A DNA stretch of 64,000 bases. Origin: an uncultured Carboxylicivirga sp. (GTDB lineage Bacteria; Bacteroidota; Bacteroidia; Bacteroidales; Marinilabiliaceae). The notes under the pieces are model-generated. The model saw only the letters and a program-made list of their open reading frames with translations. It did not search any database and had not been told where the DNA came from. A program made the position numbers and the translations under genes. The stretch is from positions 620,001 to 684,000 of the forward strand of contig CANNEA010000001.1 in assembly GCA_947503525.1 (NCBI GenBank), written 5' to 3'. This document shows positions 1 to 64,000 of this stretch, in pieces. Every line of letters begins with the position of its first letter. The first letter of the stretch is position 1.

Positions 1-140
1 CCCGATTGTTCCACTTTTAAAGGCATTGGCGGCACATAGGCAACTCCTGGTAAAAATTCAAATTGCCAGGCTCTTTTATCTTGTGCTAAGGCATAATTTG
101 TGAATAGTATAAGTAGTGATATGTACCCAACTATTTTCAT
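1..140 (-). CDS. Exported protein, N-terminal fragment only
   Basis: The 5' end of a minus-strand gene that runs off the left edge; about 46 residues are visible. It starts with a clear signal peptide (MKIVGYISLLILFTNYALAQ), followed by a stretch containing FEFLPGVAYVPPMPL, which looks like the first strand of an outer-membrane beta-barrel. The start codon directly abuts the stop codon of the upstream CBM9-like gene, so the two are almost certainly co-transcribed. The family cannot be named from this fragment; outer-membrane location is an inference. Confidence 0.7.
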   Translation of the reverse strand, partial: MKIVGYISLLILFTNYALAQDKRAWQFEFLPGVAYVPPMPLKVEQS

Positions 141-1256
141 TTAGTTATGCTTTGTCTTCCAGGTTTTCCCTTCCTGATTTATGTGCCAGGTATATGCTGT
201 TGAGTCATCTTTTATAGTAGCTTCAAAAAGTGATGGTGTAATGTAAAGTGCTATTGGGTAAGTACTTTTGGGAATTCCCAAATCAATTAATGTTTTTAGG
301 TCCGAGCTATATTCCTTATTGGTATTGTAAAAAGCTTTTTGGGCATAATACACTTTGCGAAGTTCCCATTTGATCTTTTCATATTCCGGCAATATAAAAT
401 CTGACTCATCTTCACCTGATGACTTATCTGAAAACAAAAGAAATCCCCATGTTTCAGGCTGATGCATCGCAATTACACCTTGAGGCGACCAAACCCAATT
501 ATTTTCGGGGTAAGCTTTATTGGTCTCAGGGTTGATGCTTTTCTGGTATTTTCCGGAAGCAACAGTAGTTTGCCATTGTACGCGACTAAAGTTAATACGC
601 CATATTTGACCATCTTCAGCTTTATAACCATTGCTGCATTCGTGCAATACATCCAAAGGAAAAGCTATTTCAACACACCATTTTTCATCAATGTCGGATG
701 GATCATTAAGGGTTCCGTCAATATGAACAGCCGATTTTAAACCATTGATATCCCAGTTGTTGATTGCAGGTGCCCCATCTCTGTATGGTTTACCAAGTAA
801 TAAATCCCAAACTGTATTAAAAGCGTTCACCTCATATTCGTAATAAAAATGGGTATCGCCGTCAGGGTCAATGAATACTTCAAAATCATTATCGTAGTAT
901 ATTACAGCATCTCGTTGAGTTAATTTAGCCCAAATGTGCGGTTCTTCCATTTCAGCGGCAACATATAAATAGTTTTCGTCCCAAAGCATTTTAATTCTGG
1001 TTTTATATAAGGGCAATGGTTTTAGTGGACCTTCAATATCAACAAATTCGTCCGACCAGGCTGCATTTATCCAATCTTTATCATCTAACTTTCCATCAAT
1101 ATTAATAGTGCTGCTAGTTCTTTGGCATACGTAATGTTTAGGGTTAAACGGAGGAATTAGAAGGCTTGAATTAGAGTTGTTTTGTCCTTCGATAAAAGAA
1201 GTACCGGTGCAACAAATGATGGCAATGATAATAAGAGGCAGAGCATTTAGCTTCAT
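141..1256 (-). CDS. Exported carbohydrate-binding family 9-like protein
   Basis: 371 residues. An N-terminal signal peptide (about 1-24) precedes one CBM9/DOMON-like beta-sandwich covering about residues 45-275. Diagnostic pieces are INIDGKLDDKDW, the strand MLWDENYLYVAAEMEEPHIW, the acidic YYDNDFEVFIDPDGD and the closing WGFLLFS. Family members are found in secreted xylanases and as free-standing Bacteroidota proteins thought to bind carbohydrate or another extracytoplasmic ligand; no catalytic residues are expected. The last 90 residues are helical and unassigned. It is followed without a gap by another exported protein, so the pair may act together at the cell envelope. The ligand is not predictable. 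Confidence 0.85.
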   Translation of the reverse strand: MKLNALPLIIIAIICCTGTSFIEGQNNSNSSLLIPPFNPKHYVCQRTSSTINIDGKLDDKDWINAAWSDEFVDIEGPLKPLPLYKTRIKMLWDENYLYVAAEMEEPHIWAKLTQRDAVIYYDNDFEVFIDPDGDTHFYYEYEVNAFNTVWDLLLGKPYRDGAPAINNWDINGLKSAVHIDGTLNDPSDIDEKWCVEIAFPLDVLHECSNGYKAEDGQIWRINFSRVQWQTTVASGKYQKSINPETNKAYPENNWVWSPQGVIAMHQPETWGFLLFSDKSSGEDESDFILPEYEKIKWELRKVYYAQKAFYNTNKEYSSDLKTLIDLGIPKSTYPIALYITPSLFEATIKDDSTAYTWHINQEGKTWKTKHN

Positions 1257-1387
1257 GGTGATGTATTGTTAATAGGGTTCTTTAATGAAGTATTAAGGTA
1301 GTGTATATGGTACTCATTTTCAAACTCACTCGGGATGAAAGCCGCTATAGCGTAACAAATTTACGTCAATGAAAAAGACTAAAACAA

Positions 1388-1418
1388 TTTGCTCTAAATA
1401 GAAATTTTTCTACTTTTG
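1388..1418 (+). promoter_or_regulatory. Promoter of the tRNA pair
   Basis: TTTG at 1388-1391 and TACTTTTG at 1411-1418 are separated by 19 bases. This matches the Bacteroidota primary-sigma promoter (TTTG at -33, TAnnTTTG at -7) exactly. Transcription would begin near 1425, about 28 bases before the first tRNA. Confidence 0.8.
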
Positions 1419-1452
1419 CACCGCTGTTGAAAGAAAGAGTGATTTATGTATT

Positions 1453-1524
<72 letters not shown>

Positions 1525-1531
1525 CAGTATT

Positions 1532-1603
1532 GCCGATGTAGCTCAGGGGTAGAGCGTTTCCTTGGTAAGGAAGAGGTCACGAGTTCAAATCTCGTCATTG
1601 GCT
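1532..1603 (+). tRNA. tRNA-Thr (anticodon GGT)
   Basis: A 72-nt cloverleaf 7 bases after tRNA-Gly. The acceptor stem GCCGATG pairs with CATTGGC (one G-T pair), the D arm is AGCTCAGGGGTAGAGC, the anticodon loop TTGGTAA lies between TTTCC and GGAAG, and the T arm contains GAGTTCAAATCTC. No encoded CCA. It is co-transcribed with tRNA-Gly from the promoter near 1400. Confidence 0.96.
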
Positions 1604-1604
1604 C

Positions 1605-1636
1605 AAAAGGGTAGCTATTTAGCTTACCCTTTTTTT
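1605..1636 (+). terminator. Intrinsic terminator of the tRNA operon
   Basis: The arms AAAAGGGTAGCT and AGCTTACCCTTTT form a stem with one bulged base and a short loop, followed by a T run to 1636. In the opposite direction the stem also ends in several T residues, so it may serve the minus-strand sigma/anti-sigma genes too. Confidence 0.85.
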
Positions 1637-1676
1637 ATGCTTTAATATCTCCTATTTGGCTTATGAAAATGAGTTC

Positions 1677-1952
1677 TTATTTTTTCTGATTATGAAGTGC
1701 TTCTTTTATTTTTGCTTTTTGTTCTACACTTAAAGTTATGTTGGCACTTTGAGCCTCTATTTTCAGACGTAAACGTTTAATTCCTTTTTGAATAAAGCTT
1801 ATTTGTTCAGCAAACTTTCTGCAATGTTTGCACATCATTAAATGCAACTGAAGTTTCATCTTTTCAGCCCGACTTAGTTTGTCTTGCTGTTTTTTTGAGA
1901 TAAGGAATGTCGATTCCTTACATGTTATCATTATTTTATTGTCAATTTCCAT
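1677..1952 (-). CDS. Zinc-type anti-sigma factor, small and soluble
   Basis: 91 residues, no membrane segment. It carries the zinc anti-sigma signature H-x3-C-x2-C at H37, C41 and C44, with C11 as a possible fourth ligand. The start lies 13 bases after the stop of the ECF sigma gene, the normal arrangement for a sigma/anti-sigma pair. The family binds sigma region 2/4 and keeps it inactive; some members sense redox through the zinc cysteines. The missing transmembrane helix suggests a cytoplasmic rather than envelope signal (inference). The long basic/helical C-terminus (residues 50-91) has no assigned role. Confidence 0.75.
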   Translation of the reverse strand: MEIDNKIMITCKESTFLISKKQQDKLSRAEKMKLQLHLMMCKHCRKFAEQISFIQKGIKRLRLKIEAQSANITLSVEQKAKIKEALHNQKK

Positions 1953-1965
1953 TTGTACACATTGA

Positions 1966-2523
1966 TTATAACCACCCTTTTTCTATGCATTCCCTCAATT
2001 GTAATCTGGCCCTATGGAGGATAACCCATAGGTTAGACGAGGTCAGTTCAAGTTCCTTACATACTTCATCACTTTTCATTTCTTCCATAACCTTAAGAAC
2101 AAAACATGAAGCCCATTTTTCGGGAAGATGCTTAATGCATGCTTTTAATATTTGCATGAACTCTTCATTCTCTAATTGTTCATCGGCGTTTATATTCCAT
2201 GATAGTGGGGCTTTTTCTTTAACCCACTGATCTTTCATCATCATTTTGTCAGCAAATCGCTCATCAGGTTCATCAAATGAATATTCCTTACGACTCGATT
2301 TTTTACGATAATGATCGATTATTTTACGTTTTAAAATGGCTATAAGCCAGGTTTGAGTATTACTCTTGCCTTGAAAAGTGTGTAGGTTTTTTAGTCCGGC
2401 TAAAAATGTTTCCTGAACAAGATCTTCAGCCATTTGAGCGTCATTTACTCGCACAATCGCGTATCGATATAGATTATCCGAGTAATCATCCACCCAAGAG
2501 TTTGGATCAATATTAGTTTCCAT
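1966..2523 (-). CDS. RNA polymerase sigma-70 factor, ECF subfamily
   Basis: 185 residues from the ATG at 2523. A longer frame reaches 2628, but its extra 35 residues have no sigma homology and would overlap the divergent lipoprotein gene. Region 2 spans about residues 11-75 (AEDLVQETFLAGLKNL, then TWLIAILKRKIIDHYRK). Region 4 covers about 130-182 with a helix-turn-helix (SDEVCKELELTSSNLWVILHR). The linker is unusually long (about residues 75-130). It is followed by its putative anti-sigma factor. Its regulon cannot be read from here; the divergent DUF3179 lipoprotein is an obvious candidate target. Confidence 0.92.
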   Translation of the reverse strand: METNIDPNSWVDDYSDNLYRYAIVRVNDAQMAEDLVQETFLAGLKNLHTFQGKSNTQTWLIAILKRKIIDHYRKKSSRKEYSFDEPDERFADKMMMKDQWVKEKAPLSWNINADEQLENEEFMQILKACIKHLPEKWASCFVLKVMEEMKSDEVCKELELTSSNLWVILHRARLQLRECIEKGWL

Positions 2524-2646
2524 GTGTAGGTCTTTTTTATATTGATTTCTAACAAGTGAATATAAGTAAAGTTTAAGCTTTTTGCAATTTGGGATAGCTT
2601 GTAAGGCTTGTCCTCTAAAAACGACCAAACATGTAAATACAGCCTT

Positions 2647-3639
2647 ATGAAAGGAATTATTCTACTTTTTTCAATTCTAACATTATTATCATGTGAAGCG
2701 GATGATACACGTCCTTTTGGGAAAAGTGATGAACATTGGTTGGTTGATAAAGAAGAACTAACCGGATTATTTAGTACAAGAGCTTTTCCTGTAGTAACTG
2801 AAGCAACTTATAGTTCAGTATCCTCTCAATCTTCTTTGCTATTGGATAATGATAAAGTGTTTTTATATTCCGATGGTCAATCGGTGTTCGTCTACCCGCA
2901 TAAGCGTTTGGGTTTTGAAGTGCTAAATGAAAAACTAGGAAAAGCCTATATTGCTATTAACTATTGTCCAATCACCGAGAGTGGAATGGCTTGGGACAGA
3001 ATTCATAAAGATGATACCTTAATATTTGCAGCTTCTGGTTTACTGTTTCGCGATAATCTGGTGGCTTATGATACCAAGTATGAAACACTTTGGTCGCAAA
3101 TGATGCTTAAGTGTATTAATGGAAAGTTTGTTAATGACGCTCCTCAACTTTATCATTTGCTTGAAACCACATGGAATATCGTTGAGAATTATTTTCCGGA
3201 TGCCATTGTTTTTGACCGCCCTATTCTAAAGTCGCGTAATTTCTCCGAAACAGAGAGTAATAATGGAGATCGCGTATTTGCCTTGTCATTGGAATTTGCT
3301 GAAGATGATCCAAAGTCAAGCAAAAGAACCGCCTATGCTGCAAAATACATGAAGAATTCTATACAAATTATAAAGGATGTGGATCATTTAGTCATTGGAT
3401 CTTCGAATTACAATTTTATCACTGCATTTAAGAATCCTGATAATCTTTTGTTAACTGCAATTGATAATCAGTTTCCTCTTGTGGCTGAAGACTCAATGGG
3501 AAATACTTACGATGTATTTGGTATTATTCGTCACGGGCCTGATAAAGGCGATCGCCTGGTAACTGCTCAAGGCTATGTTGCCAAGTATTGGGCATGGAAG
3601 TTGTTTAACCCTTCCCTTGAAATATATAATGCGGAATAA
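2647..3639 (+). CDS. DUF3179-domain lipoprotein
   Basis: 330 residues from the ATG at 2647, chosen because it yields a signal peptide with lipobox (MKGIILLFSILTLLSC, lipidated Cys16). The open frame extends 13 codons further upstream without signal-peptide character. The body matches DUF3179: an early DDTRPFGK segment, YCPITESGMAWDR, FAASGLLFRDNLVAYD and LWSQMMLKCINGKF. The family function is unknown. It is divergent from the ECF sigma gene with about 120 bases between starts, so co-regulation is possible. Confidence 0.8.
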   Translation: MKGIILLFSILTLLSCEADDTRPFGKSDEHWLVDKEELTGLFSTRAFPVVTEATYSSVSSQSSLLLDNDKVFLYSDGQSVFVYPHKRLGFEVLNEKLGKAYIAINYCPITESGMAWDRIHKDDTLIFAASGLLFRDNLVAYDTKYETLWSQMMLKCINGKFVNDAPQLYHLLETTWNIVENYFPDAIVFDRPILKSRNFSETESNNGDRVFALSLEFAEDDPKSSKRTAYAAKYMKNSIQIIKDVDHLVIGSSNYNFITAFKNPDNLLLTAIDNQFPLVAEDSMGNTYDVFGIIRHGPDKGDRLVTAQGYVAKYWAWKLFNPSLEIYNAE

Positions 3640-3984
3640 CCTCAATTATGACCAGATTGTAGATGTAACAGGCATATAATCAATTGGATATTTTAACGTC
3701 TTGTGAAATTTTTTATCGTACATAATCTAAATTGGGTTGTTTGTGTAAAATAATTGATGATTGGTCATTTATAGTTGAGAACTAATAGTGCATTCCTTAA
3801 ATTACTTTTTCCTAGAGTATTAGAGTGAGTGGTTACCTTGGTTTTATAAAAGCAATATGTTATTAATTGTCTTTTGTGAATCATATTGTTTCAGACAAAG
3901 TGATGTATTTGTGTTGGTATGTGACAGGTATCGCCTAAAGGCGGGATCTGGGAATCAGAATAAATTGCCTAAAATTGTGATAAA
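3640..3984. other. Intergenic region, no gene found
   Basis: 345 A/T-rich bases between the DUF3179 gene and the AraC gene, with stops in all frames. The only structure seen is a short stem-loop CGCC-TAAA-GGCG at 3932-3943, about 40 bases before the AraC start, which may lie in the leader mRNA. No clear TAnnTTTG box was identified. Confidence 0.5.
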
Positions 3985-4893
3985 ATGGAAGTGCTAACCC
4001 CAATTTGTGAAGTGAATGGTTTAAAACCTGCTTCCAAAGATTATTTGGCTTTCTTCGGTAACTTTCAATATAAAGTTTTTTATCCCAGTGCATGTTTAAA
4101 ACCATTCGTAGAGAAGATGGCCTTTTTTAATCATGTTAAGGGAAAACATAAAGTGGGTCTTTCACCTTTACCCAATGGATTGTTAGAATGGTGTATTCTA
4201 TTGGGTGATTCTAGTATGAAAGTAGAAACTGGCACTAATCATTTTGATGTTAAATCCTTCATTATTGGCCTGCATGATTACAAATATCGCTATCAATTTA
4301 CGCCTTCAAGAGAATCAAATAATTTTCACGGCATTTCCATTCTAATTTCAATCAAAGGCTTGAGGGAGTTGTTTGGAATTGAACCTCGTCTTATAAAAAA
4401 TGGAATCATTGAGGTGTCAGAGTTAGGGCACGAATTTAATCAACTCATTGATTTGCTTAACGAAGAAAAGGATTATCAGACAGCCTATGAAATTTTACAT
4501 TCGTTTTTCAAGACCCGACAGCGTAATCGGTTTATTAATGGACCACGTTCTAATTTATTTATTCAACGGAGTATTAATAAGTCCAAAAATCTGACGGTTG
4601 AAAATATGGCTTCTGAAGCAGGTGTTTCTTACCGTACCTTAAATCGTTTTTTCAAGGAGTCAGTAGGTATGCCTCCCAAGGAGTATTTGAAAATTGTACG
4701 CTTCGATAAAGTATGCCATTTTATGGCCATGTTCCCCGCGTATCACTGGAGTGATTTGGTTAACAGATTTGGCTATTACGATCAGGCCCATTTTTCGAGG
4801 GAGTTTAAAACAATAATGGGAGTAACAGCTTGTAATTGGATGAAAACCACCCAGGGACACTTTTATTTCAATCGTGCCTACCAGGTGGTTTAG
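3985..4893 (+). CDS. AraC-family transcriptional regulator
   Basis: 302 residues. The C-terminal third (about 195-290) is a double helix-turn-helix of the AraC type: LTVENMASEAGVSYRTLNRF, then GMPPKEYLKIVRFDKV and the second HTH with FGYYDQAHFSREFKTIMG. The N-terminal part (about 25-180) resembles the DUF6597-type sensor of Bacteroidota AraC proteins (YPSACLKPFVEKMAFF, SPLPNGLLEWCI). It converges with hflC with a 6-base gap. No metabolic gene is adjacent, so the target is unknown. Confidence 0.88.
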   Translation: MEVLTPICEVNGLKPASKDYLAFFGNFQYKVFYPSACLKPFVEKMAFFNHVKGKHKVGLSPLPNGLLEWCILLGDSSMKVETGTNHFDVKSFIIGLHDYKYRYQFTPSRESNNFHGISILISIKGLRELFGIEPRLIKNGIIEVSELGHEFNQLIDLLNEEKDYQTAYEILHSFFKTRQRNRFINGPRSNLFIQRSINKSKNLTVENMASEAGVSYRTLNRFFKESVGMPPKEYLKIVRFDKVCHFMAMFPAYHWSDLVNRFGYYDQAHFSREFKTIMGVTACNWMKTTQGHFYFNRAYQVV

Positions 4894-4899
4894 TTTTTT

Positions 4900-5844
4900 C
4901 TATTTCATTGATCTTAAATACTTATAAAACTCGCTGTCCGTTGAAAGAATAACGTGAGTTTGACCATCAAAGGTTTTCTCATAAGCATCCATTGATTTAA
5001 GAAAACCATAGAGTTCACGTGCACTAGCCGATTTATCATAGGCTTTGGAATAAATGGCTGCCGCTTCACCATCTGCATTACCTTTTATTTCTTCAGCCGT
5101 TTTATAAGCTTCTGAAACAATGGTTTTCAGTTCACGGTCTTTCTCACCATTAATGTTAGAGGCTTCACCTTGTCCTTCAGATTTAAATTTATCGGCTATA
5201 CGATGACGCTCACTCTTCATGCGCTCATACACCTGAGTTTGCACTTCTTGTACATAGTTTATCCGTTTGAATCTAAAATCTAAGATTTCTATACCCAGAT
5301 CTGTAGCTTGCTTATTGGCCGCCATCTGAATCATTTCTTGTATTTTGTCTCGCCCAACATGAATAGTGGTAAGGCTATCGCCAATTAATTCGCCGATAAC
5401 GCCGGATGAAGTTGGCGTCCGGTTGCTTGAACGAACGGCCTCTTCAATATTGTGCTTGGCTATATAATTTCGTGTTTCACCGTCGAGTATATCATCAATA
5501 CGTGAAATGGCACCACGTTCATTGGTCATACGCTTGAAGAACTGCAAAGGATCAGTAATTTGCCAGCGAGCGTATGTATCAACATAGATAAATTTCTTAT
5601 CCTTGGTTGGAACCTGGTTCGGATCACCATCCCACTCCAAATAACGTTTGTCGAAAAAGTGCGTCGTTTGAATAAAAGGCACTTTAAATTTAATTCCTGG
5701 TGTAACTATAGGTTCACCTACCGGCTTACCAAATTGTGTCACCACCACCTGTTCTGATTCGTTGACGATATAAGCACTGGTAGACATCAAAAACAATAAT
5801 GCAGCACCAATGATTAAAACGATTATAAATTTCTTATTGTCCAT
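4900..5844 (-). CDS. hflC: HflC protease-modulator protein
   Basis: 314 residues from the ATG at 5844; the upstream extension in frame overlaps hflK heavily and has no membrane-protein character. One N-terminal membrane helix (about 6-24) is followed by an SPFH/band 7 domain (VNESEQVVVTQFGKPVGEP, then VDTYARWQITDPLQFF) and an alpha-helical coiled-coil tail (KDRELKTIVSEAYKTAEEI). HflC with HflK forms a large membrane cage around the FtsH protease and modulates turnover of membrane proteins. The start overlaps the end of hflK by 11 bases, implying translational coupling. Confidence 0.95.
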   Translation of the reverse strand: MDNKKFIIVLIIGAALLFLMSTSAYIVNESEQVVVTQFGKPVGEPIVTPGIKFKVPFIQTTHFFDKRYLEWDGDPNQVPTKDKKFIYVDTYARWQITDPLQFFKRMTNERGAISRIDDILDGETRNYIAKHNIEEAVRSSNRTPTSSGVIGELIGDSLTTIHVGRDKIQEMIQMAANKQATDLGIEILDFRFKRINYVQEVQTQVYERMKSERHRIADKFKSEGQGEASNINGEKDRELKTIVSEAYKTAEEIKGNADGEAAAIYSKAYDKSASARELYGFLKSMDAYEKTFDGQTHVILSTDSEFYKYLRSMK

Positions 5845-6832
5845 TTTGAGCCTTGTTTTGTTGAGTAAGTTGCATTTGAAGTAATGGTAACACATTGTTG
5901 CCATTTTGGTCGGTAATTATTTTCTGACCTAATTTAGGAATGACAGATTCCATGGTCTCCAGATAAATACGACGTTTAGTTACTTCAGGAGCTTTTACAT
6001 ATTCCTTATAAAGGGCATTGAAACGGGCTACATCACCTTTGGCATTATTCACACGTTCGGTGGCATAACCTTCGGCCATTTGAATGGTTTCTTTCGCTTG
6101 TCCTGCCGCTTTTGGAATCACTTTATTGTATTCTGCTTTTGCTTGATTGATAAGTGTCTCTTTTTCTTGTTGAGCTTCGTTTACTGCATTAAATGCTGCC
6201 TTAACCTGCTCCGGAGGATTCACATCCTGTAAAACCACCTGTTCAATTTTAACACCAAGAGAATACTCGCGGCAGATCTTCTGCATCAGTTCCTGCAGCT
6301 TACTGCTGATCTCCGTTCTACCAACAGTTAGAACTTCGTTTACAGTACGATCGCCAACGATTTGTCGCATGGCTGCTTCGGAAATATCACGTAGAGTGGT
6401 TTCCGGCCGACGGACCTTAAACAAATAATTAAAAGGGTCATCAATTCGATATTGAACCACCCATTCCACATCTGCAAGGTTTAGATCTCCAGTTAGCATT
6501 AGTGATTCGTCCATAGTTCCGCGACGTGTATATTCTGAACGCGTTCCCGGTTTAGTGGTTCGAAAGCCAAATTCAAGTTTTTGCTGACGTTCGACCGGTA
6601 CTTTATATACCGATTCCATAAATGGGATTTTATAATTTAATCCGGGGTTCACAGTTCGGGTATACTTACCAAAACGGACGATGACCCCAACTTCTTCAGG
6701 GCCAATTTGAAAAAAAGCGGACATGGCTACCAAAGCTAGTATGGCAATGCCGACAACCGACTTTATGTTTTTTAATAGTTTCTCCAAAAAAGGTTTGGAA
6801 GAATCCAGATTGGAAAATTGGTTTGAACTCAT
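5834..6832 (-). CDS. hflK: HflK protease-modulator protein
   Basis: 332 residues. One N-terminal membrane helix (about 27-44) is followed by an SPFH domain starting IGPEEVGVIVRFGKYTRTV, with NLADVEWVVQYRIDDPFNYLF and RQIVGDRTVNEVLT, then a coiled coil rich in Ala/Gln/Glu (about 215-275). This order is typical of HflK, the FtsH-associated partner of HflC. The glycine-rich N-terminus of the E. coli protein is absent, as is usual in Bacteroidota. It is first in a two-gene operon and divergent from the thioredoxin-like operon with 162 bases between. Confidence 0.95.
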   Translation of the reverse strand: MSSNQFSNLDSSKPFLEKLLKNIKSVVGIAILALVAMSAFFQIGPEEVGVIVRFGKYTRTVNPGLNYKIPFMESVYKVPVERQQKLEFGFRTTKPGTRSEYTRRGTMDESLMLTGDLNLADVEWVVQYRIDDPFNYLFKVRRPETTLRDISEAAMRQIVGDRTVNEVLTVGRTEISSKLQELMQKICREYSLGVKIEQVVLQDVNPPEQVKAAFNAVNEAQQEKETLINQAKAEYNKVIPKAAGQAKETIQMAEGYATERVNNAKGDVARFNALYKEYVKAPEVTKRRIYLETMESVIPKLGQKIITDQNGNNVLPLLQMQLTQQNKAQNGQ

Positions 6833-6994
6833 TTAAGTAAATATTACGATTTACACAAATGTACCTTCAAAAGCTGAATAATAAAAGGAAAGAAAAAAAT
6901 GAACAAAAAGTTTAATGATTTTGTAAGGAGATTAATCAAAGTTCGTCAAAGCAATTAGAAACTCAAAAAATGTTGTATTAAATATTAAATTATT

Positions 6995-7585
6995 ATGAAA
7001 GCAAATCGATTAAATATTTGGTTAAAAAGCATATTAGCTGTACTGGCTGTTTTTGCTCTTGTATCTTTCTCAGGATGTTCTAAAGATACAGAGATGGAAG
7101 ATGATATGATGACTATGGATGAAACGGATCCACCTAAAAATGGAGATGGAAGTGGCGGCTCATCAAGTTATACCGATGCTCCAGACTTTAACCTCAAAGA
7201 TTTAAATGGCAATGATGTGAAGAAATCAGATTTTGATGGTAAAGTATTGGTGATGTTCTTTTTTGGGAATTCATGTCCATCATGCCGGGCTGCTGGGCCA
7301 AGCATTCAATCAAAAATTGCCACTGCCTTTGGAACAAATGCAGAATTTACCATTATTGGTTTAGATCAATGGGATGGTAACCAAGCTTCGGTTCAATCTT
7401 TCAAATCAAATAGTGGGGTTAATTTCCCATTGCTGTTAAAGGCAGCAACAACCGCATCAGCTTATGGCTCAACATACGACCGTTTGGTTGTGGTGGATAA
7501 GGAAGGTAAAATTCGATTTAACGGTACACGTAATGCTTCAAAAGATGTAGATGATGTGGCTACTGTAGTGACTTCATTACTTTAA
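6995..7585 (+). CDS. TlpA/ResA-like thioredoxin-fold lipoprotein
   Basis: 196 residues. A lipoprotein signal peptide ends at Cys28 (lipobox FSGC). An acidic/Gly-Ser-rich linker (about 30-58) leads into an AhpC-TSA/Redoxin domain with DAPDFNLKDLNGNDVKKSDF and the active site C94-P-S-C97. The linker fits tethering the domain to a membrane. It should act as an extracytoplasmic thiol reductase or peroxidase-like protein. The CPSC dipeptide is unusual for TlpA proteins, which more often have CxPC. First of a three-gene operon (10-base gap to the next gene). Confidence 0.85.
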   Translation: MKANRLNIWLKSILAVLAVFALVSFSGCSKDTEMEDDMMTMDETDPPKNGDGSGGSSSYTDAPDFNLKDLNGNDVKKSDFDGKVLVMFFFGNSCPSCRAAGPSIQSKIATAFGTNAEFTIIGLDQWDGNQASVQSFKSNSGVNFPLLLKAATTASAYGSTYDRLVVVDKEGKIRFNGTRNASKDVDDVATVVTSLL

Positions 7586-7595
7586 TCCTAACTAT

Positions 7596-8075
7596 ATGAG
7601 AACCATACTTAGCCTAGTACTTGTTTTAATGACTTATTCATCGATACAAGCTCAAACGGTACGCACTTTTGTACTGGATAATTTGGAAGGTGAAACTATA
7701 GCCTATGAAGATTTAAAGGGGGCCCAAATAACTGTAATTGATTTTTGGGCATCATGGTGTAAGCCATGTATGAAAGGCATGCCAAAATTAGAAAAGATTT
7801 ACCAGCAATATAAAAATCAAGGGGTCAATGTTATTAGTGTCAATACTGATGGCCCAAGAAGTATTTCGAAGGTTTTACCCTTATCTAGAGCTTTGGAATT
7901 AAGTTATCCAATAGTATCGGATATTAATAATGATGTGATGCAGGATATGGAAGTGACACAATTACCTACTTTGTTGATAGTGAATAAAAATGATGAAGTA
8001 GTATATCGACATGAGGGATTTAGTGATGGTGATGAGTTGGAAATAGAGGAGGAGATAGTTAAGAACTTAAAATAG
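7596..8075 (+). CDS. TlpA-family thiol:disulfide protein
   Basis: 159 residues with a cleavable signal peptide (about 1-20, ending SIQAQ). The thioredoxin fold carries the classical motif FWASWCKPCMKGMP (C55 and C58) and a cis-Pro segment TQLPTLLIVNKND. It is predicted to be a soluble periplasmic reductant related to TlpA/ResA. It sits between a CPSC lipoprotein and an outer-membrane barrel with 5-10 base gaps, so the three products probably form one export or redox system. The substrate is unknown. Confidence 0.88.
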   Translation: MRTILSLVLVLMTYSSIQAQTVRTFVLDNLEGETIAYEDLKGAQITVIDFWASWCKPCMKGMPKLEKIYQQYKNQGVNVISVNTDGPRSISKVLPLSRALELSYPIVSDINNDVMQDMEVTQLPTLLIVNKNDEVVYRHEGFSDGDELEIEEEIVKNLK

Positions 8076-8080
8076 TTTAG

Positions 8081-9532
8081 ATGAAGTTTTTATTAGTATT
8101 GACTCTTTTTTTAGGCCTAGGTATTTCTATGGTGGCACAGTTTTCAGGAACCAACCTTATGGAATATCAATATGGTCAGTTGCCTGGTACAGATGATAAA
8201 GCTTTCCATTCGGTTTATAATAAACTGATGCTTAATTATCGCTATAAAGGCCTAAAGATAAGTGCAGGTGCTCAGTTGTATCAAACTCCTTATTCTGATC
8301 GAAATTATGTTGATCCTTCGTGGATTGGTTTAAACTACAAAAGAAAAGGTCTGGAGATAAAGGCCGGAAATCTAAATGAGACCTTAGCCAGAGGAATATT
8401 GCTGCGTTCCTACGAAATACAAGGAGCCATTCTTGAGGATAAGGGATTCAGAAGTAAACAGTATTTCTATCGTGATATAATGGGAGCTTCGCTTGGTTAC
8501 AAAACCAAACGTTTCAGCGTGAAAGGTTTGTGGGGTTACTCTTTAAATAATGTCTATCCTCCAACTCAGGATTGGGATGTAAGGCGTTCCGATCAGATTG
8601 GGGCTTTTTATGGTGATTATACCCTTAAAAAGCAAACCATAGGAGTTTCGGTATTAAATGTTAAAAACACTCAGGAAGATAGTTATTATGGTTTGGGTTC
8701 ACTTGCCGGAACCTTATTTCCATTCTTTAATTATTATGGAGCTTATGCTTTATCTCTAAACGGAAAAGATGGTAATGTAGATCCTGATACACACGCTATT
8801 TATGCAAGTCTTAATTTGTCTTTTTCAAAGTTTGGTTTCAGTCTGGAATTTAAGGATTACAAAAACTTCCTGATTGGATCGGGTATTAATGAGCCTCCAG
8901 CTTTGGTGCGTGAGCATTCTTATCGTGTGTTAAATAGAAGTACACATGTTTTACAACCACAAAACGAAACGGGTTTTCAATTGGAAGGTTTTTACCAGCC
9001 TTCCTTAAATACCGTATTTACGCTTAATTATACGAAGGCAACAAACGACTTTGGAAAAACATTTAATTATAGCGAGTGGTTTCTTGAATTTGCAACACTT
9101 TTTGGGGAGAATTTCGATTTTAAAGGATTCTTTGATTACGCCAATGATCCATTTAAAGGTGAATCTGATCGCTATTCGGCAGGGGTAAATCTGGATCAAA
9201 CCATAAAACAGAAATATGGTCTAAAATTGGAATTTGAGTTTCAGACATTTGATCGGGATTCAAAAAGTACCCAAAACTATGTTACAGCACTTACCTTTCG
9301 GTATAAGTCAAAAGTGTTTGTAAATGTATTGGGAGAATTAAGTAATGATGTTTTTGTGACAGATGATCAGAAATTGTGGTTAGGAGGAACAGTTAGGTAT
9401 AAAGTTAATTCGAGAAATAATCTACAGTTGTTTGCAGGAGAGCGCAGAGGAGGACCGGCATGTAGTGCAGGCATCTGTTATGAAGTACTCGATTTTAAAG
9501 GTGTTGAATTGCGATGGACAACACGATTTTAG
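8081..9532 (+). CDS. Outer-membrane beta-barrel protein, DUF6029-like
   Basis: 483 residues with a signal peptide (about 1-19). The rest is a run of alternating amphipathic strands rich in Tyr, Phe and Gly and ending in an aromatic residue (ELRWTTRF), typical of outer-membrane barrels. GNLNETLARGILLRSYE resembles the DUF6029 family, which in Bacteroidota is often next to TlpA-like genes; this family name is from memory and tentative. The gene starts 5 bases after the TlpA gene. A CxxxxC pair near the C-terminus (ACSAGIC) could be a disulfide serviced by the two thiol proteins (inference). Confidence 0.7.
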   Translation: MKFLLVLTLFLGLGISMVAQFSGTNLMEYQYGQLPGTDDKAFHSVYNKLMLNYRYKGLKISAGAQLYQTPYSDRNYVDPSWIGLNYKRKGLEIKAGNLNETLARGILLRSYEIQGAILEDKGFRSKQYFYRDIMGASLGYKTKRFSVKGLWGYSLNNVYPPTQDWDVRRSDQIGAFYGDYTLKKQTIGVSVLNVKNTQEDSYYGLGSLAGTLFPFFNYYGAYALSLNGKDGNVDPDTHAIYASLNLSFSKFGFSLEFKDYKNFLIGSGINEPPALVREHSYRVLNRSTHVLQPQNETGFQLEGFYQPSLNTVFTLNYTKATNDFGKTFNYSEWFLEFATLFGENFDFKGFFDYANDPFKGESDRYSAGVNLDQTIKQKYGLKLEFEFQTFDRDSKSTQNYVTALTFRYKSKVFVNVLGELSNDVFVTDDQKLWLGGTVRYKVNSRNNLQLFAGERRGGPACSAGICYEVLDFKGVELRWTTRF

Positions 9533-9645
9533 TTCCTGCCTATGCAATTTTAATAAGGGCAATTAGGGATTTCGCTTAAGATATACCCTTATCAAAATGA
9601 AAGATTAAGAGTAGATATTTTCATAGATTTGGGTTTAGTTAAATG

Positions 9646-9679
9646 AAGCAGGTTGGGCTAAGGAGTTCAGCCTGTTTTT
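9646..9679 (+). terminator. Terminator after the TlpA/barrel operon
   Basis: A stem of about 14 pairs (several G-T) between 9646-9659 and 9664-9677 with loop AAGG, ending in a T tract. A weaker inverted repeat ATAAGGG/CCCTTAT (9553-9559 and 9586-9592) lies just upstream. Confidence 0.65.
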
Positions 9680-9826
9680 CGTTTTCAAGGGTAACATTAT
9701 AAGCGAGCAAGCGTAGTATAATCCATAAACTTATTGGGTAAAATTGTTTTTAAGTAATTGTATGCTTAAATATACTAAGAGAGCATTTTATTCGTTTAAG
9801 TTAAAACACCAAAAACTACGTGCTTA

Positions 9827-11491
9827 ATGGCTGCAATTGATAATTTTGTGGGACCAATAGGTAGAGCTAATGCTGCGCACCTATTAAGGCGAACCACCTT
9901 CGGATTTACTGAATCTGACCTTAGCCGGTTTTCGGCATTTACCGTTTCTCAGGCAATGGATGAATTGTTTGCCACTCCTCCAGAAGTAGAGCTTCCGATT
10001 GATTTGGCCACCGGTGAAACCTGGTTAAATCCGGCTGCAAGTGGATCAAATAGTGAACAAGAGGATCTGACCGATTATTTTATGATTTGGCATCTTGAGC
10101 AAATGCGCAAGTCGTCCACCAATATACAAGAGCGCTTAACCTGGTTTTACCATACTCATCTCCCGGTAAGCAAAGAAATCGTTAAAACATCTGAAATGCT
10201 TTATTATCAAAACGCGTTATATCGTCAATTTGCGTTTGGTAGCTTCAAAGAGATGTTTAAGTCCATTTGCATGGACAATGCCATGATGATATATCTGGAT
10301 AATGGTACAAATGATGTGAGCAGTCCCAATGAGAATTACGCTCGTGAAATGTTTGAATTATATTCCATAGGTAGGGGAGCCCAGGTTAGTGAGGGGGATT
10401 ATTCGAATTATACCGAAGAGGACATTAAGGCCGCCACTCGTATTTTAACGGGTTACGCTGTCGACAATACTTTTCAAACCATTAATCCCGATACACTTCT
10501 GCCAACCTCAAAGTTAAAAACAGCAGATCGGAATGGTCAAAAAATTGCTAATCGACACGATGCAGGTGAAAAGGTATTCAGTTCTCATTTTGGCAATGTT
10601 AGTATTACACCAGAAGAATTAGTGGATGACTATGCAACCGAAGAGTCGGCACTGAAAGAATTTGATGATATGATCGAAATGATTTTTGATCAGGATGAAA
10701 CAGCACGTTTTATCACTCGTAAACTCTATCGTCATTTTGTATATTATAAAATTGATGCTTCCATTGAGAGCAATGTAATTGTACCCTTGGCTACCTTATT
10801 TAAGTCGTCGGATTATGATATGTCAGTGTTGGTAAAAGCTTTGTTGAGTTCTCAACATTTTTTCGATACTGATGATGGTGTATTGGCAAATAATGTACGT
10901 GGTTCAATCATAAAATCGCCTATTGAGTTAATCATGGGCACATTGAATCTTTTTAATGTTGAGGCGCCAACTGACTTGAATGTTTTATACAATACCGTTT
11001 ACAAAGATGGGATCTTCGATTTTATAAAAGTTCAAGGATTAAATTTTTATGATCCTTTTGAAGTAGCAGGCTACCCGGCATATCATCAATATCCGGTTTA
11101 CAGTCGCAACTGGATTACACCGCATTCATTGGCTTACCGTTATCAGTTTAGTGAATTGATATTAAATGGTGTCAATCGCAAGAGCGAGGATTTAGGATTA
11201 AAAATCAATCTATTAGATTGGCTTGAAAATTCCGGAGCGATAAGCGAACCTGCCAATGCGGATATATTGATAGATTCTCTCATTGAATTGATGATTCCAT
11301 TTCCTTTAGCCGCTGAACGCCGTGATTTCTTTTTGGAAGAAGTATTTCTGGATGGCCTGTATTCAAGTGCCTGGACCATGGAGTGGAATAATTATAAAAC
11401 CGACCCTGGTCAATACAGAACAACAGTGGAGAGCAGGATTCAGGTTTTAGTGAATGCGATTATGCAATCGCCGGAATATCAGTTGTACTAA
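9827..11491 (+). CDS. DUF1800 domain protein
   Basis: 554 residues. The family signature is at the very start (GRANAAHLLRRTTFGFT). Later hallmarks are LTWFYHTHLPVS, SPNENYAREMFELYSIG, ILTGYAVD, HDAGEKVFSSHFG and RFITRKLYRHFVY. DUF1800 proteins are nearly always encoded beside a DUF1501 protein, as here (gap 12 bases), and are thought to work in the cell envelope; no activity is established. No signal peptide is seen at this start, and no better upstream start was found. Confidence 0.92.
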   Translation: MAAIDNFVGPIGRANAAHLLRRTTFGFTESDLSRFSAFTVSQAMDELFATPPEVELPIDLATGETWLNPAASGSNSEQEDLTDYFMIWHLEQMRKSSTNIQERLTWFYHTHLPVSKEIVKTSEMLYYQNALYRQFAFGSFKEMFKSICMDNAMMIYLDNGTNDVSSPNENYAREMFELYSIGRGAQVSEGDYSNYTEEDIKAATRILTGYAVDNTFQTINPDTLLPTSKLKTADRNGQKIANRHDAGEKVFSSHFGNVSITPEELVDDYATEESALKEFDDMIEMIFDQDETARFITRKLYRHFVYYKIDASIESNVIVPLATLFKSSDYDMSVLVKALLSSQHFFDTDDGVLANNVRGSIIKSPIELIMGTLNLFNVEAPTDLNVLYNTVYKDGIFDFIKVQGLNFYDPFEVAGYPAYHQYPVYSRNWITPHSLAYRYQFSELILNGVNRKSEDLGLKINLLDWLENSGAISEPANADILIDSLIELMIPFPLAAERRDFFLEEVFLDGLYSSAWTMEWNNYKTDPGQYRTTVESRIQVLVNAIMQSPEYQLY

Positions 11492-11503
11492 TAGACCATT
11501 AAG

Positions 11504-13150
11504 ATGAAGAGAAGAAATTTTATACGCAATATAGGAGCTGCAACTGCCGGAGGATATGCTTTAGCTGGTATTCCCTTAAAAGCTATGACAGCCAATTCGC
11601 CATTGGCACAGGCTGCTTTAAATGCCGACAATGACAATGTATTGATTTTTGTGCAGTTGCATGGAGGTAACGATGGCTTAAATACTTTGGTGCCTATTGG
11701 GCAATACAATGAATATTACAACGCCCGAGCTAATATTGCCATACCCGATCATGGAACACGTAGTTATATTAATGTGGATGAAAGCATTCCTGAAAGTCGT
11801 CAGGTTGGATTGCATCCTGATATGATTCATTTCAAGCAATTGTATGAACAAGATAAAGCCGTTGTGATTCAAAATGTGGGTTATCCGCAAATGAATGGAT
11901 CTCACTTTAGAGGTCGTGATTTGGTTTTTATGGGTCTGGATGGTACCGAGGATAATGAAAATGTAGCCTCAGGTTGGATGGGACGTTTTCTGGATATGGA
12001 ATATCCGAATTACCCTGATGCCTATCCAAGTGATTCGATGAAGGACCCAGTTGCCATAGAAATGGGAAGTGCTATGTCAATTGCTTTTCATCGCGAAAAA
12101 GGAATTCCAATAGGATTAAATGTGCAGAGTCCATCGGCTTTTTATGATTTGATAAATGGTGTTGGTGTAGATGATGCAAGTTTTTATAAACCTGATGGTT
12201 ATGCTGGTGATGAATTGGAATATCTGTGGCAGTTCGAAGGCATGTCGAATGTTTACGCCGATCGCTTAAAAGATGTTTATGATACAGGAAACAATTCAAG
12301 TATTGAATACCCAGAAGAATATCCTGCCCCGACACCTTCTCGATATAAGAAGAATCCACTATCAGGCCAGTTGCGTTTAATTGCCCGCTTGTTAAAGGGA
12401 GGCATTAAAACGCGCATTTTTATGTGTCGCATGGGTGGATTTGATACGCATGGTAATCAGGTGGAGGAGTATGATTCAACCCTGGGTACTCATGCCGCTT
12501 TAATGTACCATTTGTCTTCGGCCATTAAAGCCTTTCAGGATGATTTGGCGGGTTTGGGATTAGAGGAAAAAGTACTGACCATGACCTTTACAGAGTTTGG
12601 ACGTCGTGTACATTCCAACAACAGTTATGGCACTGATCATGGTTCATCCACACCTGTATTTATTTTTGGTAAAACAGTAAGTGGCAAGGTGGTTGGTGAT
12701 AATCCCGACCTTCAGGATTTGGTGGGCGGCAATATGAAATATCAAGTGGATTATCGTCAGGTATATACTTCTGTGCTGCAAGACTGGTTTGGTGCCAGCG
12801 ATGAAGCATTGGCAATTGCACGTTTCGACAAGTTTAAGGATACCAAAATTAATATTTTTGGAACTGATATAGGGATAGAAGAACTATATGCAGGTAAGGT
12901 ACAAGCAACCGCTTTTCCTAATCCGGCCTCTTCAAATTTAACTATCCAGTTTAATATGCTCATGCCGGGTGATGCTCTGGTTTCCATTTTTGATGTATAT
13001 GGAAAGATGGTATATCGCAGAAGTATCAATGGATTGTATTATGGTTTTCACAAGCACAATATTAATGTAAGTGGATTGCCACAAGGTCAATATTTATTTT
13101 CTGTAAAAACCGGGCAATATGTTGAAAGTGGCAAGGTAATAGTGAAATAA
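11504..13150 (+). CDS. DUF1501 protein with T9SS C-terminal sorting domain
   Basis: 548 residues. The N-terminus MKRRNFIRNIGAATAGGYAL has a twin-arginine-like export signal. The DUF1501 domain (sulfatase/alkaline-phosphatase-like fold) is seen in VQLHGGNDGLNTLVPIG, GFDTHGNQVEEYD and MTFTEFGRRVHSNNSYGTDHG, whose His/Asp residues suggest metal binding. The last about 75 residues (PNPASSNLTIQF...GKMVYRR...GLPQGQYLFSV...GKVIVK) form a type IX secretion sorting domain of type A. The protein should therefore cross the outer membrane and be surface-attached or released. It forms an operon with the DUF1800 gene. Confidence 0.93.
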   Translation: MKRRNFIRNIGAATAGGYALAGIPLKAMTANSPLAQAALNADNDNVLIFVQLHGGNDGLNTLVPIGQYNEYYNARANIAIPDHGTRSYINVDESIPESRQVGLHPDMIHFKQLYEQDKAVVIQNVGYPQMNGSHFRGRDLVFMGLDGTEDNENVASGWMGRFLDMEYPNYPDAYPSDSMKDPVAIEMGSAMSIAFHREKGIPIGLNVQSPSAFYDLINGVGVDDASFYKPDGYAGDELEYLWQFEGMSNVYADRLKDVYDTGNNSSIEYPEEYPAPTPSRYKKNPLSGQLRLIARLLKGGIKTRIFMCRMGGFDTHGNQVEEYDSTLGTHAALMYHLSSAIKAFQDDLAGLGLEEKVLTMTFTEFGRRVHSNNSYGTDHGSSTPVFIFGKTVSGKVVGDNPDLQDLVGGNMKYQVDYRQVYTSVLQDWFGASDEALAIARFDKFKDTKINIFGTDIGIEELYAGKVQATAFPNPASSNLTIQFNMLMPGDALVSIFDVYGKMVYRRSINGLYYGFHKHNINVSGLPQGQYLFSVKTGQYVESGKVIVK

Positions 13151-13173
13151 GAAACTACCCTAAATAAAGACAA

Positions 13174-13207
13174 AATGCCTCCTGTGATAAGGGGGCATTG
13201 TTGTTTT
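13174..13207 (+). terminator. Terminator after the DUF1800/DUF1501 operon
   Basis: A 9-bp stem AATGCCTCC/GGGGGCATT (one T-G pair) with an 8-base loop, followed by GTTGTTTT. It lies 24 bases after the stop codon. Confidence 0.75.
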
Positions 13208-13608
13208 AGGATAATTCCATTTATCAAGATTATTTATAATAAGCATTTTTAAAGATCTAAAGTAAGCCATTTATAAACTGCTGTTACACATACAATAAAA
13301 AAAACAGCTTAATAAAAGTATTCCAAAGTCAATAGAATAAAGGTGATTGAATTATTTGTAAACTAACTCAGATAAAACAAATGTGTTACGTTTTGTAGTT
13401 TTGCTTATTAACAATAAGAATAATTGCTATTTTAGCTAATGCTATGTAATATAAGTTAAATACCCGCATAGTGTTGATTAAGTTTGACTGTAGAAGTTAT
13501 TTTGAAAGATGGTATGCGTCCAAAGGATACAGAGCAATATTGGTTCATAGCTTAAGTTCAGCCAATTGTGATGCCATATTGGTCAAAAGATTATAAAAAC
13601 TATCATAA
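13208..13608. other. Intergenic region, nothing recognised
   Basis: About 400 A/T-rich bases. A 41-codon frame from a GTG at 13471 to a stop at 13596 exists but has no supporting features. No clear promoter box or repeat was found. Confidence 0.5.
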
Positions 13609-13920
13609 ATGCTAAAATTAAAACGATCCACTTATGCAACATGGTCATTTAGACTCTTAATCTATTTGATTGTAATAAACATTGCTTCTTTTTTCATAGT
13701 TGTTAATTATGACAAATTTCTTACAAACACTGATGAAATTCTTCGTATAGGACGGATTCTTGGTATCATTGGAAATGTATTTTTTGCTGTTGGTTTAATT
13801 TGTACTGTAATTAGTATTGTTAAAAAGGAGAAACGGAATTATCTCTACTTCGTTTCAATTATTGTTTATCCAATAATATTGCTGCTTTTCTTAATAAATA
13901 AAATTCAATATAGTTTATAA
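13609..13920 (+). CDS. Small membrane protein, unknown
   Basis: 103 residues with three hydrophobic segments (about 14-33, 47-68 and 78-96) separated by short charged stretches (KKEKRNY at about 71-77). No family is recognised. The stop codon is immediately followed by the ATG of the VF530-family gene, so the two are co-transcribed and probably translationally coupled. The start is supported only by the clean helix pattern and the coupling. Confidence 0.6.
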   Translation: MLKLKRSTYATWSFRLLIYLIVINIASFFIVVNYDKFLTNTDEILRIGRILGIIGNVFFAVGLICTVISIVKKEKRNYLYFVSIIVYPIILLLFLINKIQYSL

Positions 13921-14160
13921 ATGAACGACTCAAATAAACCAACAAATCAACAGCCTAACAATCCATTACATGGTGTAAAGTTGGCTGATATACTAGAACG
14001 ATTAGTAAAAGAATTAGGATGGGAAGAGTTAGGTGCAAGAATAGATATCCGATGTTTTAACAATGATCCATCAATAAAATCGAGCCTTAAGTTTTTGCGT
14101 CGTACACCATGGGCCAGGGAAAAAGTGGAGCAGCTGTATTTAAAGGTGATTAAGGCCTGA
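13921..14160 (+). CDS. VF530 family protein (DUF2132)
   Basis: 79 residues. The segment [20 protein letters not shown], then [20 protein letters not shown] and [18 protein letters not shown], is the complete VF530/DUF2132 domain. It is a small helical fold known from a Vibrio fischeri structure and suggested to bind DNA; function is not settled. It abuts the small membrane-protein gene with no gap. Confidence 0.9.
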
Positions 14161-14246
14161 TAGATTAACCAGAGTATTCAAATCAATAAGAAATATACCT
14201 TAGTTAAGGACGAGGAATAAATAAAAATCTACAAGCAGAATTAATT

Positions 14247-16154
14247 ATGACCAGACAAGAACACCTGGAATTTTGTAAAAAATGTAAGAAACGTAAAAGT
14301 GATATAAAACAAGGATTGCTTTGTGGAATCACTGGAATGAAAGCTGATTTTGAAGAGACTTGTGAAAATTATGAGCATGATCCATATGTTCAGGAATCTA
14401 CATTCGAAAGTGAAGAAACAGGTAATCAATTAGGAGTAGGTAAGATCGACGCCGAAACATTTAACCTATTCAGATCTCACCAAGACTTTTATTATGCCAT
14501 TGTTGGTGGCCTTTTGGCCAGTTTAATTAGCGGTGTAATTTGGGCAGCTGTTACCGTTAGTACCGGATATCAGATTGGGTATATGGCCATTGGAGTTGGA
14601 CTTATCGTTGGATATGCCGTTCAGTTTTTTGGAGCTGGAATAGATCAGAAATTTGGTTTTTTGGGTGCCTTTTTATCAGTATTCGGATGCTTGCTGGGTA
14701 ACTTGTTTAGTCAGGTTGGCTTTTATGCTCAGGATGCATCTTTAGGATATCTTGAAGTATTATCATATTTGAGCTTCCCTTTAATTATTGAAATCTTAAT
14801 CGAATCTTTCTCCCCAATTGATATACTATTTTATGGTATTGCAATTTATGAAGGTTACAAGTTAGCATTTCGGAAAATTTCAATGCTTGAAATAAGTGAA
14901 ATTCAAAATCCAGAATTTGATGCATCTCCTTCAAATTCTAATCTACGTATGCCTTTGGTTGTGGTTTCGATTTTCGCCATTGGGTTTTTTATGTATAAAG
15001 TGCAAAAAGGAGTTAGCGGTTTTAAAACTTACCAATATGAGTCCGGTAAAACGATGTCAGAAGGAGAATTAGTCAATAGTAAGGAAGAAGGAAAATGGAC
15101 TTTTTGGTATGAAAATGGGAACAAACAGGTGGATGCTCATTTTACTGAAGGCATCCCTGATAGCTTATGGCAATGGTACAACGAATCTGGTAACATGATA
15201 AAAAAAGGTCATTATAAAAATGGTCTTGAACATGGAGTTTGGATCAATTATTATGAGAATGGACAGCAACAAGACTCTGGACTTTATCAGAGTGGAAGGA
15301 TGAATGGCTTTTGGAAGTTTTGGTATGAAGATGGTCAACTTCTACAGGAGGGTACTTATAAAAGAAATGCACAGGACGGTAACTGGAAAATTTTTCATGA
15401 GAATGGTAACTTATCTAACGAAGGGCTTATGAAAGAAGGTGTCATGTCAGGTTTGTGGAATAATTATTACGACAATGGCAAACTGGAAAGTGTACTGATT
15501 CATAAGTCAGCTGAGAAGTTGATTGTACAAGATACCTGGGATTTGAATGGCAAACAGCTTGTTAAGGATGGAAATGGAGCCTTTAAATCGTATAGTAAAT
15601 CTGGTCAGTTGTTGGTTACAGGTGAAATAAAAGATGGATCACGAATTGGAGAGTGGGTAACTTATTTTGAGGATGGCAAAATAAAGGAAAAAGGGCTTTA
15701 TGAAAATGATCTTTATAAGGTTATAGATGTTTGGGCGTCTAATGGCGATGCAATTGTTACAGATGGAAACGGAATGTACAAATCATATTACCTCGATAGT
15801 GAAAATGTGATGGAATCGGGTAAGATAGTTGATGGTTTGCGTGAAGGTAAGTGGGAGCTATATTATGAAAGTACTCAAACTTTGTTTCAGGATAATATTT
15901 ATTTGAAAGGTAAACAAACTGGTGTATCGAATTCCTATTTTGAATCAGGCCAATTGTATGTGAGTGGCCAATTGAAAGATAATAAGAGGGACGGTGAATG
16001 GAATTGGTATTATGAGAGCGGTCTTATTTCATCTTCAGTTTCATTTATTGACGATAAGAAAGATGGTAAGCAAACCATGTGGAGCGAGATGGGAGATGTA
16101 ACAAAAGAGGAGTATTATAAAAATGGGGAATTAATTGAGGAGAAGGTCTTTTAG
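14247..16154 (+). CDS. Membrane protein with MORN/YwqK-type repeats
   Basis: 635 residues. Residues 1-46 hold a Bacteroidota zinc-ribbon-like motif (HLEFCKKCKKRK...GLLCGITGMKADFEETCENYE). Three to four membrane helices (about 80-200) and another near 230-250 follow. From about 265 to the end is a chain of roughly a dozen repeats of the type W.x.YYENGQ.x.G.Y..G...G.W, the YwqK/MORN-like repeat. Such repeats form an elongated beta surface; in databases they are often labelled YwqK family antitoxin, but there is no toxin gene nearby and no evidence for that role. It probably binds a partner at the membrane. Confidence 0.8.
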   Translation: MTRQEHLEFCKKCKKRKSDIKQGLLCGITGMKADFEETCENYEHDPYVQESTFESEETGNQLGVGKIDAETFNLFRSHQDFYYAIVGGLLASLISGVIWAAVTVSTGYQIGYMAIGVGLIVGYAVQFFGAGIDQKFGFLGAFLSVFGCLLGNLFSQVGFYAQDASLGYLEVLSYLSFPLIIEILIESFSPIDILFYGIAIYEGYKLAFRKISMLEISEIQNPEFDASPSNSNLRMPLVVVSIFAIGFFMYKVQKGVSGFKTYQYESGKTMSEGELVNSKEEGKWTFWYENGNKQVDAHFTEGIPDSLWQWYNESGNMIKKGHYKNGLEHGVWINYYENGQQQDSGLYQSGRMNGFWKFWYEDGQLLQEGTYKRNAQDGNWKIFHENGNLSNEGLMKEGVMSGLWNNYYDNGKLESVLIHKSAEKLIVQDTWDLNGKQLVKDGNGAFKSYSKSGQLLVTGEIKDGSRIGEWVTYFEDGKIKEKGLYENDLYKVIDVWASNGDAIVTDGNGMYKSYYLDSENVMESGKIVDGLREGKWELYYESTQTLFQDNIYLKGKQTGVSNSYFESGQLYVSGQLKDNKRDGEWNWYYESGLISSSVSFIDDKKDGKQTMWSEMGDVTKEEYYKNGELIEEKVF

Positions 16155-16381
16155 CTATTAGTATTGAAGTTGGCTCATAAAGATAGAACTAACTTTATTA
16201 AGGATGCTAAGTGCATAAAATCAGTTGATTTCTATTGCTGTCAGTAGTGCCTTTAAGTTTTTTAAGGAATAAAACTTGGAAGTATCCATATTTTATTGGG
16301 ATATTTATATGATCAGAATTAAGTTCTGAAGTACCAGAGGTAATCTCGTTGAAGTAGAAAGATCATCTAAAGAAAATAGTC
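16155..16381. other. Upstream part of a 583-base gap, no gene found
   Basis: This is the first part of the long gap before the tricorn protease gene. No frame with coding character and no clear promoter motif was seen here. The rest of the gap holds a small lysine-rich gene, its terminator and a candidate -7 box. Confidence 0.4.
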
Positions 16382-16486
16382 ATGGGAAAAGGTCAAGACG
16401 CAAAGAAAAACGTAAAAAAAGAGCCGCTAAAAACAGCGAAGGAAAAAAGAGCTGAAAAGAGATTAAAGAAAGCAAAGAAAGAATAA
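16382..16486 (+). CDS. 34-residue lysine-rich small protein
   Basis: The ATG at 16382 opens a frame beginning MGKGQDAKKNVKKEPLKTAK and ending AEKRLKKAKKE. About 40% of residues are Lys/Arg, there is a Glu in most short windows, and no hydrophobic core, so it is likely disordered or nucleic-acid bound. It resembles small conserved proteins of the pattern GKGxDxKKxxKKEPxKTxKEK seen in several bacterial phyla (recollection, not a search). A strong terminator 25 bases downstream supports a separate transcript. Confidence 0.65.
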   Translation: MGKGQDAKKNVKKEPLKTAKEKRAEKRLKKAKKE

Positions 16487-16510
16487 TTAATTAAGTATTA
16501 AACGGATATT

Positions 16511-16558
16511 AACAACGCTCGGTGCCTTTCAGTATGGTATTGAGCGTTGTTTTTGTTT
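16511..16558 (+). terminator. Strong intrinsic terminator after the small gene
   Basis: Arms AACAACGCTC (16511-16520) and GAGCGTTGTT (16542-16551) pair perfectly, extended inward by six weaker pairs, and run into TTTTTGTTT. Confidence 0.88.
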
Positions 16559-16695
16559 AATATAATTGTCGAAACGACTTCATGCCATAATTTGATTAAA
16601 GTTTGATTTGATAGATGTGGAAAAGCATTAATCCATCCAGCGCCTGATAATTCATGCTTCTTGACCTCCAATTATAATTTTGTTACATTGTGTCG

Positions 16696-16703
16696 TACTT
16701 TTG
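16696..16703 (+). promoter_or_regulatory. Candidate -7 box for the tricorn protease gene
   Basis: TACTTTTG matches TAnnTTTG and lies 34 bases before the start codon. No well-spaced TTTG -33 element was found, so the call rests on one box. Confidence 0.5.
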
Positions 16704-16737
16704 AAATTATACACAATTATTTAAACCTCATACTACT

Positions 16738-19700
16738 ATGATAAACTTCTTATCCCGGTCATCAAGATGGATGACTTTAGGCGTAATAGTAAGTCTTATT
16801 TCTCTTTCTTTTATTTCGACTGCGCAGGGCACACGCTTACTTCGTCAGCCCAATATTAGCGATAATCATATTGTTTTTACCTACGGTGCTGATTTATGGA
16901 TAAGTGTTAAAAGCGGCGGTAATGCAATACGCTTAACAAGTACTGCAGCTGTAGAAAAAGATCCTTATTTTTCACCGGATGGTCAAACCATTGCATTTAC
17001 CTCTAATCGTTCTGGTACTGATGAAGTCTATACCATGTCAGTTAATGGTGGAGATGTTAAACGTCTAACCTGGTATCCGGCCAGTTCGCAGGTGCGCGGA
17101 TGGACACCTGATGGAAAACGAATTTTATATGCATCAACGCGTGAAACAGCACCCTCACGTTTCGATCGACTTTGGACAGTCAGTAAGGATGGCGGGCCAT
17201 CAGAAATGTTAACTCATCAATGGGGAACAAAGGCTTCCTATTCTAAAGATTCTAAATATATTGCAGTGGATAAAATTCGTCGCTGGGATTGGGAATGGAG
17301 AGCTTATCGTGGTGGTCAGAATACTCCATTAATTATCCTAAACCTTGAAGATTGGAGTGAAGAATTATTACCCAATGAACGCACAACGGATGTTCAACCG
17401 GTTTGGTTAGGAGATAAGGTGTTTTTTATTTCTGATCGCAGTTGGGTAAGTAATATTTGGGCCTACTCTACGGATTCAAAGGAATTAGAACAATTAACTA
17501 CTTTTGAAAACACAGATATAAAATACCTGTCGGGTTATAAAAATGAGTTGGTATTTGAACAGGATGGTTATTTACACATCTATAATATCAGTGAGAAGTC
17601 AACGGTTAAACTGAATATAAATGTTGTTGGCGATTTTCCTTGGGCTGAAATGCAATGGGAAGATGTAAGTGGCAATGTCAATTATGCAACGCTTTCACCA
17701 AGTGGTAAACGAGCAATAATGGCTGCGCGTGGCGAAGTATTTACGGTCCCTGTTGAACACGGGAATGTGCGTAATATCACCAATAATTCATCTGCAGCAA
17801 ATCGCAAAGCAATCTGGTCTCCAAAAGGAGATAAGATAGCCTGGTTCTCCGATGCTAATGGTCAATATGACTTGATATTAACATCTCAGGACGGACTTGA
17901 TAAACAAGAGACTATTTCATTAGGTGAGTCAAAAATGATATGGGAGCCAACATGGTCACCCGATAGTAAATATATTGCCTTCTGTGATGATGATGTGCGC
18001 GTGAGAGTTTTGGATGTTGAAGCCAGGACTATTAAAACAGTGGATGTTGGTGGTAATAATCTGGAAAGAGGTGATTTAGGTATCACATGGTCAACTGATT
18101 CAAAACATCTGGCTTATGCCAAATCAGGAGCAAATCATTTCCGTAGAATTCATATTTGGTCGAGCGCTGATAATAGCGTGAAGCCGGTGACGAACTCAAT
18201 GGCCGATGCTTTTTCCCCGGCTTGGGATAGGGATGGAAAGCATTTATACTTTTTGGCAAGTACTGATTTGGCCTTGCGTTCGAGTTATGTCAATACCAGT
18301 GTGATGTCACCTGAGTCGCCAAGCTATAGTGCTTATGTTATTAATCTTCGTAAGGAGGACAAATCACCGTTTGAATTAAGAAGTGACGAGGAAGAAGTAA
18401 AGAAAGACGATCCTAAGAAGGAAAATAAGGCTGATGATAAAAAGAAGTCGAAGAAGGAGAAAGGAGATAAAGACGATGGTAAAGAGGATAAAGAAGAAGA
18501 AAAGAAGGAAATGACTATCGTCATTGACTTTGAGAATATCGAGCGACGTATTATAGCAATGCCAATGCCTAAAAAATCTTACCAATATACTATAGCTGGT
18601 CCTAAGGGCACGGTGTTCATAAGCGAGTCGAAAGAAAAAGGCAATACCATCCATAAGTTTATTCTTGAAAAACGTGAAGCAAAAGAATTTGTGAGTGGAG
18701 CACGTTCAGTTTCTGTCTCAGCTGATGGAAAGCAGATGTTAGCCAGAATGGGTGTATCGTGGAAAGTAATGGCTACATCTAAACCCAATGGGAAGGATGG
18801 TAAAACGCTTAAGTTAAGCCTTAAAACCAACCTGGATCGTTATCAGGAATGGGAACAAATGTTTAACGAGGCCTGGCGTTACCAGCGCGATCTGTTTTAC
18901 GATCCGAATATGCACGGGCGCGATTGGAATGAGGTTTACCAACGTTATTCGCCTTTGGTTCCTTACATCAAACACCGTAGCGATTTAAATTATGTATTAG
19001 ACATGATGAACGGTGAGTTATCCGTTGGTCATAGTTTTGTATTTGGTGGCGATATGCCGAAAGTAGAAAAGGCTTCGGTAGGAATGTTGGGAGCTAATCT
19101 GGTAGCTGATGCATCTTATTGGAAAATAGAACGCATATTCACAACTGAGAGTTGGAACCCTGGCATGTCAAGCCCATTGGAACGTCCTGGATTAAAGGTG
19201 AAAGAAGGCAATTATCTGGTTGGGATTAATGGTCAAGAACTTAAGGCAGCTCAGGATCCATATGAAGCTTTAGACGGAACAAGAGGCGTACAAACTGTTC
19301 TTCATATCAATGACAAAGCAAGCTTTGATGGAAACTGGAAAATTACTGTTAAGCCAATTTCAAGCGAAGGAGCTTTACGTCAACGAACATGGGTTGAAGA
19401 TAACCGCCGTTTGGTTGATGAATTATCAGGAGGTAAGTTGGCCTATATTTGGGTTCCGAATACCTCTAGTCAGGGCTTTGTGTCCTTTAATCGTTATTAT
19501 TTTGCTCAGCAAGATAAAGAGGGAGCTGTTATTGACGAGCGCTTTAATGGAGGAGGTTTATTGGATGACTATATGGTTGACCTGATGAAACGCGATCTAA
19601 GAGCGGCTTTAACCAATGAAGTGCCCAATGGCGCTCCAATTCTTTTACCTGCCGGTATAAAAGGACCAAAAGTATTATTGATTAATGAAATGGCCGGTTC

Positions 19701-20043
19701 AGGTGGAGATTTTTTTCCATGGTCGTTTAAGCAACAAAAAATTGGGCCTGTTGTAGGTGTGCGTACCTGGGGTGGATTAGTTAAATCATCAGTTCATTAT
19801 CGCCTGGTTGATGGAGGAGCTCTAACGGCTCCGGATAATGCAGTATTTGACCCAATCAATAATGTGTGGGTAGGGGAGAATGTAGGAATAACGCCTACAA
19901 TTGATGTACGCCAAAATGCGGCTGATCTGGAAAAAGGTATTGATCCTCAATTGCAGCGAGCAGTGCAAGAAGCCTTATCCTTATTGAAAGAAAAAAAAGT
20001 GATTACACCACCGTCATATTCGACACCAGCACTGAAAAAATAA
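16738..20043 (+). CDS. Tricorn protease-like S41 peptidase
   Basis: 1101 residues with an N-terminal signal peptide (about 1-30), so extracytoplasmic. Residues about 30-520 form PD40/WD40-like beta-propellers (DPYFSPDGQTIAFTSNRSGT, YSKDSKYIAVD). A Lys/Glu/Asp-rich low-complexity linker spans about 542-591. Then come the tricorn C1 region (WRYQRDLFYDPNMHGRDW), a PDZ domain (GANLVAD...GNYLVGINGQEL) and the S41 peptidase core. The likely catalytic Ser is S988 in NEMAGSGGD, with H765 in SVGHSF as base. The family degrades peptides. It is monocistronic with its own terminator. Confidence 0.92.
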   Translation: MINFLSRSSRWMTLGVIVSLISLSFISTAQGTRLLRQPNISDNHIVFTYGADLWISVKSGGNAIRLTSTAAVEKDPYFSPDGQTIAFTSNRSGTDEVYTMSVNGGDVKRLTWYPASSQVRGWTPDGKRILYASTRETAPSRFDRLWTVSKDGGPSEMLTHQWGTKASYSKDSKYIAVDKIRRWDWEWRAYRGGQNTPLIILNLEDWSEELLPNERTTDVQPVWLGDKVFFISDRSWVSNIWAYSTDSKELEQLTTFENTDIKYLSGYKNELVFEQDGYLHIYNISEKSTVKLNINVVGDFPWAEMQWEDVSGNVNYATLSPSGKRAIMAARGEVFTVPVEHGNVRNITNNSSAANRKAIWSPKGDKIAWFSDANGQYDLILTSQDGLDKQETISLGESKMIWEPTWSPDSKYIAFCDDDVRVRVLDVEARTIKTVDVGGNNLERGDLGITWSTDSKHLAYAKSGANHFRRIHIWSSADNSVKPVTNSMADAFSPAWDRDGKHLYFLASTDLALRSSYVNTSVMSPESPSYSAYVINLRKEDKSPFELRSDEEEVKKDDPKKENKADDKKKSKKEKGDKDDGKEDKEEEKKEMTIVIDFENIERRIIAMPMPKKSYQYTIAGPKGTVFISESKEKGNTIHKFILEKREAKEFVSGARSVSVSADGKQMLARMGVSWKVMATSKPNGKDGKTLKLSLKTNLDRYQEWEQMFNEAWRYQRDLFYDPNMHGRDWNEVYQRYSPLVPYIKHRSDLNYVLDMMNGELSVGHSFVFGGDMPKVEKASVGMLGANLVADASYWKIERIFTTESWNPGMSSPLERPGLKVKEGNYLVGINGQELKAAQDPYEALDGTRGVQTVLHINDKASFDGNWKITVKPISSEGALRQRTWVEDNRRLVDELSGGKLAYIWVPNTSSQGFVSFNRYYFAQQDKEGAVIDERFNGGGLLDDYMVDLMKRDLRAALTNEVPNGAPILLPAGIKGPKVLLINEMAGSGGDFFPWSFKQQKIGPVVGVRTWGGLVKSSVHYRLVDGGALTAPDNAVFDPINNVWVGENVGITPTIDVRQNAADLEKGIDPQLQRAVQEALSLLKEKKVITPPSYSTPALKK

Positions 20044-20048
20044 TATAG

Positions 20049-20080
20049 TGGTCCGAAGCTTATGGTTTCGGACCATTGTT
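20049..20080. terminator. Terminator between convergent genes
   Basis: Perfect 9-bp arms TGGTCCGAA (20049-20057) and TTCGGACCA (20067-20075), followed by TTGTTCTT. It sits between the stop codons of the protease gene and the opposing lipoprotein gene and could serve both. Confidence 0.75.
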
Positions 20081-20081
20081 C

Positions 20082-21287
20082 TTAAAAACCAATTTGTTCG
20101 TAGGCCAATTTATGAATAATAATACGTTGGTAACGCCCGGCAACCCAAGTTTTACCTATTATGGCTAAACCTTCGTCTTGCGTCTTGAAGAAAGCAGCAA
20201 TCTCCATTGGATTGGTATGCCCGATATAGCGCGTGTGTATTAATTCATTACTTTCCGAATTGAAGAAAAAGAGAGCCACCTGATTGGTTTTTGTCGTAGC
20301 CGCATAGATGATCATATCTTTGTTAGATAATGTGGTTTTAATCACTTGCACCGGAGATTCGGCTTTAAGTTCAGCAAAACCTACAGTACTTAACTGCGAT
20401 ACGTTTTGAGTATTATTAACATCAATGGTAGCATCAATACCCATTGCTACATTGCCCACATTAAATTTGGATGTGGCAATGGCAAATTGATTGGCACTTT
20501 TATTCACTGTGGCACTTATTCCGCCTTGTTCTTGAAAGCCATTGACACGTCCTGTGATTTGACCTGAATTATGACTAAGCATCATCAGTGATAAGGTATA
20601 GTTTGAAAAACCATTAACCGCGTAATAAAGGCCTGAGTTATCAAAGGAGTTGATGAAAAATGGAAATGGTGTTCTTTGTTTTTTCAGGTGCTGGAAAATA
20701 TCGTATGAGAAATCCTTATTGGTTGGTGTACTTACACTAAATTGTTGTCCAAAGCCAGCATTTAATCCTGTAATTACTGAGTTGGTGCCAATGGCATCAT
20801 AAGATAATATCACTGTGCTCTGATTTTCACTATTGTAATGAGCTGCTAGTGGATAACTTTCATTGGTTGCTCCTAACTCACTAAGTTCTCCATTACTCAG
20901 GTTGATGCTTACAATTTTTGTTCTAAACGAATTATCATCCATACATACAAATCGTACCTGATCAATAGCAAGCATCAATCCCGGCACGGGACTGACATAG
21001 GAAGCATCTATCTGAGTTTCCCAATCTAAAACACCGGCAGAATTCGTTTTCATTAGGTGGATGGTGGGGAAGTTGGTGTTTTGTATATCGTTTAATGCCG
21101 ATAAAACAACAATACTACCATCAGAAGTTTCAAGTGCATCAACCGGATAATAATTAATGCCAACATCTGCGTTGTCATACACTTTCATAAAATTATAGTC
21201 AGGTGCCACTTCATTCTTGGATGAATTGCAGGCGCTCAATAGCACAAGTGACAGGACCAATGTTATATAATAATTTGTCAGTTTCAT
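20082..21287 (-). CDS. Lipoprotein, unknown, possible beta-propeller
   Basis: 401 residues with a lipobox (LVLLSAC, lipidated Cys20). The body is beta-rich with repeated segments such as VDALETSDGSIVVLSAL, TIHLMKTNSAGVLDWETQI and FFKTQDEGLAIIGKTW, reminiscent of propeller blades in Bacteroidota lipoproteins; no family could be named with confidence. The ATG overlaps the stop of the upstream barrel gene by four bases (ATGA), so the two are translationally coupled and may form a surface complex. Confidence 0.75.
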   Translation of the reverse strand: MKLTNYYITLVLSLVLLSACNSSKNEVAPDYNFMKVYDNADVGINYYPVDALETSDGSIVVLSALNDIQNTNFPTIHLMKTNSAGVLDWETQIDASYVSPVPGLMLAIDQVRFVCMDDNSFRTKIVSINLSNGELSELGATNESYPLAAHYNSENQSTVILSYDAIGTNSVITGLNAGFGQQFSVSTPTNKDFSYDIFQHLKKQRTPFPFFINSFDNSGLYYAVNGFSNYTLSLMMLSHNSGQITGRVNGFQEQGGISATVNKSANQFAIATSKFNVGNVAMGIDATIDVNNTQNVSQLSTVGFAELKAESPVQVIKTTLSNKDMIIYAATTKTNQVALFFFNSESNELIHTRYIGHTNPMEIAAFFKTQDEGLAIIGKTWVAGRYQRIIIHKLAYEQIGF

Positions 21288-22138
21288 CTTCTCTTCTCCT
21301 TAAAATAATAACACTCAACAGCACCCTTTTTAGTAATCTTACTAATGGGAAATATTACCGATAGGTTTATTTTTAACGCATTCAGACTAAGCTTATCCTG
21401 AACATCATATGTACTTGATGTAAAAAGGCTGTTGTTGTATCGGTTTTTTTCGTTACTTATTGGGTTGAGGTTATATTGATATGTAGCTCCCAGTGTTAAT
21501 ATCAATTGATCAAAATCGTAACTAATTCCTGCACCTGCACCAATGTCCCACTTGCTAATGATGTAATTGCTTTTGTAATCGCCGTTGACATTAGTTTGTT
21601 GAATGACACCTGAATTAATTCCATCACTTCGTGTGTAATCGGATTGAACCGACTTTTCAGCAATAAGCAAAAGCCCATAACTAAATAATCCTTCTACATA
21701 TGGTTTAAGTTTAGCCGTACCGATATAATAGCGCACTACAAGAGGTATCTCAAAATAGCGAAGCTTTTGCTGATGATCATGGTAGGCTGTAAGAGTTGAC
21801 CCATCTGTTTCATTCCATAATTGCTCATTATTATATCCATAGGAATAGCTGGAATAATTTGGAAGCAAGCCAACATGAAGGTTACCCATAGCAGGATAGA
21901 ACATGACGAAGCCAAACTGATGTCCCAAGTTGCTCATCATATTGTCATAGGATTTGCTGGTGTAATTAGGAGTAGTACCTAAAAACTCAACCACTTGATG
22001 TCCCTCGCTGGTTCGGGGTTGCGAAAAGTTTACACCTCCATAAAAACCGACAAGCAAGGAGGGTTTATTTTTATCTTGTGCCCTTCCGGTTATTCCTAAA
22101 AGCAATAGAAATACCAGGGTGATTAGTTTTATTTTCAT
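21284..22138 (-). CDS. Outer-membrane beta-barrel protein, PorT-like
   Basis: 284 residues. A signal peptide (about 1-20, ending GRAQ) precedes a small barrel with alternating strands: LLVGFYGGVNFSQP, LGHQFGFVMFYPAMG, YFEIPLVVRYYIG and AGAGISYDFDQLILTLGATY. The segment LRYFEIPLVVRYY is typical of the OMP beta-barrel domain (PF13568-like). The 15 or so residues after the last strand (KKGAVECYYFKEKRR) are atypical for a barrel terminus. It is first in a two-gene operon with a lipoprotein. Function unknown. Confidence 0.75.
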   Translation of the reverse strand: MKIKLITLVFLLLLGITGRAQDKNKPSLLVGFYGGVNFSQPRTSEGHQVVEFLGTTPNYTSKSYDNMMSNLGHQFGFVMFYPAMGNLHVGLLPNYSSYSYGYNNEQLWNETDGSTLTAYHDHQQKLRYFEIPLVVRYYIGTAKLKPYVEGLFSYGLLLIAEKSVQSDYTRSDGINSGVIQQTNVNGDYKSNYIISKWDIGAGAGISYDFDQLILTLGATYQYNLNPISNEKNRYNNSLFTSSTYDVQDKLSLNALKINLSVIFPISKITKKGAVECYYFKEKRR

Positions 22139-22290
22139 AGTTGAGTGTTATACAGACATAACGCAGTATGTCTTGAATTATTACGAAAAGAGGACATCAA
22201 ATGTTTTAAAAATAGTGAGCATTAGTTAAGGGGTTTTCTAATGCTTAAGCTTTAGTATAAATAGTCCGATTAAAGGGGGTAAATACTATT

Positions 22291-22309
22291 AAAAGTAAAA
22301 TTTACGTTT
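22291..22309. promoter_or_regulatory. Upstream 19-bp palindromic operator
   Basis: AAAAGTAAAATTTACGTTT is an odd-centred palindrome with one mismatched pair. It repeats the site at 22321-22339, with starts exactly 30 bases apart (about three helical turns). It is likely bound by the NrtR-type regulator encoded just downstream (inference). Confidence 0.65.
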
Positions 22310-22320
22310 AAAAAGTTTTT

Positions 22321-22339
22321 AAAAGTAAATTTTACTTTT
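22321..22339. promoter_or_regulatory. Promoter-proximal 19-bp palindromic operator
   Basis: AAAAGTAAATTTTACTTTT is a perfect odd-centred palindrome. Its last base is the first base of the -7 box, so a bound dimer would cover the promoter. The position fits autoregulation and control of the gal operon. Confidence 0.7.
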
Positions 22340-22346
22340 ATATTTG
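22339..22346 (+). promoter_or_regulatory. -7 box of the gal operon promoter
   Basis: TATATTTG matches TAnnTTTG and lies 19 bases before the ATG of the regulator gene. No TTTG is seen at -33; that position lies next to the operators, which hints at a weak promoter needing activation or control. Confidence 0.6.
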
Positions 22347-22365
22347 ACTTTATCAAAATCAAACT

Positions 22366-23061
22366 ATGCTATACGACCAATACGATAAAAATAAAAGGTA
22401 TATTTCAGTTGACTGTACAATTTTTGGTTATGAACAAGATCAATTAAAACTGCTTGTTTTTAAGCGTATTATTGAGCCAGCCCTTGGTGAGTGGTCATTG
22501 ATTGGGGGATGGGTGAAAGAAAATGAATCGGCCGAAGAAGCTGCCCGCAGAGTACTGCATTTTATTACCGGACTAAGCGATATTTATTTGGAACAGGTTC
22601 ATGTGTTCTCTGATCCTAAGCGTGACCCGGGCGGTAATGTGCTTACTGTGGTTTTTAATGCTCTTATTAAAGTGGAGGAACACAGCTCTCAACTAATAGA
22701 GAAGTATGATGCTAAATGGTTTTCAATTGATCAGGTACCTAAACTGATTTTCGACCATGATGATATGTTTCGAATTGCTTTTGAAAAATTACGTTTAAAA
22801 GCAACTTACAATCTTATCGGTCGTCAACTCTTACCTGAAAAGTTTACCATTACTCAACTGCGCAACTTATATAACGCCATTTTCCAAAAAAGCTTTGACC
22901 CGGGAAACTTCAGAAAGAAAGTGCTTTCGTTAAATGTACTGGAGCAATTAGAGGAAAAAGATATGACCGAATCTAAGAAAGGGGCCTTTTATTTCAAATT
23001 TAAAGACATAGAAGAGAGTAATGTGGTTGAACCCATATTTAGAAATGCAATAAAATTTTAG
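22366..23061 (+). CDS. NrtR-type transcriptional regulator with inactive Nudix domain
   Basis: 231 residues. Residues about 12-140 are a Nudix fold; about 150-231 are a winged helix of the NrtR/AraR type (TITQLRNLYNAIFQK, then DPGNFRKKVLSL). The Nudix box keeps G48, E54, R62 and G69, but the three catalytic Glu positions are V63, F66 and I67, so hydrolysis is not expected. Relatives include AraR, which senses arabinose in Bacteroides. Here it heads a galT-galK-permease-galM cluster, so a galactose-related effector is likely (inference). The 22-base gap to galT suggests one transcript. Confidence 0.85.
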   Translation: MLYDQYDKNKRYISVDCTIFGYEQDQLKLLVFKRIIEPALGEWSLIGGWVKENESAEEAARRVLHFITGLSDIYLEQVHVFSDPKRDPGGNVLTVVFNALIKVEEHSSQLIEKYDAKWFSIDQVPKLIFDHDDMFRIAFEKLRLKATYNLIGRQLLPEKFTITQLRNLYNAIFQKSFDPGNFRKKVLSLNVLEQLEEKDMTESKKGAFYFKFKDIEESNVVEPIFRNAIKF

Positions 23062-23082
23062 AACATATTTAAAACAAATTAA

Positions 23083-24129
23083 ATGGAGTCTTTTCAATTT
23101 ACAGAACATTCGCACCGCAGATATAATCCTTTAAACGGGGATTGGGTATTGGTGTCGCCACATCGTACAAAGCGTCCGTGGCAAGGAAAAGTGGAGAAGC
23201 CAGCTGTTGATGAGCGTCCACAATATGATGAAAAATGTTACCTGTGTCCGGGCAACGAAAGAGCAGGAGGGCATAATAATCCGGAGTATAAGGATGTCTT
23301 CGTTTTTCAGAACGACTTTAGTGCCTTAGTACCTGATATCCCACAGGGCGAATTTGCTAAAAAAGGATTGTTCAAAGCTGTTAGTGAACGCGGGTTCTGT
23401 AAAGTAATTTGTTTTTCGCCACGTCATGATTTAACCATTCCTGAAATGGAAGTGGAGAATATCAAAAAGGTAGTTGATGTATGGGCAAGTGAATATGAAG
23501 AGATAGGAAAACTGGACTTTATTAATCATGTTCAGATTTTCGAGAATAAAGGGGATATCATGGGATGTAGTAATCCTCACCCACATGGTCAGATATGGGG
23601 ACAATGTTCTGTACCTGTTGAGCCGGCTAAAGAGTCGAAAATGCAAAAGGACTATTTCGATGCCAACGGAAAAACCTTACTTGGCGATTATATCGAAGAA
23701 GAGTTAAAGGACAAAGAACGCATTTTGGTTGAAAATGATCATTTTGTGGCTTTAGTGCCTTTTTGGGCAACATGGCCTTTCGAAACCATGATTGTAAGTA
23801 AAAGAGCCGTTTCAAACTTAACTCAATTAACAGAAGACGAGAAATTGGCTTTAGCTGATGCTTACAAAAAACTGACTGTAATGTATGATAATCTATTTGA
23901 GGTTTCATTCCCATATTCAGCAGGAATACATCAGGCACCAACCGATGGGGAAGAGCATCCTGAATGGCACTTACATATGCATTTTTATCCACCATTGCTA
24001 CGTTCAGCAACCGTTAAGAAATTTATGGTAGGATACGAAATGATGGCCAATGCGCAGCGCGACATTACAGCTGAGCAAGCCGCTGATCGTTTACGTGCTC
24101 TTCCGACTGCACATTATAAAACAAAATAA
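23083..24129 (+). CDS. galT: Galactose-1-phosphate uridylyltransferase
   Basis: 348 residues, the usual GalT length. The active-site motif HPHGQ appears in [15 protein letters not shown], with the nucleophilic His between Pro and Gly. CYLCPGN near residue 52 is the structural zinc/iron site, and [10 protein letters not shown] is the second metal-binding stretch. Conserved [16 protein letters not shown] opens the protein. It exchanges UMP between UDP-glucose and galactose-1-phosphate in the Leloir pathway. Second gene of the gal operon; a strong stem-loop without a U tract follows it. Confidence 0.96.
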
Positions 24130-24137
24130 AGTTAAAA

Positions 24138-24169
24138 AGCTGGTAGCGATCACCTGATTACTACCAGCT
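24138..24169 (+). repeat. Intercistronic stem-loop between galT and galK
   Basis: Perfect 9-bp arms AGCTGGTAG and CTACCAGCT separated by 14 bases. No T run follows, so it is more likely an RNA-stability or processing element than a terminator. Confidence 0.65.
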
Positions 24170-24198
24170 AAATAATATAACACTTAAATCAGTTAAGA

Positions 24199-25473
24199 AT
24201 GAATATTACAAGTTTAATCGAAAAAATCAACGGTGGAAATAATCCGTTTTTCAAAGAGATTTATGGAAATGATCAAGCTATCCTAAAAGAACAAGCAGAT
24301 CGTTACACAAAGTATATTAATGAGTTTAAGAGCATTTACGGAACAGACGACGTAATGCTATTGAGTTCTCCAGGTCGAACTGAGGTAGGTGGTAACCATA
24401 CTGATCATCAATTAGGTCGTGTATTGGCTGGTGCAGTCAACCTGGATAATATCGCTGTAGCTGCTGCGAATAACACTAATACTGTACGTATCACATCTGT
24501 TGGTTTCGATCCGTTTGAAGTTGATTTAAGCGAGTTGGAAGTAACTGAATTCAAATTGACACCGGGCAATATTGTACGCACCATTGCCAAAGAAATCAAA
24601 GCACTTGGTTTTGAAGTATCAGGTTTTGATGCGGTAATTCATGGTTGTGTTCCTGAAGGTTCAGGTTTAAGCTCTTCTGCTTCATTTGAAGTATTGATTG
24701 GAGCTATCTTCAGTAACCTGTTTAATGCAGGTAAATTAGATCCGGTTGACAATGCTAAAATTGGCCAGAAAGCAGAGCATGCATGTAAGAAATTCTGTGG
24801 TTTAATGGACCAGACTGCTTGTGCTGTTGGTGGTTTTATTACCATTGATTTTGCTGACAAAGCTAATCCTGTTGTGAAAGCTCTGGATTTTGACTTTGCT
24901 AAAACAGGATATTCATTAGTGATTACAAATACAGGTGGTAGCCATGGTGGATTAGATGAAGAGTATAATTCATTGCCAGGTGAAATGAAGGCCGTAGCCA
25001 AAGAATTAGGACAGGAAGTACTTCGTCCACTTTCAATGGAAGATGTTGTAAAAGGAATTCCAACTATTCGTGAAAAGGTGGGTGATCGTGCTATTTTGCG
25101 TGCCATTCACTTCCAGAGTGACAATGCTCGTGTTGTTGACCAGGTAGCTGCTTTAGAAGCAGATAAGTTTCAGGAATTTCTGGGAATGGTTATCGATTCA
25201 GGTAGTAGCTCATACATGTATAACCAGAATATTTTTGTTGGTGGTGAAACTAAGCATCAGAATGTAGCGCTTGCCTTAGCCATGAGTGAATTGGTATTAA
25301 AAGGTAAAGGAGCATGGCGTGTACATGGTGGCGGATTTGCCGGTACTATTCAAGCCTTTGTTCCAAATGATTTATTGGATGAATATATTTCAACCTTAGA
25401 ATCCGTATTTGGTGAAGGTAACTGTCACAAGTTATTTATCCGCTCTAAAGGAGCTGTACAAGTAAAATTGTAA
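24199..25473 (+). CDS. galK: Galactokinase
   Basis: 424 residues. The galactokinase signature is present as SSPGRTEVGGNHTDHQLG. The GHMP ATP-binding motif is PEGSGLSSSASFEV, and the C-terminal motif is WRVHGGGFAGTIQAFVP. MDQTACAVGG carries the catalytic Asp region. The G-G-N-H form of the signature is common in Bacteroidota and Firmicutes. It phosphorylates galactose at C1, feeding GalT. A terminator lies 13 bases after the stop, so downstream genes may be expressed at a lower level. Confidence 0.95.
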   Translation: MNITSLIEKINGGNNPFFKEIYGNDQAILKEQADRYTKYINEFKSIYGTDDVMLLSSPGRTEVGGNHTDHQLGRVLAGAVNLDNIAVAAANNTNTVRITSVGFDPFEVDLSELEVTEFKLTPGNIVRTIAKEIKALGFEVSGFDAVIHGCVPEGSGLSSSASFEVLIGAIFSNLFNAGKLDPVDNAKIGQKAEHACKKFCGLMDQTACAVGGFITIDFADKANPVVKALDFDFAKTGYSLVITNTGGSHGGLDEEYNSLPGEMKAVAKELGQEVLRPLSMEDVVKGIPTIREKVGDRAILRAIHFQSDNARVVDQVAALEADKFQEFLGMVIDSGSSSYMYNQNIFVGGETKHQNVALALAMSELVLKGKGAWRVHGGGFAGTIQAFVPNDLLDEYISTLESVFGEGNCHKLFIRSKGAVQVKL

Positions 25474-25485
25474 ATTATATATTGA

Positions 25486-25519
25486 GCACAAGGAATAGGA
25501 TATTCTTTGTGCCTTTTTT
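25486..25519 (+). terminator. Intrinsic terminator inside the gal operon
   Basis: A 12-bp stem (GCACAAGGAATA with TATTCTTTGTGC, one G-T pair) and 3-base loop, followed by CTTTTTT. Only 27 bases separate it from the next ATG, leaving little room for a new promoter, so it probably sets a galK-to-permease expression ratio by partial readthrough. Confidence 0.8.
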
Positions 25520-25546
25520 ATTTAAATCAGAAGCTAAATTTTTATC

Positions 25547-26749
25547 ATGACAAATAAAAAACCGAATTATACAGTTCCATTTATTATCATGTCATTTTTA
25601 CTTTTCCTATTGGGATTTGTGACATGGATGAATGGTATATTAGTGCCTTTCCTTCAGAAACTTTATGATCTGGAGCCTGCAACTGCTCAGTTAGTGAATG
25701 CAGCATTTTTTGGTGCATATATTTTCTCAATTCCTGTTGGAGGATTTGTTAAGAAGTTGGGTTATAAAAAGAGTGTAATTATCGGATCTTTAATCACCGG
25801 TTTAGGTAGTTTACTTTTTATACCAGCTGTAACTGCAGGATTTGGTATGTTCCTAGTTGCACTTTTTATTAGTGCCATTGGAATTGTTCTTCTTCAAGTT
25901 GCTGCCAATCCATACGTTATTGCTTTAGGTAGCCCAGAAACATCATCTGCGCGTTTGACTTTAGCCATGGCCGTTAATTCTGCAGCAGCAGTGTTAGCTC
26001 CTGTTGTTGGGACAGCACTTATTTTAAGTAAAGTAACCGATGATCCAGCGGTGGATGCGCTTCTTGCAAAACCAGTTTATTATGTGCTTGGTAGCATTGC
26101 AGTTGTGACAGGTATTTTACTAATTTTCATGAAACTACCTGCAATCTCTGATGATGATTCGGTAGAATCTGGTGGCGAAAAAAGATCTGCTTGGAGTTAT
26201 ACGCATTTAGTATTAGGGTTTATTGCCATTGGTATGTATATGGGGCTTGAAGTAGGAGTTAATTCATTTTTGTTCCGATATATGGAAACAAAGATTGCCC
26301 TTCCGGCAGATCAAATCAAATTTTATATGGGAGTATATCCATTTGGATTTGTGATTGGCCGTTTAGTTGGAGCAGGTATACTAAAGAAGTATTCGCCTAA
26401 TAAAGTGTTAGCTATTTCTTCATTGTTAGGAGCATTAATGATTTTAGTTACTGTTTCAACAGAAGGGTATGTAGCACTTTGGTCTATACTGGGAACAGGA
26501 CTATTTCATTCTATTATGTGGTCAGTTATATTTGATCTCGCCCTAAAAGATGTTTCACCAAGTGCCGCAAAACTAGGTTCAGGTATTTTATGTACCGGTG
26601 TTGTTTTTGTTGGATTATGGACTTACGTTATGGGAAGTATTGAGGCAGTTTCAAATATTTCAACTGCGTACATGGTTTTATGGGTGTTTTACGCCTTTAT
26701 TATTTACTTTGCATTATTCGGATCTAAGATTAGAAGAAAAGTAGCATAA
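25547..26749 (+). CDS. Sugar MFS transporter, likely galactose/glucose
   Basis: 400 residues with about 12 membrane helices. It belongs to the FucP/GluP (FHS) branch of the major facilitator superfamily. Typical pieces are the helix 1 start FLLFLLGFVTWMNGILVPFL, NAAFFGAYIFSIPVGGFVKKLGYKK, LQVAANPYVIALG and YPFGFVIGRLVGAGIL. Its place between galK and galM makes galactose the best substrate guess, probably by proton symport. Cytoplasmic membrane. The gap to galM is 17 bases. Confidence 0.88.
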   Translation: MTNKKPNYTVPFIIMSFLLFLLGFVTWMNGILVPFLQKLYDLEPATAQLVNAAFFGAYIFSIPVGGFVKKLGYKKSVIIGSLITGLGSLLFIPAVTAGFGMFLVALFISAIGIVLLQVAANPYVIALGSPETSSARLTLAMAVNSAAAVLAPVVGTALILSKVTDDPAVDALLAKPVYYVLGSIAVVTGILLIFMKLPAISDDDSVESGGEKRSAWSYTHLVLGFIAIGMYMGLEVGVNSFLFRYMETKIALPADQIKFYMGVYPFGFVIGRLVGAGILKKYSPNKVLAISSLLGALMILVTVSTEGYVALWSILGTGLFHSIMWSVIFDLALKDVSPSAAKLGSGILCTGVVFVGLWTYVMGSIEAVSNISTAYMVLWVFYAFIIYFALFGSKIRRKVA

Positions 26750-26766
26750 TAATTAAAAAAGAAACG

Positions 26767-27789
26767 ATGAATAAAGCTTCAGACGTATTTAAGATAAAAA
26801 ATCGCAATGGGGTAGTGGTAACCTTTATTGCTCGAGGTGGTCAGGTTATTGGTATTGAAGTGCCGGATAGAGACGGGCAAGTTGATGATGTGGTTATCGG
26901 CTATCAATCGGTGGAAGATGCATTGGCTGGTGATGGTTATTTTGGTGCTATTTGTGGTCGTTATGCAAACCGAATTGTAGAAGGTAAATTCGATTTGAAT
27001 GGTGAAACTATTCAGTTGGATTGCAATAACGATAAAAATCATCTGCATGGTGGCGTTGATGGATTCAATAACCGTGTTTGGGAAGTAAAGCCTAACCAAG
27101 AAAAACGTTTTTCGGAATCTTATAAATTAGCATTAGTTAGCCCGGATGGGGATCAAAAGTATCCTGGTGAACTTAAAATTGAAGTGGTTTATGGATTGAC
27201 TGAAGAAAACGAGTTTGTAATCGAATACAATGCGGTCTCTTCAAAAGACACCATCATCAATTTAACGAGTCATGCCTACTTTAACCTTGAAGGTGCAGGC
27301 AAGGGAACAGTTGAAGGACACGAATTGGAGATGAATGCTTCAAAGTACACTCCTATTTCAGGTGTGATTGGCACTGTAACAGGTGATATCGCCGATGTAA
27401 AAGGTACTGCCATGGATTTTGTAGATACAAAAACTATCGGTGAGGCTATCGCTTCGGATGATGCACAAGTTGCTTTGGTAGATGGAATCGATCACAATTT
27501 TGTAATTGATGGATATGACGGAAACCTACGATTGGCAGCCAGATTAAACGATCCTGTAAGTGGACGTGAGATGGAAGTGTTTACCGATCAGCCAGGAATT
27601 CAGATTTATACCGGTAGTCATTTTGATGGTACCGAAACCGGAAAATTAGGATCTCCTATTGTAAAATGGGCTGGTGTAGCAATGGAAACCCAGATTTTCC
27701 CTGATTCTCCAAATAAAGAGCATTTTCCAAATGCGGTATTAAAAGCCGGTGAAACTTATAATCACACATGTGTTTATAAATTTATCTAA
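26767..27789 (+). CDS. galM: Aldose 1-epimerase (mutarotase)
   Basis: 340 residues without a signal peptide. Motifs are FGAICGRYANRI, NHLHGGVDGFNNRVW (catalytic acid His region), LTSHAYFNLEG and GIDHNFVIDGYD, with PGIQIYTGSHFDG near the catalytic Glu region. It interconverts the alpha and beta anomers of galactose so that GalK gets the alpha form. Last gene of the gal operon, with a terminator 20 bases downstream. Confidence 0.94.
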   Translation: MNKASDVFKIKNRNGVVVTFIARGGQVIGIEVPDRDGQVDDVVIGYQSVEDALAGDGYFGAICGRYANRIVEGKFDLNGETIQLDCNNDKNHLHGGVDGFNNRVWEVKPNQEKRFSESYKLALVSPDGDQKYPGELKIEVVYGLTEENEFVIEYNAVSSKDTIINLTSHAYFNLEGAGKGTVEGHELEMNASKYTPISGVIGTVTGDIADVKGTAMDFVDTKTIGEAIASDDAQVALVDGIDHNFVIDGYDGNLRLAARLNDPVSGREMEVFTDQPGIQIYTGSHFDGTETGKLGSPIVKWAGVAMETQIFPDSPNKEHFPNAVLKAGETYNHTCVYKFI

Positions 27790-27809
27790 GACAAAAGTTT
27801 TTTCATATA

Positions 27810-27840
27810 AAGCCATCTTCAATTCGAGGATGGCTTTTTT
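27810..27840 (+). terminator. Terminator of the gal operon
   Basis: Arms AAGCCATC (27810-27817) and GATGGCTT (27829-27836) with an 11-base loop, ending in TTTTTT. Confidence 0.85.
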
Positions 27841-27958
27841 AGTTAAAAAACCTCCTTCGGGATAAGGGAATAAAACCATTAGGTTTTCTTTATGAAGATA
27901 CGAAAGGTGATGAAGTACATTATTTCATTATTTTTGGAACAGATAAACCTCATACAAA

Positions 27959-29155
27959 ATGCAAACTAAATCTTCATTGGCCTCACAGGGCTCCAGAATT
28001 GTTGTGGTAGATGCCCTGCGTGGACTTGCCCTTGTTGGAATACTTTTATTACATGCCTTAGAACATTTTGATTTTTATTGGCCAGCCCAGTATAATCCAA
28101 GCGTATTGGCCGGAGTTGATAAGTTGATATATGATGTAACGTTTTTCTTATTTGCAGGTAAATCGTATGCTATATTTTCTGTGCTGTTTGGCTTTAGCTT
28201 TTATATTCAGATGCAGAATCAGGAGAAAAAAGGCATTGATTTTCGAGGCCGTTTTGTTTGGCGTTTGATTATCCTATTGATATTTGGTTATCTGCATACT
28301 CTTATATACATGGGTGATATCTTAATGATATATGCTATTATGGGCTTGCCTTTGATCTTGTTTTATAAGGTGCCAACACGTTTTTTAATTGCTGTGGCAC
28401 TTATTCTATTGATGCATGTAACGCGTATTTATGAATTGATTTATAGTTTTATTAATCCTGAATTTACCATACAGCGCGATTGGGGAGAGTGGGGTAAAGC
28501 CTTTAAAACATTCTGCAGTGGATCTTTTACTGATGTCTTGAAACATAACAGCAGTGCAGCCCTAATTACAAAAATAAAGTGGACAATTGCATCAGCACGG
28601 GTATATCAATTATTTGGATTGTTTATAGTTGGAATGGTATTGGGACGCATTGGATTTTTTCAGAAGGCAGAAGAGAATAAAAAGCAACTCTGGAAAGTGT
28701 TTATAATTGGTTTAGGTGGTTTGGTTTTCTTTCAGATTACCCGATTGGCTATACCCAAACTAATAGAATTTAATGCAACACAATCCTCTTTAATAGTTGA
28801 ACTGTCAGGTATATTTTCAAACCTATCCATGTTAGCGATGTGGATTAGTGGTTTTATGCTGATGTATTTCCGATTTAAAAATGCATCAATCTTTAAAGGT
28901 TTATCGCTCTATGGAAAAATGAGCTTAACGAGCTACGTTGCTCAACCTCTGATAGGAGTACCCTTGTTTTATGGTTATGGATTAGCGTTGTATCAATATT
29001 TAGGACATACCCTAAGTTTTTTATATGCAATAGTATTCTTAATCTTTCAGCTTTGGTTTTGCCATGTTTGGTTTAAAAAATATCAATATGGACCACTTGA
29101 ATGGTTGTGGCGTGCTTTTACCTATTTTAATTTTAATTTGAAGATGAAAAAGTAG
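27959..29155 (+). CDS. DUF418 membrane protein
   Basis: 398 residues with about eight to nine membrane helices. The start RIVVVDALRGLALVGILLLH and the C-terminal YGPLEWLWRAFTYF are diagnostic of DUF418 proteins, which are related to acyltransferase-3-like membrane proteins. SFYIQMQNQEKKG is in the first cytoplasmic loop. No function is established for this group. It is monocistronic, with no obvious link to its neighbours. Confidence 0.88.
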   Translation: MQTKSSLASQGSRIVVVDALRGLALVGILLLHALEHFDFYWPAQYNPSVLAGVDKLIYDVTFFLFAGKSYAIFSVLFGFSFYIQMQNQEKKGIDFRGRFVWRLIILLIFGYLHTLIYMGDILMIYAIMGLPLILFYKVPTRFLIAVALILLMHVTRIYELIYSFINPEFTIQRDWGEWGKAFKTFCSGSFTDVLKHNSSAALITKIKWTIASARVYQLFGLFIVGMVLGRIGFFQKAEENKKQLWKVFIIGLGGLVFFQITRLAIPKLIEFNATQSSLIVELSGIFSNLSMLAMWISGFMLMYFRFKNASIFKGLSLYGKMSLTSYVAQPLIGVPLFYGYGLALYQYLGHTLSFLYAIVFLIFQLWFCHVWFKKYQYGPLEWLWRAFTYFNFNLKMKK

Positions 29156-29456
29156 GAATAGCAATTGTTTAAAAATGCACTTAACTGACACTTTTATGCA
29201 CGCTAAAGCATCAAATTAGCAGTCATTAAGCCCTGAATTTGCCTGATTAATTCAATTTTTGAGAAAGATTTGTGATTTTTTTAAAAAAATAAAAGAATTT
29301 TTAGAGGCATGCGATTTATTGTGTTTGTCGTGTAAGTGGTAGGAATACAGTGTTATGTGAGATGTGTAAAATGTTGTTATTTTGATTTTTAGTCTTGCGA
29401 ATGAAAAATTATTAAACTATATTCGATCTAAATTATACTTTTTCAAAAATGTAGTC
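29156..29456. other. A/T-rich leader region before the cold-shock gene
   Basis: About 300 bases without coding character, containing runs of A and T (a T8-A8-like stretch near 29280). It may hold regulatory sequence for the cold-shock gene; no specific element was recognised before the promoter at 29457. Confidence 0.4.
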
Positions 29457-29464
29457 TACATTTG
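29457..29464 (+). promoter_or_regulatory. -7 box of the first cold-shock gene
   Basis: TACATTTG matches TAnnTTTG. The start site would lie near 29471, giving a leader of about 27 bases, much shorter than the long cspA leaders of enterobacteria. Confidence 0.6.
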
Positions 29465-29497
29465 TAGCAATCTTATAATAATTTCAATTTAAAAAAG

Positions 29498-29686
29498 ATG
29501 AGTAAAGGCACAGTAAAATTCTTCAATGACTCTAAAGGTTTTGGATTCATCACTGAAGAGAATGGTAAAGAACATTTCGTACACGTTACCGGTTTAATTG
29601 ATGAAATTCGCGAAGGCGACGAAGTAGAATTTGATCTACAAGAAGGTAAAAAAGGTATGAATGCAGTAAACGTAAAAGTAATATAG
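29498..29686 (+). CDS. Cold-shock protein, CspA family (copy 1)
   Basis: 62 residues, one cold-shock domain. RNP1 appears as KGFGFITEE and RNP2 as HFVHVTGL, both intact. Single-stranded RNA/DNA binding and RNA chaperone activity are expected. The protein differs from the copy at 31129 at only about six positions, and both genes share the leader AATAATTTCAAT and a similar terminator, so this is a local duplication. The two copies flank an SDR gene. Confidence 0.95.
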   Translation: MSKGTVKFFNDSKGFGFITEENGKEHFVHVTGLIDEIREGDEVEFDLQEGKKGMNAVNVKVI

Positions 29687-29718
29687 TCTATTATATAGCT
29701 ATTTTTGCAGTACCGCTT

Positions 29719-29747
29719 AAGCCTGTCACATGTGATAGGCTTTTTTT
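29719..29747 (+). terminator. Terminator of cold-shock copy 1
   Basis: The stem AAGCCTGTCACA/TGTGATAGGCTT (one G-T pair) has almost no loop and is followed by seven T residues. Confidence 0.88.
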
Positions 29748-30062
29748 ATGCACTTATTTTGCCAATGAATTATTTAAAGGCTTAAAGGATAAAAGTCAGA
29801 ACTTGATCATCCTTCCACAATAACTTTAAGCTATCTTCTTTATTAATAGTTCAATCCGATTTTGAACTTTTTTATTCAGAATTCATTCTACTACATAGTG
29901 ACGTTCATCTACGCATAAATATTGCTGAATAGTACTTATCCATAAATAATTCATTTATTAATGGTGATATAGAGGTCAATAACTGAATTAATAATATTTA
30001 ATTCAGGACCATTTGGGTATTGAACACATGAATATGAATGTATTACCATTAAATATATTACA
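29748..30062. other. Intergenic region, nothing recognised
   Basis: About 315 A/T-rich bases before the SDR gene. No reading frame with coding character, RNA motif or clear promoter was identified. Confidence 0.45.
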
Positions 30063-30926
30063 ATGAAGAAAGTACTTATTACAGGTTGTAGTACAGGTTT
30101 TGGATTCGATTCTGCCAAGTATCTGTCGAGTAAAGGACATTATGTATACGCTTCCATGCGAAATGTTGAAGGTAAAAACCAGCAGTCCGCCTTGGAGTTA
30201 GAGCGTTTTGCTATAGAAAATGGCAATAAGATTGAAGTTCTTGAGATGGATGTGACTTCTGATGAAAGCGTAAGTGCTGCTATCGCGCATGTGTCGGAAG
30301 TTGATGTATTAATTAACAATGCCGGACTGGGATATGGAGGAGCAATTGAATCGTTTTCAGCAGGTGAGGTATTGGCCCAGTTGGATTTAAATATTGTAGG
30401 AACCGTCAGAACGGCTAAAGCTGTACTGCCTTTAATGCGTGCTCAAAAAAAGGGATTAATAATTCAGGTAAGTTCGGGTGCAGGAAGAGCTTCTTTTCCG
30501 GGATTTGGAGTGTATCATGCCAGTAAATGGGGTTTGGAAGGATTAAGTGAATCGATGCGTTATGAATTAGCACCACTTGGAATCGATGTAGTTCTTGTTG
30601 AGCCGGGACCCTTCTCAACCAACTTTTTTGGTAATATAGTAACGGGTCAGAATATTGAAATAACTGATGCTTATCAACATGTTGATGCTTTTTTTGAGGG
30701 ATTTCAAAATCAGGTGAAAGGCGCATTTGAAGATTCGAATGCTCCAACGGATCCGATGTTGGTAGTGCATGCCTTTGAAAAATTAATTGACCTCCCGGCA
30801 GGACAGCGGCCTTTAAGAACAATGGTTGGATTGGATTTTGGTTTACAGGCCTTAAATGATGCAGTAGAACCCATTCGCAAAGGCGTGCTTAATTCCATGG
30901 GTATATTAGATGGGCCTCAATCCTAA
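30063..30926 (+). CDS. SDR family oxidoreductase
   Basis: 287 residues, classical short-chain dehydrogenase. The cofactor motif is TGCSTGFG (residues about 7-14), INNAG follows near 92-96, the catalytic Ser lies in QVSSGAG, and the Tyr-Lys pair is YHASK. RNVEGK after the second strand suggests NADP preference through an Arg (inference). Members with this profile act on varied alcohols and ketones; the substrate cannot be told. It lies between two cold-shock genes but each has its own terminator, so it is probably transcribed alone. Confidence 0.9.
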   Translation: MKKVLITGCSTGFGFDSAKYLSSKGHYVYASMRNVEGKNQQSALELERFAIENGNKIEVLEMDVTSDESVSAAIAHVSEVDVLINNAGLGYGGAIESFSAGEVLAQLDLNIVGTVRTAKAVLPLMRAQKKGLIIQVSSGAGRASFPGFGVYHASKWGLEGLSESMRYELAPLGIDVVLVEPGPFSTNFFGNIVTGQNIEITDAYQHVDAFFEGFQNQVKGAFEDSNAPTDPMLVVHAFEKLIDLPAGQRPLRTMVGLDFGLQALNDAVEPIRKGVLNSMGILDGPQS

Positions 30927-31128
30927 ATAGGGTTGCATAATGAATGGTTTTCGATAGTTGTTAGGCTTCAAAATCCTAAATATAAATAGTAAAGTTTCTA
31001 ATTATCCACACAAGCTCATAAGTTAAATATTGTGGAAGTGTATGCGATTTATTTAATAAATGGTGTGAGTTAGGAATATTAAACTACTTTTACAGTAATA
31101 TTTTTTAATAATTTCAATACGAGTAAAG

Positions 31129-31317
31129 ATGAGTAAAGGCACAGTAAAATTCTTCAATGACACAAAAGGTTTTGGTTTCATTACAGAAGATAATGGTAAA
31201 GAACATTTTGTACATGTTTCTGGATTAATTGATGAAATCCGTGAAGGTGACGAGGTTGAATTTGATTTGCAAGAAGGTAAAAAAGGTTTAAACGCTGTTA
31301 ACGTGAAAGTAGTATAA
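31129..31317 (+). CDS. Cold-shock protein, CspA family (copy 2)
   Basis: 62 residues with an intact cold-shock domain (RNP1 KGFGFITED, RNP2 HFVHVSGL). It is nearly identical to the copy at 29498; most DNA differences are synonymous, which indicates selection on both proteins after duplication. The 5' leader AATAATTTCAAT and the terminator type are shared, but the DNA further upstream differs, so the two copies may respond to different signals (inference). Confidence 0.95.
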   Translation: MSKGTVKFFNDTKGFGFITEDNGKEHFVHVSGLIDEIREGDEVEFDLQEGKKGLNAVNVKVV

Positions 31318-31345
31318 TTACTACTACTTTTTTATGATACTAAGA

Positions 31346-31374
31346 AAGCCTGTCTCATGTGACAGGCTTTTTTT
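31346..31374 (+). terminator. Terminator of cold-shock copy 2
   Basis: A 9-bp stem AAGCCTGTC/GACAGGCTT with loop TCATGT and seven T residues; clearly the sister of the terminator at 29719. Confidence 0.9.
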
Positions 31375-31392
31375 ATACTCTATTTCTTCAGT

Positions 31393-31572
31393 TTATTTAA
31401 AAATAATTGATTTAGTAGCAGCTTGATCTTTTATGGCTTTAATAATAACCTGATCAAGCATTTCATTACCTTCTGAATTGGCGGAATGGATCTTGATATT
31501 AAAGGAAAAGGTGGGCAGCTCGTCATGACTGATAATTCTGAAGTTGAAGTTTCTCAAAATAGAAAGAAGCAA
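31393..31572 (-). pseudogene. Possible decayed gene fragment
   Basis: A minus-strand frame of 59 codons ends at 31393. Its residues look protein-like (SHDELPTFSFNIKIHSANSE, then MLDQVIIKAIKDQAATKSII), but the only ATG is 22 codons before the stop (31461) and the frame otherwise starts at TTG. No family is recognised. It could be the tail of a lost gene or a chance frame in the 380-base gap before the SusC-like gene; nothing else was seen in that gap apart from a hairpin at its right end. Confidence 0.25.
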
Positions 31573-31732
31573 TTGTTATTGCACTTCTAAAGATTTATAC
31601 AATCTCCTTTATTTTTATTATAAGCAAAATAGAAAATAGAAGCTGATCTGATTTTGCTTGTGTAACACATATAATACTAGTGTTATATATGACCGTGAGA
31701 AAAATATATTAAAAGTTTTATGGAATTATCGC

Positions 31733-31799
31733 TTGGCTTGCATCCTAGTAGTAAATGATTCTCAAAACCAAAACTGATCTCACGATGCAAGCAAGCCAA
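31733..31799 (+). promoter_or_regulatory. Inverted repeat around the SusC-like gene start
   Basis: TTGGCTTGCATC (31733-31744) pairs with 31784-31799 (GATGCAAG, a 4-base bulge, then CCAA). The stem would enclose the ATG at 31755 in its loop and bury the ATG at 31785. It may control translation. Confidence 0.4.
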
Positions 31800-32264
31800 A
31801 TCCGAAAATTATTCACTTTAATTTATTATTGTTTACTTAATATTCCTCTTCTATATTCTCAAACTGAACATATTCAGGTTAGAGGCACTATGACGGATAG
31901 CCATGGAATGGCCATACCCGGAGTAAGCGTTTATATTGAAGGAACAACTCAAGGAACCATATGCGATGTAAATGGTAATTATTCCATTGAGGCCCCTTTA
32001 GGCTCAACATTGGTATTTAGTTTTGTTGGTATGAAAACCAGAAAGGCCATTGTAACTCTCACCGGTCTTAATCCACTTGGTAGTCGACAAATTATTCCTT
32101 ACAATACTCACCAGGAAGATAGTCGATTTGGAAGGACTGAGGAGGTAAAAGAACTTATGGATTCTTTGGAATATGATCAAAGAATGAAAAAGTATAAAAA
32201 ATACCTTGCCGACTCTTTAGTCTTAAATAATTACCGTATAACCACTGAAAATGCGTCAGAGTAA
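31755..32264 (+). CDS. N-terminal part of an interrupted SusC-like protein
   Basis: 169 residues from ATG 31755 (an in-frame ATG at 31785 gives a tighter signal peptide). The signal peptide ends near LLYSQ. It is followed by a carboxypeptidase-regulatory-like (CarboxypepD_reg) domain, about residues 40-110 (RGTMTDSHGMAIPGVSVYIE, then GNYSIEAPLGSTLVFSFVGM), as at the start of SusC/RagA receptors. Instead of a TonB plug comes a charged helical linker (KELMDSLEYDQRMKKYKKYL). Translation stops at TAA 32262-32264, but the same frame stays open to 34649, where the barrel is encoded. Best read as the first piece of one gene broken by a nonsense codon. Confidence 0.7.
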   Translation: MILKTKTDLTMQASQIRKLFTLIYYCLLNIPLLYSQTEHIQVRGTMTDSHGMAIPGVSVYIEGTTQGTICDVNGNYSIEAPLGSTLVFSFVGMKTRKAIVTLTGLNPLGSRQIIPYNTHQEDSRFGRTEEVKELMDSLEYDQRMKKYKKYLADSLVLNNYRITTENASE

Positions 32265-32339
32265 AATGCCTATAAAAAAAGAAGTTTAAGGCGATATATC
32301 GAACCTGAAAAGAGTCGTTTATTTGAATTAGGACAAATA

Positions 32340-34649
32340 GTGGTTGAAACGAATTTTTCGTGGGAAACACTTGGTAGAAGTCCTGAATTGCAAACAACTT
32401 ATGCCCAGGGGAGGCCGTTAAACGGTTCTTTAACTTATCAAGGACCGGAGACCGGAGAAATCTTTTCATGGGGGCCACCAATAAGGAATTTGGAGTATGA
32501 TGGAGTTAGCAACTCCAATGACAGAAACGGAGCAATAGTCTCCAAAGGAATGGGCAGCGGTCAGATGGCTAATTCATATAAACCGAAATCCTTTTATCAA
32601 ACCGGATTCACTCGATCTTTTGGTATAACAAGCTATCAAACCATTATGGGTGCAAAAGTAGATTTGTCATTCCACAATCAAAAAGGATCGGGTATAATTC
32701 CCAAACAAGACAATTCGAGTAACAGCTTGAGAATAAAACTTAATATGCCAAAATGGATCAAAGCAACTGCAAGTTATAGTCATCGAAGGAATGGTTTTAA
32801 TAATGGTTTGTTACAATCCCGTCTTTTGGCAGCCTCTTATTTAACGCCAATAAATTTTGATAATACCTATGGATTATCTTCCTGTGATGCACAAAAGAAT
32901 ACAGAAAGTATTTATCATCCTGATGGTTCATTACGAAGTGCTTCGCCAGGAGCTATGGATAATCCCTATTATCTAGTTCAGAAAGCCGAAAACTCTAATG
33001 TTGCAAAAGCATTCCTATACCAGCTTAGTTTTAAGGAGGATTGGAATACGGGATCTATTATTGCAGATGTTTCTGGTGAAAACTATACAAATGATCGTTC
33101 TTTATTTTTTTCAGAGGGTACTGTTGGTATGGAAATGTCTAAGTATAATTTCCGAAAGGAAAATATGAATAGTGTATTTATTGGCGCCATTGTTGAAAAC
33201 CGATTGTTCAGATATAATTTCCGATTTAGTTCGCCTTTAAGAACTGAGATTTATAACTACGAACGTAGTCTCGAAATTGATAATCGATCAATTGAACATA
33301 CAAACAGAAAGCGACACGTGTTTACTCTTAATCCACATCTTATTTACAATGCTAATAATGATCTGTATTATGTGAAGGCGGGTTTAAATGTTTATAGTTC
33401 ATCAACCAGTGATAAAAACTATTTTCAACCCAATTTTGGGGCCTATATTCATCCCTTCCGTATGTTGGACAATTGGTTTTATTCCAGTACTCAAAATGTA
33501 TTTAATGAGTTTAAAATACAATACGACTATGTAACGCAAGTGAATGAATACAGCCTAAATCCCTTTGTGGGCCTGTCAAATTCTTTAAAGTACAATGTAG
33601 CTGATTTCAACAATTATTTTGAGGAAGATGAGATTAGTATTTCAGACGGTATCTTGCCTGAACTTGTTACAAAACATGATTTTTCGATTAGGCTTAACTT
33701 CTTATATGGTGTCATACAATCCGAAACATCCTTTTATACACAAACACGTAAAAATAGTCTGTTTCCAATATTTGAAGATGATACTTTATTCTTTAAAAAT
33801 GTTGGTAAAATTAAGGCTAAGGGCTGGGAAGAGTCTTTGTTTGTGAGGATAATGAATAATTCATTACGATGGAATGCAAAGTTGAGTCTGTCACAATATA
33901 AGGCTCAAGTTGTCTCGTTGAATAAGAGTCAGACTGTTCCTGTTGCTGGTTTCAAAGATGTTTATACGGCATTGCAAGAAAATCATTCTCCAGGCGTTAT
34001 CATGGGTAATTCTTATCAGCGAAATGCAGATGGTGATATGCTTATTGGAAATGATGGGTTTCCATTACTTAATTCTACACCGTTAGTGTTGGGAGATCCC
34101 AATCCCACTATGTTAATTGGATTAAGTAATACTTTTCAGCTTAAAGGGATGGAACTAGGGTTTACCTTGGATGCTGTATTGGGCGGAGACAATTGGAATG
34201 GTACTCAGGCAACATTAGATTACTATGGCACTTCGGTGCATACTGAAAGTCAACGTAATGTGCGTAATTACATTTTTGATGGTGTAAAAGAAGATGGATC
34301 GGTTAATAATATACCTGTTCATTTTGCACCTGATGATGGCAGTGTATTTGACTATAGGTGGGTAAGGTATGGCAAAGGTGGAGTTGCCGAAGATTACATC
34401 GAAGATGGATCGCGTTTGGTGCTAAAAGAATTGTATTTGAGCTATAATTTTAATACGCAAATCTTACGTTCCTGGGGACTTGAAAAGTTGTCAGTCTCCA
34501 TCGTCGCTAACAATCTGATAACAGTTTCAAACTACCGAGGTAATCTGGCATCTAACACCCTTTGGGGGCATTCCAATACTCTCGGATTGGATTATTTTAA
34601 TGCTCCTCAGATCAGGAGATATGGTGCCTCTCTTAAACTTACCTTTTAA
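32340..34649 (+). pseudogene. SusC/RagA-type barrel, plugless, cut off by in-frame stop
   Basis: About 770 codons in the same frame as the piece ending at 32264; the frame is open from 32265, and 32340 is only a GTG. There is no signal peptide, so this part could reach the outer membrane only if fused to the upstream piece. It matches the SusC barrel: LGRSPELQTTYAQG, SWGPPIRNLEYDG, KSFYQTGFTRSFG, then VLGDPNPTMLIGLSNTFQL and the terminal strand RRYGASLKLTF. The plug domain that should precede it is absent; a SusC-type plug instead lies inside the macroglobulin encoded 27 bases downstream. Confidence 0.7.
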
Positions 34650-34676
34650 GCATCTAACCCTTTTAATTCAAATAAC

Positions 34677-37600
34677 ATGATAACACGTAAATATATTCCC
34701 TTAGTTGTAAGCATATTGGCCTTAATTGTATTTTCAGCATTTGCATCATCCGATGATTTATTTGTAGCATATTTCAAAAAGAAGATAAACGAATACAATC
34801 TTTATTATCCATCCGAAAAAGCCTATTTACATACGGATAAAACGTTTTACAAGCCTGGTGATGATATTTGGATAAGTGCTTATTTACTTGATGGAATAAG
34901 TCATATGTCATCGACAAAAAGCAATGTGATATACATCGAATTATGCGATCCTAAGGGTTCGGTTGTTAAAAAACAAATGTTTAAGATAAAGAATGGAAAT
35001 GGGAAGGCCCATTACAAGTTAGCAAATGAAGCTCCTGGCGGTTTGTATAAGCTAAGAGCCTATACCAAATGGATGCAGAACTTTGGGAATAAGATGATTT
35101 TTGAGAAGGACTTGCAAGTGCAAAAGATTATCAAGCCTAAAATACTTTCAGTTCTCGATTTTGAAAAGGAAGCCTATGGTGCATCAGACACCGTTATGGC
35201 TAGATTGTCCTTACGCGATTTAAGCAATGCGCCAATTCGAAACAGAAGATTAAAATATGTGGTACGATTAAAAGGTAAGGTCTTCTTAAGAGGTACTTCC
35301 GAAACAAATGATAAGGGGGAATCGAGTATTCAATTTACCTTACCAAATAAATTAAACTCAGCTGATGGTGTATTAAATGTGATGTTTGATTACAAAGGCT
35401 ATAATGAATCAATATCGGGAGCTATTCCAATAGTTCTAAATAAGATTGATCTCCAGTTTTTTCCAGAGGGAGGTGATGCCATTGAAAATATGTCTGCCAA
35501 AATGGCCTTCAAGGCATTGAATGAATTTGGAAAGCCTGCTGATGTAGAAGGTGAAATATATAATAGTAAGGGCCACATGGTTTCTCGTTTCAAGAGTTTT
35601 CATCAAGGAATGGGAGCCTTTATATTTACGCCACTTTCAAATCAGGCTTATACTGCTAAAATATTAAAACCATCAGGTATTGGTCGTTTGTATAAATTAC
35701 CACAGGCAAAGGCCGAAGGCTGTGTGCTTCATTTAAAGCATAGTGATAATAAGGGATACCATTTTAGGATCCAGTCTAATGTTAATGAGAAGGTGCATAT
35801 AGTTGTTCACCTAAGAGGAAAAATGTTGTTTGCAAATACGATTCAACTTCAAGAAGGTATGGTCGAACAAACAATTGACATCAGTGAAAAGGGATTGAGT
35901 GGAATAGCGCAAATTACCATCTTTGATGATTTTGAAAGGCCAATGGCTGAACGATTATTTTACATATTTCCAGAGAATAAGCTAAATATTGAAATTAAAA
36001 CCGATAAGTCAAGTTACACAACTCGTGAGAAGGTACAAATGACCCTTCAGGTTAATGATGCGGAAGGCGAGCCGGTTGAAGGTAGCTTTTCCATAGCGGT
36101 TGTGGATGATAAGATTATAACATATGCTGATGATAAACAAGATAATATTTTATCAAGTCTGATGCTTTCTTCCGATATCAAAGGGAAGGTCTATGAGCCA
36201 TCATTTTATTTTGACCCTGAAGAAGAAAAGGCAAAAGAAGCTTTGGATTATTTATTGCTGACTCAGGGCTGGCGTCGTTTTGTATGGAATGATATACTGC
36301 AAATGACCAAAAAAGCAATGAAACAGGCTGAGCGTTATGATATGGTGGTTGGGCAGATAACAAATAATTTTGGAGAGGGTGTGAAAGCTCGTGTTATTGT
36401 TGTAGATAATGAGCATAAAAAGTATGCCAAACTCACCACAAATGAAGGAGGTCGTTTTGCAGTCTCAAACCTAAATGATTTTAAATATTTACAGGTTTAT
36501 GCCAAGTCATTGGACCGGAAAAATAAAAATGTTCGGATAAATATTAGTCAGGCCTCACGTAACACAAGTAGCAATATTTATGGCTCTGCTGTAAGTTTTG
36601 GAACGGTACAAGTGGATCCTGTTATAGCTGAAACGCGAGAGGTAAACAACTCAATTGCCCTTGAATTGGAAGATTCTGATGGTTCTCAAACGCTTCCGGA
36701 AACTAAGAAAGAATATGCTACTTCGGCAGTATGGGCAATGGAAGATGACGCTGTAGCCTTGGATGAAGTGGTTACAATTGGCTATGGTGTTCAAAAAAAG
36801 TCAGAAATGACTGGATCAATAGTTAGAGTGCAGGCTCAAGAACTCCAGGGTATCAATTCAGAAGTGAACTATGCACTCCAAGGTCAGGTAGCTGGAGTCC
36901 AGGTTATTAATAGTAGCGGATCTCCAGGTTCAAATTCAAGTGTTTTGATACGAGGTACAGCTTCCGTGTCTGTTAATAATACACCGCTTTATATTGTTGA
37001 CGGTATTCCGATTAGTGATTTAAGTCCGTTGAATGCTGGGAATATAGAAAGTGTTAATGTTCTTAAGAGTGCGGCATCAACAGCAATTTACGGATCAAGA
37101 GCAGCCAACGGTGTTATCGTTATAACAACAAAAAAGGGTAAGTATGGGCAGTATTCAAGAAGTAGAAAATATGCCAAAAAACTAAAGCAAACTCATTTGT
37201 ATAATTCGTTTACCTTTGGTCCTGTTAAGCAATTTTACATTCCTCCCTACGGGAATAAGCATATAGTAACAGATAGTATTGACCAAAGAGAAACCATTTA
37301 TTGGAACCCGACAATTGTTACTGATAAATATGGTAAGGCGAATATTCAATTTTATAATTCTGATGAATTGACGACATTTCGAACAATTGTTGAAGGTGTT
37401 GGCAATAACGGATTAGTCGGTAGGGCAGAAGCTTTTCATAATACCATCAAACCCTTGCATATTGAGACAAAAATCCCTCCTTATCTGGTATTTGAAGATG
37501 TATTGGAACTTCCGGTTTTAATCACAAATAATACAGAACAATTGATTGTAGGGAATCTTAACATAGACCTACCAAAATCATGGCATATAATTAACCAGGT

Positions 37601-39341
37601 ACCTTCTCAGCTTAGCATCGAATCCAATAGCTTTAAGGAAGTAATTCTTAAACTTAAGGTTGGTAAAGCTATCGGTGAGAAGAAGATTAATATGTACTTT
37701 GGAAATGATGTTCACACTGCTGAAAATGTCAGCCTTTCTCAGGTGGTAAGTAAAGGTTTTCCTGCTGAAATGTCCTATTCAGCAAGAGCCAAATCAACCA
37801 CGTTTAGTTTTGATCTATCCAATACTATAAAAGAGAGTGAAACCATGAGTATATCCATATACAACGATGTATTATCTGAAGTTATGGATGGTATAGAGTC
37901 TGTAATTCGTGAGCCTTATGGTTGCTTTGAACAGGCAAGTGCTTCAACTTATCCCAACGTTTTAATCCTAAAATACCTTCAGGAAAATGGACTTGTTAAT
38001 CCTGAACTAAAGACTAAAACACTAGGCTATATAGAAAAGGGTTATAAGAAATTAGCCGCATACGAAACCAAAAATAATGGTTTTGAGTGGTTTGGTCATA
38101 CACCTCCACATGAAGGATTAAGCGCTTTTGGATTGATGGAATTTAATGACATGAAAAAAGTATATCCAGGTGTGAACGAGGAGATGATTAAACGAACAAT
38201 AGATTGGTTGTTAAGTCGAAAAGATGGGAAAGGTGGGTTTAAAACCAATAAGGGTAAATATGGATTTTCTGGAGCTTCGGATGAAGTGACAAATGCCTAT
38301 CTTATTTATGCCTTTTCAGAGCTTGGTATTCCGTTTGATCAGTTTAAAATGGAATATGAATCCACCTGGAAAAAAGCCTTTAAAAGTAAAGATGCTTATC
38401 GTCTAGCTTTAATGGCAAATGCAGCAATTAATGTAAATGATAGTATAAGGGGTGCAATGGCTTTAACATGGTTGACGAATAAAGTGGCTAAATCTGGAAT
38501 AAATAAATTACATGCTGATCATTCAATAGTTCGTTCTTATGGTAAGTCACTGAAAGTTGAAGTGGCTGCCTTATCAGCTATGGCAATTATAAAAAATGGG
38601 GATGAGCATTTTACAGAGTTGTTGACTCTGATGGACTATATTCTTGGGGCACGTAGTTTTGGAGGTTTTGGTTCAACTCAAGCAACTATTCTATCATTAA
38701 AGGCCATAACCCAATATGCATCTCTTGTTAATAAAATGCCGGAAAGTGGTACAGCAATTCTAAAGATTAATGGTCATGAAGTGTTAAAGCGACAGATAAA
38801 AAACAATGACAAATTAATGCTATTAGATAGCCTGGAGCAATATTTTGGTTTTGGAATCCAAACTTTTGAATTGGCATTTGAAGGAATGAGAAACCCACTT
38901 TCATTTACGGCTAATGCCAAATGGAAACAAGCATTACCGGCTTCATCAGAGAATTGTAAACTTAGAATACAAACTCAATTAATGAAGGATTCGTGTGAAG
39001 TTAATGAGCTTGTTAGACTTTCTACACGGATTATTAATAAATCAGCAAACGGATTGCCGATGACAATAGCTATGGTAGGTTTACCTTCAGGGCTTTCGGT
39101 TCAGCCATGGCAACTCAAGAAAATGCAGGATGAACATGTTTTTGATTATTACGAAATTCATAAAAACTATGTCGTCTTTTATTACAAAGAACTAGAACCT
39201 AATGCACGGGAAACCATTAATTTGGATTTAAAAGCAGAAGTTACTGGTGAATTTTCTGCGCCACCAAGTTGTACATACCTTTATTATACCAAAGAATTTA
39301 AAGATTGGCATAAGGGCGGAGGTATTGTTATTAGCAGATAA
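34677..39341 (+). CDS. Alpha-2-macroglobulin with internal TonB plug domain
   Basis: 1554 residues. Signal peptide about 1-24. MG2-like domain from about 46 (EKAYLHTDKTFYKPGDDIW), further MG domains to about 540, and the Bacteroidota motif LDYLLLTQGWRRFVW. A complete SusC-type plug spans about 692-823: LDEVVTIGYGVQKKSEMTGS, VLIRGTASV, PLYIVDGIPI and AIYGSRAANGVIVITTKKG. The A2M core follows (RETIYWNPTIVTDKYGKA, about 866 on). The thioester motif is GCFEQ with C1083 and Q1086, inside an all-alpha thioester domain (about 1060-1380), then a receptor-like C-terminus. Family role: trapping proteases via a bait region and thioester. The inserted plug and the plugless barrel upstream suggest it docks in an outer-membrane channel (inference). 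Confidence 0.9.
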   Translation: MITRKYIPLVVSILALIVFSAFASSDDLFVAYFKKKINEYNLYYPSEKAYLHTDKTFYKPGDDIWISAYLLDGISHMSSTKSNVIYIELCDPKGSVVKKQMFKIKNGNGKAHYKLANEAPGGLYKLRAYTKWMQNFGNKMIFEKDLQVQKIIKPKILSVLDFEKEAYGASDTVMARLSLRDLSNAPIRNRRLKYVVRLKGKVFLRGTSETNDKGESSIQFTLPNKLNSADGVLNVMFDYKGYNESISGAIPIVLNKIDLQFFPEGGDAIENMSAKMAFKALNEFGKPADVEGEIYNSKGHMVSRFKSFHQGMGAFIFTPLSNQAYTAKILKPSGIGRLYKLPQAKAEGCVLHLKHSDNKGYHFRIQSNVNEKVHIVVHLRGKMLFANTIQLQEGMVEQTIDISEKGLSGIAQITIFDDFERPMAERLFYIFPENKLNIEIKTDKSSYTTREKVQMTLQVNDAEGEPVEGSFSIAVVDDKIITYADDKQDNILSSLMLSSDIKGKVYEPSFYFDPEEEKAKEALDYLLLTQGWRRFVWNDILQMTKKAMKQAERYDMVVGQITNNFGEGVKARVIVVDNEHKKYAKLTTNEGGRFAVSNLNDFKYLQVYAKSLDRKNKNVRINISQASRNTSSNIYGSAVSFGTVQVDPVIAETREVNNSIALELEDSDGSQTLPETKKEYATSAVWAMEDDAVALDEVVTIGYGVQKKSEMTGSIVRVQAQELQGINSEVNYALQGQVAGVQVINSSGSPGSNSSVLIRGTASVSVNNTPLYIVDGIPISDLSPLNAGNIESVNVLKSAASTAIYGSRAANGVIVITTKKGKYGQYSRSRKYAKKLKQTHLYNSFTFGPVKQFYIPPYGNKHIVTDSIDQRETIYWNPTIVTDKYGKANIQFYNSDELTTFRTIVEGVGNNGLVGRAEAFHNTIKPLHIETKIPPYLVFEDVLELPVLITNNTEQLIVGNLNIDLPKSWHIINQVPSQLSIESNSFKEVILKLKVGKAIGEKKINMYFGNDVHTAENVSLSQVVSKGFPAEMSYSARAKSTTFSFDLSNTIKESETMSISIYNDVLSEVMDGIESVIREPYGCFEQASASTYPNVLILKYLQENGLVNPELKTKTLGYIEKGYKKLAAYETKNNGFEWFGHTPPHEGLSAFGLMEFNDMKKVYPGVNEEMIKRTIDWLLSRKDGKGGFKTNKGKYGFSGASDEVTNAYLIYAFSELGIPFDQFKMEYESTWKKAFKSKDAYRLALMANAAINVNDSIRGAMALTWLTNKVAKSGINKLHADHSIVRSYGKSLKVEVAALSAMAIIKNGDEHFTELLTLMDYILGARSFGGFGSTQATILSLKAITQYASLVNKMPESGTAILKINGHEVLKRQIKNNDKLMLLDSLEQYFGFGIQTFELAFEGMRNPLSFTANAKWKQALPASSENCKLRIQTQLMKDSCEVNELVRLSTRIINKSANGLPMTIAMVGLPSGLSVQPWQLKKMQDEHVFDYYEIHKNYVVFYYKELEPNARETINLDLKAEVTGEFSAPPSCTYLYYTKEFKDWHKGGGIVISR

Positions 39342-39347
39342 CTAAAT

Positions 39348-39378
39348 AAAACACCGTCCTTATTGAGGGCGGTGTTTT
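39348..39378 (+). terminator. Terminator after the macroglobulin gene
   Basis: A 12-bp stem, AAAACACCGTCC with GGGCGGTGTTTT (one T-G pair), 7-base loop, ending in TTTT. It starts 6 bases after the stop codon. Confidence 0.88.
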
Positions 39379-39585
39379 ATCATTTTATGGAGTGGCAGTA
39401 AATGGAAAAATTTAAAGCGTAAAACGTTTAATAAAACCAAAGGTGAAAAGGCTTTAAACCTAGAAATGAAATAAATTCATATCCCGTTTGAGTGAAATAA
39501 GCAATTAAATATTTGCTGCTAACACTTAGCAACTTTGTTAGATGAGGAAATATTTTTGCTTGAAAGAAGAAAATAATAAAAAATA
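39379..39585. other. Intergenic region before the operator, no gene found
   Basis: About 207 A/T-rich bases, the left part of the 400-base gap between the macroglobulin and SDR genes. No coding frame or repeat was recognised; the regulatory palindrome begins at 39586. Confidence 0.45.
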
Positions 39586-39622
39586 ATACAAACGATTGCG
39601 CAAATTGTGCAATCGTTTGTAT
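39586..39622. promoter_or_regulatory. 37-bp palindromic operator
   Basis: Two 18-base arms around a central A at 39604 with one mismatched pair; the outer arms are ATACAAACGATTGC and GCAATCGTTTGTAT. The core resembles LacI-type sites (CGATTG...CAATCG). It overlaps the -7 box at 39620, so a bound repressor would block transcription of the SDR gene. The regulator itself is not obvious in the window. Confidence 0.75.
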
Positions 39623-39627
39623 ATTTG
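39620..39627 (+). promoter_or_regulatory. -7 box of the gluconate-dehydrogenase-like gene
   Basis: TATATTTG matches TAnnTTTG and overlaps the palindrome end. The start site would be near 39634, leaving a leader of about 115 bases. Confidence 0.6.
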
Positions 39628-39748
39628 TGCTGAGCTACTCATATTTGATGTGGATAATTTCTATAGTAGTTTTTTGATAAAGCCACAAAGTATGAGAGAT
39701 TAAAGTGTTAGTTAGTGTTGTATTAAATTGGATCTTAAATATTATTGT

Positions 39749-40546
39749 ATGATTAACGAGTTATTTAATTTAACAGGAAAAGTTGCCTTAGTTACCGGAG
39801 GAACACATGGTATAGGTATGGCTTGTGGTAAAATGTTGGCTAAGGCTGGCGCAAAACTTTGTGTTAACGATATTGATGATGAAAAATTAGAAGAATGTAA
39901 AGCTGAGTATGCCAAAGATGGTATTGATGTTTTTACTGTAAATTTTAATGTTACATCAGAGGAAGATGTAGATAAAGGTATCAGCATTATTGAAAAGGAA
40001 GTTGGACCGATTGATGTATTGGTTAATAATGCAGGAATCATTAAACGAGTTCCAATTCTTGAAATGCCAATTAAAGATTTTGAAACGGTTCTAGATGTTG
40101 ATTTAGTGGCACCACTAATTGTTGCTAAGCGAATTGCTCCTGGTATGATTGAGCGCCGCGAAGGCAAGATTATTAATATGTGTTCTATGATGAGCGTCTA
40201 TGGTCGTCAGAATGTATCTGCATATGCTGCTGCAAAAGGAGGTTTAAAGTTATTGACAGAAAATATGACATGTGAATGGGCCAAATATAACCTTCAAATT
40301 AACGGAATTGGTCCTGGCTATATTGCTACTTCACAAACAGCTCCTATACGTGAAAATGGTCACCCGTTTAATGATTTAGTTATGACAAGAACTCCTGCCG
40401 GACGATGGGGTGATCCGCAAGATGTTGGAAATGCTGCCTTGTTTTTGGCTTCAAAAGCTGCTGATTTTGTTAATGGTCATATCCTTTATGTTGATGGTGG
40501 AATCCTGGCCAACTTTGGTTATGTAAAAGGAGAAAATGAAATTTAA
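39749..40546 (+). CDS. SDR oxidoreductase, gluconate 5-dehydrogenase-like
   Basis: 265 residues from the ATG at 39749; an earlier in-frame TTG at 39728 adds seven residues without support. Cofactor motif TGGTHGIG, then VNNAGIIKR, catalytic Ser in MCSMMSVYG, and YAAAKGG with Tyr and Lys. The sequence FNLTGKVALVTGG and the C-terminal GHILYVDGGILANFGY fit the IdnO/KduD group, which oxidises gluconate or reduces keto-sugar acids. NAD(P) choice is unclear. It is monocistronic behind a palindromic operator and convergent with the GntR gene. Confidence 0.82.
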   Translation: MINELFNLTGKVALVTGGTHGIGMACGKMLAKAGAKLCVNDIDDEKLEECKAEYAKDGIDVFTVNFNVTSEEDVDKGISIIEKEVGPIDVLVNNAGIIKRVPILEMPIKDFETVLDVDLVAPLIVAKRIAPGMIERREGKIINMCSMMSVYGRQNVSAYAAAKGGLKLLTENMTCEWAKYNLQINGIGPGYIATSQTAPIRENGHPFNDLVMTRTPAGRWGDPQDVGNAALFLASKAADFVNGHILYVDGGILANFGYVKGENEI

Positions 40547-40564
40547 GAATTGAGTTTGTTTGAT

Positions 40565-40611
40565 AAGGAGTTGTGTAGGCTGATCGGAAAGGCTAATTAT
40601 ACAGCTCCTTT
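40565..40611. terminator. Stem-loop between convergent genes
   Basis: A 13-bp stem (40565-40577 with 40598-40610, two G-T pairs) in the gap between the SDR and GntR stop codons. The T tract is short, so it may be a weak terminator for either direction. Confidence 0.55.
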
Positions 40612-40620
40612 GAGTATTAC

Positions 40621-41337
40621 TTAAAAGGTTCCATACAAGCCATAATCATTTGTATTACAAAAAACCTGACTATAAAAGAAGAAGCCATCTTTACTGGTTT
40701 CCATCTTTCGATCTAGTCTTAATATCGGGTGTCCGGCCTCCACTTTAAAGTATTGTTGAATTTTTTCGTTGGCTGTAACAGCCATTAATTTTTGTTCACC
40801 GCCTGTGACTTCAATCTGATAGGATGTACGCATAATTTCAAATAACGAACGGTTCTCAAAATTACGGCTCGTAAATCGAGGAAGGTTTATATTAGGAACT
40901 AAAGTGATGTCATAAAAAATGGGTTGCTTATCGATAATTCGTAAGCGTTCAATGTGAAAACAGCCCACTTGCTTTTCGAACTCTAGTAGAGGAAAGCCAA
41001 AAGCATCTTCGCATTTAGTTAAGAAAGGTTTTACAATAATTTTAGTTTCAAGATTATCTTTTCCAATTGCCGAAGTGGTTCCGGATAATGATAAAATACC
41101 CACGCCTTGAGGTTGCCCTTGTACAATACTTCCCTTACCTTGCTTCTTTCTGATATAGCCTTCATGTACTAATCTGTCCAATGCCTTTCTAACAGTTGGT
41201 CGTGTTACCTGATGCGTGGTGCATAGCTCGTTTTCAGAGGGCAGGATGTCTCCTTTGCTGTACTTGCCATCCGTTATATGCTTACGTAGTTGTTCGTATA
41301 ATATTTTATATGGGGGCAACTCTTTGTGTGATTTCAT
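40621..41337 (-). CDS. GntR-family regulator (HutC type)
   Basis: 238 residues. The N-terminal winged helix-turn-helix (about 5-73) has YEQLRKHITDGKYSKGDILP, then SENELCTTHQVTRPTVRKAL and GYIRKKQGKGSIV. The C-terminal half (about 90-235) is a UTRA ligand-binding domain (FHIERLRIIDKQPIFYD, ILRLDRKM). HutC-type regulators sense sugar phosphates, amino acids or related metabolites. It is divergent from the dehydrogenase-complex operon, and perfect palindromes lie on both promoters, so it very likely represses itself and that operon. Confidence 0.92.
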   Translation of the reverse strand: MKSHKELPPYKILYEQLRKHITDGKYSKGDILPSENELCTTHQVTRPTVRKALDRLVHEGYIRKKQGKGSIVQGQPQGVGILSLSGTTSAIGKDNLETKIIVKPFLTKCEDAFGFPLLEFEKQVGCFHIERLRIIDKQPIFYDITLVPNINLPRFTSRNFENRSLFEIMRTSYQIEVTGGEQKLMAVTANEKIQQYFKVEAGHPILRLDRKMETSKDGFFFYSQVFCNTNDYGLYGTF

Positions 41338-41369
41338 CTAATTAACTTTTTTGTAAAGATAAGTTAATT

Positions 41370-41394
41370 CAAATGTATATACAAGTTACTTGTA
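41370..41394. promoter_or_regulatory. GntR-side operator and -7 box
   Basis: AAATGTATATACAAGT (41371-41386) matches the perfect site at 41446 at 14 of 16 positions and overlaps TACAAGTTACTTGTA (41380-41394), a perfect 15-base palindrome. On the minus strand TACATTTG (41377-41370) is a TAnnTTTG box for the GntR gene, so binding here implies autoregulation. Confidence 0.65.
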
Positions 41395-41445
41395 AAGGTG
41401 TGTAAGTGGCAGGCATAGAGAATGTAAGGGTGTTTTGATAAATTA

Positions 41446-41461
41446 ACTTGTATATACAAGT
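41446..41461. promoter_or_regulatory. Perfect 16-bp GntR operator
   Basis: ACTTGTATATACAAGT is fully self-complementary and covers the TTG of the -33 element of the downstream operon. Half-sites of this kind are typical of GntR-family operators. Confidence 0.75.
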
Positions 41462-41478
41462 GGTGTGATGTATTTTTG
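41448..41478 (+). promoter_or_regulatory. Promoter of the dehydrogenase-complex operon
   Basis: TTG at 41448-41450 and TATTTTTG at 41471-41478 are 20 bases apart, matching the Bacteroidota consensus. The start site would be near 41485, only about 13 bases before the ATG at 41498, which rules out the longer open frame from 41465. Confidence 0.75.
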
Positions 41479-41497
41479 TATCAAAACAAATTATATC

Positions 41498-42808
41498 ATG
41501 GCTAACGCAATCATCATGCCTCGACAGGGGCAATCCGTTGAATCCTGCATTTTTACCGAATGGTATAAACAAGCAGGAGATACCATCCAAAAAGGAGATA
41601 TATTATTTGCATACGAAACTGATAAAGCTTCTTTCGAGCAAGAGGCGGAGGAAGACGGTGTTCTTCTGGCAACTTTTTGTGAAGCAGGAGACGAGATTCC
41701 TGTTCTTCAAAATATTGGTGTTATTGGTAAAGAAGGCGAAGATATCAGTACATTTCAAGAAGGAAATTCTTCAACAGAGGATGAAGACGTACAAACTGAA
41801 GTTGTAGAGGAAAAGTCTGAGCAGGCAGATGTGAAAGTTGTTCTTAAAGAAAGTGTAGAAGGCGAGAAAATTAAAATTTCTCCACGAGCTAAAAAAATGG
41901 CTGAGGCGGAAGTGGTTCCTTTCCAAAAGTTAGAAGGCTCAGGTCCTGAAGGACGAATCATTGTTAGGGATATCGAAGCTTATCTTGCTTCCGTTCCAAA
42001 GACTACACCTTTAGCAAAAGAAGTTATAAAGGCTGAAGGACTTGCTACTCCTGAACAGGGGAGCGGCCTTGGGGGCACTGTAAAAGCGGCTGATTTATCA
42101 ACTAATCCGGTTTATGCAAGTGATTTTGAAATCAAGAAATTACCAAACATACGTAAGCTGATTGCAAAAGCAATGCATGCTTCACTGCAAAACTCAGCAC
42201 AATTGACCCACCATCTGGGAGCAGATGCTCGACGTTTACTTGAATTACGTAAACAGGTTAAAGCAACTGAAGGAGCGCCAAATATTACCATTAATGATAT
42301 GGTTTGTTTTGCAGTGATAAAAGCTTTAAAGCAATTTCCTGATGCCAACGCACACTTCCTTGGTGATAGCGTTAAGTATTTCAATAAAGTGCATTTGGGA
42401 TTGGCCGTAGATACAGATAGGGGATTGATGGTGCCAGCCATTAAAAATGCCGATGATTTATCAATTAGCGGTTTATCCAGTCAATTTAAAGAGGTGGCAG
42501 AATCATGTCGACAAGGAAGTGTAGATCCTGAGTTATTGTCATCCGAAGCTGCATCCTTTACGGTTTCTAATCTAGGTAACTATGGTGTTGAGATGTTTAC
42601 ACCAGTCATTAATTTACCGCAAGTGGCAATTCTGGGTGTAAATACAATTGTTCCGCGTCCAGCCGATTTAGGTGGTGGAGCCTATGGTTTTGTACCCTAC
42701 ATGGGCTTAAGCTTAACATACGATCATCAGGCCTTGGATGGAGGATTAGCTACACGCTTTTTAAAGCAAATAGCCATCGAGATTGAAAACCTTACAATCG
42801 ATTTTTAA
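41498..42808 (+). CDS. 2-oxoacid/acyloin dehydrogenase E2 (dihydrolipoyl acyltransferase)
   Basis: 436 residues from the ATG at 41498. Domains in order: lipoyl domain (about 1-80) with the lipoylated Lys43 in YETDKASFEQ; a peripheral-subunit-binding domain (about 126-165, SPRAKKMAEAEVVPF...GPEGRIIVRDIEAYL); and the catalytic acyltransferase domain (about 205-436) ending with YDHQALDGG, whose His and Asp are the active-site pair. It transfers the acyl group from E1 to CoA. First gene of a tight operon E2-E3-E1 (3-base gap to E3). The acyl substrate is uncertain; acetyl is the simplest guess. Confidence 0.9.
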   Translation: MANAIIMPRQGQSVESCIFTEWYKQAGDTIQKGDILFAYETDKASFEQEAEEDGVLLATFCEAGDEIPVLQNIGVIGKEGEDISTFQEGNSSTEDEDVQTEVVEEKSEQADVKVVLKESVEGEKIKISPRAKKMAEAEVVPFQKLEGSGPEGRIIVRDIEAYLASVPKTTPLAKEVIKAEGLATPEQGSGLGGTVKAADLSTNPVYASDFEIKKLPNIRKLIAKAMHASLQNSAQLTHHLGADARRLLELRKQVKATEGAPNITINDMVCFAVIKALKQFPDANAHFLGDSVKYFNKVHLGLAVDTDRGLMVPAIKNADDLSISGLSSQFKEVAESCRQGSVDPELLSSEAASFTVSNLGNYGVEMFTPVINLPQVAILGVNTIVPRPADLGGGAYGFVPYMGLSLTYDHQALDGGLATRFLKQIAIEIENLTIDF

Positions 42809-42811
42809 GCC

Positions 42812-44179
42812 ATGGATAATAAATATGATTTAGTAATTATTGGAGGAGGACCTGCTGGGTACGTAGCTGCAGAGCGAGCCGGGGCTAAAGGTCTGAAAGT
42901 GCTTCTTGCTGAAAAGAAAGAATTAGGCGGGGTATGCCTCAATGAAGGTTGTATGCCAACTAAAACATTATTGTATAGCGCCAAACTTTACGACAACGCC
43001 AAAGGCGGACAAAAGTATGGAGTTGAAGTCAAAGATCTGTCATTTAGTTTTGACAAGATGATGGCTCGTAAACAAAAAGTTGTGAAGAAATTGGTTGGTG
43101 GCGTAGGCGCCAAAATGAAACAATTTAAGGTGGAGGTTATGAATGAGTCTGCCTTTATTAAAGGTCGTACCCAACGGGGTATCGAATTATCAATACTTGA
43201 AAGAGAGGTAATTGCTTCGAACCTGTTAATTTGCACGGGTTCTGAGGCTTTTATCCCACCCATTCCCGGTGTAGAAAACAATGCTGATATTCTAACCAAT
43301 CGTGAAATACTGGAGTTGGAAAAGCAACCCAAAAAACTAATCATTATTGGAGGTGGTGTTATTGGGATGGAGTTTGCAAGTTTCTTTAATAGCCTGGAAA
43401 CCGAAGTCACCATTATTGAGATGATGGATGAGATACTTACGGGTATGGATGTTGAACAAAGTGCAATGCTTCGACAGATGTATGCTAAAAAAGGAATTGA
43501 TTTCAAGCTATCGTCCAAGGTTACTAAAGTAGAGGGGCAAACCGTAAGTTTTGAGAAGGATGGCCAAATACATTCCATTGCAGGAGATAAAATATTGGTA
43601 AGTGTTGGCAGAAAACCTGTTACCAGTGGCTTTGGATTAGAAAATCTGGGTGTTGAATTATTTAAAGGTGGTATTAAGGTTGATGATAAAATGCGAACCA
43701 ACATACCCAATGTATATGCCGCAGGCGATGTAACAGGTTTTTCTTTGTTAGCCCATACAGCCAGTCGCGAAGGCGAGGTGGTAGTGAATAATTTAACAGG
43801 TGGAGACGATGTAATGCGTTACAATGCTATACCTGGTGTGGTTTATACTAACCCTGAAATTTCCGGAGTTGGATTAACCGAAGAATTGGCCAAATCAAAA
43901 GGTATAGATGTTAGAGTCTCCAAATTACCTATGGCCTATGCCGGTCGATTTATCGCTGAAAATGAAGGTGGATCAGGCCTTTGTAAAGTGCTTGTTGGTG
44001 CTGAATATGGCGAAGTACTAGGTGTTCATATGTTGGGTAATCCATCGAGTGAAATGATATATGGAGCCTGTATGGCCATTGAAAATGAAATGACGCTTAA
44101 GGAAATGGAACAGGTTGTATTTCCACATCCAACCGTTTCAGAAATTTTTAAAGAAACCGTTTTCAGTTTCTCCCATTAA
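42812..44179 (+). CDS. lpdA: Dihydrolipoyl dehydrogenase (E3)
   Basis: 455 residues. FAD-binding GGGPAGYVAAERAG at the N-terminus, redox-active disulfide C42/C47 in GGVCLNEGCMPTKTLL, NAD-binding GGGVIGMEFASFF, and the C-terminal HPTVSE with the catalytic His-Glu pair. It reoxidises the dihydrolipoyl arm of the adjacent E2 and makes NADH. It is 3 bases after the E2 gene and 33 before E1, so it is dedicated to this complex rather than the general cell supply (inference). Confidence 0.95.
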   Translation: MDNKYDLVIIGGGPAGYVAAERAGAKGLKVLLAEKKELGGVCLNEGCMPTKTLLYSAKLYDNAKGGQKYGVEVKDLSFSFDKMMARKQKVVKKLVGGVGAKMKQFKVEVMNESAFIKGRTQRGIELSILEREVIASNLLICTGSEAFIPPIPGVENNADILTNREILELEKQPKKLIIIGGGVIGMEFASFFNSLETEVTIIEMMDEILTGMDVEQSAMLRQMYAKKGIDFKLSSKVTKVEGQTVSFEKDGQIHSIAGDKILVSVGRKPVTSGFGLENLGVELFKGGIKVDDKMRTNIPNVYAAGDVTGFSLLAHTASREGEVVVNNLTGGDDVMRYNAIPGVVYTNPEISGVGLTEELAKSKGIDVRVSKLPMAYAGRFIAENEGGSGLCKVLVGAEYGEVLGVHMLGNPSSEMIYGACMAIENEMTLKEMEQVVFPHPTVSEIFKETVFSFSH

Positions 44180-44212
44180 AAAACTCAATTGCAAACTTAA
44201 AGTTTAGAAAAA

Positions 44213-46681
44213 ATGCCAAAAACACAATTTATAGACCCAGCTAAGGTCAGACAAGCAAGTAAAATAAAATTCAAAGATATTCCGGTTAATCAATACGATA
44301 AAAGTATTGAGGAGGAGAAAGTAAACTTCACAAAGGAGCAGTTTATCGATATTTATCACGATATGGTTCTGATTCGTGAGTTCGAAACCATGTTGAATGA
44401 GATTAAGATAAAAGGCGAGTATCAAGGTGTTTCATATAATCACCCGGGACCAGCTCACTTGTCTATTGGGCAGGAATCTGCAGCTGTAGGTATGGCCTAT
44501 CATTTAGATGAAAAGGATTTTATCTTTGGATCGCACCGTTCACACGGAGAGATTTTGGCTAAAGGAATGTCTGCTATTCATAAAATGGATGACGCCGCCT
44601 TAACTGAGGTAATGAAGAATTTCTTTGATGGTACAATTTTAAAGATTGTTTCGGAAAATCATCAGGGTGATTTAAAATCATTAGCCAGACGCTTTTTAGT
44701 GTATGGAACATTGGCTGAAGTATTTGCCCGTGAAACCGGTTTTAATAAAGGTTTAGGAGGTTCTATGCATGCTTTTTTCACTCCATTTGGTGTATATCCG
44801 AATAATGCTATTGTTGGAGGATCGGGTGATATCGCTGTTGGTGCCGCCTTGTATAAGAAAGTGAATCAGAAAGATGGTATTGTAGTGGCCAATATTGGTG
44901 ACGCATCCATGGCTTGTGGTCCTGTATGGGAAGGTTTATCATTCGCTTCTATGGATCAGTTTGAGCAACTTTGGGAAGGTGCCTATAAAGGTGGTTTGCC
45001 AATCATCTTCAATATCATGAATAACCAGTATGGTATGGGTGGTCAAACGTGTGGAGAAACCATGGGTTACGATATTGCAGCCCGTATTGGTGCAGGTGTT
45101 AATCGTGATAGTATGCACGCTGAGCGTGTTGATGGATATAATCCGTTGGCCGTAATTGATGCTTATAAGCGTAAAATGGAATTGCTGAAGGATAAGAAAG
45201 GACCGGTTTTATTGGATGTTCTTACTTATCGTTACAGTGGTCACTCTCCATCAGATGCATCTTCATACAGAAGTAAAGAAGAAGTGGAAGCCTGGGAAAA
45301 TCAGGATTGTATTACTTCATATGCTAAAGAGCTGCTTGCTGCCGGAATACTAAGTAATGATGAATTGGAAGCTATTAAAGCAGATGTTACTGAGTTGATG
45401 AAATACTCAATGACCTTGGCTATCGATGATGAAGTATCACCACGAATGGATTTAGTAAAACATCCTGAAATCATTGGAGAAATGATGTTTTCTGAGGGAA
45501 GTGTTGATAAGATGGAAGATCGTCCGGTTGAAGTCAATCATCCAATGGAAGAGAATCCAAGAGTTAAGCAAATTGCCAAGAAAGAGCGCTTTGCTTTTGA
45601 CTCAAAAGGCAAGCCTTTCTCCAAGATTAAGCAATACCAATTACGCGATGGTTTATTTGAAGCCATAGTGGATCGATTCTATAAAGATCCAACCTTAGTG
45701 GCTTATGGTGAAGAAAACCGTGATTGGGGTGGTGCATTTGCAGTGTATCGCGGCTTAACAGAAGCCTTACCATATCAGCGCTTATTTAACTCGCCTATCT
45801 CAGAAGCATCTATTATAGGAACCGCCATTGGTTATGCCATGTGTGGTGGTCGTGTTATTCCTGAGATCATGTATTGTGATTTCTTGGGACGCTGTGGTGA
45901 TGAGGTGTTTAACCAATTGCCAAAATGGCAAGCCATGTCGGGTAATGTTATAAAAATGCCGGTGGTAATTCGAGTATCGGTTGGCTCAAAATATGGAGCC
46001 CAGCATTCACAGGATTGGTCATCATTGGTGGCACATATTCCTGGTTTAAAGGTGTGTTTCCCGGCTACCCCTTTTGATGCCAAAGGTTTGATGAATACGG
46101 CGCTACAAGGAACCGATCCGGTTATATTCTTTGAGAGTCAACGCATTTATGATATAGGAGAGCAATTTCATGATGGTGGTGTACCTGAAGAATACTATGA
46201 AATTCCATTTGGTGAGCCTGACGTAAAGCTCGAAGGAAAAGACATTACTATTCTTTCTATTGGAGCAACTGTGTATCGTGCTCTAGAAGCAGCTAAAGAG
46301 TTGGAAGAAAAGTATGGTATGTCGGCCGAAGTAATTGACGCCCGATCGATTGTTCCATTTAATTATGAGCCTGTAATTGAAAGTTTGAAAAAGACTGGTC
46401 GCATTGTTTTAACCAGTGATGCCAACGAAAGAGGTTCATTCTTAAAAGATATGGCTCAGCGTATTACTGAGTTGGCTTTCGACGAATTGGATGCACCTCC
46501 GGTTGTAGTTGGATCGCGTAACTGGATTACGCCAGCTTACGAATTAGAAGATTATTTCTTCCCTACTAAAGAGTGGTTAATTGATGCTATTCATGAGAAA
46601 ATAGTTCCATTGAATGGACACACAGTACTTAATAATTTCACCAATGCTGAAATTATACGACGAAGTAAATTAGGAATATAG
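44213..46681 (+). CDS. Fused E1 alpha/beta thiamine-diphosphate dehydrogenase
   Basis: 822 residues. The alpha half (about 40-450) contains GSHRSHGEILAKGM, GGSMHAFF and the ThDP region; the beta half (about 480-815) contains LVAYGEENRDWGGAF, NSPISEASIIGTAIGYAM and SVGSKYGAQHSQDWSS. The ThDP motif is atypical: GDAS at residue 229 instead of GDGS, with 38 rather than about 26 residues before the closing NN. GGSMHAFF resembles acetoin dehydrogenases more than pyruvate dehydrogenases. It should decarboxylate a 2-oxoacid or cleave an acyloin and pass the acyl group to E2. The true substrate is unknown and probably sugar-derived. Confidence 0.85.
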   Translation: MPKTQFIDPAKVRQASKIKFKDIPVNQYDKSIEEEKVNFTKEQFIDIYHDMVLIREFETMLNEIKIKGEYQGVSYNHPGPAHLSIGQESAAVGMAYHLDEKDFIFGSHRSHGEILAKGMSAIHKMDDAALTEVMKNFFDGTILKIVSENHQGDLKSLARRFLVYGTLAEVFARETGFNKGLGGSMHAFFTPFGVYPNNAIVGGSGDIAVGAALYKKVNQKDGIVVANIGDASMACGPVWEGLSFASMDQFEQLWEGAYKGGLPIIFNIMNNQYGMGGQTCGETMGYDIAARIGAGVNRDSMHAERVDGYNPLAVIDAYKRKMELLKDKKGPVLLDVLTYRYSGHSPSDASSYRSKEEVEAWENQDCITSYAKELLAAGILSNDELEAIKADVTELMKYSMTLAIDDEVSPRMDLVKHPEIIGEMMFSEGSVDKMEDRPVEVNHPMEENPRVKQIAKKERFAFDSKGKPFSKIKQYQLRDGLFEAIVDRFYKDPTLVAYGEENRDWGGAFAVYRGLTEALPYQRLFNSPISEASIIGTAIGYAMCGGRVIPEIMYCDFLGRCGDEVFNQLPKWQAMSGNVIKMPVVIRVSVGSKYGAQHSQDWSSLVAHIPGLKVCFPATPFDAKGLMNTALQGTDPVIFFESQRIYDIGEQFHDGGVPEEYYEIPFGEPDVKLEGKDITILSIGATVYRALEAAKELEEKYGMSAEVIDARSIVPFNYEPVIESLKKTGRIVLTSDANERGSFLKDMAQRITELAFDELDAPPVVVGSRNWITPAYELEDYFFPTKEWLIDAIHEKIVPLNGHTVLNNFTNAEIIRRSKLGI

Positions 46682-46693
46682 GAAGCTATCCAT

Positions 46694-47908
46694 ATGAAAT
46701 TTATCGAATTTTTTAAAAACTTTGACCCTGCTCACACTTCTGGTGAGCAGGTGTTAAAAGTAAATAACCATTTACACACACCTTATTCATTCAGTGCATT
46801 TTCATCTGTTACTGAAGCCTTGGATCAATCTCTTGAGGAGGGCGTAAAGGTAGTTGGTGTTAATGATTTCTTTAGTTTTAACGCTTATGCTGAATGGTGT
46901 GAGGGTGCTTTTAAGCGAGCTATTTTTCCTTTGTTTAACGTCGAATTTATAGGATTAAATGAGGCTTTTCAGAAAGATGGCCTCAAAGTAAATGATCCGG
47001 GCAACCCGGGAAGAACCTACTTTAGTGGGAAGGGATTGGCCTATCCTTTGGTGCTTTCTGAAGCAACATTAAATAAAGTCAACCGACTGGTTGAAAATGC
47101 GAATGGCTATGTGCAAAAAATGACCGAAAAGGTTAATACACTACTTGAACAAAAGCATTTTGGTTTTCGACTTTCTTTTGAAACGATTAATGCCGAATTA
47201 GCCAATGGGCAAGTGCGTGAACGCCATTTGGCTCGAGCCATCAGACAATTAGCTGAAAAGCATTATAATGATCCTAATCGTCTCCTTAATTTCTATCTTG
47301 AACTATTGGATGTTAAAGGCCTTTCTTCAAAACTGGATGATGAAGCTGGCATTGAGAACGAGATACGTAATGCACTGTTAAAAGCTGGTAAAGCCGCATA
47401 TATTGAAGAGGATGCCGAAGGTTTTTTAAGTGTTGATGATATTCGCTCCATCATTATTGAAGCAGGCGGTTTGCCAACATATCCCTTCTTAGCCGATGCG
47501 GTTAAAGGTTTTACCGATTTTGAACGGGATAAAGCCAAAGTAGCATCCTTGTTAAAGGATATGGGTATATGGTCTGTTGAGTTTATACCCACACGAAACG
47601 AGTTAAGTGAACTAAAGGAATACGCTAAGTATTTATTCGATCAAGGATTTGTGGTGAGTTTTGGAACTGAGCATAACAGCCCGGGTAAACAGCCCATTGA
47701 AGTGAAAGCCAAAGGTAGTGTTAATCTGGATAGTGAGTTAATGAAAATTAACTATGAAGGGGCTTGTATTACCGCTGCCCATCAATACCTTTTTGCTAAT
47801 GATGGCATTGGTATTTTGGATGCTGATGGTCATTTTAATAGCAATAAGCGAGCAAAATACTATGAATTAGGAAATAAGCTCATTCAATACGTAACGAATA
47901 AAAAATAG
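46694..47908 (+). CDS. PHP-domain metal-dependent hydrolase
   Basis: 404 residues. The N-terminal metal site is NNHLHTPYSFSAF (H26 and H28), followed by VGVNDFF, and late in the protein FGTEHNSPG, all in the PHP (polymerase and histidinol phosphatase) pattern. The insert at about 120-240 is helical and unassigned. PHP enzymes hydrolyse phosphoesters such as histidinol phosphate; here the operon context suggests a sugar phosphate. It is 12 bases after E1 and 4 before the SDR gene. Confidence 0.8.
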   Translation: MKFIEFFKNFDPAHTSGEQVLKVNNHLHTPYSFSAFSSVTEALDQSLEEGVKVVGVNDFFSFNAYAEWCEGAFKRAIFPLFNVEFIGLNEAFQKDGLKVNDPGNPGRTYFSGKGLAYPLVLSEATLNKVNRLVENANGYVQKMTEKVNTLLEQKHFGFRLSFETINAELANGQVRERHLARAIRQLAEKHYNDPNRLLNFYLELLDVKGLSSKLDDEAGIENEIRNALLKAGKAAYIEEDAEGFLSVDDIRSIIIEAGGLPTYPFLADAVKGFTDFERDKAKVASLLKDMGIWSVEFIPTRNELSELKEYAKYLFDQGFVVSFGTEHNSPGKQPIEVKAKGSVNLDSELMKINYEGACITAAHQYLFANDGIGILDADGHFNSNKRAKYYELGNKLIQYVTNKK

Positions 47909-47912
47909 TCCA

Positions 47913-49025
47913 ATGGATTTTATTGATATAATACCAATCGTCAGAATGTTGTTTTCAACAAAGAGCTTGGTAAGTGTAACTAATTTAGTAAGTACAGAAA
48001 CCAAGTCGTTTGAAACGATTGATGCGATCAAAGCTGAGGGTTTTGAACTTTCGGATCGTGAATGTATTTATCTTGATGGTACAGTCGCTAAGAAACAATT
48101 GTTATTGAACCTTAAGGAAAGCATTAAAGGTGGAGTAAAGGCTGCTATTATCAAAGGGCATGGAGCAATTGTTTCCAACGAATTTACCGGAGGAAGCAAC
48201 GCGGAGGTAGCCGGACGAATCATTATCGTCACTGGCGGAGCTCAAGGTTTTGGTGGTGGAGTTGCCGAAGAGTTATTCGATAAAGGTGCTCATGTAGTAA
48301 TTGCAGACTTAAACGAGGAAGTTGGTCAGCAAATGGCTGATAAGCTAAACTCAAAGGGTTTAACGAATCGTGCTGTTTTTGTAAAAGTTAACGTGGGCGA
48401 TTCTGAGTCGGTTAAAACTCTGGTTGAACAGACAGTTCTGCAATTAGGTGGGGTGGATGCCATTATCAGCAATGCAGGAATACTTCGTGCCGGCGGATTA
48501 GATGAAATGGACCCGGATACTTTTGACTTAATGACTAAAGTTAACTATGCTGGGTATTTCTATTGTGCCAAGCATGCATCACGCATTATGAAACTTCAGT
48601 CTGAAGTTTGCAGTGATCACTTTATGGATATCATTCAAATTAATTCAAAATCGGGCTTGAAAGGTAGTAATCGCAATTTTGCCTATGCCGGGGGTAAATT
48701 TGGAGGTATTGGATTGACGCAATCATTTGCTTTAGAATTGATGCCGAATAACATTAAAGTGAACTCAATTTGTCCTGGTAACTTTTTTGATGGACCTTTG
48801 TGGAGCGATCCTGAGAAGGGTTTATTTGTTCAGTATTTGAATGCAGGTAAAGTTCCAGGTGCAAAAACAGTAAGTGATGTGCAGGCATTTTACGAAAAAC
48901 AAGTTCCGGCCGGTCGAGGTTGCCGCGTTAATGATGTCACTAAGGCCATTCTTTATGTTATTGATCAGGATTATGAAACAGGCCAGGCCATTCCTGTTAC
49001 CGGAGGTCAGGAGATGTTGAAATAA
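47913..49025 (+). CDS. SDR dehydrogenase, sorbitol-6-phosphate 2-dehydrogenase-like
   Basis: 370 residues, longer than the roughly 260 of SrlD. Residues 1-100 are an extra N-terminal part of unknown type (it contains IKGHGAIVSNEFTGG). From about 103 comes a classical SDR: TGGAQGFGGGVAEELF, NAGILRAGG and the pair Y258/K262 in YAGGKFGG. GNFFDGPLWSDPEKGLFVQYL is typical of the SrlD/SorD group, which oxidises glucitol-6-phosphate to fructose-6-phosphate. With the SorE-like gene next, a two-step keto shift on a sugar phosphate is plausible. Confidence 0.8.
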   Translation: MDFIDIIPIVRMLFSTKSLVSVTNLVSTETKSFETIDAIKAEGFELSDRECIYLDGTVAKKQLLLNLKESIKGGVKAAIIKGHGAIVSNEFTGGSNAEVAGRIIIVTGGAQGFGGGVAEELFDKGAHVVIADLNEEVGQQMADKLNSKGLTNRAVFVKVNVGDSESVKTLVEQTVLQLGGVDAIISNAGILRAGGLDEMDPDTFDLMTKVNYAGYFYCAKHASRIMKLQSEVCSDHFMDIIQINSKSGLKGSNRNFAYAGGKFGGIGLTQSFALELMPNNIKVNSICPGNFFDGPLWSDPEKGLFVQYLNAGKVPGAKTVSDVQAFYEKQVPAGRGCRVNDVTKAILYVIDQDYETGQAIPVTGGQEMLK

Positions 49026-49119
49026 AAGAAATAAATAAGTACAATTTACAATTTTAGATGGAAGATAAATGAGTAGGTGAAGTTTATATGATAAGATAGC
49101 TATTTGCAAGTTATGTAAA

Positions 49120-49127
49120 TAGTTTTG
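49120..49127 (+). promoter_or_regulatory. Possible internal promoter before the SorE-like gene
   Basis: TAGTTTTG fits TAnnTTTG and follows an inverted repeat CTATTTGC/GTAAATAG whose right arm overlaps it. The 137-base gap is much larger than others in this operon. No good -33 element is seen. Confidence 0.35.
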
Positions 49128-49162
49128 ATACTCATTTTCTTACATCTTGATACTTAGAAAAT

Positions 49163-50443
49163 ATGAAAACAAAAGCTGTACGATTATACGGAAAAAAGGA
49201 CCTTCGCATAGAAGAATTTGAATTGCCACAAATTGGTAAGGATGAAATTTTGGCAAAAGTGGTTACGGATAGTTTGTGTATGTCGAGTTATAAGGCGGCT
49301 AATCAAGCGAGTGATCATAAGCGAGTTCCTAATGATATTGCTGAAAATCCAATAATAATAGGTCATGAGTTTGCTGGTGAAATAGTAGAGGTAGGAGCAA
49401 ATTGGACCAATAAGTTTAAGGCTGGTCAGAAGTTTTCCATTCAACCTGCTATTTATTACGAAGAAGGCCCGGTAGGTGTTTTAAGTGCACCAGGTTATTC
49501 GTATCAGCACATTGGTGGAGATGCTACATATGTGATCATCCCCAAAGATGTTTTGGTGCAGGATTGCCTTTTAGCTTATGAAGGACCTGGTTTTTATCCG
49601 GCATCTCTGGCTGAGCCATTAAGCTGCGTTATCGGTGCCATGCATGCCAACTATCACACAAAAGCGGGTAGCTACGTGCATGATATGGAAATTGTAGATT
49701 GTGGAAAAATGGCAATATTAGCTGGTGTTGGCCCAATGGGTTTAGCTGCCATTAATTATGCGCTTCGTCGTGAAGATCGAAAACCATCATTAATGGTTGT
49801 AACAGACATTGATCAAACGCGTTTAGATAGGGCGGCAAGCCTGTATACAGTTGAATTTGCTGCCTCTAAAGGAATTGATTTACGTTATGTCAATACCGCT
49901 GAAATGGATGATGCAGTTGCTGGTTTGCGTGAAATTACTGGTGGCGAAGGGTATAATGACGTATTTGTGTTTGCCCCGGTTGCGCCGGTAGTTGAGCAAG
50001 GCGATGCGATTTTAGGTTTTGATGGATGTTTAAATTTCTTTGCTGGACCATCCAATACAGAGTTTTCTGCTAAAATGAATTTTTACAATGTGCATTATGC
50101 ATACACTCATATAGTTGGTACTTCGGGAGGAAATACTTACGACATGAAAGAGGCATTAGATATTATGACCAAAGGACTTGATCCGGCAGGCTTAGTTACG
50201 CATATTGGAGGTTTGAATGTGGTGCCGGAAGCAACTTTGGATTTACCTAATATTCCAGGAGGTAAGAAATTGATCTACCCTCATGTGGAAATGCCTCTAA
50301 CTTCAATTTCAGAGTTTAAAAAGCTTGGAGAGAATAATCCGGTTTATGCCGAATTGCACGATATTTGCGAGAAAAGTAAAGGCTTATGGTCGGTAGAGGC
50401 TGAGAGTTATTTGCTTGCCAATGCTGATAAATTAAATTACTAA
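49163..50443 (+). CDS. Zinc-type dehydrogenase, L-sorbose-1-phosphate reductase-like
   Basis: 426 residues of the medium-chain alcohol dehydrogenase type. Start KAVRLYGKKDLRIEEFELP, ligands in SLCMSSYKAA and GHEFAGEIVEVG, and a Rossmann turn AGVGPMGLAAINYAL. The order and length fit SorE, which reduces L-sorbose-1-phosphate to glucitol-6-phosphate. The neighbouring SrlD-like SDR would then give fructose-6-phosphate, and the FSA-like gene (10 bases downstream) could cleave it. The real substrate may be another ketose phosphate. Identification is by remembered family pattern, so moderate. Confidence 0.72.
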   Translation: MKTKAVRLYGKKDLRIEEFELPQIGKDEILAKVVTDSLCMSSYKAANQASDHKRVPNDIAENPIIIGHEFAGEIVEVGANWTNKFKAGQKFSIQPAIYYEEGPVGVLSAPGYSYQHIGGDATYVIIPKDVLVQDCLLAYEGPGFYPASLAEPLSCVIGAMHANYHTKAGSYVHDMEIVDCGKMAILAGVGPMGLAAINYALRREDRKPSLMVVTDIDQTRLDRAASLYTVEFAASKGIDLRYVNTAEMDDAVAGLREITGGEGYNDVFVFAPVAPVVEQGDAILGFDGCLNFFAGPSNTEFSAKMNFYNVHYAYTHIVGTSGGNTYDMKEALDIMTKGLDPAGLVTHIGGLNVVPEATLDLPNIPGGKKLIYPHVEMPLTSISEFKKLGENNPVYAELHDICEKSKGLWSVEAESYLLANADKLNY

Positions 50444-50453
50444 TATAATAAAT

Positions 50454-51119
50454 ATGTTGTATTTAGCAGATACTGCGGAAGTTGAGGAATTGAAAAAGTT
50501 GTTTTATTACTTTCCTATTGAGGGGGTAACAACTAATCCAACCATTATTGCTCAGGCTAAAAAGCCAATGTCGGTTATTTTGCCTGAGTTGATTGATATT
50601 GTGGGAGACAAGATGCTTCATGTGCAAATGATCAGCTCCAAAGCTGAAGATATGCTTCGAGAGGCAAAAGCTTATAAAAGCAAATATAGTTTGGGCGATA
50701 ATTATTTTGCCAAGATACCGGTAACTGAGGAGGGCTATAAGGCCATGGCCATGATAAAAGAAGCAGGGATTAATGTAACAGCAACTGCCATTTTTACTCA
50801 GCAACAAGCCCTTGTAGCAGCACGTGCCGGCGCTGATTGGGTTGCGCCATATGTCAATCGTTTGGATAATATTTCGTCACATGGAATTGAGGTAGTTGGA
50901 AATATTGTTGAAAACATTGAACGTTTTGGGTTAAATACTAAAGTTCTTGCAGCAAGTTTTAAAACGGTCGATCAGGTGCATCGTGTGAGCATGATGGGTA
51001 GTCAGGCGGCCACCATCAACTTTGAAATACTTGAACGATTACGCAGCCATCCTATGACAGATATGAGTGTAGAGTGGTTTGAAAAGGATGCTGAGGGCTT
51101 GTATGATATAGAATTTTAA
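50454..51119 (+). CDS. Fructose-6-phosphate aldolase/transaldolase-like (FSA)
   Basis: 221 residues, the FSA length. Conserved active-site residues: D6, T26 in GVTTNPTI, Q58 in HVQMIS, Schiff-base K87 in FAKIPVTEEG and Y133 in APYVNRLD. Gln rather than Glu at position 58 and Tyr at 133 favour aldolase over transaldolase activity. FSA splits fructose-6-phosphate into dihydroxyacetone and glyceraldehyde-3-phosphate. It is last in the operon and converges with the AraC gene. It might also act on a deoxy-ketose phosphate from fucose breakdown, but that is conjecture. Confidence 0.88.
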   Translation: MLYLADTAEVEELKKLFYYFPIEGVTTNPTIIAQAKKPMSVILPELIDIVGDKMLHVQMISSKAEDMLREAKAYKSKYSLGDNYFAKIPVTEEGYKAMAMIKEAGINVTATAIFTQQQALVAARAGADWVAPYVNRLDNISSHGIEVVGNIVENIERFGLNTKVLAASFKTVDQVHRVSMMGSQAATINFEILERLRSHPMTDMSVEWFEKDAEGLYDIEF

Positions 51120-51144
51120 TTACACAGTAGATTATACTTCAAAC

Positions 51145-51182
51145 AAAAACATTCACAGTTAACGAATTGTGGATGTTTTTTT
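51145..51182. terminator. Bidirectional terminator between FSA and AraC genes
   Basis: A stem of about 12-13 pairs between AAAAACATTCACA and TGTGGATGTTTTT with T runs on both strands. It sits in the 69-base gap between the stop codons of the two convergent genes. Confidence 0.82.
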
Positions 51183-51188
51183 ATGCCC

Positions 51189-52094
51189 TTACATCCCAAA
51201 ATCTTTTCTATACTTCGCAGGCGATAAGCCTGTAATTTGTTTAAATATTCTTGAGAAGTGATAACGGTCGGCAAATCCTGTCTGAGCTGCAACCTGATCA
51301 ATTGAGAAACTGGAGTGGTGAAGTAGTATACAAGCCTGATCAATTCTTTTCTTCTTCACGTACTTTTGAGGAGAAATGTTTATTTCATCCACAAACAGTC
51401 TGGTAAAAGCATTTGTTGCCATTTGGGCTTGTACAGCCAATTTAGGGTTACTTAAATCAGTGTCAATTTTGTTTTCAATCAGGTTTAATACTTTCAAAAT
51501 TCGTGTGTCCTTTGTTATTATATTCCAACGCTCTTCAGGTAATTCTGATAATAGGTCGCTTATCAAAGACTGAATGGAAAGACTGGTATAGAAGCTAAAC
51601 TTGGAATGCTCGTAATTGAGGTGTTGCTTAATAATTTGAAGTTTGTCTTTTAAATGATCGGTTATTTTATACTCAAATACACCTGAAGAGACATTGTCAT
51701 AAGGCATGCCAATATTAAAATGGATAAATAAGTGGAGAATGTATGGATCTATTGAGATAGTGCTTTTGTCAAGGCCAGAACTAACTCTTCCGCCTTTTAA
51801 TGAATAACCTTGTTCCGGTATTTGATGGTCATACAGGCGTGTGGCGTATGAAGTATTAGGGGCGATCATGATAATCTTATCCGGAGTTAAGTCAAACTCT
51901 TTTCCATTATAGAGTATCACAGCACCTTTATAACTATTGTGATAAATTCTCCAATAGGGAAAGGACAGTTCTTTAAATTCCCATTTCTGCAACCACCAAT
52001 ATCTACAACAATGAATATCGATATTGTAATTAGGAAAAACCTGTATAATATCTGAAGGATCGCCTTTATCTGGAATTTTTTTATTCGTGTTCAT
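51189..52094 (-). CDS. AraC-family regulator, likely of fucose genes
   Basis: 301 residues from the ATG at 52094; a 15-residue longer start exists upstream but lies in the A/T-rich promoter zone. The N-terminal part (about 15-170) is a cupin-like sensor (LYNGKEFDLTPDKIIMIAPN). The C-terminal 100 residues are the AraC double HTH (LSNPKLAVQAQMATNAFTRL, FADRYHFSRIFKQITG). It is divergent from fucI, with direct repeats TTCATG in between, so it is probably the fucose activator (inference). Confidence 0.88.
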   Translation of the reverse strand: MNTNKKIPDKGDPSDIIQVFPNYNIDIHCCRYWWLQKWEFKELSFPYWRIYHNSYKGAVILYNGKEFDLTPDKIIMIAPNTSYATRLYDHQIPEQGYSLKGGRVSSGLDKSTISIDPYILHLFIHFNIGMPYDNVSSGVFEYKITDHLKDKLQIIKQHLNYEHSKFSFYTSLSIQSLISDLLSELPEERWNIITKDTRILKVLNLIENKIDTDLSNPKLAVQAQMATNAFTRLFVDEINISPQKYVKKKRIDQACILLHHSSFSIDQVAAQTGFADRYHFSRIFKQITGLSPAKYRKDFGM

Positions 52095-52139
52095 TTTCGC
52101 ATTGTGTGAAATAGATACAAATATAGTGAAATTGAACAT

Positions 52140-52169
52140 TTCATGATCTATGTATTCATGTCACTTTTG
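52140..52169. promoter_or_regulatory. Candidate AraC-type site and fucI promoter
   Basis: Direct repeats TTCATG at 52140-52145 and 52155-52160 (15-base period) precede CACTTTTG at 52162-52169, one base off TAnnTTTG. The order (repeats just upstream of a weak -7 box) fits an AraC-type activator. Confidence 0.45.
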
Positions 52170-52209
52170 TGTAAAGAATTTAATAATAGTATAACAAAGC
52201 AAAAATACG

Positions 52210-54000
52210 ATGGCTAATAGATTAATAGGTGATTTACCCAAGGTTGGAATTAGGCCGGTTATTGATGGTCGTGAAAATGGTGTTAGAGAATCTTTGGAAT
52301 CTCAAGTAATGGATCTTGCCAAAGCGGCAGCACGTTTTATTGAAGATAACTTACGATTTCCAAGTGGTGAAAAAGTTGAATGTGTTGTGGCGGATACCTG
52401 TATTGGAGGAGTAGCTGAAGCTGCTATGTGTGCTGATAAGTTTCAGAAGGAAGGCGTAGGCGTATCTTTGACGGTTACACCTTGTTGGTGCTACGGAACT
52501 GAAGTTATGGATACTGACCCACTAATGCCAAAGGCAGTTTGGGGCTTTAATGGAACAGAACGTCCGGGAGCTGTATATTTGGCAGCAGCATTGGCTGGTT
52601 ATACTCAAAAAGGATTACCAACTTTCGGCATTTATGGAAGAGACGTTCAGGATGCCGGAGATACTAATATTCCTGCTGATGTTCAGGAGAAACTTTTACG
52701 ATTTGTTAAGTCGGCATTAGCGGTAGCTCAAATGAAAGGAAAATCGTACCTGTCAATTGGCTACAGTTCAATGGGTATTGCCGGATCAATGGTGGATACT
52801 AATTTCTTTCAGGATTATTTAGGTATTCGAACAGAATTTATTGATTCAGTTGAAATTCTTCGACGAATAGATAACGGCATTTATGATGAAGAGGAATATA
52901 AAAAGGCATTAGCCTGGACGAAGGAAAACTGTAAAGAAGGAGAAGATAGGAATAAGCCACAGGATCAGGTTGATCAGGCAAGAAAAGACATTGAATGGGA
53001 AACTGTTGTAAAGATGACTTTAATTTGTCGTGACATGATGATAGGTAATCAAAAGTTGATCGACAAAGGTTACCGCGAAGAAGGTTTAGGAAGAAATGCC
53101 TTATTAGGTGGATTTCAAGGGCAACGTCAATGGACAGACCATATGCCAAATGCCGATTATACCGAAGCAATATTAAACTCTTCATTTGATTGGAATGGAA
53201 TCCGTCAGTCCTTCGTTTTGGCTACTGAAAATGATAGCCTGAATGGTGTTTCTATGTTATTTGGTCATTTATTGACAAATACTTCACAGATTTTTTCAGA
53301 TGTAAGAACTTATTGGAGTCCGGATGCTGTGAAACGTGTAACGGGTAAAGAGTTAAGTGGTTTAGCAAAAGGTGGAATTATTCACTTAATTAATTCCGGT
53401 TCAACTACTTTGGATGCAACGGCGCAACAAAAAGATGCAGAAGGTAATCCTGTAATGAAAGCATTCTGGGATATTACGAAAGAAGAAGCGCAAAGCTGTT
53501 TGGATAAAACCTCTTGGCCTCAGGCAGACAGGGGTTATTTTCGAGGTGGTGGTTTCTCGTCATTATTTAAAACAGAAGGGCAGATGCCGGTTACCATGAG
53601 TCGTTTAAATCTGGTAAAAGGAATTGGCCCGGTTCTTCAGATTGCTGAAGGTTGGACCGTTGAGTTACCGGAAGATATTCATTCCGTATTAGATGAGCGC
53701 ACCAACCCAACATGGCCAACTACATGGTTTGTGCCACGCACCACAGGTGATGGTGCCTTTAAAGACGTTTATTCTGTTATGGCTAATTGGGGTGCTAACC
53801 ACGGGGCCATAAGCTATGGACATATTGGCGCTGACTTAATTACTTTAGCTTCAATGTTACGTATTCCTGTTAACATGCATAATGTTTCTGAAGATGATAT
53901 TTTTAGACCAAGTGCTTGGTCATCATTTGGTGAAATGAAAGAGGGGGCTGACTATAGAGCTTGTGCTAATTATGGATCATTATACGGCTTAAAAAAATAA
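52210..54000 (+). CDS. fucI: L-fucose isomerase
   Basis: 596 residues, close to the usual 590. Family blocks are [45 protein letters not shown], and the metal-binding region with E340 ([10 protein letters not shown]) and D364 ([11 protein letters not shown]). Mn2+-dependent, it converts L-fucose to L-fuculose (also D-arabinose). Cytoplasmic. First gene of the fucI-fucK-(fucU remnant)-fucP set, downstream of an AraC-type promoter. The C-terminal half has the usual [20 protein letters not shown] block. Confidence 0.96.
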
Positions 54001-54012
54001 ATCATACTGAAT

Positions 54013-54093
54013 CTCCTTGAAGTGTTGACTAACTGTTTTATTGGGATAGGGGTTAAATAGTTAGGGTGTTAAAGTACATGTCACTTCAAGGAG
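54013..54093 (+). repeat. Structured intercistronic element between fucI and fucK
   Basis: Perfect 12-base arms CTCCTTGAAGTG (54013-54024) and CACTTCAAGGAG (54082-54093) enclose an inner stem CTAACT/AGTTAG (54029-54034, 54059-54064). The right arm hides AAGGAG, and a T-rich stretch follows. It could be an mRNA-stability element, a leaky terminator or an attenuator. Confidence 0.6.
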
Positions 54094-54109
54094 TTTGTTT
54101 ATTTCTTTT

Positions 54110-55588
54110 ATGATGCAGGAAAAAGATATTGCAATAGTTTTTGACTGTGGTGCTACCAATGTACGGGTTATTGCCATGGATAAAAAAGGAGGTATTTTAG
54201 CTTCACATGCTATGCCAAATGAAACCGATGAAGATGCCTTTTATTCTTCAGGGCGCATTTGGGATTTAGATAAACTTTGGGCTAAACTTTGTAAGGCAGC
54301 ACAAATTGTTACCGCTGAAATTGATTGCTCAAGGATTATAGGTACTACGTTTACCACCTTTGGAGTTGATGGTGGCTTTGTCGATAAAGAAGGAGAACTA
54401 TTATATCCAATCATTTCATGGCAATGTCAGCGAACAAGCGCCATAATGGAGAATATTGATAAGTATATTCCTCTTAAAGACTTGTATGGTATATCTGGTG
54501 TTTATCCTTATGCCTTTAATACCATAAACAAAATGATATGGTTTAAAGAAAATCAGCCGAAGGTATTGAAAAATGCTCACAGGTTTCTTTTTATACCATC
54601 ACTATTAATACAGAAGTTATCCGGGGCCATGGTTAACGATACCACCATGGTTGGAACATCGATGATGAGTGACCTTAAAAAACGAGACTTTTCATCAGAA
54701 ATATTAAATACCATTGGCGTCAACCGAAATCTATTTGGCCAACTGGCAGAACCTGGTGATCAAGTTGGTGAGGTTAATGAGTCTGGATCTGAAGCAACCG
54801 GTTTGCCCGTTGGAATTCCAGTTGTTCTGGCTGGTCATGATACTCAATTTGCGATTTTTGGTTCTGGAGCAGAATTAAATCAACCAGTACTGAGTTCTGG
54901 GACCTGGGAAATTCTAATGAGCCGAAGTAAAGCTTTTCGATCCACTGAAAAGGAGTTGAATAAAAACCTTACTACAGAATTAGATGCTGTTAAAGGAGTC
55001 TTTAATATTGGTCAAAATTGGTTGGCTTCGGGGGTGTTAGAATGGTTTTCTAAAAATTATTATCCTGAATTAAAGGGAGATGAATTGTATGAAACCATGA
55101 TTAAAGAAGCTGAGCAAGAGTTGCCCGGATCGAATGGGGTACTGGTTGATTCTGCTTTTTATGATGATGGAACAAGTTGTAATGGTGGTTCAATCGCAGG
55201 TTTAACCATCAATACTAAAAGGAGTCAGATATATCGAGCATTTCTTGAGAGCTTGTCTTTTAGATTGCGTGAGGCCTTAGATGCTCTTGAAGCAGCAGGT
55301 AACTTTAAAGCTGAACGTATCATTTGCGTAGGAGGTGGTTCAAAAAATCGTTTGTGGAACCAATTGCGAGCCGACATTTGTAATACACCAATTCAATTTA
55401 TTGAGCAAAAAGAAACGACTGTTCTTGGTGCTTCAATGTTTGTTTTTGCAGGAGCCGGAGCTTATTCATCCATAAATGATGCGCGAAAAAATATTGATTA
55501 CAAAGCTGAAACAATAAAACCTTCAGGAAATACCGCAATATATGCAAACTTGTACCAAAAGTATCTTGACTTTAAAATGAAGAAATAA
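54110..55588 (+). CDS. fucK: L-fuculokinase (FGGY kinase)
   Basis: 492 residues from the ATG at 54110 (a second ATG follows at once). FGGY-family marks: DCGATNVRVIAMD at the N-terminus, the sugar-binding TTFGVDGGFVD, GHDTQFAIFGSG, and the C-terminal ATP-site ICVGGGSKNRLWNQLRAD. Between fucI and fucP, phosphorylation of L-fuculose at C1 is the best call; rhamnulokinase relatives are close. No aldolase for the product is found in this window. Confidence 0.88.
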   Translation: MMQEKDIAIVFDCGATNVRVIAMDKKGGILASHAMPNETDEDAFYSSGRIWDLDKLWAKLCKAAQIVTAEIDCSRIIGTTFTTFGVDGGFVDKEGELLYPIISWQCQRTSAIMENIDKYIPLKDLYGISGVYPYAFNTINKMIWFKENQPKVLKNAHRFLFIPSLLIQKLSGAMVNDTTMVGTSMMSDLKKRDFSSEILNTIGVNRNLFGQLAEPGDQVGEVNESGSEATGLPVGIPVVLAGHDTQFAIFGSGAELNQPVLSSGTWEILMSRSKAFRSTEKELNKNLTTELDAVKGVFNIGQNWLASGVLEWFSKNYYPELKGDELYETMIKEAEQELPGSNGVLVDSAFYDDGTSCNGGSIAGLTINTKRSQIYRAFLESLSFRLREALDALEAAGNFKAERIICVGGGSKNRLWNQLRADICNTPIQFIEQKETTVLGASMFVFAGAGAYSSINDARKNIDYKAETIKPSGNTAIYANLYQKYLDFKMKK

Positions 55589-55590
55589 GC

Positions 55591-55745
55591 CAGTGCTATA
55601 AAACAAATCCAAATATTCCACCGATAAAACGAATTGAGGGCTTTGATTTTTACGAGAGGGCTAACAAAAATTTGCCGTTATGAAGACTGGTGAAACAGCC
55701 AAGTACGGAAATATCATATTGAAAAAAGGTGTACCACCATATTAA
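55591..55745 (+). pseudogene. fucU: fucU (L-fucose mutarotase) remnant, truncated and frameshifted
   Basis: Only the last third of FucU remains. One frame gives NPNIPPIKRIEGFDFYERANK, matching the FucU region ending in RINRFAFYERAQK in E. coli. After a frame change in the A-run near 55666-55672, a second frame gives FAVMKTGETAKYGNIILKKG, matching ITGERAKYGNILLKKG. The first about 90 residues are missing, and the piece starts right after the fucK stop, so a deletion plus a one-base indel has destroyed it. FucU interconverts fucose anomers. A sequencing error could explain the indel but not the truncation. Confidence 0.75.
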
Positions 55746-55754
55746 TTTCGAATT

Positions 55755-57038
55755 ATGACCAATGAATCTAAAGTTGTAGAAAAAAAATATCTTATTCCAT
55801 TTATTCTAATTACAAGCTTATTTGCTTTATGGGGTTTTGCCAATGATATTACCAATCCCATGGTAGCTGCCTTTAAAACGGTTATGGAGTTGACACATAC
55901 TAAAGCAACTCTTATTCAATTGGCATTTTATGGGGGCTATGCTACTATGGCTATTCCAGCCGCCTTGTTCGCTCAAAAATATTCTTATAAAAAGGGTATA
56001 TTGTTGGGCCTTGGTTTATATTCAATTGGAGCCTTATTGTTTTACCCAGCTGCGGAGTTTCAAATGTTTGGCTTCTTTGTAGGGTCATTATATATCTTAA
56101 CTTTTGGATTAGCATTTCTCGAAACCACAGCTAATCCATTTATTCTTTCTTTGGGTTCAGCAGAAACAGCAACCAGACGCTTGAATCTGGCACAATCCTT
56201 TAATCCTATGGGGTCATTCTTAGGAATGATTGTGGCTGCCAAAGTTGTTTTGGCAAATTTAGATGCTGATAAACATGGGGTGGAATTCTCCACTCTGGAT
56301 GAAGCCACTAAAGCATTAGATCGCTTGCACGATTTGGCGATAATCAGAGATCCTTATGTGGCCTTAGGACTTGTTGTTTTGTTAATGTTTGTGGTAATAG
56401 CGGTAGCTAAAATGCCGGATACAGCTCATCAGGAGAAAATACACCCTTGGCAATCTATCAAGCGTTTATTCAATAATAAAGTGTATCGTAGTGGTGTAGT
56501 AGCACAGATTGCATATGTTGCTGCACAAATCATGTGTTGGACATTTATTATCCAATATGCCGAAAATTTAGGTCTTACAAAGGAAGCTGGGCAGTATCAT
56601 AATATGATAGCCATGGGCTTGTTTATTGCAAGTCGTTTGCTAAGTACTTTAATTCTGAAATATGTTAATGCAAGCAAGTTATTGATGTGGTTTGCTATTG
56701 GTGGCATTGCAACAACAGCTGGAGCTATCTTTATAGTAGGTATGCCCGGATTGTATTGTTTAGTGGCAACTTCGGTATTTATGTCATTAATGTTTCCAAC
56801 AATTTATGGTATTGCCTTGGGTAATGTTGGTAATGACACAACAATGGGATCGGCTGGTTTAGTTATGGCCATTGTTGGTGGGGCAATTATGCCGATGTTG
56901 CAAGCTATGATAATAGATAAAGGGACCATAGGTCAAATGCCTGCAGTAAATGTGTCGTTTGTATTACCCTTAATGTGTTTTGTTGTTATCGCCACTTATG
57001 GTTATAGAAGCTATCACTTAAAAAAGAAATTAGAATAA
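55755..57038 (+). CDS. fucP: L-fucose permease (FucP, MFS)
   Basis: 427 residues with about 12 membrane helices. FHS-family marks are LFALWGFANDITNPMVAAFK, FYGGYATMAIPAALFAQKYSYKKGI, FLETTANPFILSLG and NLAQSFNPMGSFLGMI. NDITNP is the helix-1 motif of FucP, with Asn-Asp important for proton-coupled fucose uptake. Cytoplasmic membrane. It follows the fucU remnant by 9 bases and has a terminator about 120 bases downstream. Confidence 0.93.
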   Translation: MTNESKVVEKKYLIPFILITSLFALWGFANDITNPMVAAFKTVMELTHTKATLIQLAFYGGYATMAIPAALFAQKYSYKKGILLGLGLYSIGALLFYPAAEFQMFGFFVGSLYILTFGLAFLETTANPFILSLGSAETATRRLNLAQSFNPMGSFLGMIVAAKVVLANLDADKHGVEFSTLDEATKALDRLHDLAIIRDPYVALGLVVLLMFVVIAVAKMPDTAHQEKIHPWQSIKRLFNNKVYRSGVVAQIAYVAAQIMCWTFIIQYAENLGLTKEAGQYHNMIAMGLFIASRLLSTLILKYVNASKLLMWFAIGGIATTAGAIFIVGMPGLYCLVATSVFMSLMFPTIYGIALGNVGNDTTMGSAGLVMAIVGGAIMPMLQAMIIDKGTIGQMPAVNVSFVLPLMCFVVIATYGYRSYHLKKKLE

Positions 57039-57159
57039 TAGTTCAATGGTTTTAGGCAACATAGTCTGTTTGTTAAATAGTTGTTTAGTATAGTTGAGAG
57101 AGATGAACCAAATTAATACTGAATATTTCAACAAGTAATTGCTTAAAAACCCATTGTTT

Positions 57160-57204
57160 AAAAACACTGTTTTTAATCTTCTCGATTATTAACAGTGTTT
57201 TTTT
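57160..57204 (+). terminator. Terminator after fucP
   Basis: A perfect 12-base stem AAAAACACTGTT/AACAGTGTTTTT, extended inward by a few A-T pairs, followed by more T residues. It lies before the opposing hybrid regulator gene. Confidence 0.85.
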
Positions 57205-57264
57205 ATTTACTAAACAAAGGTCAGTACATACATCACTAGTAGTTTGATTAAGATTAACTTAAAT

Positions 57265-60200
57265 CTAATCCAAACTAATCAGGAATTCCTTTGGTGATTG
57301 TTTATGTATTTTCTTAAAGCATTTTGAAAAGTAGGAGTGGCTGTTAAAGCCCGACTTAAAAGCAACTTCATCAATGGTGTAGTTTTTAGATGTAAGTAAA
57401 GCTGTTGCCTTTTTAACCTTTACCATGTTTATATATTCCGATGTGGTTAGGTTAGATATTTGTTTGGTTTTTCGGTATAACTGACTCCGGCTAAATCCCA
57501 TTTCATTAGCTATCATATCTACTGAAAGGTTTTCATTTTCAATATTGTCTTCAATTATTTTATTGATTTTATTTAAAAAGAAATTATCCAAACTACCAAC
57601 ATCAATTGGTTGCTGCGTAAGAAATTTCTTAGAATAACTCTCCTGAAGTCTTTTTCTCTGTATAATTAAGTTATTGATTTGTGATAAAAGAATGTTCTCA
57701 TCAAATGGTTTAGAAATATAAGCGTCAGCCCCTTTTCCTAAACCTGTTGAGGTGTTTTCTGCCGACGACAGAGCAGTTAAAAGAATTACAGGAATATGGC
57801 TGATTTCTATTTGTGATTTAATCCTTTTACAAAATTCAAACCCATCCATTTCGGGCATCATAACGTCAGAAATTACCAGGTTAATATTAGTGTTGTTAAG
57901 CACTTCTAATCCTTGTTTTCCGTTGTCAGCTGAAATAACGGAATAATAATCCTGTAATAAGTTAACTATGTATTGTTGCAGGTCTTTATTGTCTTCAACA
58001 ACTAATATATTTATATTTTTATCCGCTGGATTACTTTTAATATCTTCTTTCTCAATTGACTCCCATGAATTAATATTTTTCACCTTTTCATGACTCTTGT
58101 GTAATATTTTTTGAGCCTTCTGTTTTACAGGTAATTGCACAGTAAAACAAGTTCCTTCTCCTGGTGTGCTTTGAACAACAATTACACCTCGATGCATAAT
58201 GGTATAATCCTTACAAAGATTTAAGCCAATGCCTGTACTATCGATCTTCTGTGTTCCCTTTGAGCCTTGTTCAAAACGTTCAAAAATATTAGGCATTTCT
58301 TGTGATTCAATTCCTGGTCCTGTATCAGAAATCAGTATGCGAACAATGTTTTTTGTTTCGCATTTACCAAAACTTAATTGATTTGAATAATTATTCTGAC
58401 TGGAACTTTCATCAAGTTGAATTGAAACAGATATTTTGCCTTTATCTGGAGTAAATTTAAAAGCGTTTGACAATAAGTTATAAATGATCTTGTCAAGTTT
58501 TTCTTCATCAACTTCAATTGGAAATTCTTTTTTGTCATGATTAAAACTCAGTTCAATGTGTTTTCGTTTTGCCTCCATTGAAAAGTTTAACAAACGTTCA
58601 TTAATAAAACTAAGCAAATCTACTTTGGAGATGTTCAGTTTTGACATGGTTTTCTCTTTCTTTCGCAGATCCATTAGTTGATTAATTAGCTGTAATAATC
58701 GATTAGTATTTCTTCTAATAGTATCCAGCTGTTTATATTCATCGCTTGAAAGATTATTTGATTTCAGCAAACTTGTTACAGGGCCATTTATTAAAGTTAA
58801 AGGAGTACGGAATTCGTGTGAAATATTAGTAAAGAATTTAAGCTTCATGTTATTAAGCTCATCATCCTGTTCGTGTTGAATTTTTTCGATTAGCAATTGT
58901 TTTTTAAGTTTTAGTCTTTCTTTGTAGAATCGAAAAATAAAAAAGCCTATCAACAAAATGATCAAAAGGTAGAGTGTTAAGGCAGTATTAGATCTGTACC
59001 AAAACTGTTTTATAGTAACTTTTATAATTGATGGTTTATGATTCCATACACCGTCATTATTTGAAGCTCTAACCTCAAAAGTGTAATCACCTGCAGGCAC
59101 ATTTACAAACGATGCTGAACCTTTATTCGCATCGTAAACCCAATCGTTCACATAATTAGTTAGTCGATAAACAAACTCATTCTTTTCAGGAAATAAGTAA
59201 TTGTCAGCAGAATAACTAAAGGTAAAAGTTGTTTCGTCCGGTTTTAAAACAATGTGCTCAAATTCATTACGTTTTTTAGGTTTAGGAATTATAACATGGT
59301 TGTTAACGGTTATTTTATTCAACAACACATTTGGTGGTCTTTTATTAGTCTTTATACTCTTAGGTTCTAGAAAACTAAACCCATTGGTACCTCCAAAATA
59401 TAAGTTGTTGGATTTATCCTTAAATATGGCATTGATATTGAATAGATTACCCTGTATTCCGTCTGAAATAATGAAACGACGTGAAGTATTATCTATCCTG
59501 TCATATAGAATTAATCCATTATTGGATGTAATCCAAATGTTATTGTTGTGATCTTCAATAATACCATATACATCTTTTGATTTAAGTAATCCATTAGCAT
59601 TAAAGTAGCTAATCGAATCGCCTTTCGGATGATAAATATTAATACCATCACCTTCGGTGCCAATCCATATGTTGCCATCAGAAAGTTCAGCGCAGGTATA
59701 AAATGACTGCCTGTGAGTTCTGTGTTTAGCAATTGAAGCAGTGCTGAATCTAGTTAGTTTTTTAGTTGGTAGATGGACCTTATAGAATCCGTCGGAGGTT
59801 GTCAACCAAAGGTTCTTATTCTTATCTTTTTTTATTGAGGTAATGTTACTACCAAGAAGTTCTTTATATGGGCGTTCATTGGATTCAAAAGTGATTTTGC
59901 CTGTGTTAAAATTATAAAAGTTAATACCATCCTTTATGGTACCTATCCACATGCCTGAATCAGAAGGACAAAGCGCATATGTTTCCTTGGAAGATACATG
60001 TTTTCCATCTTCTTCACCCTCACTAAAATTAATGAATTCAGTTTGCTTGTGCGGTCGATATAATATACCATTAAAAGCTGTTGCAACCCACAGACCACCC
60101 TTAAGATCAATGCTTAGCGCCTTAATGTCAATTACTTTTTTAGAATTAATTATATTATGCTGCTTAAATGTTGAGTTTTGAATGTTAAAAGTATTCAGGC

Positions 60201-61305
60201 CAAAAAGTTCTGTACCAACATAAATTTCCCCTTCAGGTGTTTGCGCAAATGAGCTAACCATATTATCAGAGATAGTTCCCGGTAACTCTGAATGCCTATA
60301 ATTAGTAAAAGTATTATCAGAATGATGAATATAGGCTACTCCTCCGGACCAGGTTCCTATCCAGAGTCCTCCTTGCTGATCTTCAAAAAGGTCAAAAATT
60401 GAATTATGAGGAAGACCTTCATAGTTATCGTGGTCAAGATGAACAAGCGTATTTCCATCACTCATATAAAGACCAAGATAAGATCCAATCCATATTCGAC
60501 CGCGTGTATCTCTCCATATTTTTCGAACACTTGTTGATTCTAAATTAAACTCCGGATCAGAAGAGTATTTATAATGTTTTAGCAGCTTTCCATTAAAATT
60601 ATATTTACGAGCTCCATGCTGTTGATATCCAACCCATATTTCATTATGACTTGAGGCGATTGTTCGAACTAAGGAGCCAAGACCATCAATAAGCTTGCTT
60701 GCTTTTTTATCTTGAATCAATACTTGATAAACAGCACCTTCTTCAGTTCCAAGCCACAATCTATTTCCTTGATCTTTGTACAATAATCGAGGTGAATCGG
60801 ATAGTCCATCTGTTATTCGAATTAAACGCTTATTTTCTTCGTCCAAATATCCAAAGTAATTTTCGTCTACAACCCAAAGTCTATTAAATCCATCAACCTG
60901 AATGGAAAAAAGGTTGTCATTACTTTTACTACCATCTTCGTACTTGTATTCTACCCGATCAAATCTTTGTTGTTCTGGATTAAATACACATAGTCCCTTA
61001 ACTGTACTTACCCATACTTTATTATTATTGTCAACTACTATTTCTGTAACTTTATTACTTGGGAGTCCATCGAAATTTTCAGGATTATGAATAAAGCGAG
61101 TGATTTCTTTGGAGTTGTATCTGATAACGCCATTAAACCCAGCCATCCAAATATAACCATGTTGATCTTGCGCAAAACAACTTATGGCTTGTATGCTATA
61201 TCCACCGGGGGGAGAAACGCGTCTAAATGTAATATCATCTTTTTGCGCATACAGTATTGTACAAGCAAATAGTAATATAAAGGATATATGGATATTTGGT
61301 TTCAT
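57265..61305 (-). CDS. Hybrid two-component system sensor/regulator (HTCS)
   Basis: 1346 residues. Signal peptide (about 1-20), then periplasmic Reg_prop beta-propeller repeats (about 30-660; WMAGFNGVIRYN, LWLGTEEGAVYQV) and a Y_Y_Y domain (to about 760). One membrane helix lies at about 767-787. Then a histidine kinase with H near 830 in NISHEFRTPLTLINGP, an ATPase domain with DTGPGI and TGIGLNLCK, a receiver with Asp near 1144 (ISDVMMPEMDGFEFC), and an AraC HTH (about 1240-1346). The four-part single-chain design is that of polysaccharide-locus regulators; the propeller binds a glycan breakdown product. Divergent from GH88 and susC. Confidence 0.95.
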   Translation of the reverse strand: MKPNIHISFILLFACTILYAQKDDITFRRVSPPGGYSIQAISCFAQDQHGYIWMAGFNGVIRYNSKEITRFIHNPENFDGLPSNKVTEIVVDNNNKVWVSTVKGLCVFNPEQQRFDRVEYKYEDGSKSNDNLFSIQVDGFNRLWVVDENYFGYLDEENKRLIRITDGLSDSPRLLYKDQGNRLWLGTEEGAVYQVLIQDKKASKLIDGLGSLVRTIASSHNEIWVGYQQHGARKYNFNGKLLKHYKYSSDPEFNLESTSVRKIWRDTRGRIWIGSYLGLYMSDGNTLVHLDHDNYEGLPHNSIFDLFEDQQGGLWIGTWSGGVAYIHHSDNTFTNYRHSELPGTISDNMVSSFAQTPEGEIYVGTELFGLNTFNIQNSTFKQHNIINSKKVIDIKALSIDLKGGLWVATAFNGILYRPHKQTEFINFSEGEEDGKHVSSKETYALCPSDSGMWIGTIKDGINFYNFNTGKITFESNERPYKELLGSNITSIKKDKNKNLWLTTSDGFYKVHLPTKKLTRFSTASIAKHRTHRQSFYTCAELSDGNIWIGTEGDGINIYHPKGDSISYFNANGLLKSKDVYGIIEDHNNNIWITSNNGLILYDRIDNTSRRFIISDGIQGNLFNINAIFKDKSNNLYFGGTNGFSFLEPKSIKTNKRPPNVLLNKITVNNHVIIPKPKKRNEFEHIVLKPDETTFTFSYSADNYLFPEKNEFVYRLTNYVNDWVYDANKGSASFVNVPAGDYTFEVRASNNDGVWNHKPSIIKVTIKQFWYRSNTALTLYLLIILLIGFFIFRFYKERLKLKKQLLIEKIQHEQDDELNNMKLKFFTNISHEFRTPLTLINGPVTSLLKSNNLSSDEYKQLDTIRRNTNRLLQLINQLMDLRKKEKTMSKLNISKVDLLSFINERLLNFSMEAKRKHIELSFNHDKKEFPIEVDEEKLDKIIYNLLSNAFKFTPDKGKISVSIQLDESSSQNNYSNQLSFGKCETKNIVRILISDTGPGIESQEMPNIFERFEQGSKGTQKIDSTGIGLNLCKDYTIMHRGVIVVQSTPGEGTCFTVQLPVKQKAQKILHKSHEKVKNINSWESIEKEDIKSNPADKNINILVVEDNKDLQQYIVNLLQDYYSVISADNGKQGLEVLNNTNINLVISDVMMPEMDGFEFCKRIKSQIEISHIPVILLTALSSAENTSTGLGKGADAYISKPFDENILLSQINNLIIQRKRLQESYSKKFLTQQPIDVGSLDNFFLNKINKIIEDNIENENLSVDMIANEMGFSRSQLYRKTKQISNLTTSEYINMVKVKKATALLTSKNYTIDEVAFKSGFNSHSYFSKCFKKIHKQSPKEFLISLD

Positions 61306-61622
61306 TTGTTAATTTTTGTCCAAAAATAATTCTTTATCTAAAGCGAAACTAACATATATGATGCATTTATGCTTCATATGTAATGATGTGAATCAAAAAT
61401 TATAATTATTGCAGCATTATTACCAGAAAAGCTTTGTCCCTGCAGATATATTGCATAAGCGTTGAGAATAGATTTATCGCTATTTGAAATGCAATGCAAC
61501 AGAAAGGAACGTTCAATATTAAAATGGAAGTTCTGGAAAGTGAAAAACTAAATCTTTTGAAATATTGTGAAGAACCGGATGGAAATGAAACGACGATGAA
61601 GCCGGCGAATTCATAAATAGAA
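61306..61622. other. Divergent regulatory region of the polysaccharide locus
   Basis: 317 bases between the HTCS and GH88 genes. It holds a 30-codon frame (61524-61616, MEVLESEKLN...) ending 6 bases before the GH88 start, which may be a leader peptide or chance. No clear HTCS site was recognised, though such sites should be here. Confidence 0.45.
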
Positions 61623-62819
61623 ATGAAAAAAAATATGCAAATGAGAAGATCTATCCATTCATTAATACTCTTACTATTATTGTTAGGATGTGAAAATAAG
61701 AGTTTAGAGAAATTTGATTCTGTTATTGATCATGCTGAAGATCAATTTGAATATGCTATTTCGCAAATAGAAATTGAGAAAGTAGATGAAACCATAGCGC
61801 CTCGTACATTTGAAAGTGGTAAAATTAAACTTGTTCCCGCAGAAGATTGGACGAGTGGTTTTTTTGCAGGGAACTTATGGATGATGTATGAATTAACTCG
61901 TGATGCCAAATGGCAAGACTTGGCTTTGCAATATACATTGCCCTTAGAATCTGAGAAATGGAACGATGAGAATCATGATATAGGATTTAAGATGTATTGT
62001 AGTTATGGTCATGCCATTAAATATATTAATAATCCAGAATATAAGGACGTGTTGATTCAGTCCGCCAAAACTTTATGCACAAGATATAGTCCTGTAGTTG
62101 GTTGTATTCGCTCATGGGATTCACTTACTGATCAATGGGATTATCCAGTGATTATTGACAATATGATGAATCTTGAATTATTGATGTGGGCAGCAAAGAC
62201 TACCGGCAATGATAGTTTTAGGGAAATTGCTGTCAAACATGCACAAACAACTATGAAGAACCATTTTCGTGATGACTATTCTTGCTACCATGTTATAGGG
62301 TATGATCCACAAACAGGTGCGGTTGTTAAGCGAAATACTCACCAAGGATTTGCTGATGAGAGTGATTGGTCAAGAGGACAGGCCTGGGCATTATATGGTT
62401 ATACTATGATGTACCGTGAAACTGGTATGGAAGAATTTTTAACCCAGGCAAAGCATATAGCAAATTACTTAATAAGCACAGAGGGAGTTAGTGAAAATAG
62501 CATCCCTTATTGGGATTTCGAAGCACCCAATATTCCAAATGAACCTAAAGATGCTTCAGCAGCAGCTGTCATCTCATCTGCATTATTCGAATTATATGGA
62601 TATACTAAAGATGGAGATCATCTTTCCGTAGCAAAGGAAATTATGAATGCATTGATTAGTGATCAATACTTTGCATCCGTTGGAGAAAATGGTGGTTTTC
62701 TACTTAAACATTCAACCGGATCAAAGCCATATAAATCAGAGATTGACGTCCCTTTGGTTTATGCTGATTATTACTTTTTAGAATCATTAATAAAATACAA
62801 AGCTTATGCGAATATGTAA
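61623..62819 (+). CDS. GH88 unsaturated glucuronyl hydrolase, lipoprotein
   Basis: 398 residues. A lipoprotein signal ends at Cys23 (LLLLLGC). The body is an (alpha/alpha)6 barrel of GH88 type, with probable catalytic Asp residues D119 (NHDIGF) and D179 (IIDNMMNLELL), and the conserved THQGFADESDWSRGQAWALYG. GH88 removes the unsaturated uronic acid left by polysaccharide lyases, so the locus likely targets a uronate polymer such as a glycosaminoglycan or an algal glycan. Lipidation suggests a surface or periplasmic membrane position. Next gene is susC. Confidence 0.93.
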   Translation: MKKNMQMRRSIHSLILLLLLLGCENKSLEKFDSVIDHAEDQFEYAISQIEIEKVDETIAPRTFESGKIKLVPAEDWTSGFFAGNLWMMYELTRDAKWQDLALQYTLPLESEKWNDENHDIGFKMYCSYGHAIKYINNPEYKDVLIQSAKTLCTRYSPVVGCIRSWDSLTDQWDYPVIIDNMMNLELLMWAAKTTGNDSFREIAVKHAQTTMKNHFRDDYSCYHVIGYDPQTGAVVKRNTHQGFADESDWSRGQAWALYGYTMMYRETGMEEFLTQAKHIANYLISTEGVSENSIPYWDFEAPNIPNEPKDASAAAVISSALFELYGYTKDGDHLSVAKEIMNALISDQYFASVGENGGFLLKHSTGSKPYKSEIDVPLVYADYYFLESLIKYKAYANM

Positions 62820-62885
62820 TCATTAATTTAAACTTAAGATTAAATAGTATCGGAAAACTAATTTTAAAATGAAAAAAATCTTTTT

Positions 62886-64000
62886 ATGAAAAGCAAAAGT
62901 GTATTCTCAAAAGGGAAAAGTATTTTAATGCTTTGTCTCTTTATCATGGTAACTGCAACTGCATTTTCTCAGCAGTCTACGATTACAGGAAAGGTTGTTG
63001 ATGAAAGTGGCGACCCTTTACCGGGAGTTACTGTCATGAAGAAAGGAACAACTGAAGGAACAATAACTGATATTAATGGTCAATATTCCATTACAAATGT
63101 TTCTGTTGAAACAGTATTGGTATATTCTTTTATTGGAATGTCTGATCAGGAAGTACTAGTTGCCAATCAAACTAGTATAAATATCACATTAATTTCAGAT
63201 ATGGCTGATCTTGACGAAGTGGTAGTAGTTGGATTTGGTAGCCAGAAAAAGGCAACTCTAACCGGTTCTGTTGAACAGGTAAAAGCTGAGGTGTTTGAAG
63301 ACAGAGCGGTATCTAACCCGGCACTAGCTCTTCAAGGTCAATCGCCAGGTTTAGTTGTTACGCGTTCTTCATCAAAGCCAGGAGATGAAGGAATCGACTT
63401 TAGTATTCGAGGAACGAACTCAATTAACGAGCAGTCACCTTTAATTATTATAGATGGTATTGCTACCCTAGGAAATAGTGCATTTACTTCGTTAAACCCA
63501 GACGACATCGAAAGTATTAGTGTGTTAAAAGATGGAGCAGCAGCTATTTATGGTTCACGTGCATCAAATGGTGTTATCATCGTAACCACTAAAAAAGGTA
63601 AAGGAGATATTAAGGTTAATATATCCAGCCAGATGAGAATTAACACCATTGGGATTACTCCTAAGTTGGCTTCTAATCCGCAGGAATATGGTCAAGCTTG
63701 GTTAGATTATTGTGAGCAGGACGAGTTAGCCGGATTAACCCCAAAACCATGGGCCTTTACTGTTGAACAGTTTCAGTGGATGGCAGATGGTAATACTGGT
63801 TATATTAACACGCCATATTGGGGTGATACTTACATAGGGAATAACTATAACTACGATGATTTATATGGTACATCTTATTCACAGCAACATACTGCTAGTG
63901 TATCAGGTGGTTCTGAGTCATCAGATTTTCGTATTTCTGCTGGTTTCATAGAAGATATGGGTGCTATTAAACCAACCTATGATGGAAAGAAGCAATTTAA
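62886..64000 (+). CDS. SusC/RagA TonB-linked receptor, 3' end cut by window
   Basis: 371 codons visible. Start ATG 62886; a six-codon frame precedes it at 62869. Signal peptide ends near TATAFSQQ. Then a CarboxypepD_reg domain (about 30-105; GKVVDESGDPLPGVTVMKKG), a complete plug (about 110-240; LDEVVVVGFGSQKKATLTGS, FSIRGTNSIN, AAIYGSRASNGVIIVTTKKG), and the start of the barrel (HTASVSGGSESSDFRISAGF). It imports glycans across the outer membrane with a SusD partner expected just beyond the window. Contrast the plugless relative at 31755-34649. Confidence 0.95.
   Translation, partial: MKSKSVFSKGKSILMLCLFIMVTATAFSQQSTITGKVVDESGDPLPGVTVMKKGTTEGTITDINGQYSITNVSVETVLVYSFIGMSDQEVLVANQTSINITLISDMADLDEVVVVGFGSQKKATLTGSVEQVKAEVFEDRAVSNPALALQGQSPGLVVTRSSSKPGDEGIDFSIRGTNSINEQSPLIIIDGIATLGNSAFTSLNPDDIESISVLKDGAAAIYGSRASNGVIIVTTKKGKGDIKVNISSQMRINTIGITPKLASNPQEYGQAWLDYCEQDELAGLTPKPWAFTVEQFQWMADGNTGYINTPYWGDTYIGNNYNYDDLYGTSYSQQHTASVSGGSESSDFRISAGFIEDMGAIKPTYDGKKQF

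Follow-up and report, generated by a model that had tools for sequence, protein, structure and literature searches.

Results

Genes and domains at the locus

The window, a 64,000-nucleotide stretch from an uncultured Carboxylicivirga sp., carries on its forward strand a barrel gene of SusC type that is interrupted by a stop codon, followed by a macroglobulin gene. The features are:

31755..32264, + strand: ORF1, 169 aa, with a signal peptide, the SusC N-terminal extension and the start of a linker, ending at an in-frame TAA
31878-32066, + strand: CarbopepD_reg_2 domain in ORF1 (Pfam PF13715, E 2.5e-14)
32262-32264, + strand: in-frame TAA that splits the barrel gene; the match from the genome search likewise contains one TAA
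32265..34649, + strand: ORF2, an open frame of 794 aa in the same reading frame as ORF1, a SusC-type barrel lacking both Ton box and plug
34677..39341, + strand: thioester alpha-2-macroglobulin of 1554 aa that contains a SusC Ton box and plug as an insert (Pfam, TIGR04056 and alignment)
34818..35069, + strand: MG2 domain, residues 48-131 (Pfam PF01835, E 4.5e-16)
36735..37157, + strand: SusC-type plug region, residues 687-827, between the MG-type domains and MG7, the place of the bait region in macroglobulins
36762..36782, + strand: Ton-box-like motif DEVVTIG, residues 696-702, read from sequence in a stretch modelled as disordered
37293..37547, + strand: A2M (MG7) domain, residues 873-957 (Pfam PF00207, E 5e-9)
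37851..38717, + strand: thioester domain (TED), residues 1059-1347 (Pfam PF07678, E 1e-25)
37920-37934, + strand: GCFEQ thioester motif, within the TED
39060..39263, + strand: receptor-binding (MG8-like) domain, residues 1462-1529 (Pfam PF07677, E 7.1e-6)

A single SusC/RagA profile, TIGR04056, is partitioned over these three frames: positions 1-62 fall in ORF1, positions 70-212 on macroglobulin residues 687-827 (E 5.3e-56) and positions 212-981 in ORF2 (E 1.4e-33). A second HMM, made from 15 SusCs encoded in this genome, gives a like division: positions 4-86 fall in ORF1, positions 95-236 on the macroglobulin, and ORF2 matches just the later part, 548-1010. The Pfam Plug model matches macroglobulin residues 708-813 (E 1.8e-16). 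The original prediction placed a complete SusC-type plug at about residues 692-823, between the MG domains and the A2M core, close to where we find it, and it gave the gap between the two genes correctly as 27 bases.

It also described the upstream gene as a CarboxypepD_reg domain plus a barrel without a plug. This description fits the family, in which the gene is uninterrupted and encodes 958-999 aa in all seven of the other full-length loci found first, but the window does not hold it as one open frame. We recognised no signal peptide in the ORF2 frame (32265-34649), and the first start listed for it is GTG, at 32340; the signal peptides of ORF1 and of the macroglobulin were identified by eye. 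Because the barrel gene is split by a stop, this strain may have lost a working system.

The predicted identity of the downstream gene, a thioester alpha-2-macroglobulin with GCFEQ, is borne out by its domains and motif. MG2, A2M and A2M_recep all score over the Pfam cut-offs, and GCFEQ is identical in all eight rows of alignment A1 and present in 80/80 macroglobulin loci, one of the two search patterns demanding GCFE. The bait-region model A2M_BRD matches weakly (E 0.028), and in the structure model the bait-region position is occupied by the plug and disordered linkers. By eye, we saw no lipobox in the window macroglobulin, and hence no ECAM-like inner-membrane lipoprotein anchor; among the scored relatives the motif matched once, doubtfully, in L068. 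We considered and rejected the idea that a lipid anchor and the plug are alternative anchors, as neither the plug-bearing nor the plugless set contains a convincing lipobox.

The Ton-box-like motif DEVVTIG can be set beside the Ton box of Bt1763, given as DEVVVTG (PMC7782687). At the aligned place a glutamate occurs in 39/42 sequences and is followed by V, I, L or A in 42/42, and a Ton-box-like motif stands there in 41/42. A wider motif counts 43/44, against chance rates of 187/880 and 180/880, and is permissive, at about one chance match per five stretches; a narrower motif on shorter cuts counts 29/46. A complete SusC plug with Ton box is thus present in the pair, and the barrel is of SusC type, but no one chain of the pair combines N-terminal extension, Ton box, plug and barrel as in SusC/RagA receptors.

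Pairing of plug and plugless barrel across genomes

We searched with the macroglobulin core, plug excluded, and analysed the best 80 of the 343 loci recovered. Complete plugs occur in 44 of these 80. The original prediction that a plug-bearing macroglobulin has a plugless barrel beside it held in this sample: such a barrel adjoins 43 of the 44, the one miss lying at a contig end, and none of the 36 plugless macroglobulins (0/27 counting those with full upstream flank). That the paired barrels carry no plug of their own was likewise confirmed, Pfam Plug being found in 42/42 macroglobulin segments scanned and in 0/43 paired barrels; Pfam's TonB barrel model matches just three of these 43. The arrangement recurs in the 43 collection loci and in G002 and G054, at identities down to 38%, and the barrels are kept as long open frames in several families. 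The persistence of this gene pair among distant Bacteroidota relatives suggests that the trap also acts as the gate of the channel.

Some plugless relatives hold plug remnants alone, in L078 by HMM and in L074 and L093 by eye (the by-eye comparison covered 33 of the 36 plugless loci, those with the GWR anchor). The plug site of L054, a macroglobulin from this family, is occupied by a TonB C-terminal domain (E 4.7e-20), so the site can take other parts of the TonB system.

Of the 227 neighbouring genes listed for plug loci and the 162 for plugless loci, the scan covered 102, all from plug loci. No SusD family is among the 25 listed of the 98 neighbour families, and classical SusCD import is therefore not indicated. 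Nor did a third operon gene emerge, the commonest neighbour families reaching 5/102.

Other macroglobulins were compared in two sets. Besides the plug-bearing macroglobulin, the window genome encodes a longer one that has no plug (L173, 1822 aa, GCIEQ). In the 14 stretches with such long macroglobulins (1666-2027 aa), comprising 13 of 15 weaker search matches and the one from the window's own genome, we found neither a plug nor a plugless barrel. The second set holds 18 short MG2 proteins from 17 stretches (L174-L190), eight of which contain a SusC-type plug piece; beside them, no plugless barrel was recognised in the 17 stretches. One stretch, L187, breaks off within a SusC frame some 6 kb away, with the start of that frame out of view.

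Evolutionary tests

Plug and barrel are jointly present or absent in 73/73 tree rows scorable for both, and on the core tree, with incomplete loci left out, each changes once and both change together. Fisher's p of 9.5e-19 consequently overstates the association, which on this phylogeny represents about one evolutionary event and not repeated co-gains; the independent-pairs test found only one pair and has no power. We detected no covariation of plug and barrel beyond shared ancestry (partial Mantel test conditioned on the macroglobulin core: r 0.05, p 0.25, 45 pairs). A simple motif for a conserved 'lock' glutamate gave barrel matches too scattered for use. Alignment A5 comprised 41 of the 43 relatives plus the window, the near-copies L071 and L108 being left out. 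As to the origin of the plug, both plug and barrel have L148 as their closest SusC when judged by mean path; support for the plug tree is weak, however, and L148 was picked for its near barrel.

Structure models

The AF2 model of the L048 barrel orthologue (mean pLDDT 84.4) is a confident barrel that resembles SusC barrels, which are also its best structural matches. It begins with an N-terminal helix (2-26). The original prediction had a helical linker in the place of the plug; the linker between N-terminal extension and barrel in this model does contain some helix, but at low confidence and not as a defined helical domain. In an isolated macroglobulin segment, the plug is modelled with pLDDT of about 45-71, a moderate confidence, and the Ton-box stretch falls under 30. 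The best structural match of the plug is a SusC plug, at 2.3 A over 111 residues; the VIA and Foldseek match lists consist mostly of whole receptors or complement proteins, and we give no weight to absence from them.

Discussion

In textbooks, TonB-dependent receptors are gates made of a single chain. In this pair, part of the gate appears to have moved, naturally and lastingly, to a second protein that belongs to the complement/macroglobulin trap family and resembles the human macroglobulins that trap proteases. We consider it likely that the pair forms one TonB-dependent receptor of two subunits, in which a periplasmic thioester macroglobulin plugs the barrel in trans. In the barrel subunit, a flexible linker would connect the N-terminal extension of SusC to a SusC barrel with nothing inside it; the macroglobulin subunit would be a secreted, periplasmic protein whose bait region has given way to a Ton box and a plug attached by flexible linkers. 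From the periplasmic side, the macroglobulin's plug would seal the barrel, and a seated plug would tether the macroglobulin under the pore. The original proposal adds that the macroglobulin could be displaced or exposed on trapping a protease. Plugging in trans, as originally proposed, is well supported by comparative genomics, through the conserved pairing and the plugless barrels; the covariation test was negative, and the association amounts to about one event.

In this receptor, TonB would pull on the macroglobulin-borne Ton box and so open the gate. Since the plug sits at the place where macroglobulins sense proteolysis, either gate opening or cutting of the linkers by an incoming protease would trigger the macroglobulin, and the triggered thioester would then capture whatever passes or threatens the pore. 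More tentatively, and with lower probability, the pair may be a natural TonB-gated macroglobulin, a thioester trap with the pore gate as its bait: proton motive force, acting via TonB and the Ton box, or an incoming protease would pull the plug and so arm a complement-like trap immediately beneath the pore.

Other explanations must be weighed against the two-subunit receptor. The barrel could be an exporter or display device, and the plug a docking tag that holds the macroglobulin at the cell surface, in a two-partner system that is no import gate. The dedicated one-to-one pairing and the missing SusD among the listed neighbour families would suit such a system, as would the report that Oar, a TonB-dependent transporter, is needed for secretion of the PopC protease in Myxococcus (PMC6434023, PMC11658791). 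None of our results points to export, however, and a Ton-box-like motif has been retained. Moreover, both plug ends face the periplasm in known receptors, a geometry that would keep both halves of the macroglobulin inside; we regard the export reading as unlikely.

Slightly less probable still is that the plug stays out of the barrel next door and acts as an adaptor, for instance to TonB; the barrel would then serve another partner or be a relic of gene fission. The lack of covariation, the TonB domain at the plug site of L054 and the interrupted window barrel are all compatible with an adaptor. Against it stand the co-presence of plug and barrel in every scorable tree row, albeit through a single joint change, and the plugless relatives in which nothing but a plug remnant is left. 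Long barrel frames also persist in several families, and a pore left unplugged should harm the cell; the plug deletion of the T9SS channel offers a comparison (PMC12611786). The stop codon in the window might further suggest a frameshifted or misassembled SusC that lies by chance beside an unrelated macroglobulin. For the family, such an artefact is refuted by sequence comparison and is extremely improbable: the E-values and the conservation of the arrangement, across the 43 loci, G002 and G054, exclude chance, and the barrel gene is intact in the seven relatives read first.

If the two-subunit receptor is real, nature would provide a case of plug and barrel made as separate proteins, and plug exit, the unsolved step of TonB-dependent transport, could be followed with ordinary assays of binding and release. 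Bacterial macroglobulins have a poorly understood role; they would gain a definite place and a trigger, at the periplasmic mouth of an outer-membrane pore. A limited literature search, which may miss spelling variants, found no description of a plug-bearing macroglobulin with a plugless barrel.

The pair shares recognisable parts with several known systems. All the elements described for the SusC/RagA receptor Bt1763 (PMC7782687), namely N-terminal extension, Ton box, plug and barrel, have homologues in it; Ton box and plug, however, sit on the second protein, and a low-confidence linker connects the barrel to its N-terminal extension. With type I alpha-2-macroglobulins such as ECAM and Salmonella A2M, as these are described (PMC5764988, PMC3328433), the window protein has in common the MG domains, MG7, a thioester domain with CxEQ, the receptor-binding domain and secretion, and it differs in having a TonB receptor plug at the bait position and no visible lipobox. 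Type I genes are reported often to adjoin PBP1c (PMC5764988), whereas the plug-bearing family adjoins a barrel gene. The short MG2 proteins of Bacteroidota (792-1392 aa) have MG domains of the same family, but at most about the first 60 positions of the macroglobulin core, and their plug pieces cover the later plug part only (HMM from 129-184 on), without the Ton box region. The plug and barrel of FhuA or FepA, made as separate polypeptides, reportedly work together; these are laboratory constructs, in which the gene was not split by nature and the plug chain has no other role. The T9SS translocon SprA with its Plug is likewise a Bacteroidota outer-membrane channel closed by a separate protein, although to our knowledge it is unrelated to TonB plugs and involves no macroglobulin or Ton box. 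Deletion of that plug is reported to open the T9SS channel (PMC12611786).

Results

A SusC receptor is divided among three consecutive + strand frames, which share one reading frame.

Frames carrying the parts of the receptor
31755-32264, +, ORF1: 169 aa; CarbopepD_reg_2 by Pfam
32265-34649, +, barrel frame: open over 794 aa, with a GTG at 32340 as the first start listed; no Pfam match
34677-39341, +, macroglobulin: 1554 aa; Pfam MG2, Plug, A2M, TED and A2M_recep

TIGR04056, the NCBIfam SusC/RagA model of 981 positions, matches ORF1 with positions 1-62, macroglobulin residues 687-827 with positions 70-212 (E 5.3e-56) and the barrel frame with positions 212-981 (E 1.4e-33). Our own SusC HMM, built from 15 SusCs of the window's genome (1010 positions), places 4-86 in ORF1, 95-236 in the macroglobulin and the later part only, 548-1010, in the barrel. 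Given this clean split, the part of SusC that is missing from the barrel is the part found on the macroglobulin, and the original prediction of a complete SusC-type plug on the macroglobulin and none in the barrel stands. The SusC-type part of the macroglobulin also contains a Ton-box-like DEVVTIG.

The upstream gene had been described as a single gene, which is true of the relatives but not of the window, where an in-frame TAA (32262-32264) splits it within the linker and a signal peptide is not recognisable in the barrel frame downstream. Among 60 genomes searched for the macroglobulin, the window's own included, seven others encode full-length homologs, five at 58-62% identity and two at 46% and 39%; the barrel gene upstream is one frame of 958-999 aa in all seven. 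Because these frames are uninterrupted, the stop in the window's copy reflects a recent loss, an error in sequencing or a split of an unusual kind. No second barrel of this kind was found in the window's genome with the barrel profile at E 1e-50.

We searched a genome collection (84,980 species as described) with an alignment of the macroglobulin core only (A3, residues 870-1554); this query contains no plug, so plug and barrel were free to occur or not. Of 343 loci recovered, the best 80 were analysed, and in these our SusC HMM found a complete plug in 44 macroglobulins but not in the other 36. The expectation that a plugless SusC-like gene always adjoins the plug-bearing form held in 43 of 44 such loci, the single exception (L083) lying on a contig that starts inside the gene. 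Beside plugless macroglobulins among the same best 80 loci, this barrel was found at none of the 36; of these, 27 keep the whole N terminus plus 3 kb upstream, and 21 have 3 kb on either side. The paired barrels do not carry plugs of their own (Pfam Plug 0/43, CarbopepD_reg_2 43/43), and Pfam Plug is present in 42/42 macroglobulin segments, two near-copies left out. The barrel lies upstream in 41 pairs and downstream in two (L102, L123), with stop-to-stop frames spaced by -121 to 266 bases. Five of the 43 pairs were taken as repeats of relatives from the 60-genome search; with the window, G002 and G054, this yields 46 distinct pairs. No further conserved neighbour was found (the top Pfam families match 5 of 102 neighbours scanned, with 227 listed), and no SusD family is among the 25 listed of 98 neighbour families.

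In alignment with DEVVTIG, glutamate occupies the corresponding position in 39 of 42 macroglobulin segments, the next residue is V, I, L or A in all 42, and 41 fit a loose Ton-box motif. An unaligned scan finds a Ton-box motif in 43/44 macroglobulins versus 187/880 random and 180/880 shuffled stretches; an earlier scan with a narrower motif and shorter cuts gave 29/46.

A same-family macroglobulin (L054:1-4635, +), on a contig that starts inside the gene, holds TonB_C (residues 732-809, Pfam, E 4.7e-20) after a CarbopepD_reg domain, at the position that the plug takes in others. Three macroglobulins counted as plugless have apparent plug remnants at this position: in L078:574-5076 (+) an HMM recognises a SusC extension, a Ton box and one half of the plug, and in L074:1203-5867 and L093:7175-12058 (+) the remnants are seen by eye only. 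L074 and L078 have <1.3 kb upstream; in L093 the flanks are complete and a barrel is absent. Next to the plugless macroglobulin of L093 is a second MG2 protein, a long one (12358-18381, +, 2008 aa), in which Plug is complete (E 1.8e-12) and CarbopepD_reg_2, A2M and bMG10 also occur, and a plugless barrel was not recognised in this locus. At L158 (G269; 2879-5203 and 5270-8038, +), the paired barrel has no N-terminal extension match, and a 775-aa frame just upstream of it has another SusC-type plug (residues 170-305).

Across 395 evenly sampled Bacteroidota genomes, the core gave five strong matches (E < 1e-100), window counted. In four (window, G285, G080, G269) the plug is accompanied by a plugless barrel; the fifth, G192, has neither. 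The barrel profile matched 31/395 genomes at E 1e-50; of 12 examined, those same four have plugless, paired barrels and eight have ordinary SusCs with their own plug. The ordinary SusCs nearest the plugless barrels (L148-L155, 246-437 bits with our barrel HMM) hold N-terminal extension, plug and barrel on one chain, and 8/8 have an adjacent same-strand frame of 440-502 aa, possibly a SusD.

Neither plug nor plugless barrel was found in the fetched stretches of fourteen longer macroglobulins (1666-2027 aa). The one from the window's genome (L173:7564-13029, -, contig C7) is a plugless thioester protein of 1822 aa with GCIEQ, and its 790-aa neighbour (5265-7634, -) may be penicillin-binding protein 1C, the usual neighbour. 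Among 18 shorter MG2 proteins of the window's relatives (L174-L190, 17 stretches), eight have the later plug part only, without the Ton box region, and ten have none; a plugless barrel was not recognised in these stretches, one of which, L187, has at its end a truncated SusC frame with its start unseen. The paired form is patchy, occurring in 4/14 genomes of the window's genus, window included.

Discussion

Plug and barrel are associated among the best 80 of 343 loci (Fisher's p = 9.5e-19), a value that overstates independence, because on a tree of 83 macroglobulin cores, with incomplete-flank loci left out (73 rows), each changes just once, and together. With all 83 rows, the plug label needs three changes. 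To judge from these sequences, the argument for the pairing is its long persistence rather than repeated independent events. It spans Marinilabiliaceae, several Cytophagales families and Flavobacteriaceae and persists where the gene order has changed. In a comparison with 25 ordinary SusCs, all 46 plugless barrels group in a single clade, and barrel distances track those of the macroglobulin cores (r 0.91).

A barrel without closure would be an open hole, and the missing plug and Ton box sit on the only conserved partner found, the macroglobulin. This protein appears to be secreted, with no visible lipid anchor, and probably plugs the barrel from the periplasm, tethered beneath it, where TonB could act on its Ton box. 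Plug removal, or cutting of the plug linkers, may be coupled to the macroglobulin's trap, a second step that we consider less likely than not. With the core taken out, plug and barrel showed no extra covariation in 45 pairs (r 0.05, p 0.25); as a test of docking this came out negative, and its power is low given a 140-residue domain and that number of pairs.

We found no paper on this pairing, with most subscription papers outside our reach, and, in the papers searched, no joint occurrence of SusC and alpha-2-macroglobulin as whole words, a search that misses other spellings. The word macroglobulin is absent from the main text of a 2025 article in Nature on how Bacteroidota assemble their outer membrane. 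Literature coverage was thus limited, so absence of a description is no proof of novelty. The components are those of SusC/RagA receptors, whose one-chain definition does not fit the pair, and of type I macroglobulins. Conceptually, the closest precedent comes from the type IX translocon, which has a separate Plug protein; this protein is not known to be related to TonB plugs. In one report, loss of that protein opens the translocon channel (PMC12611786).
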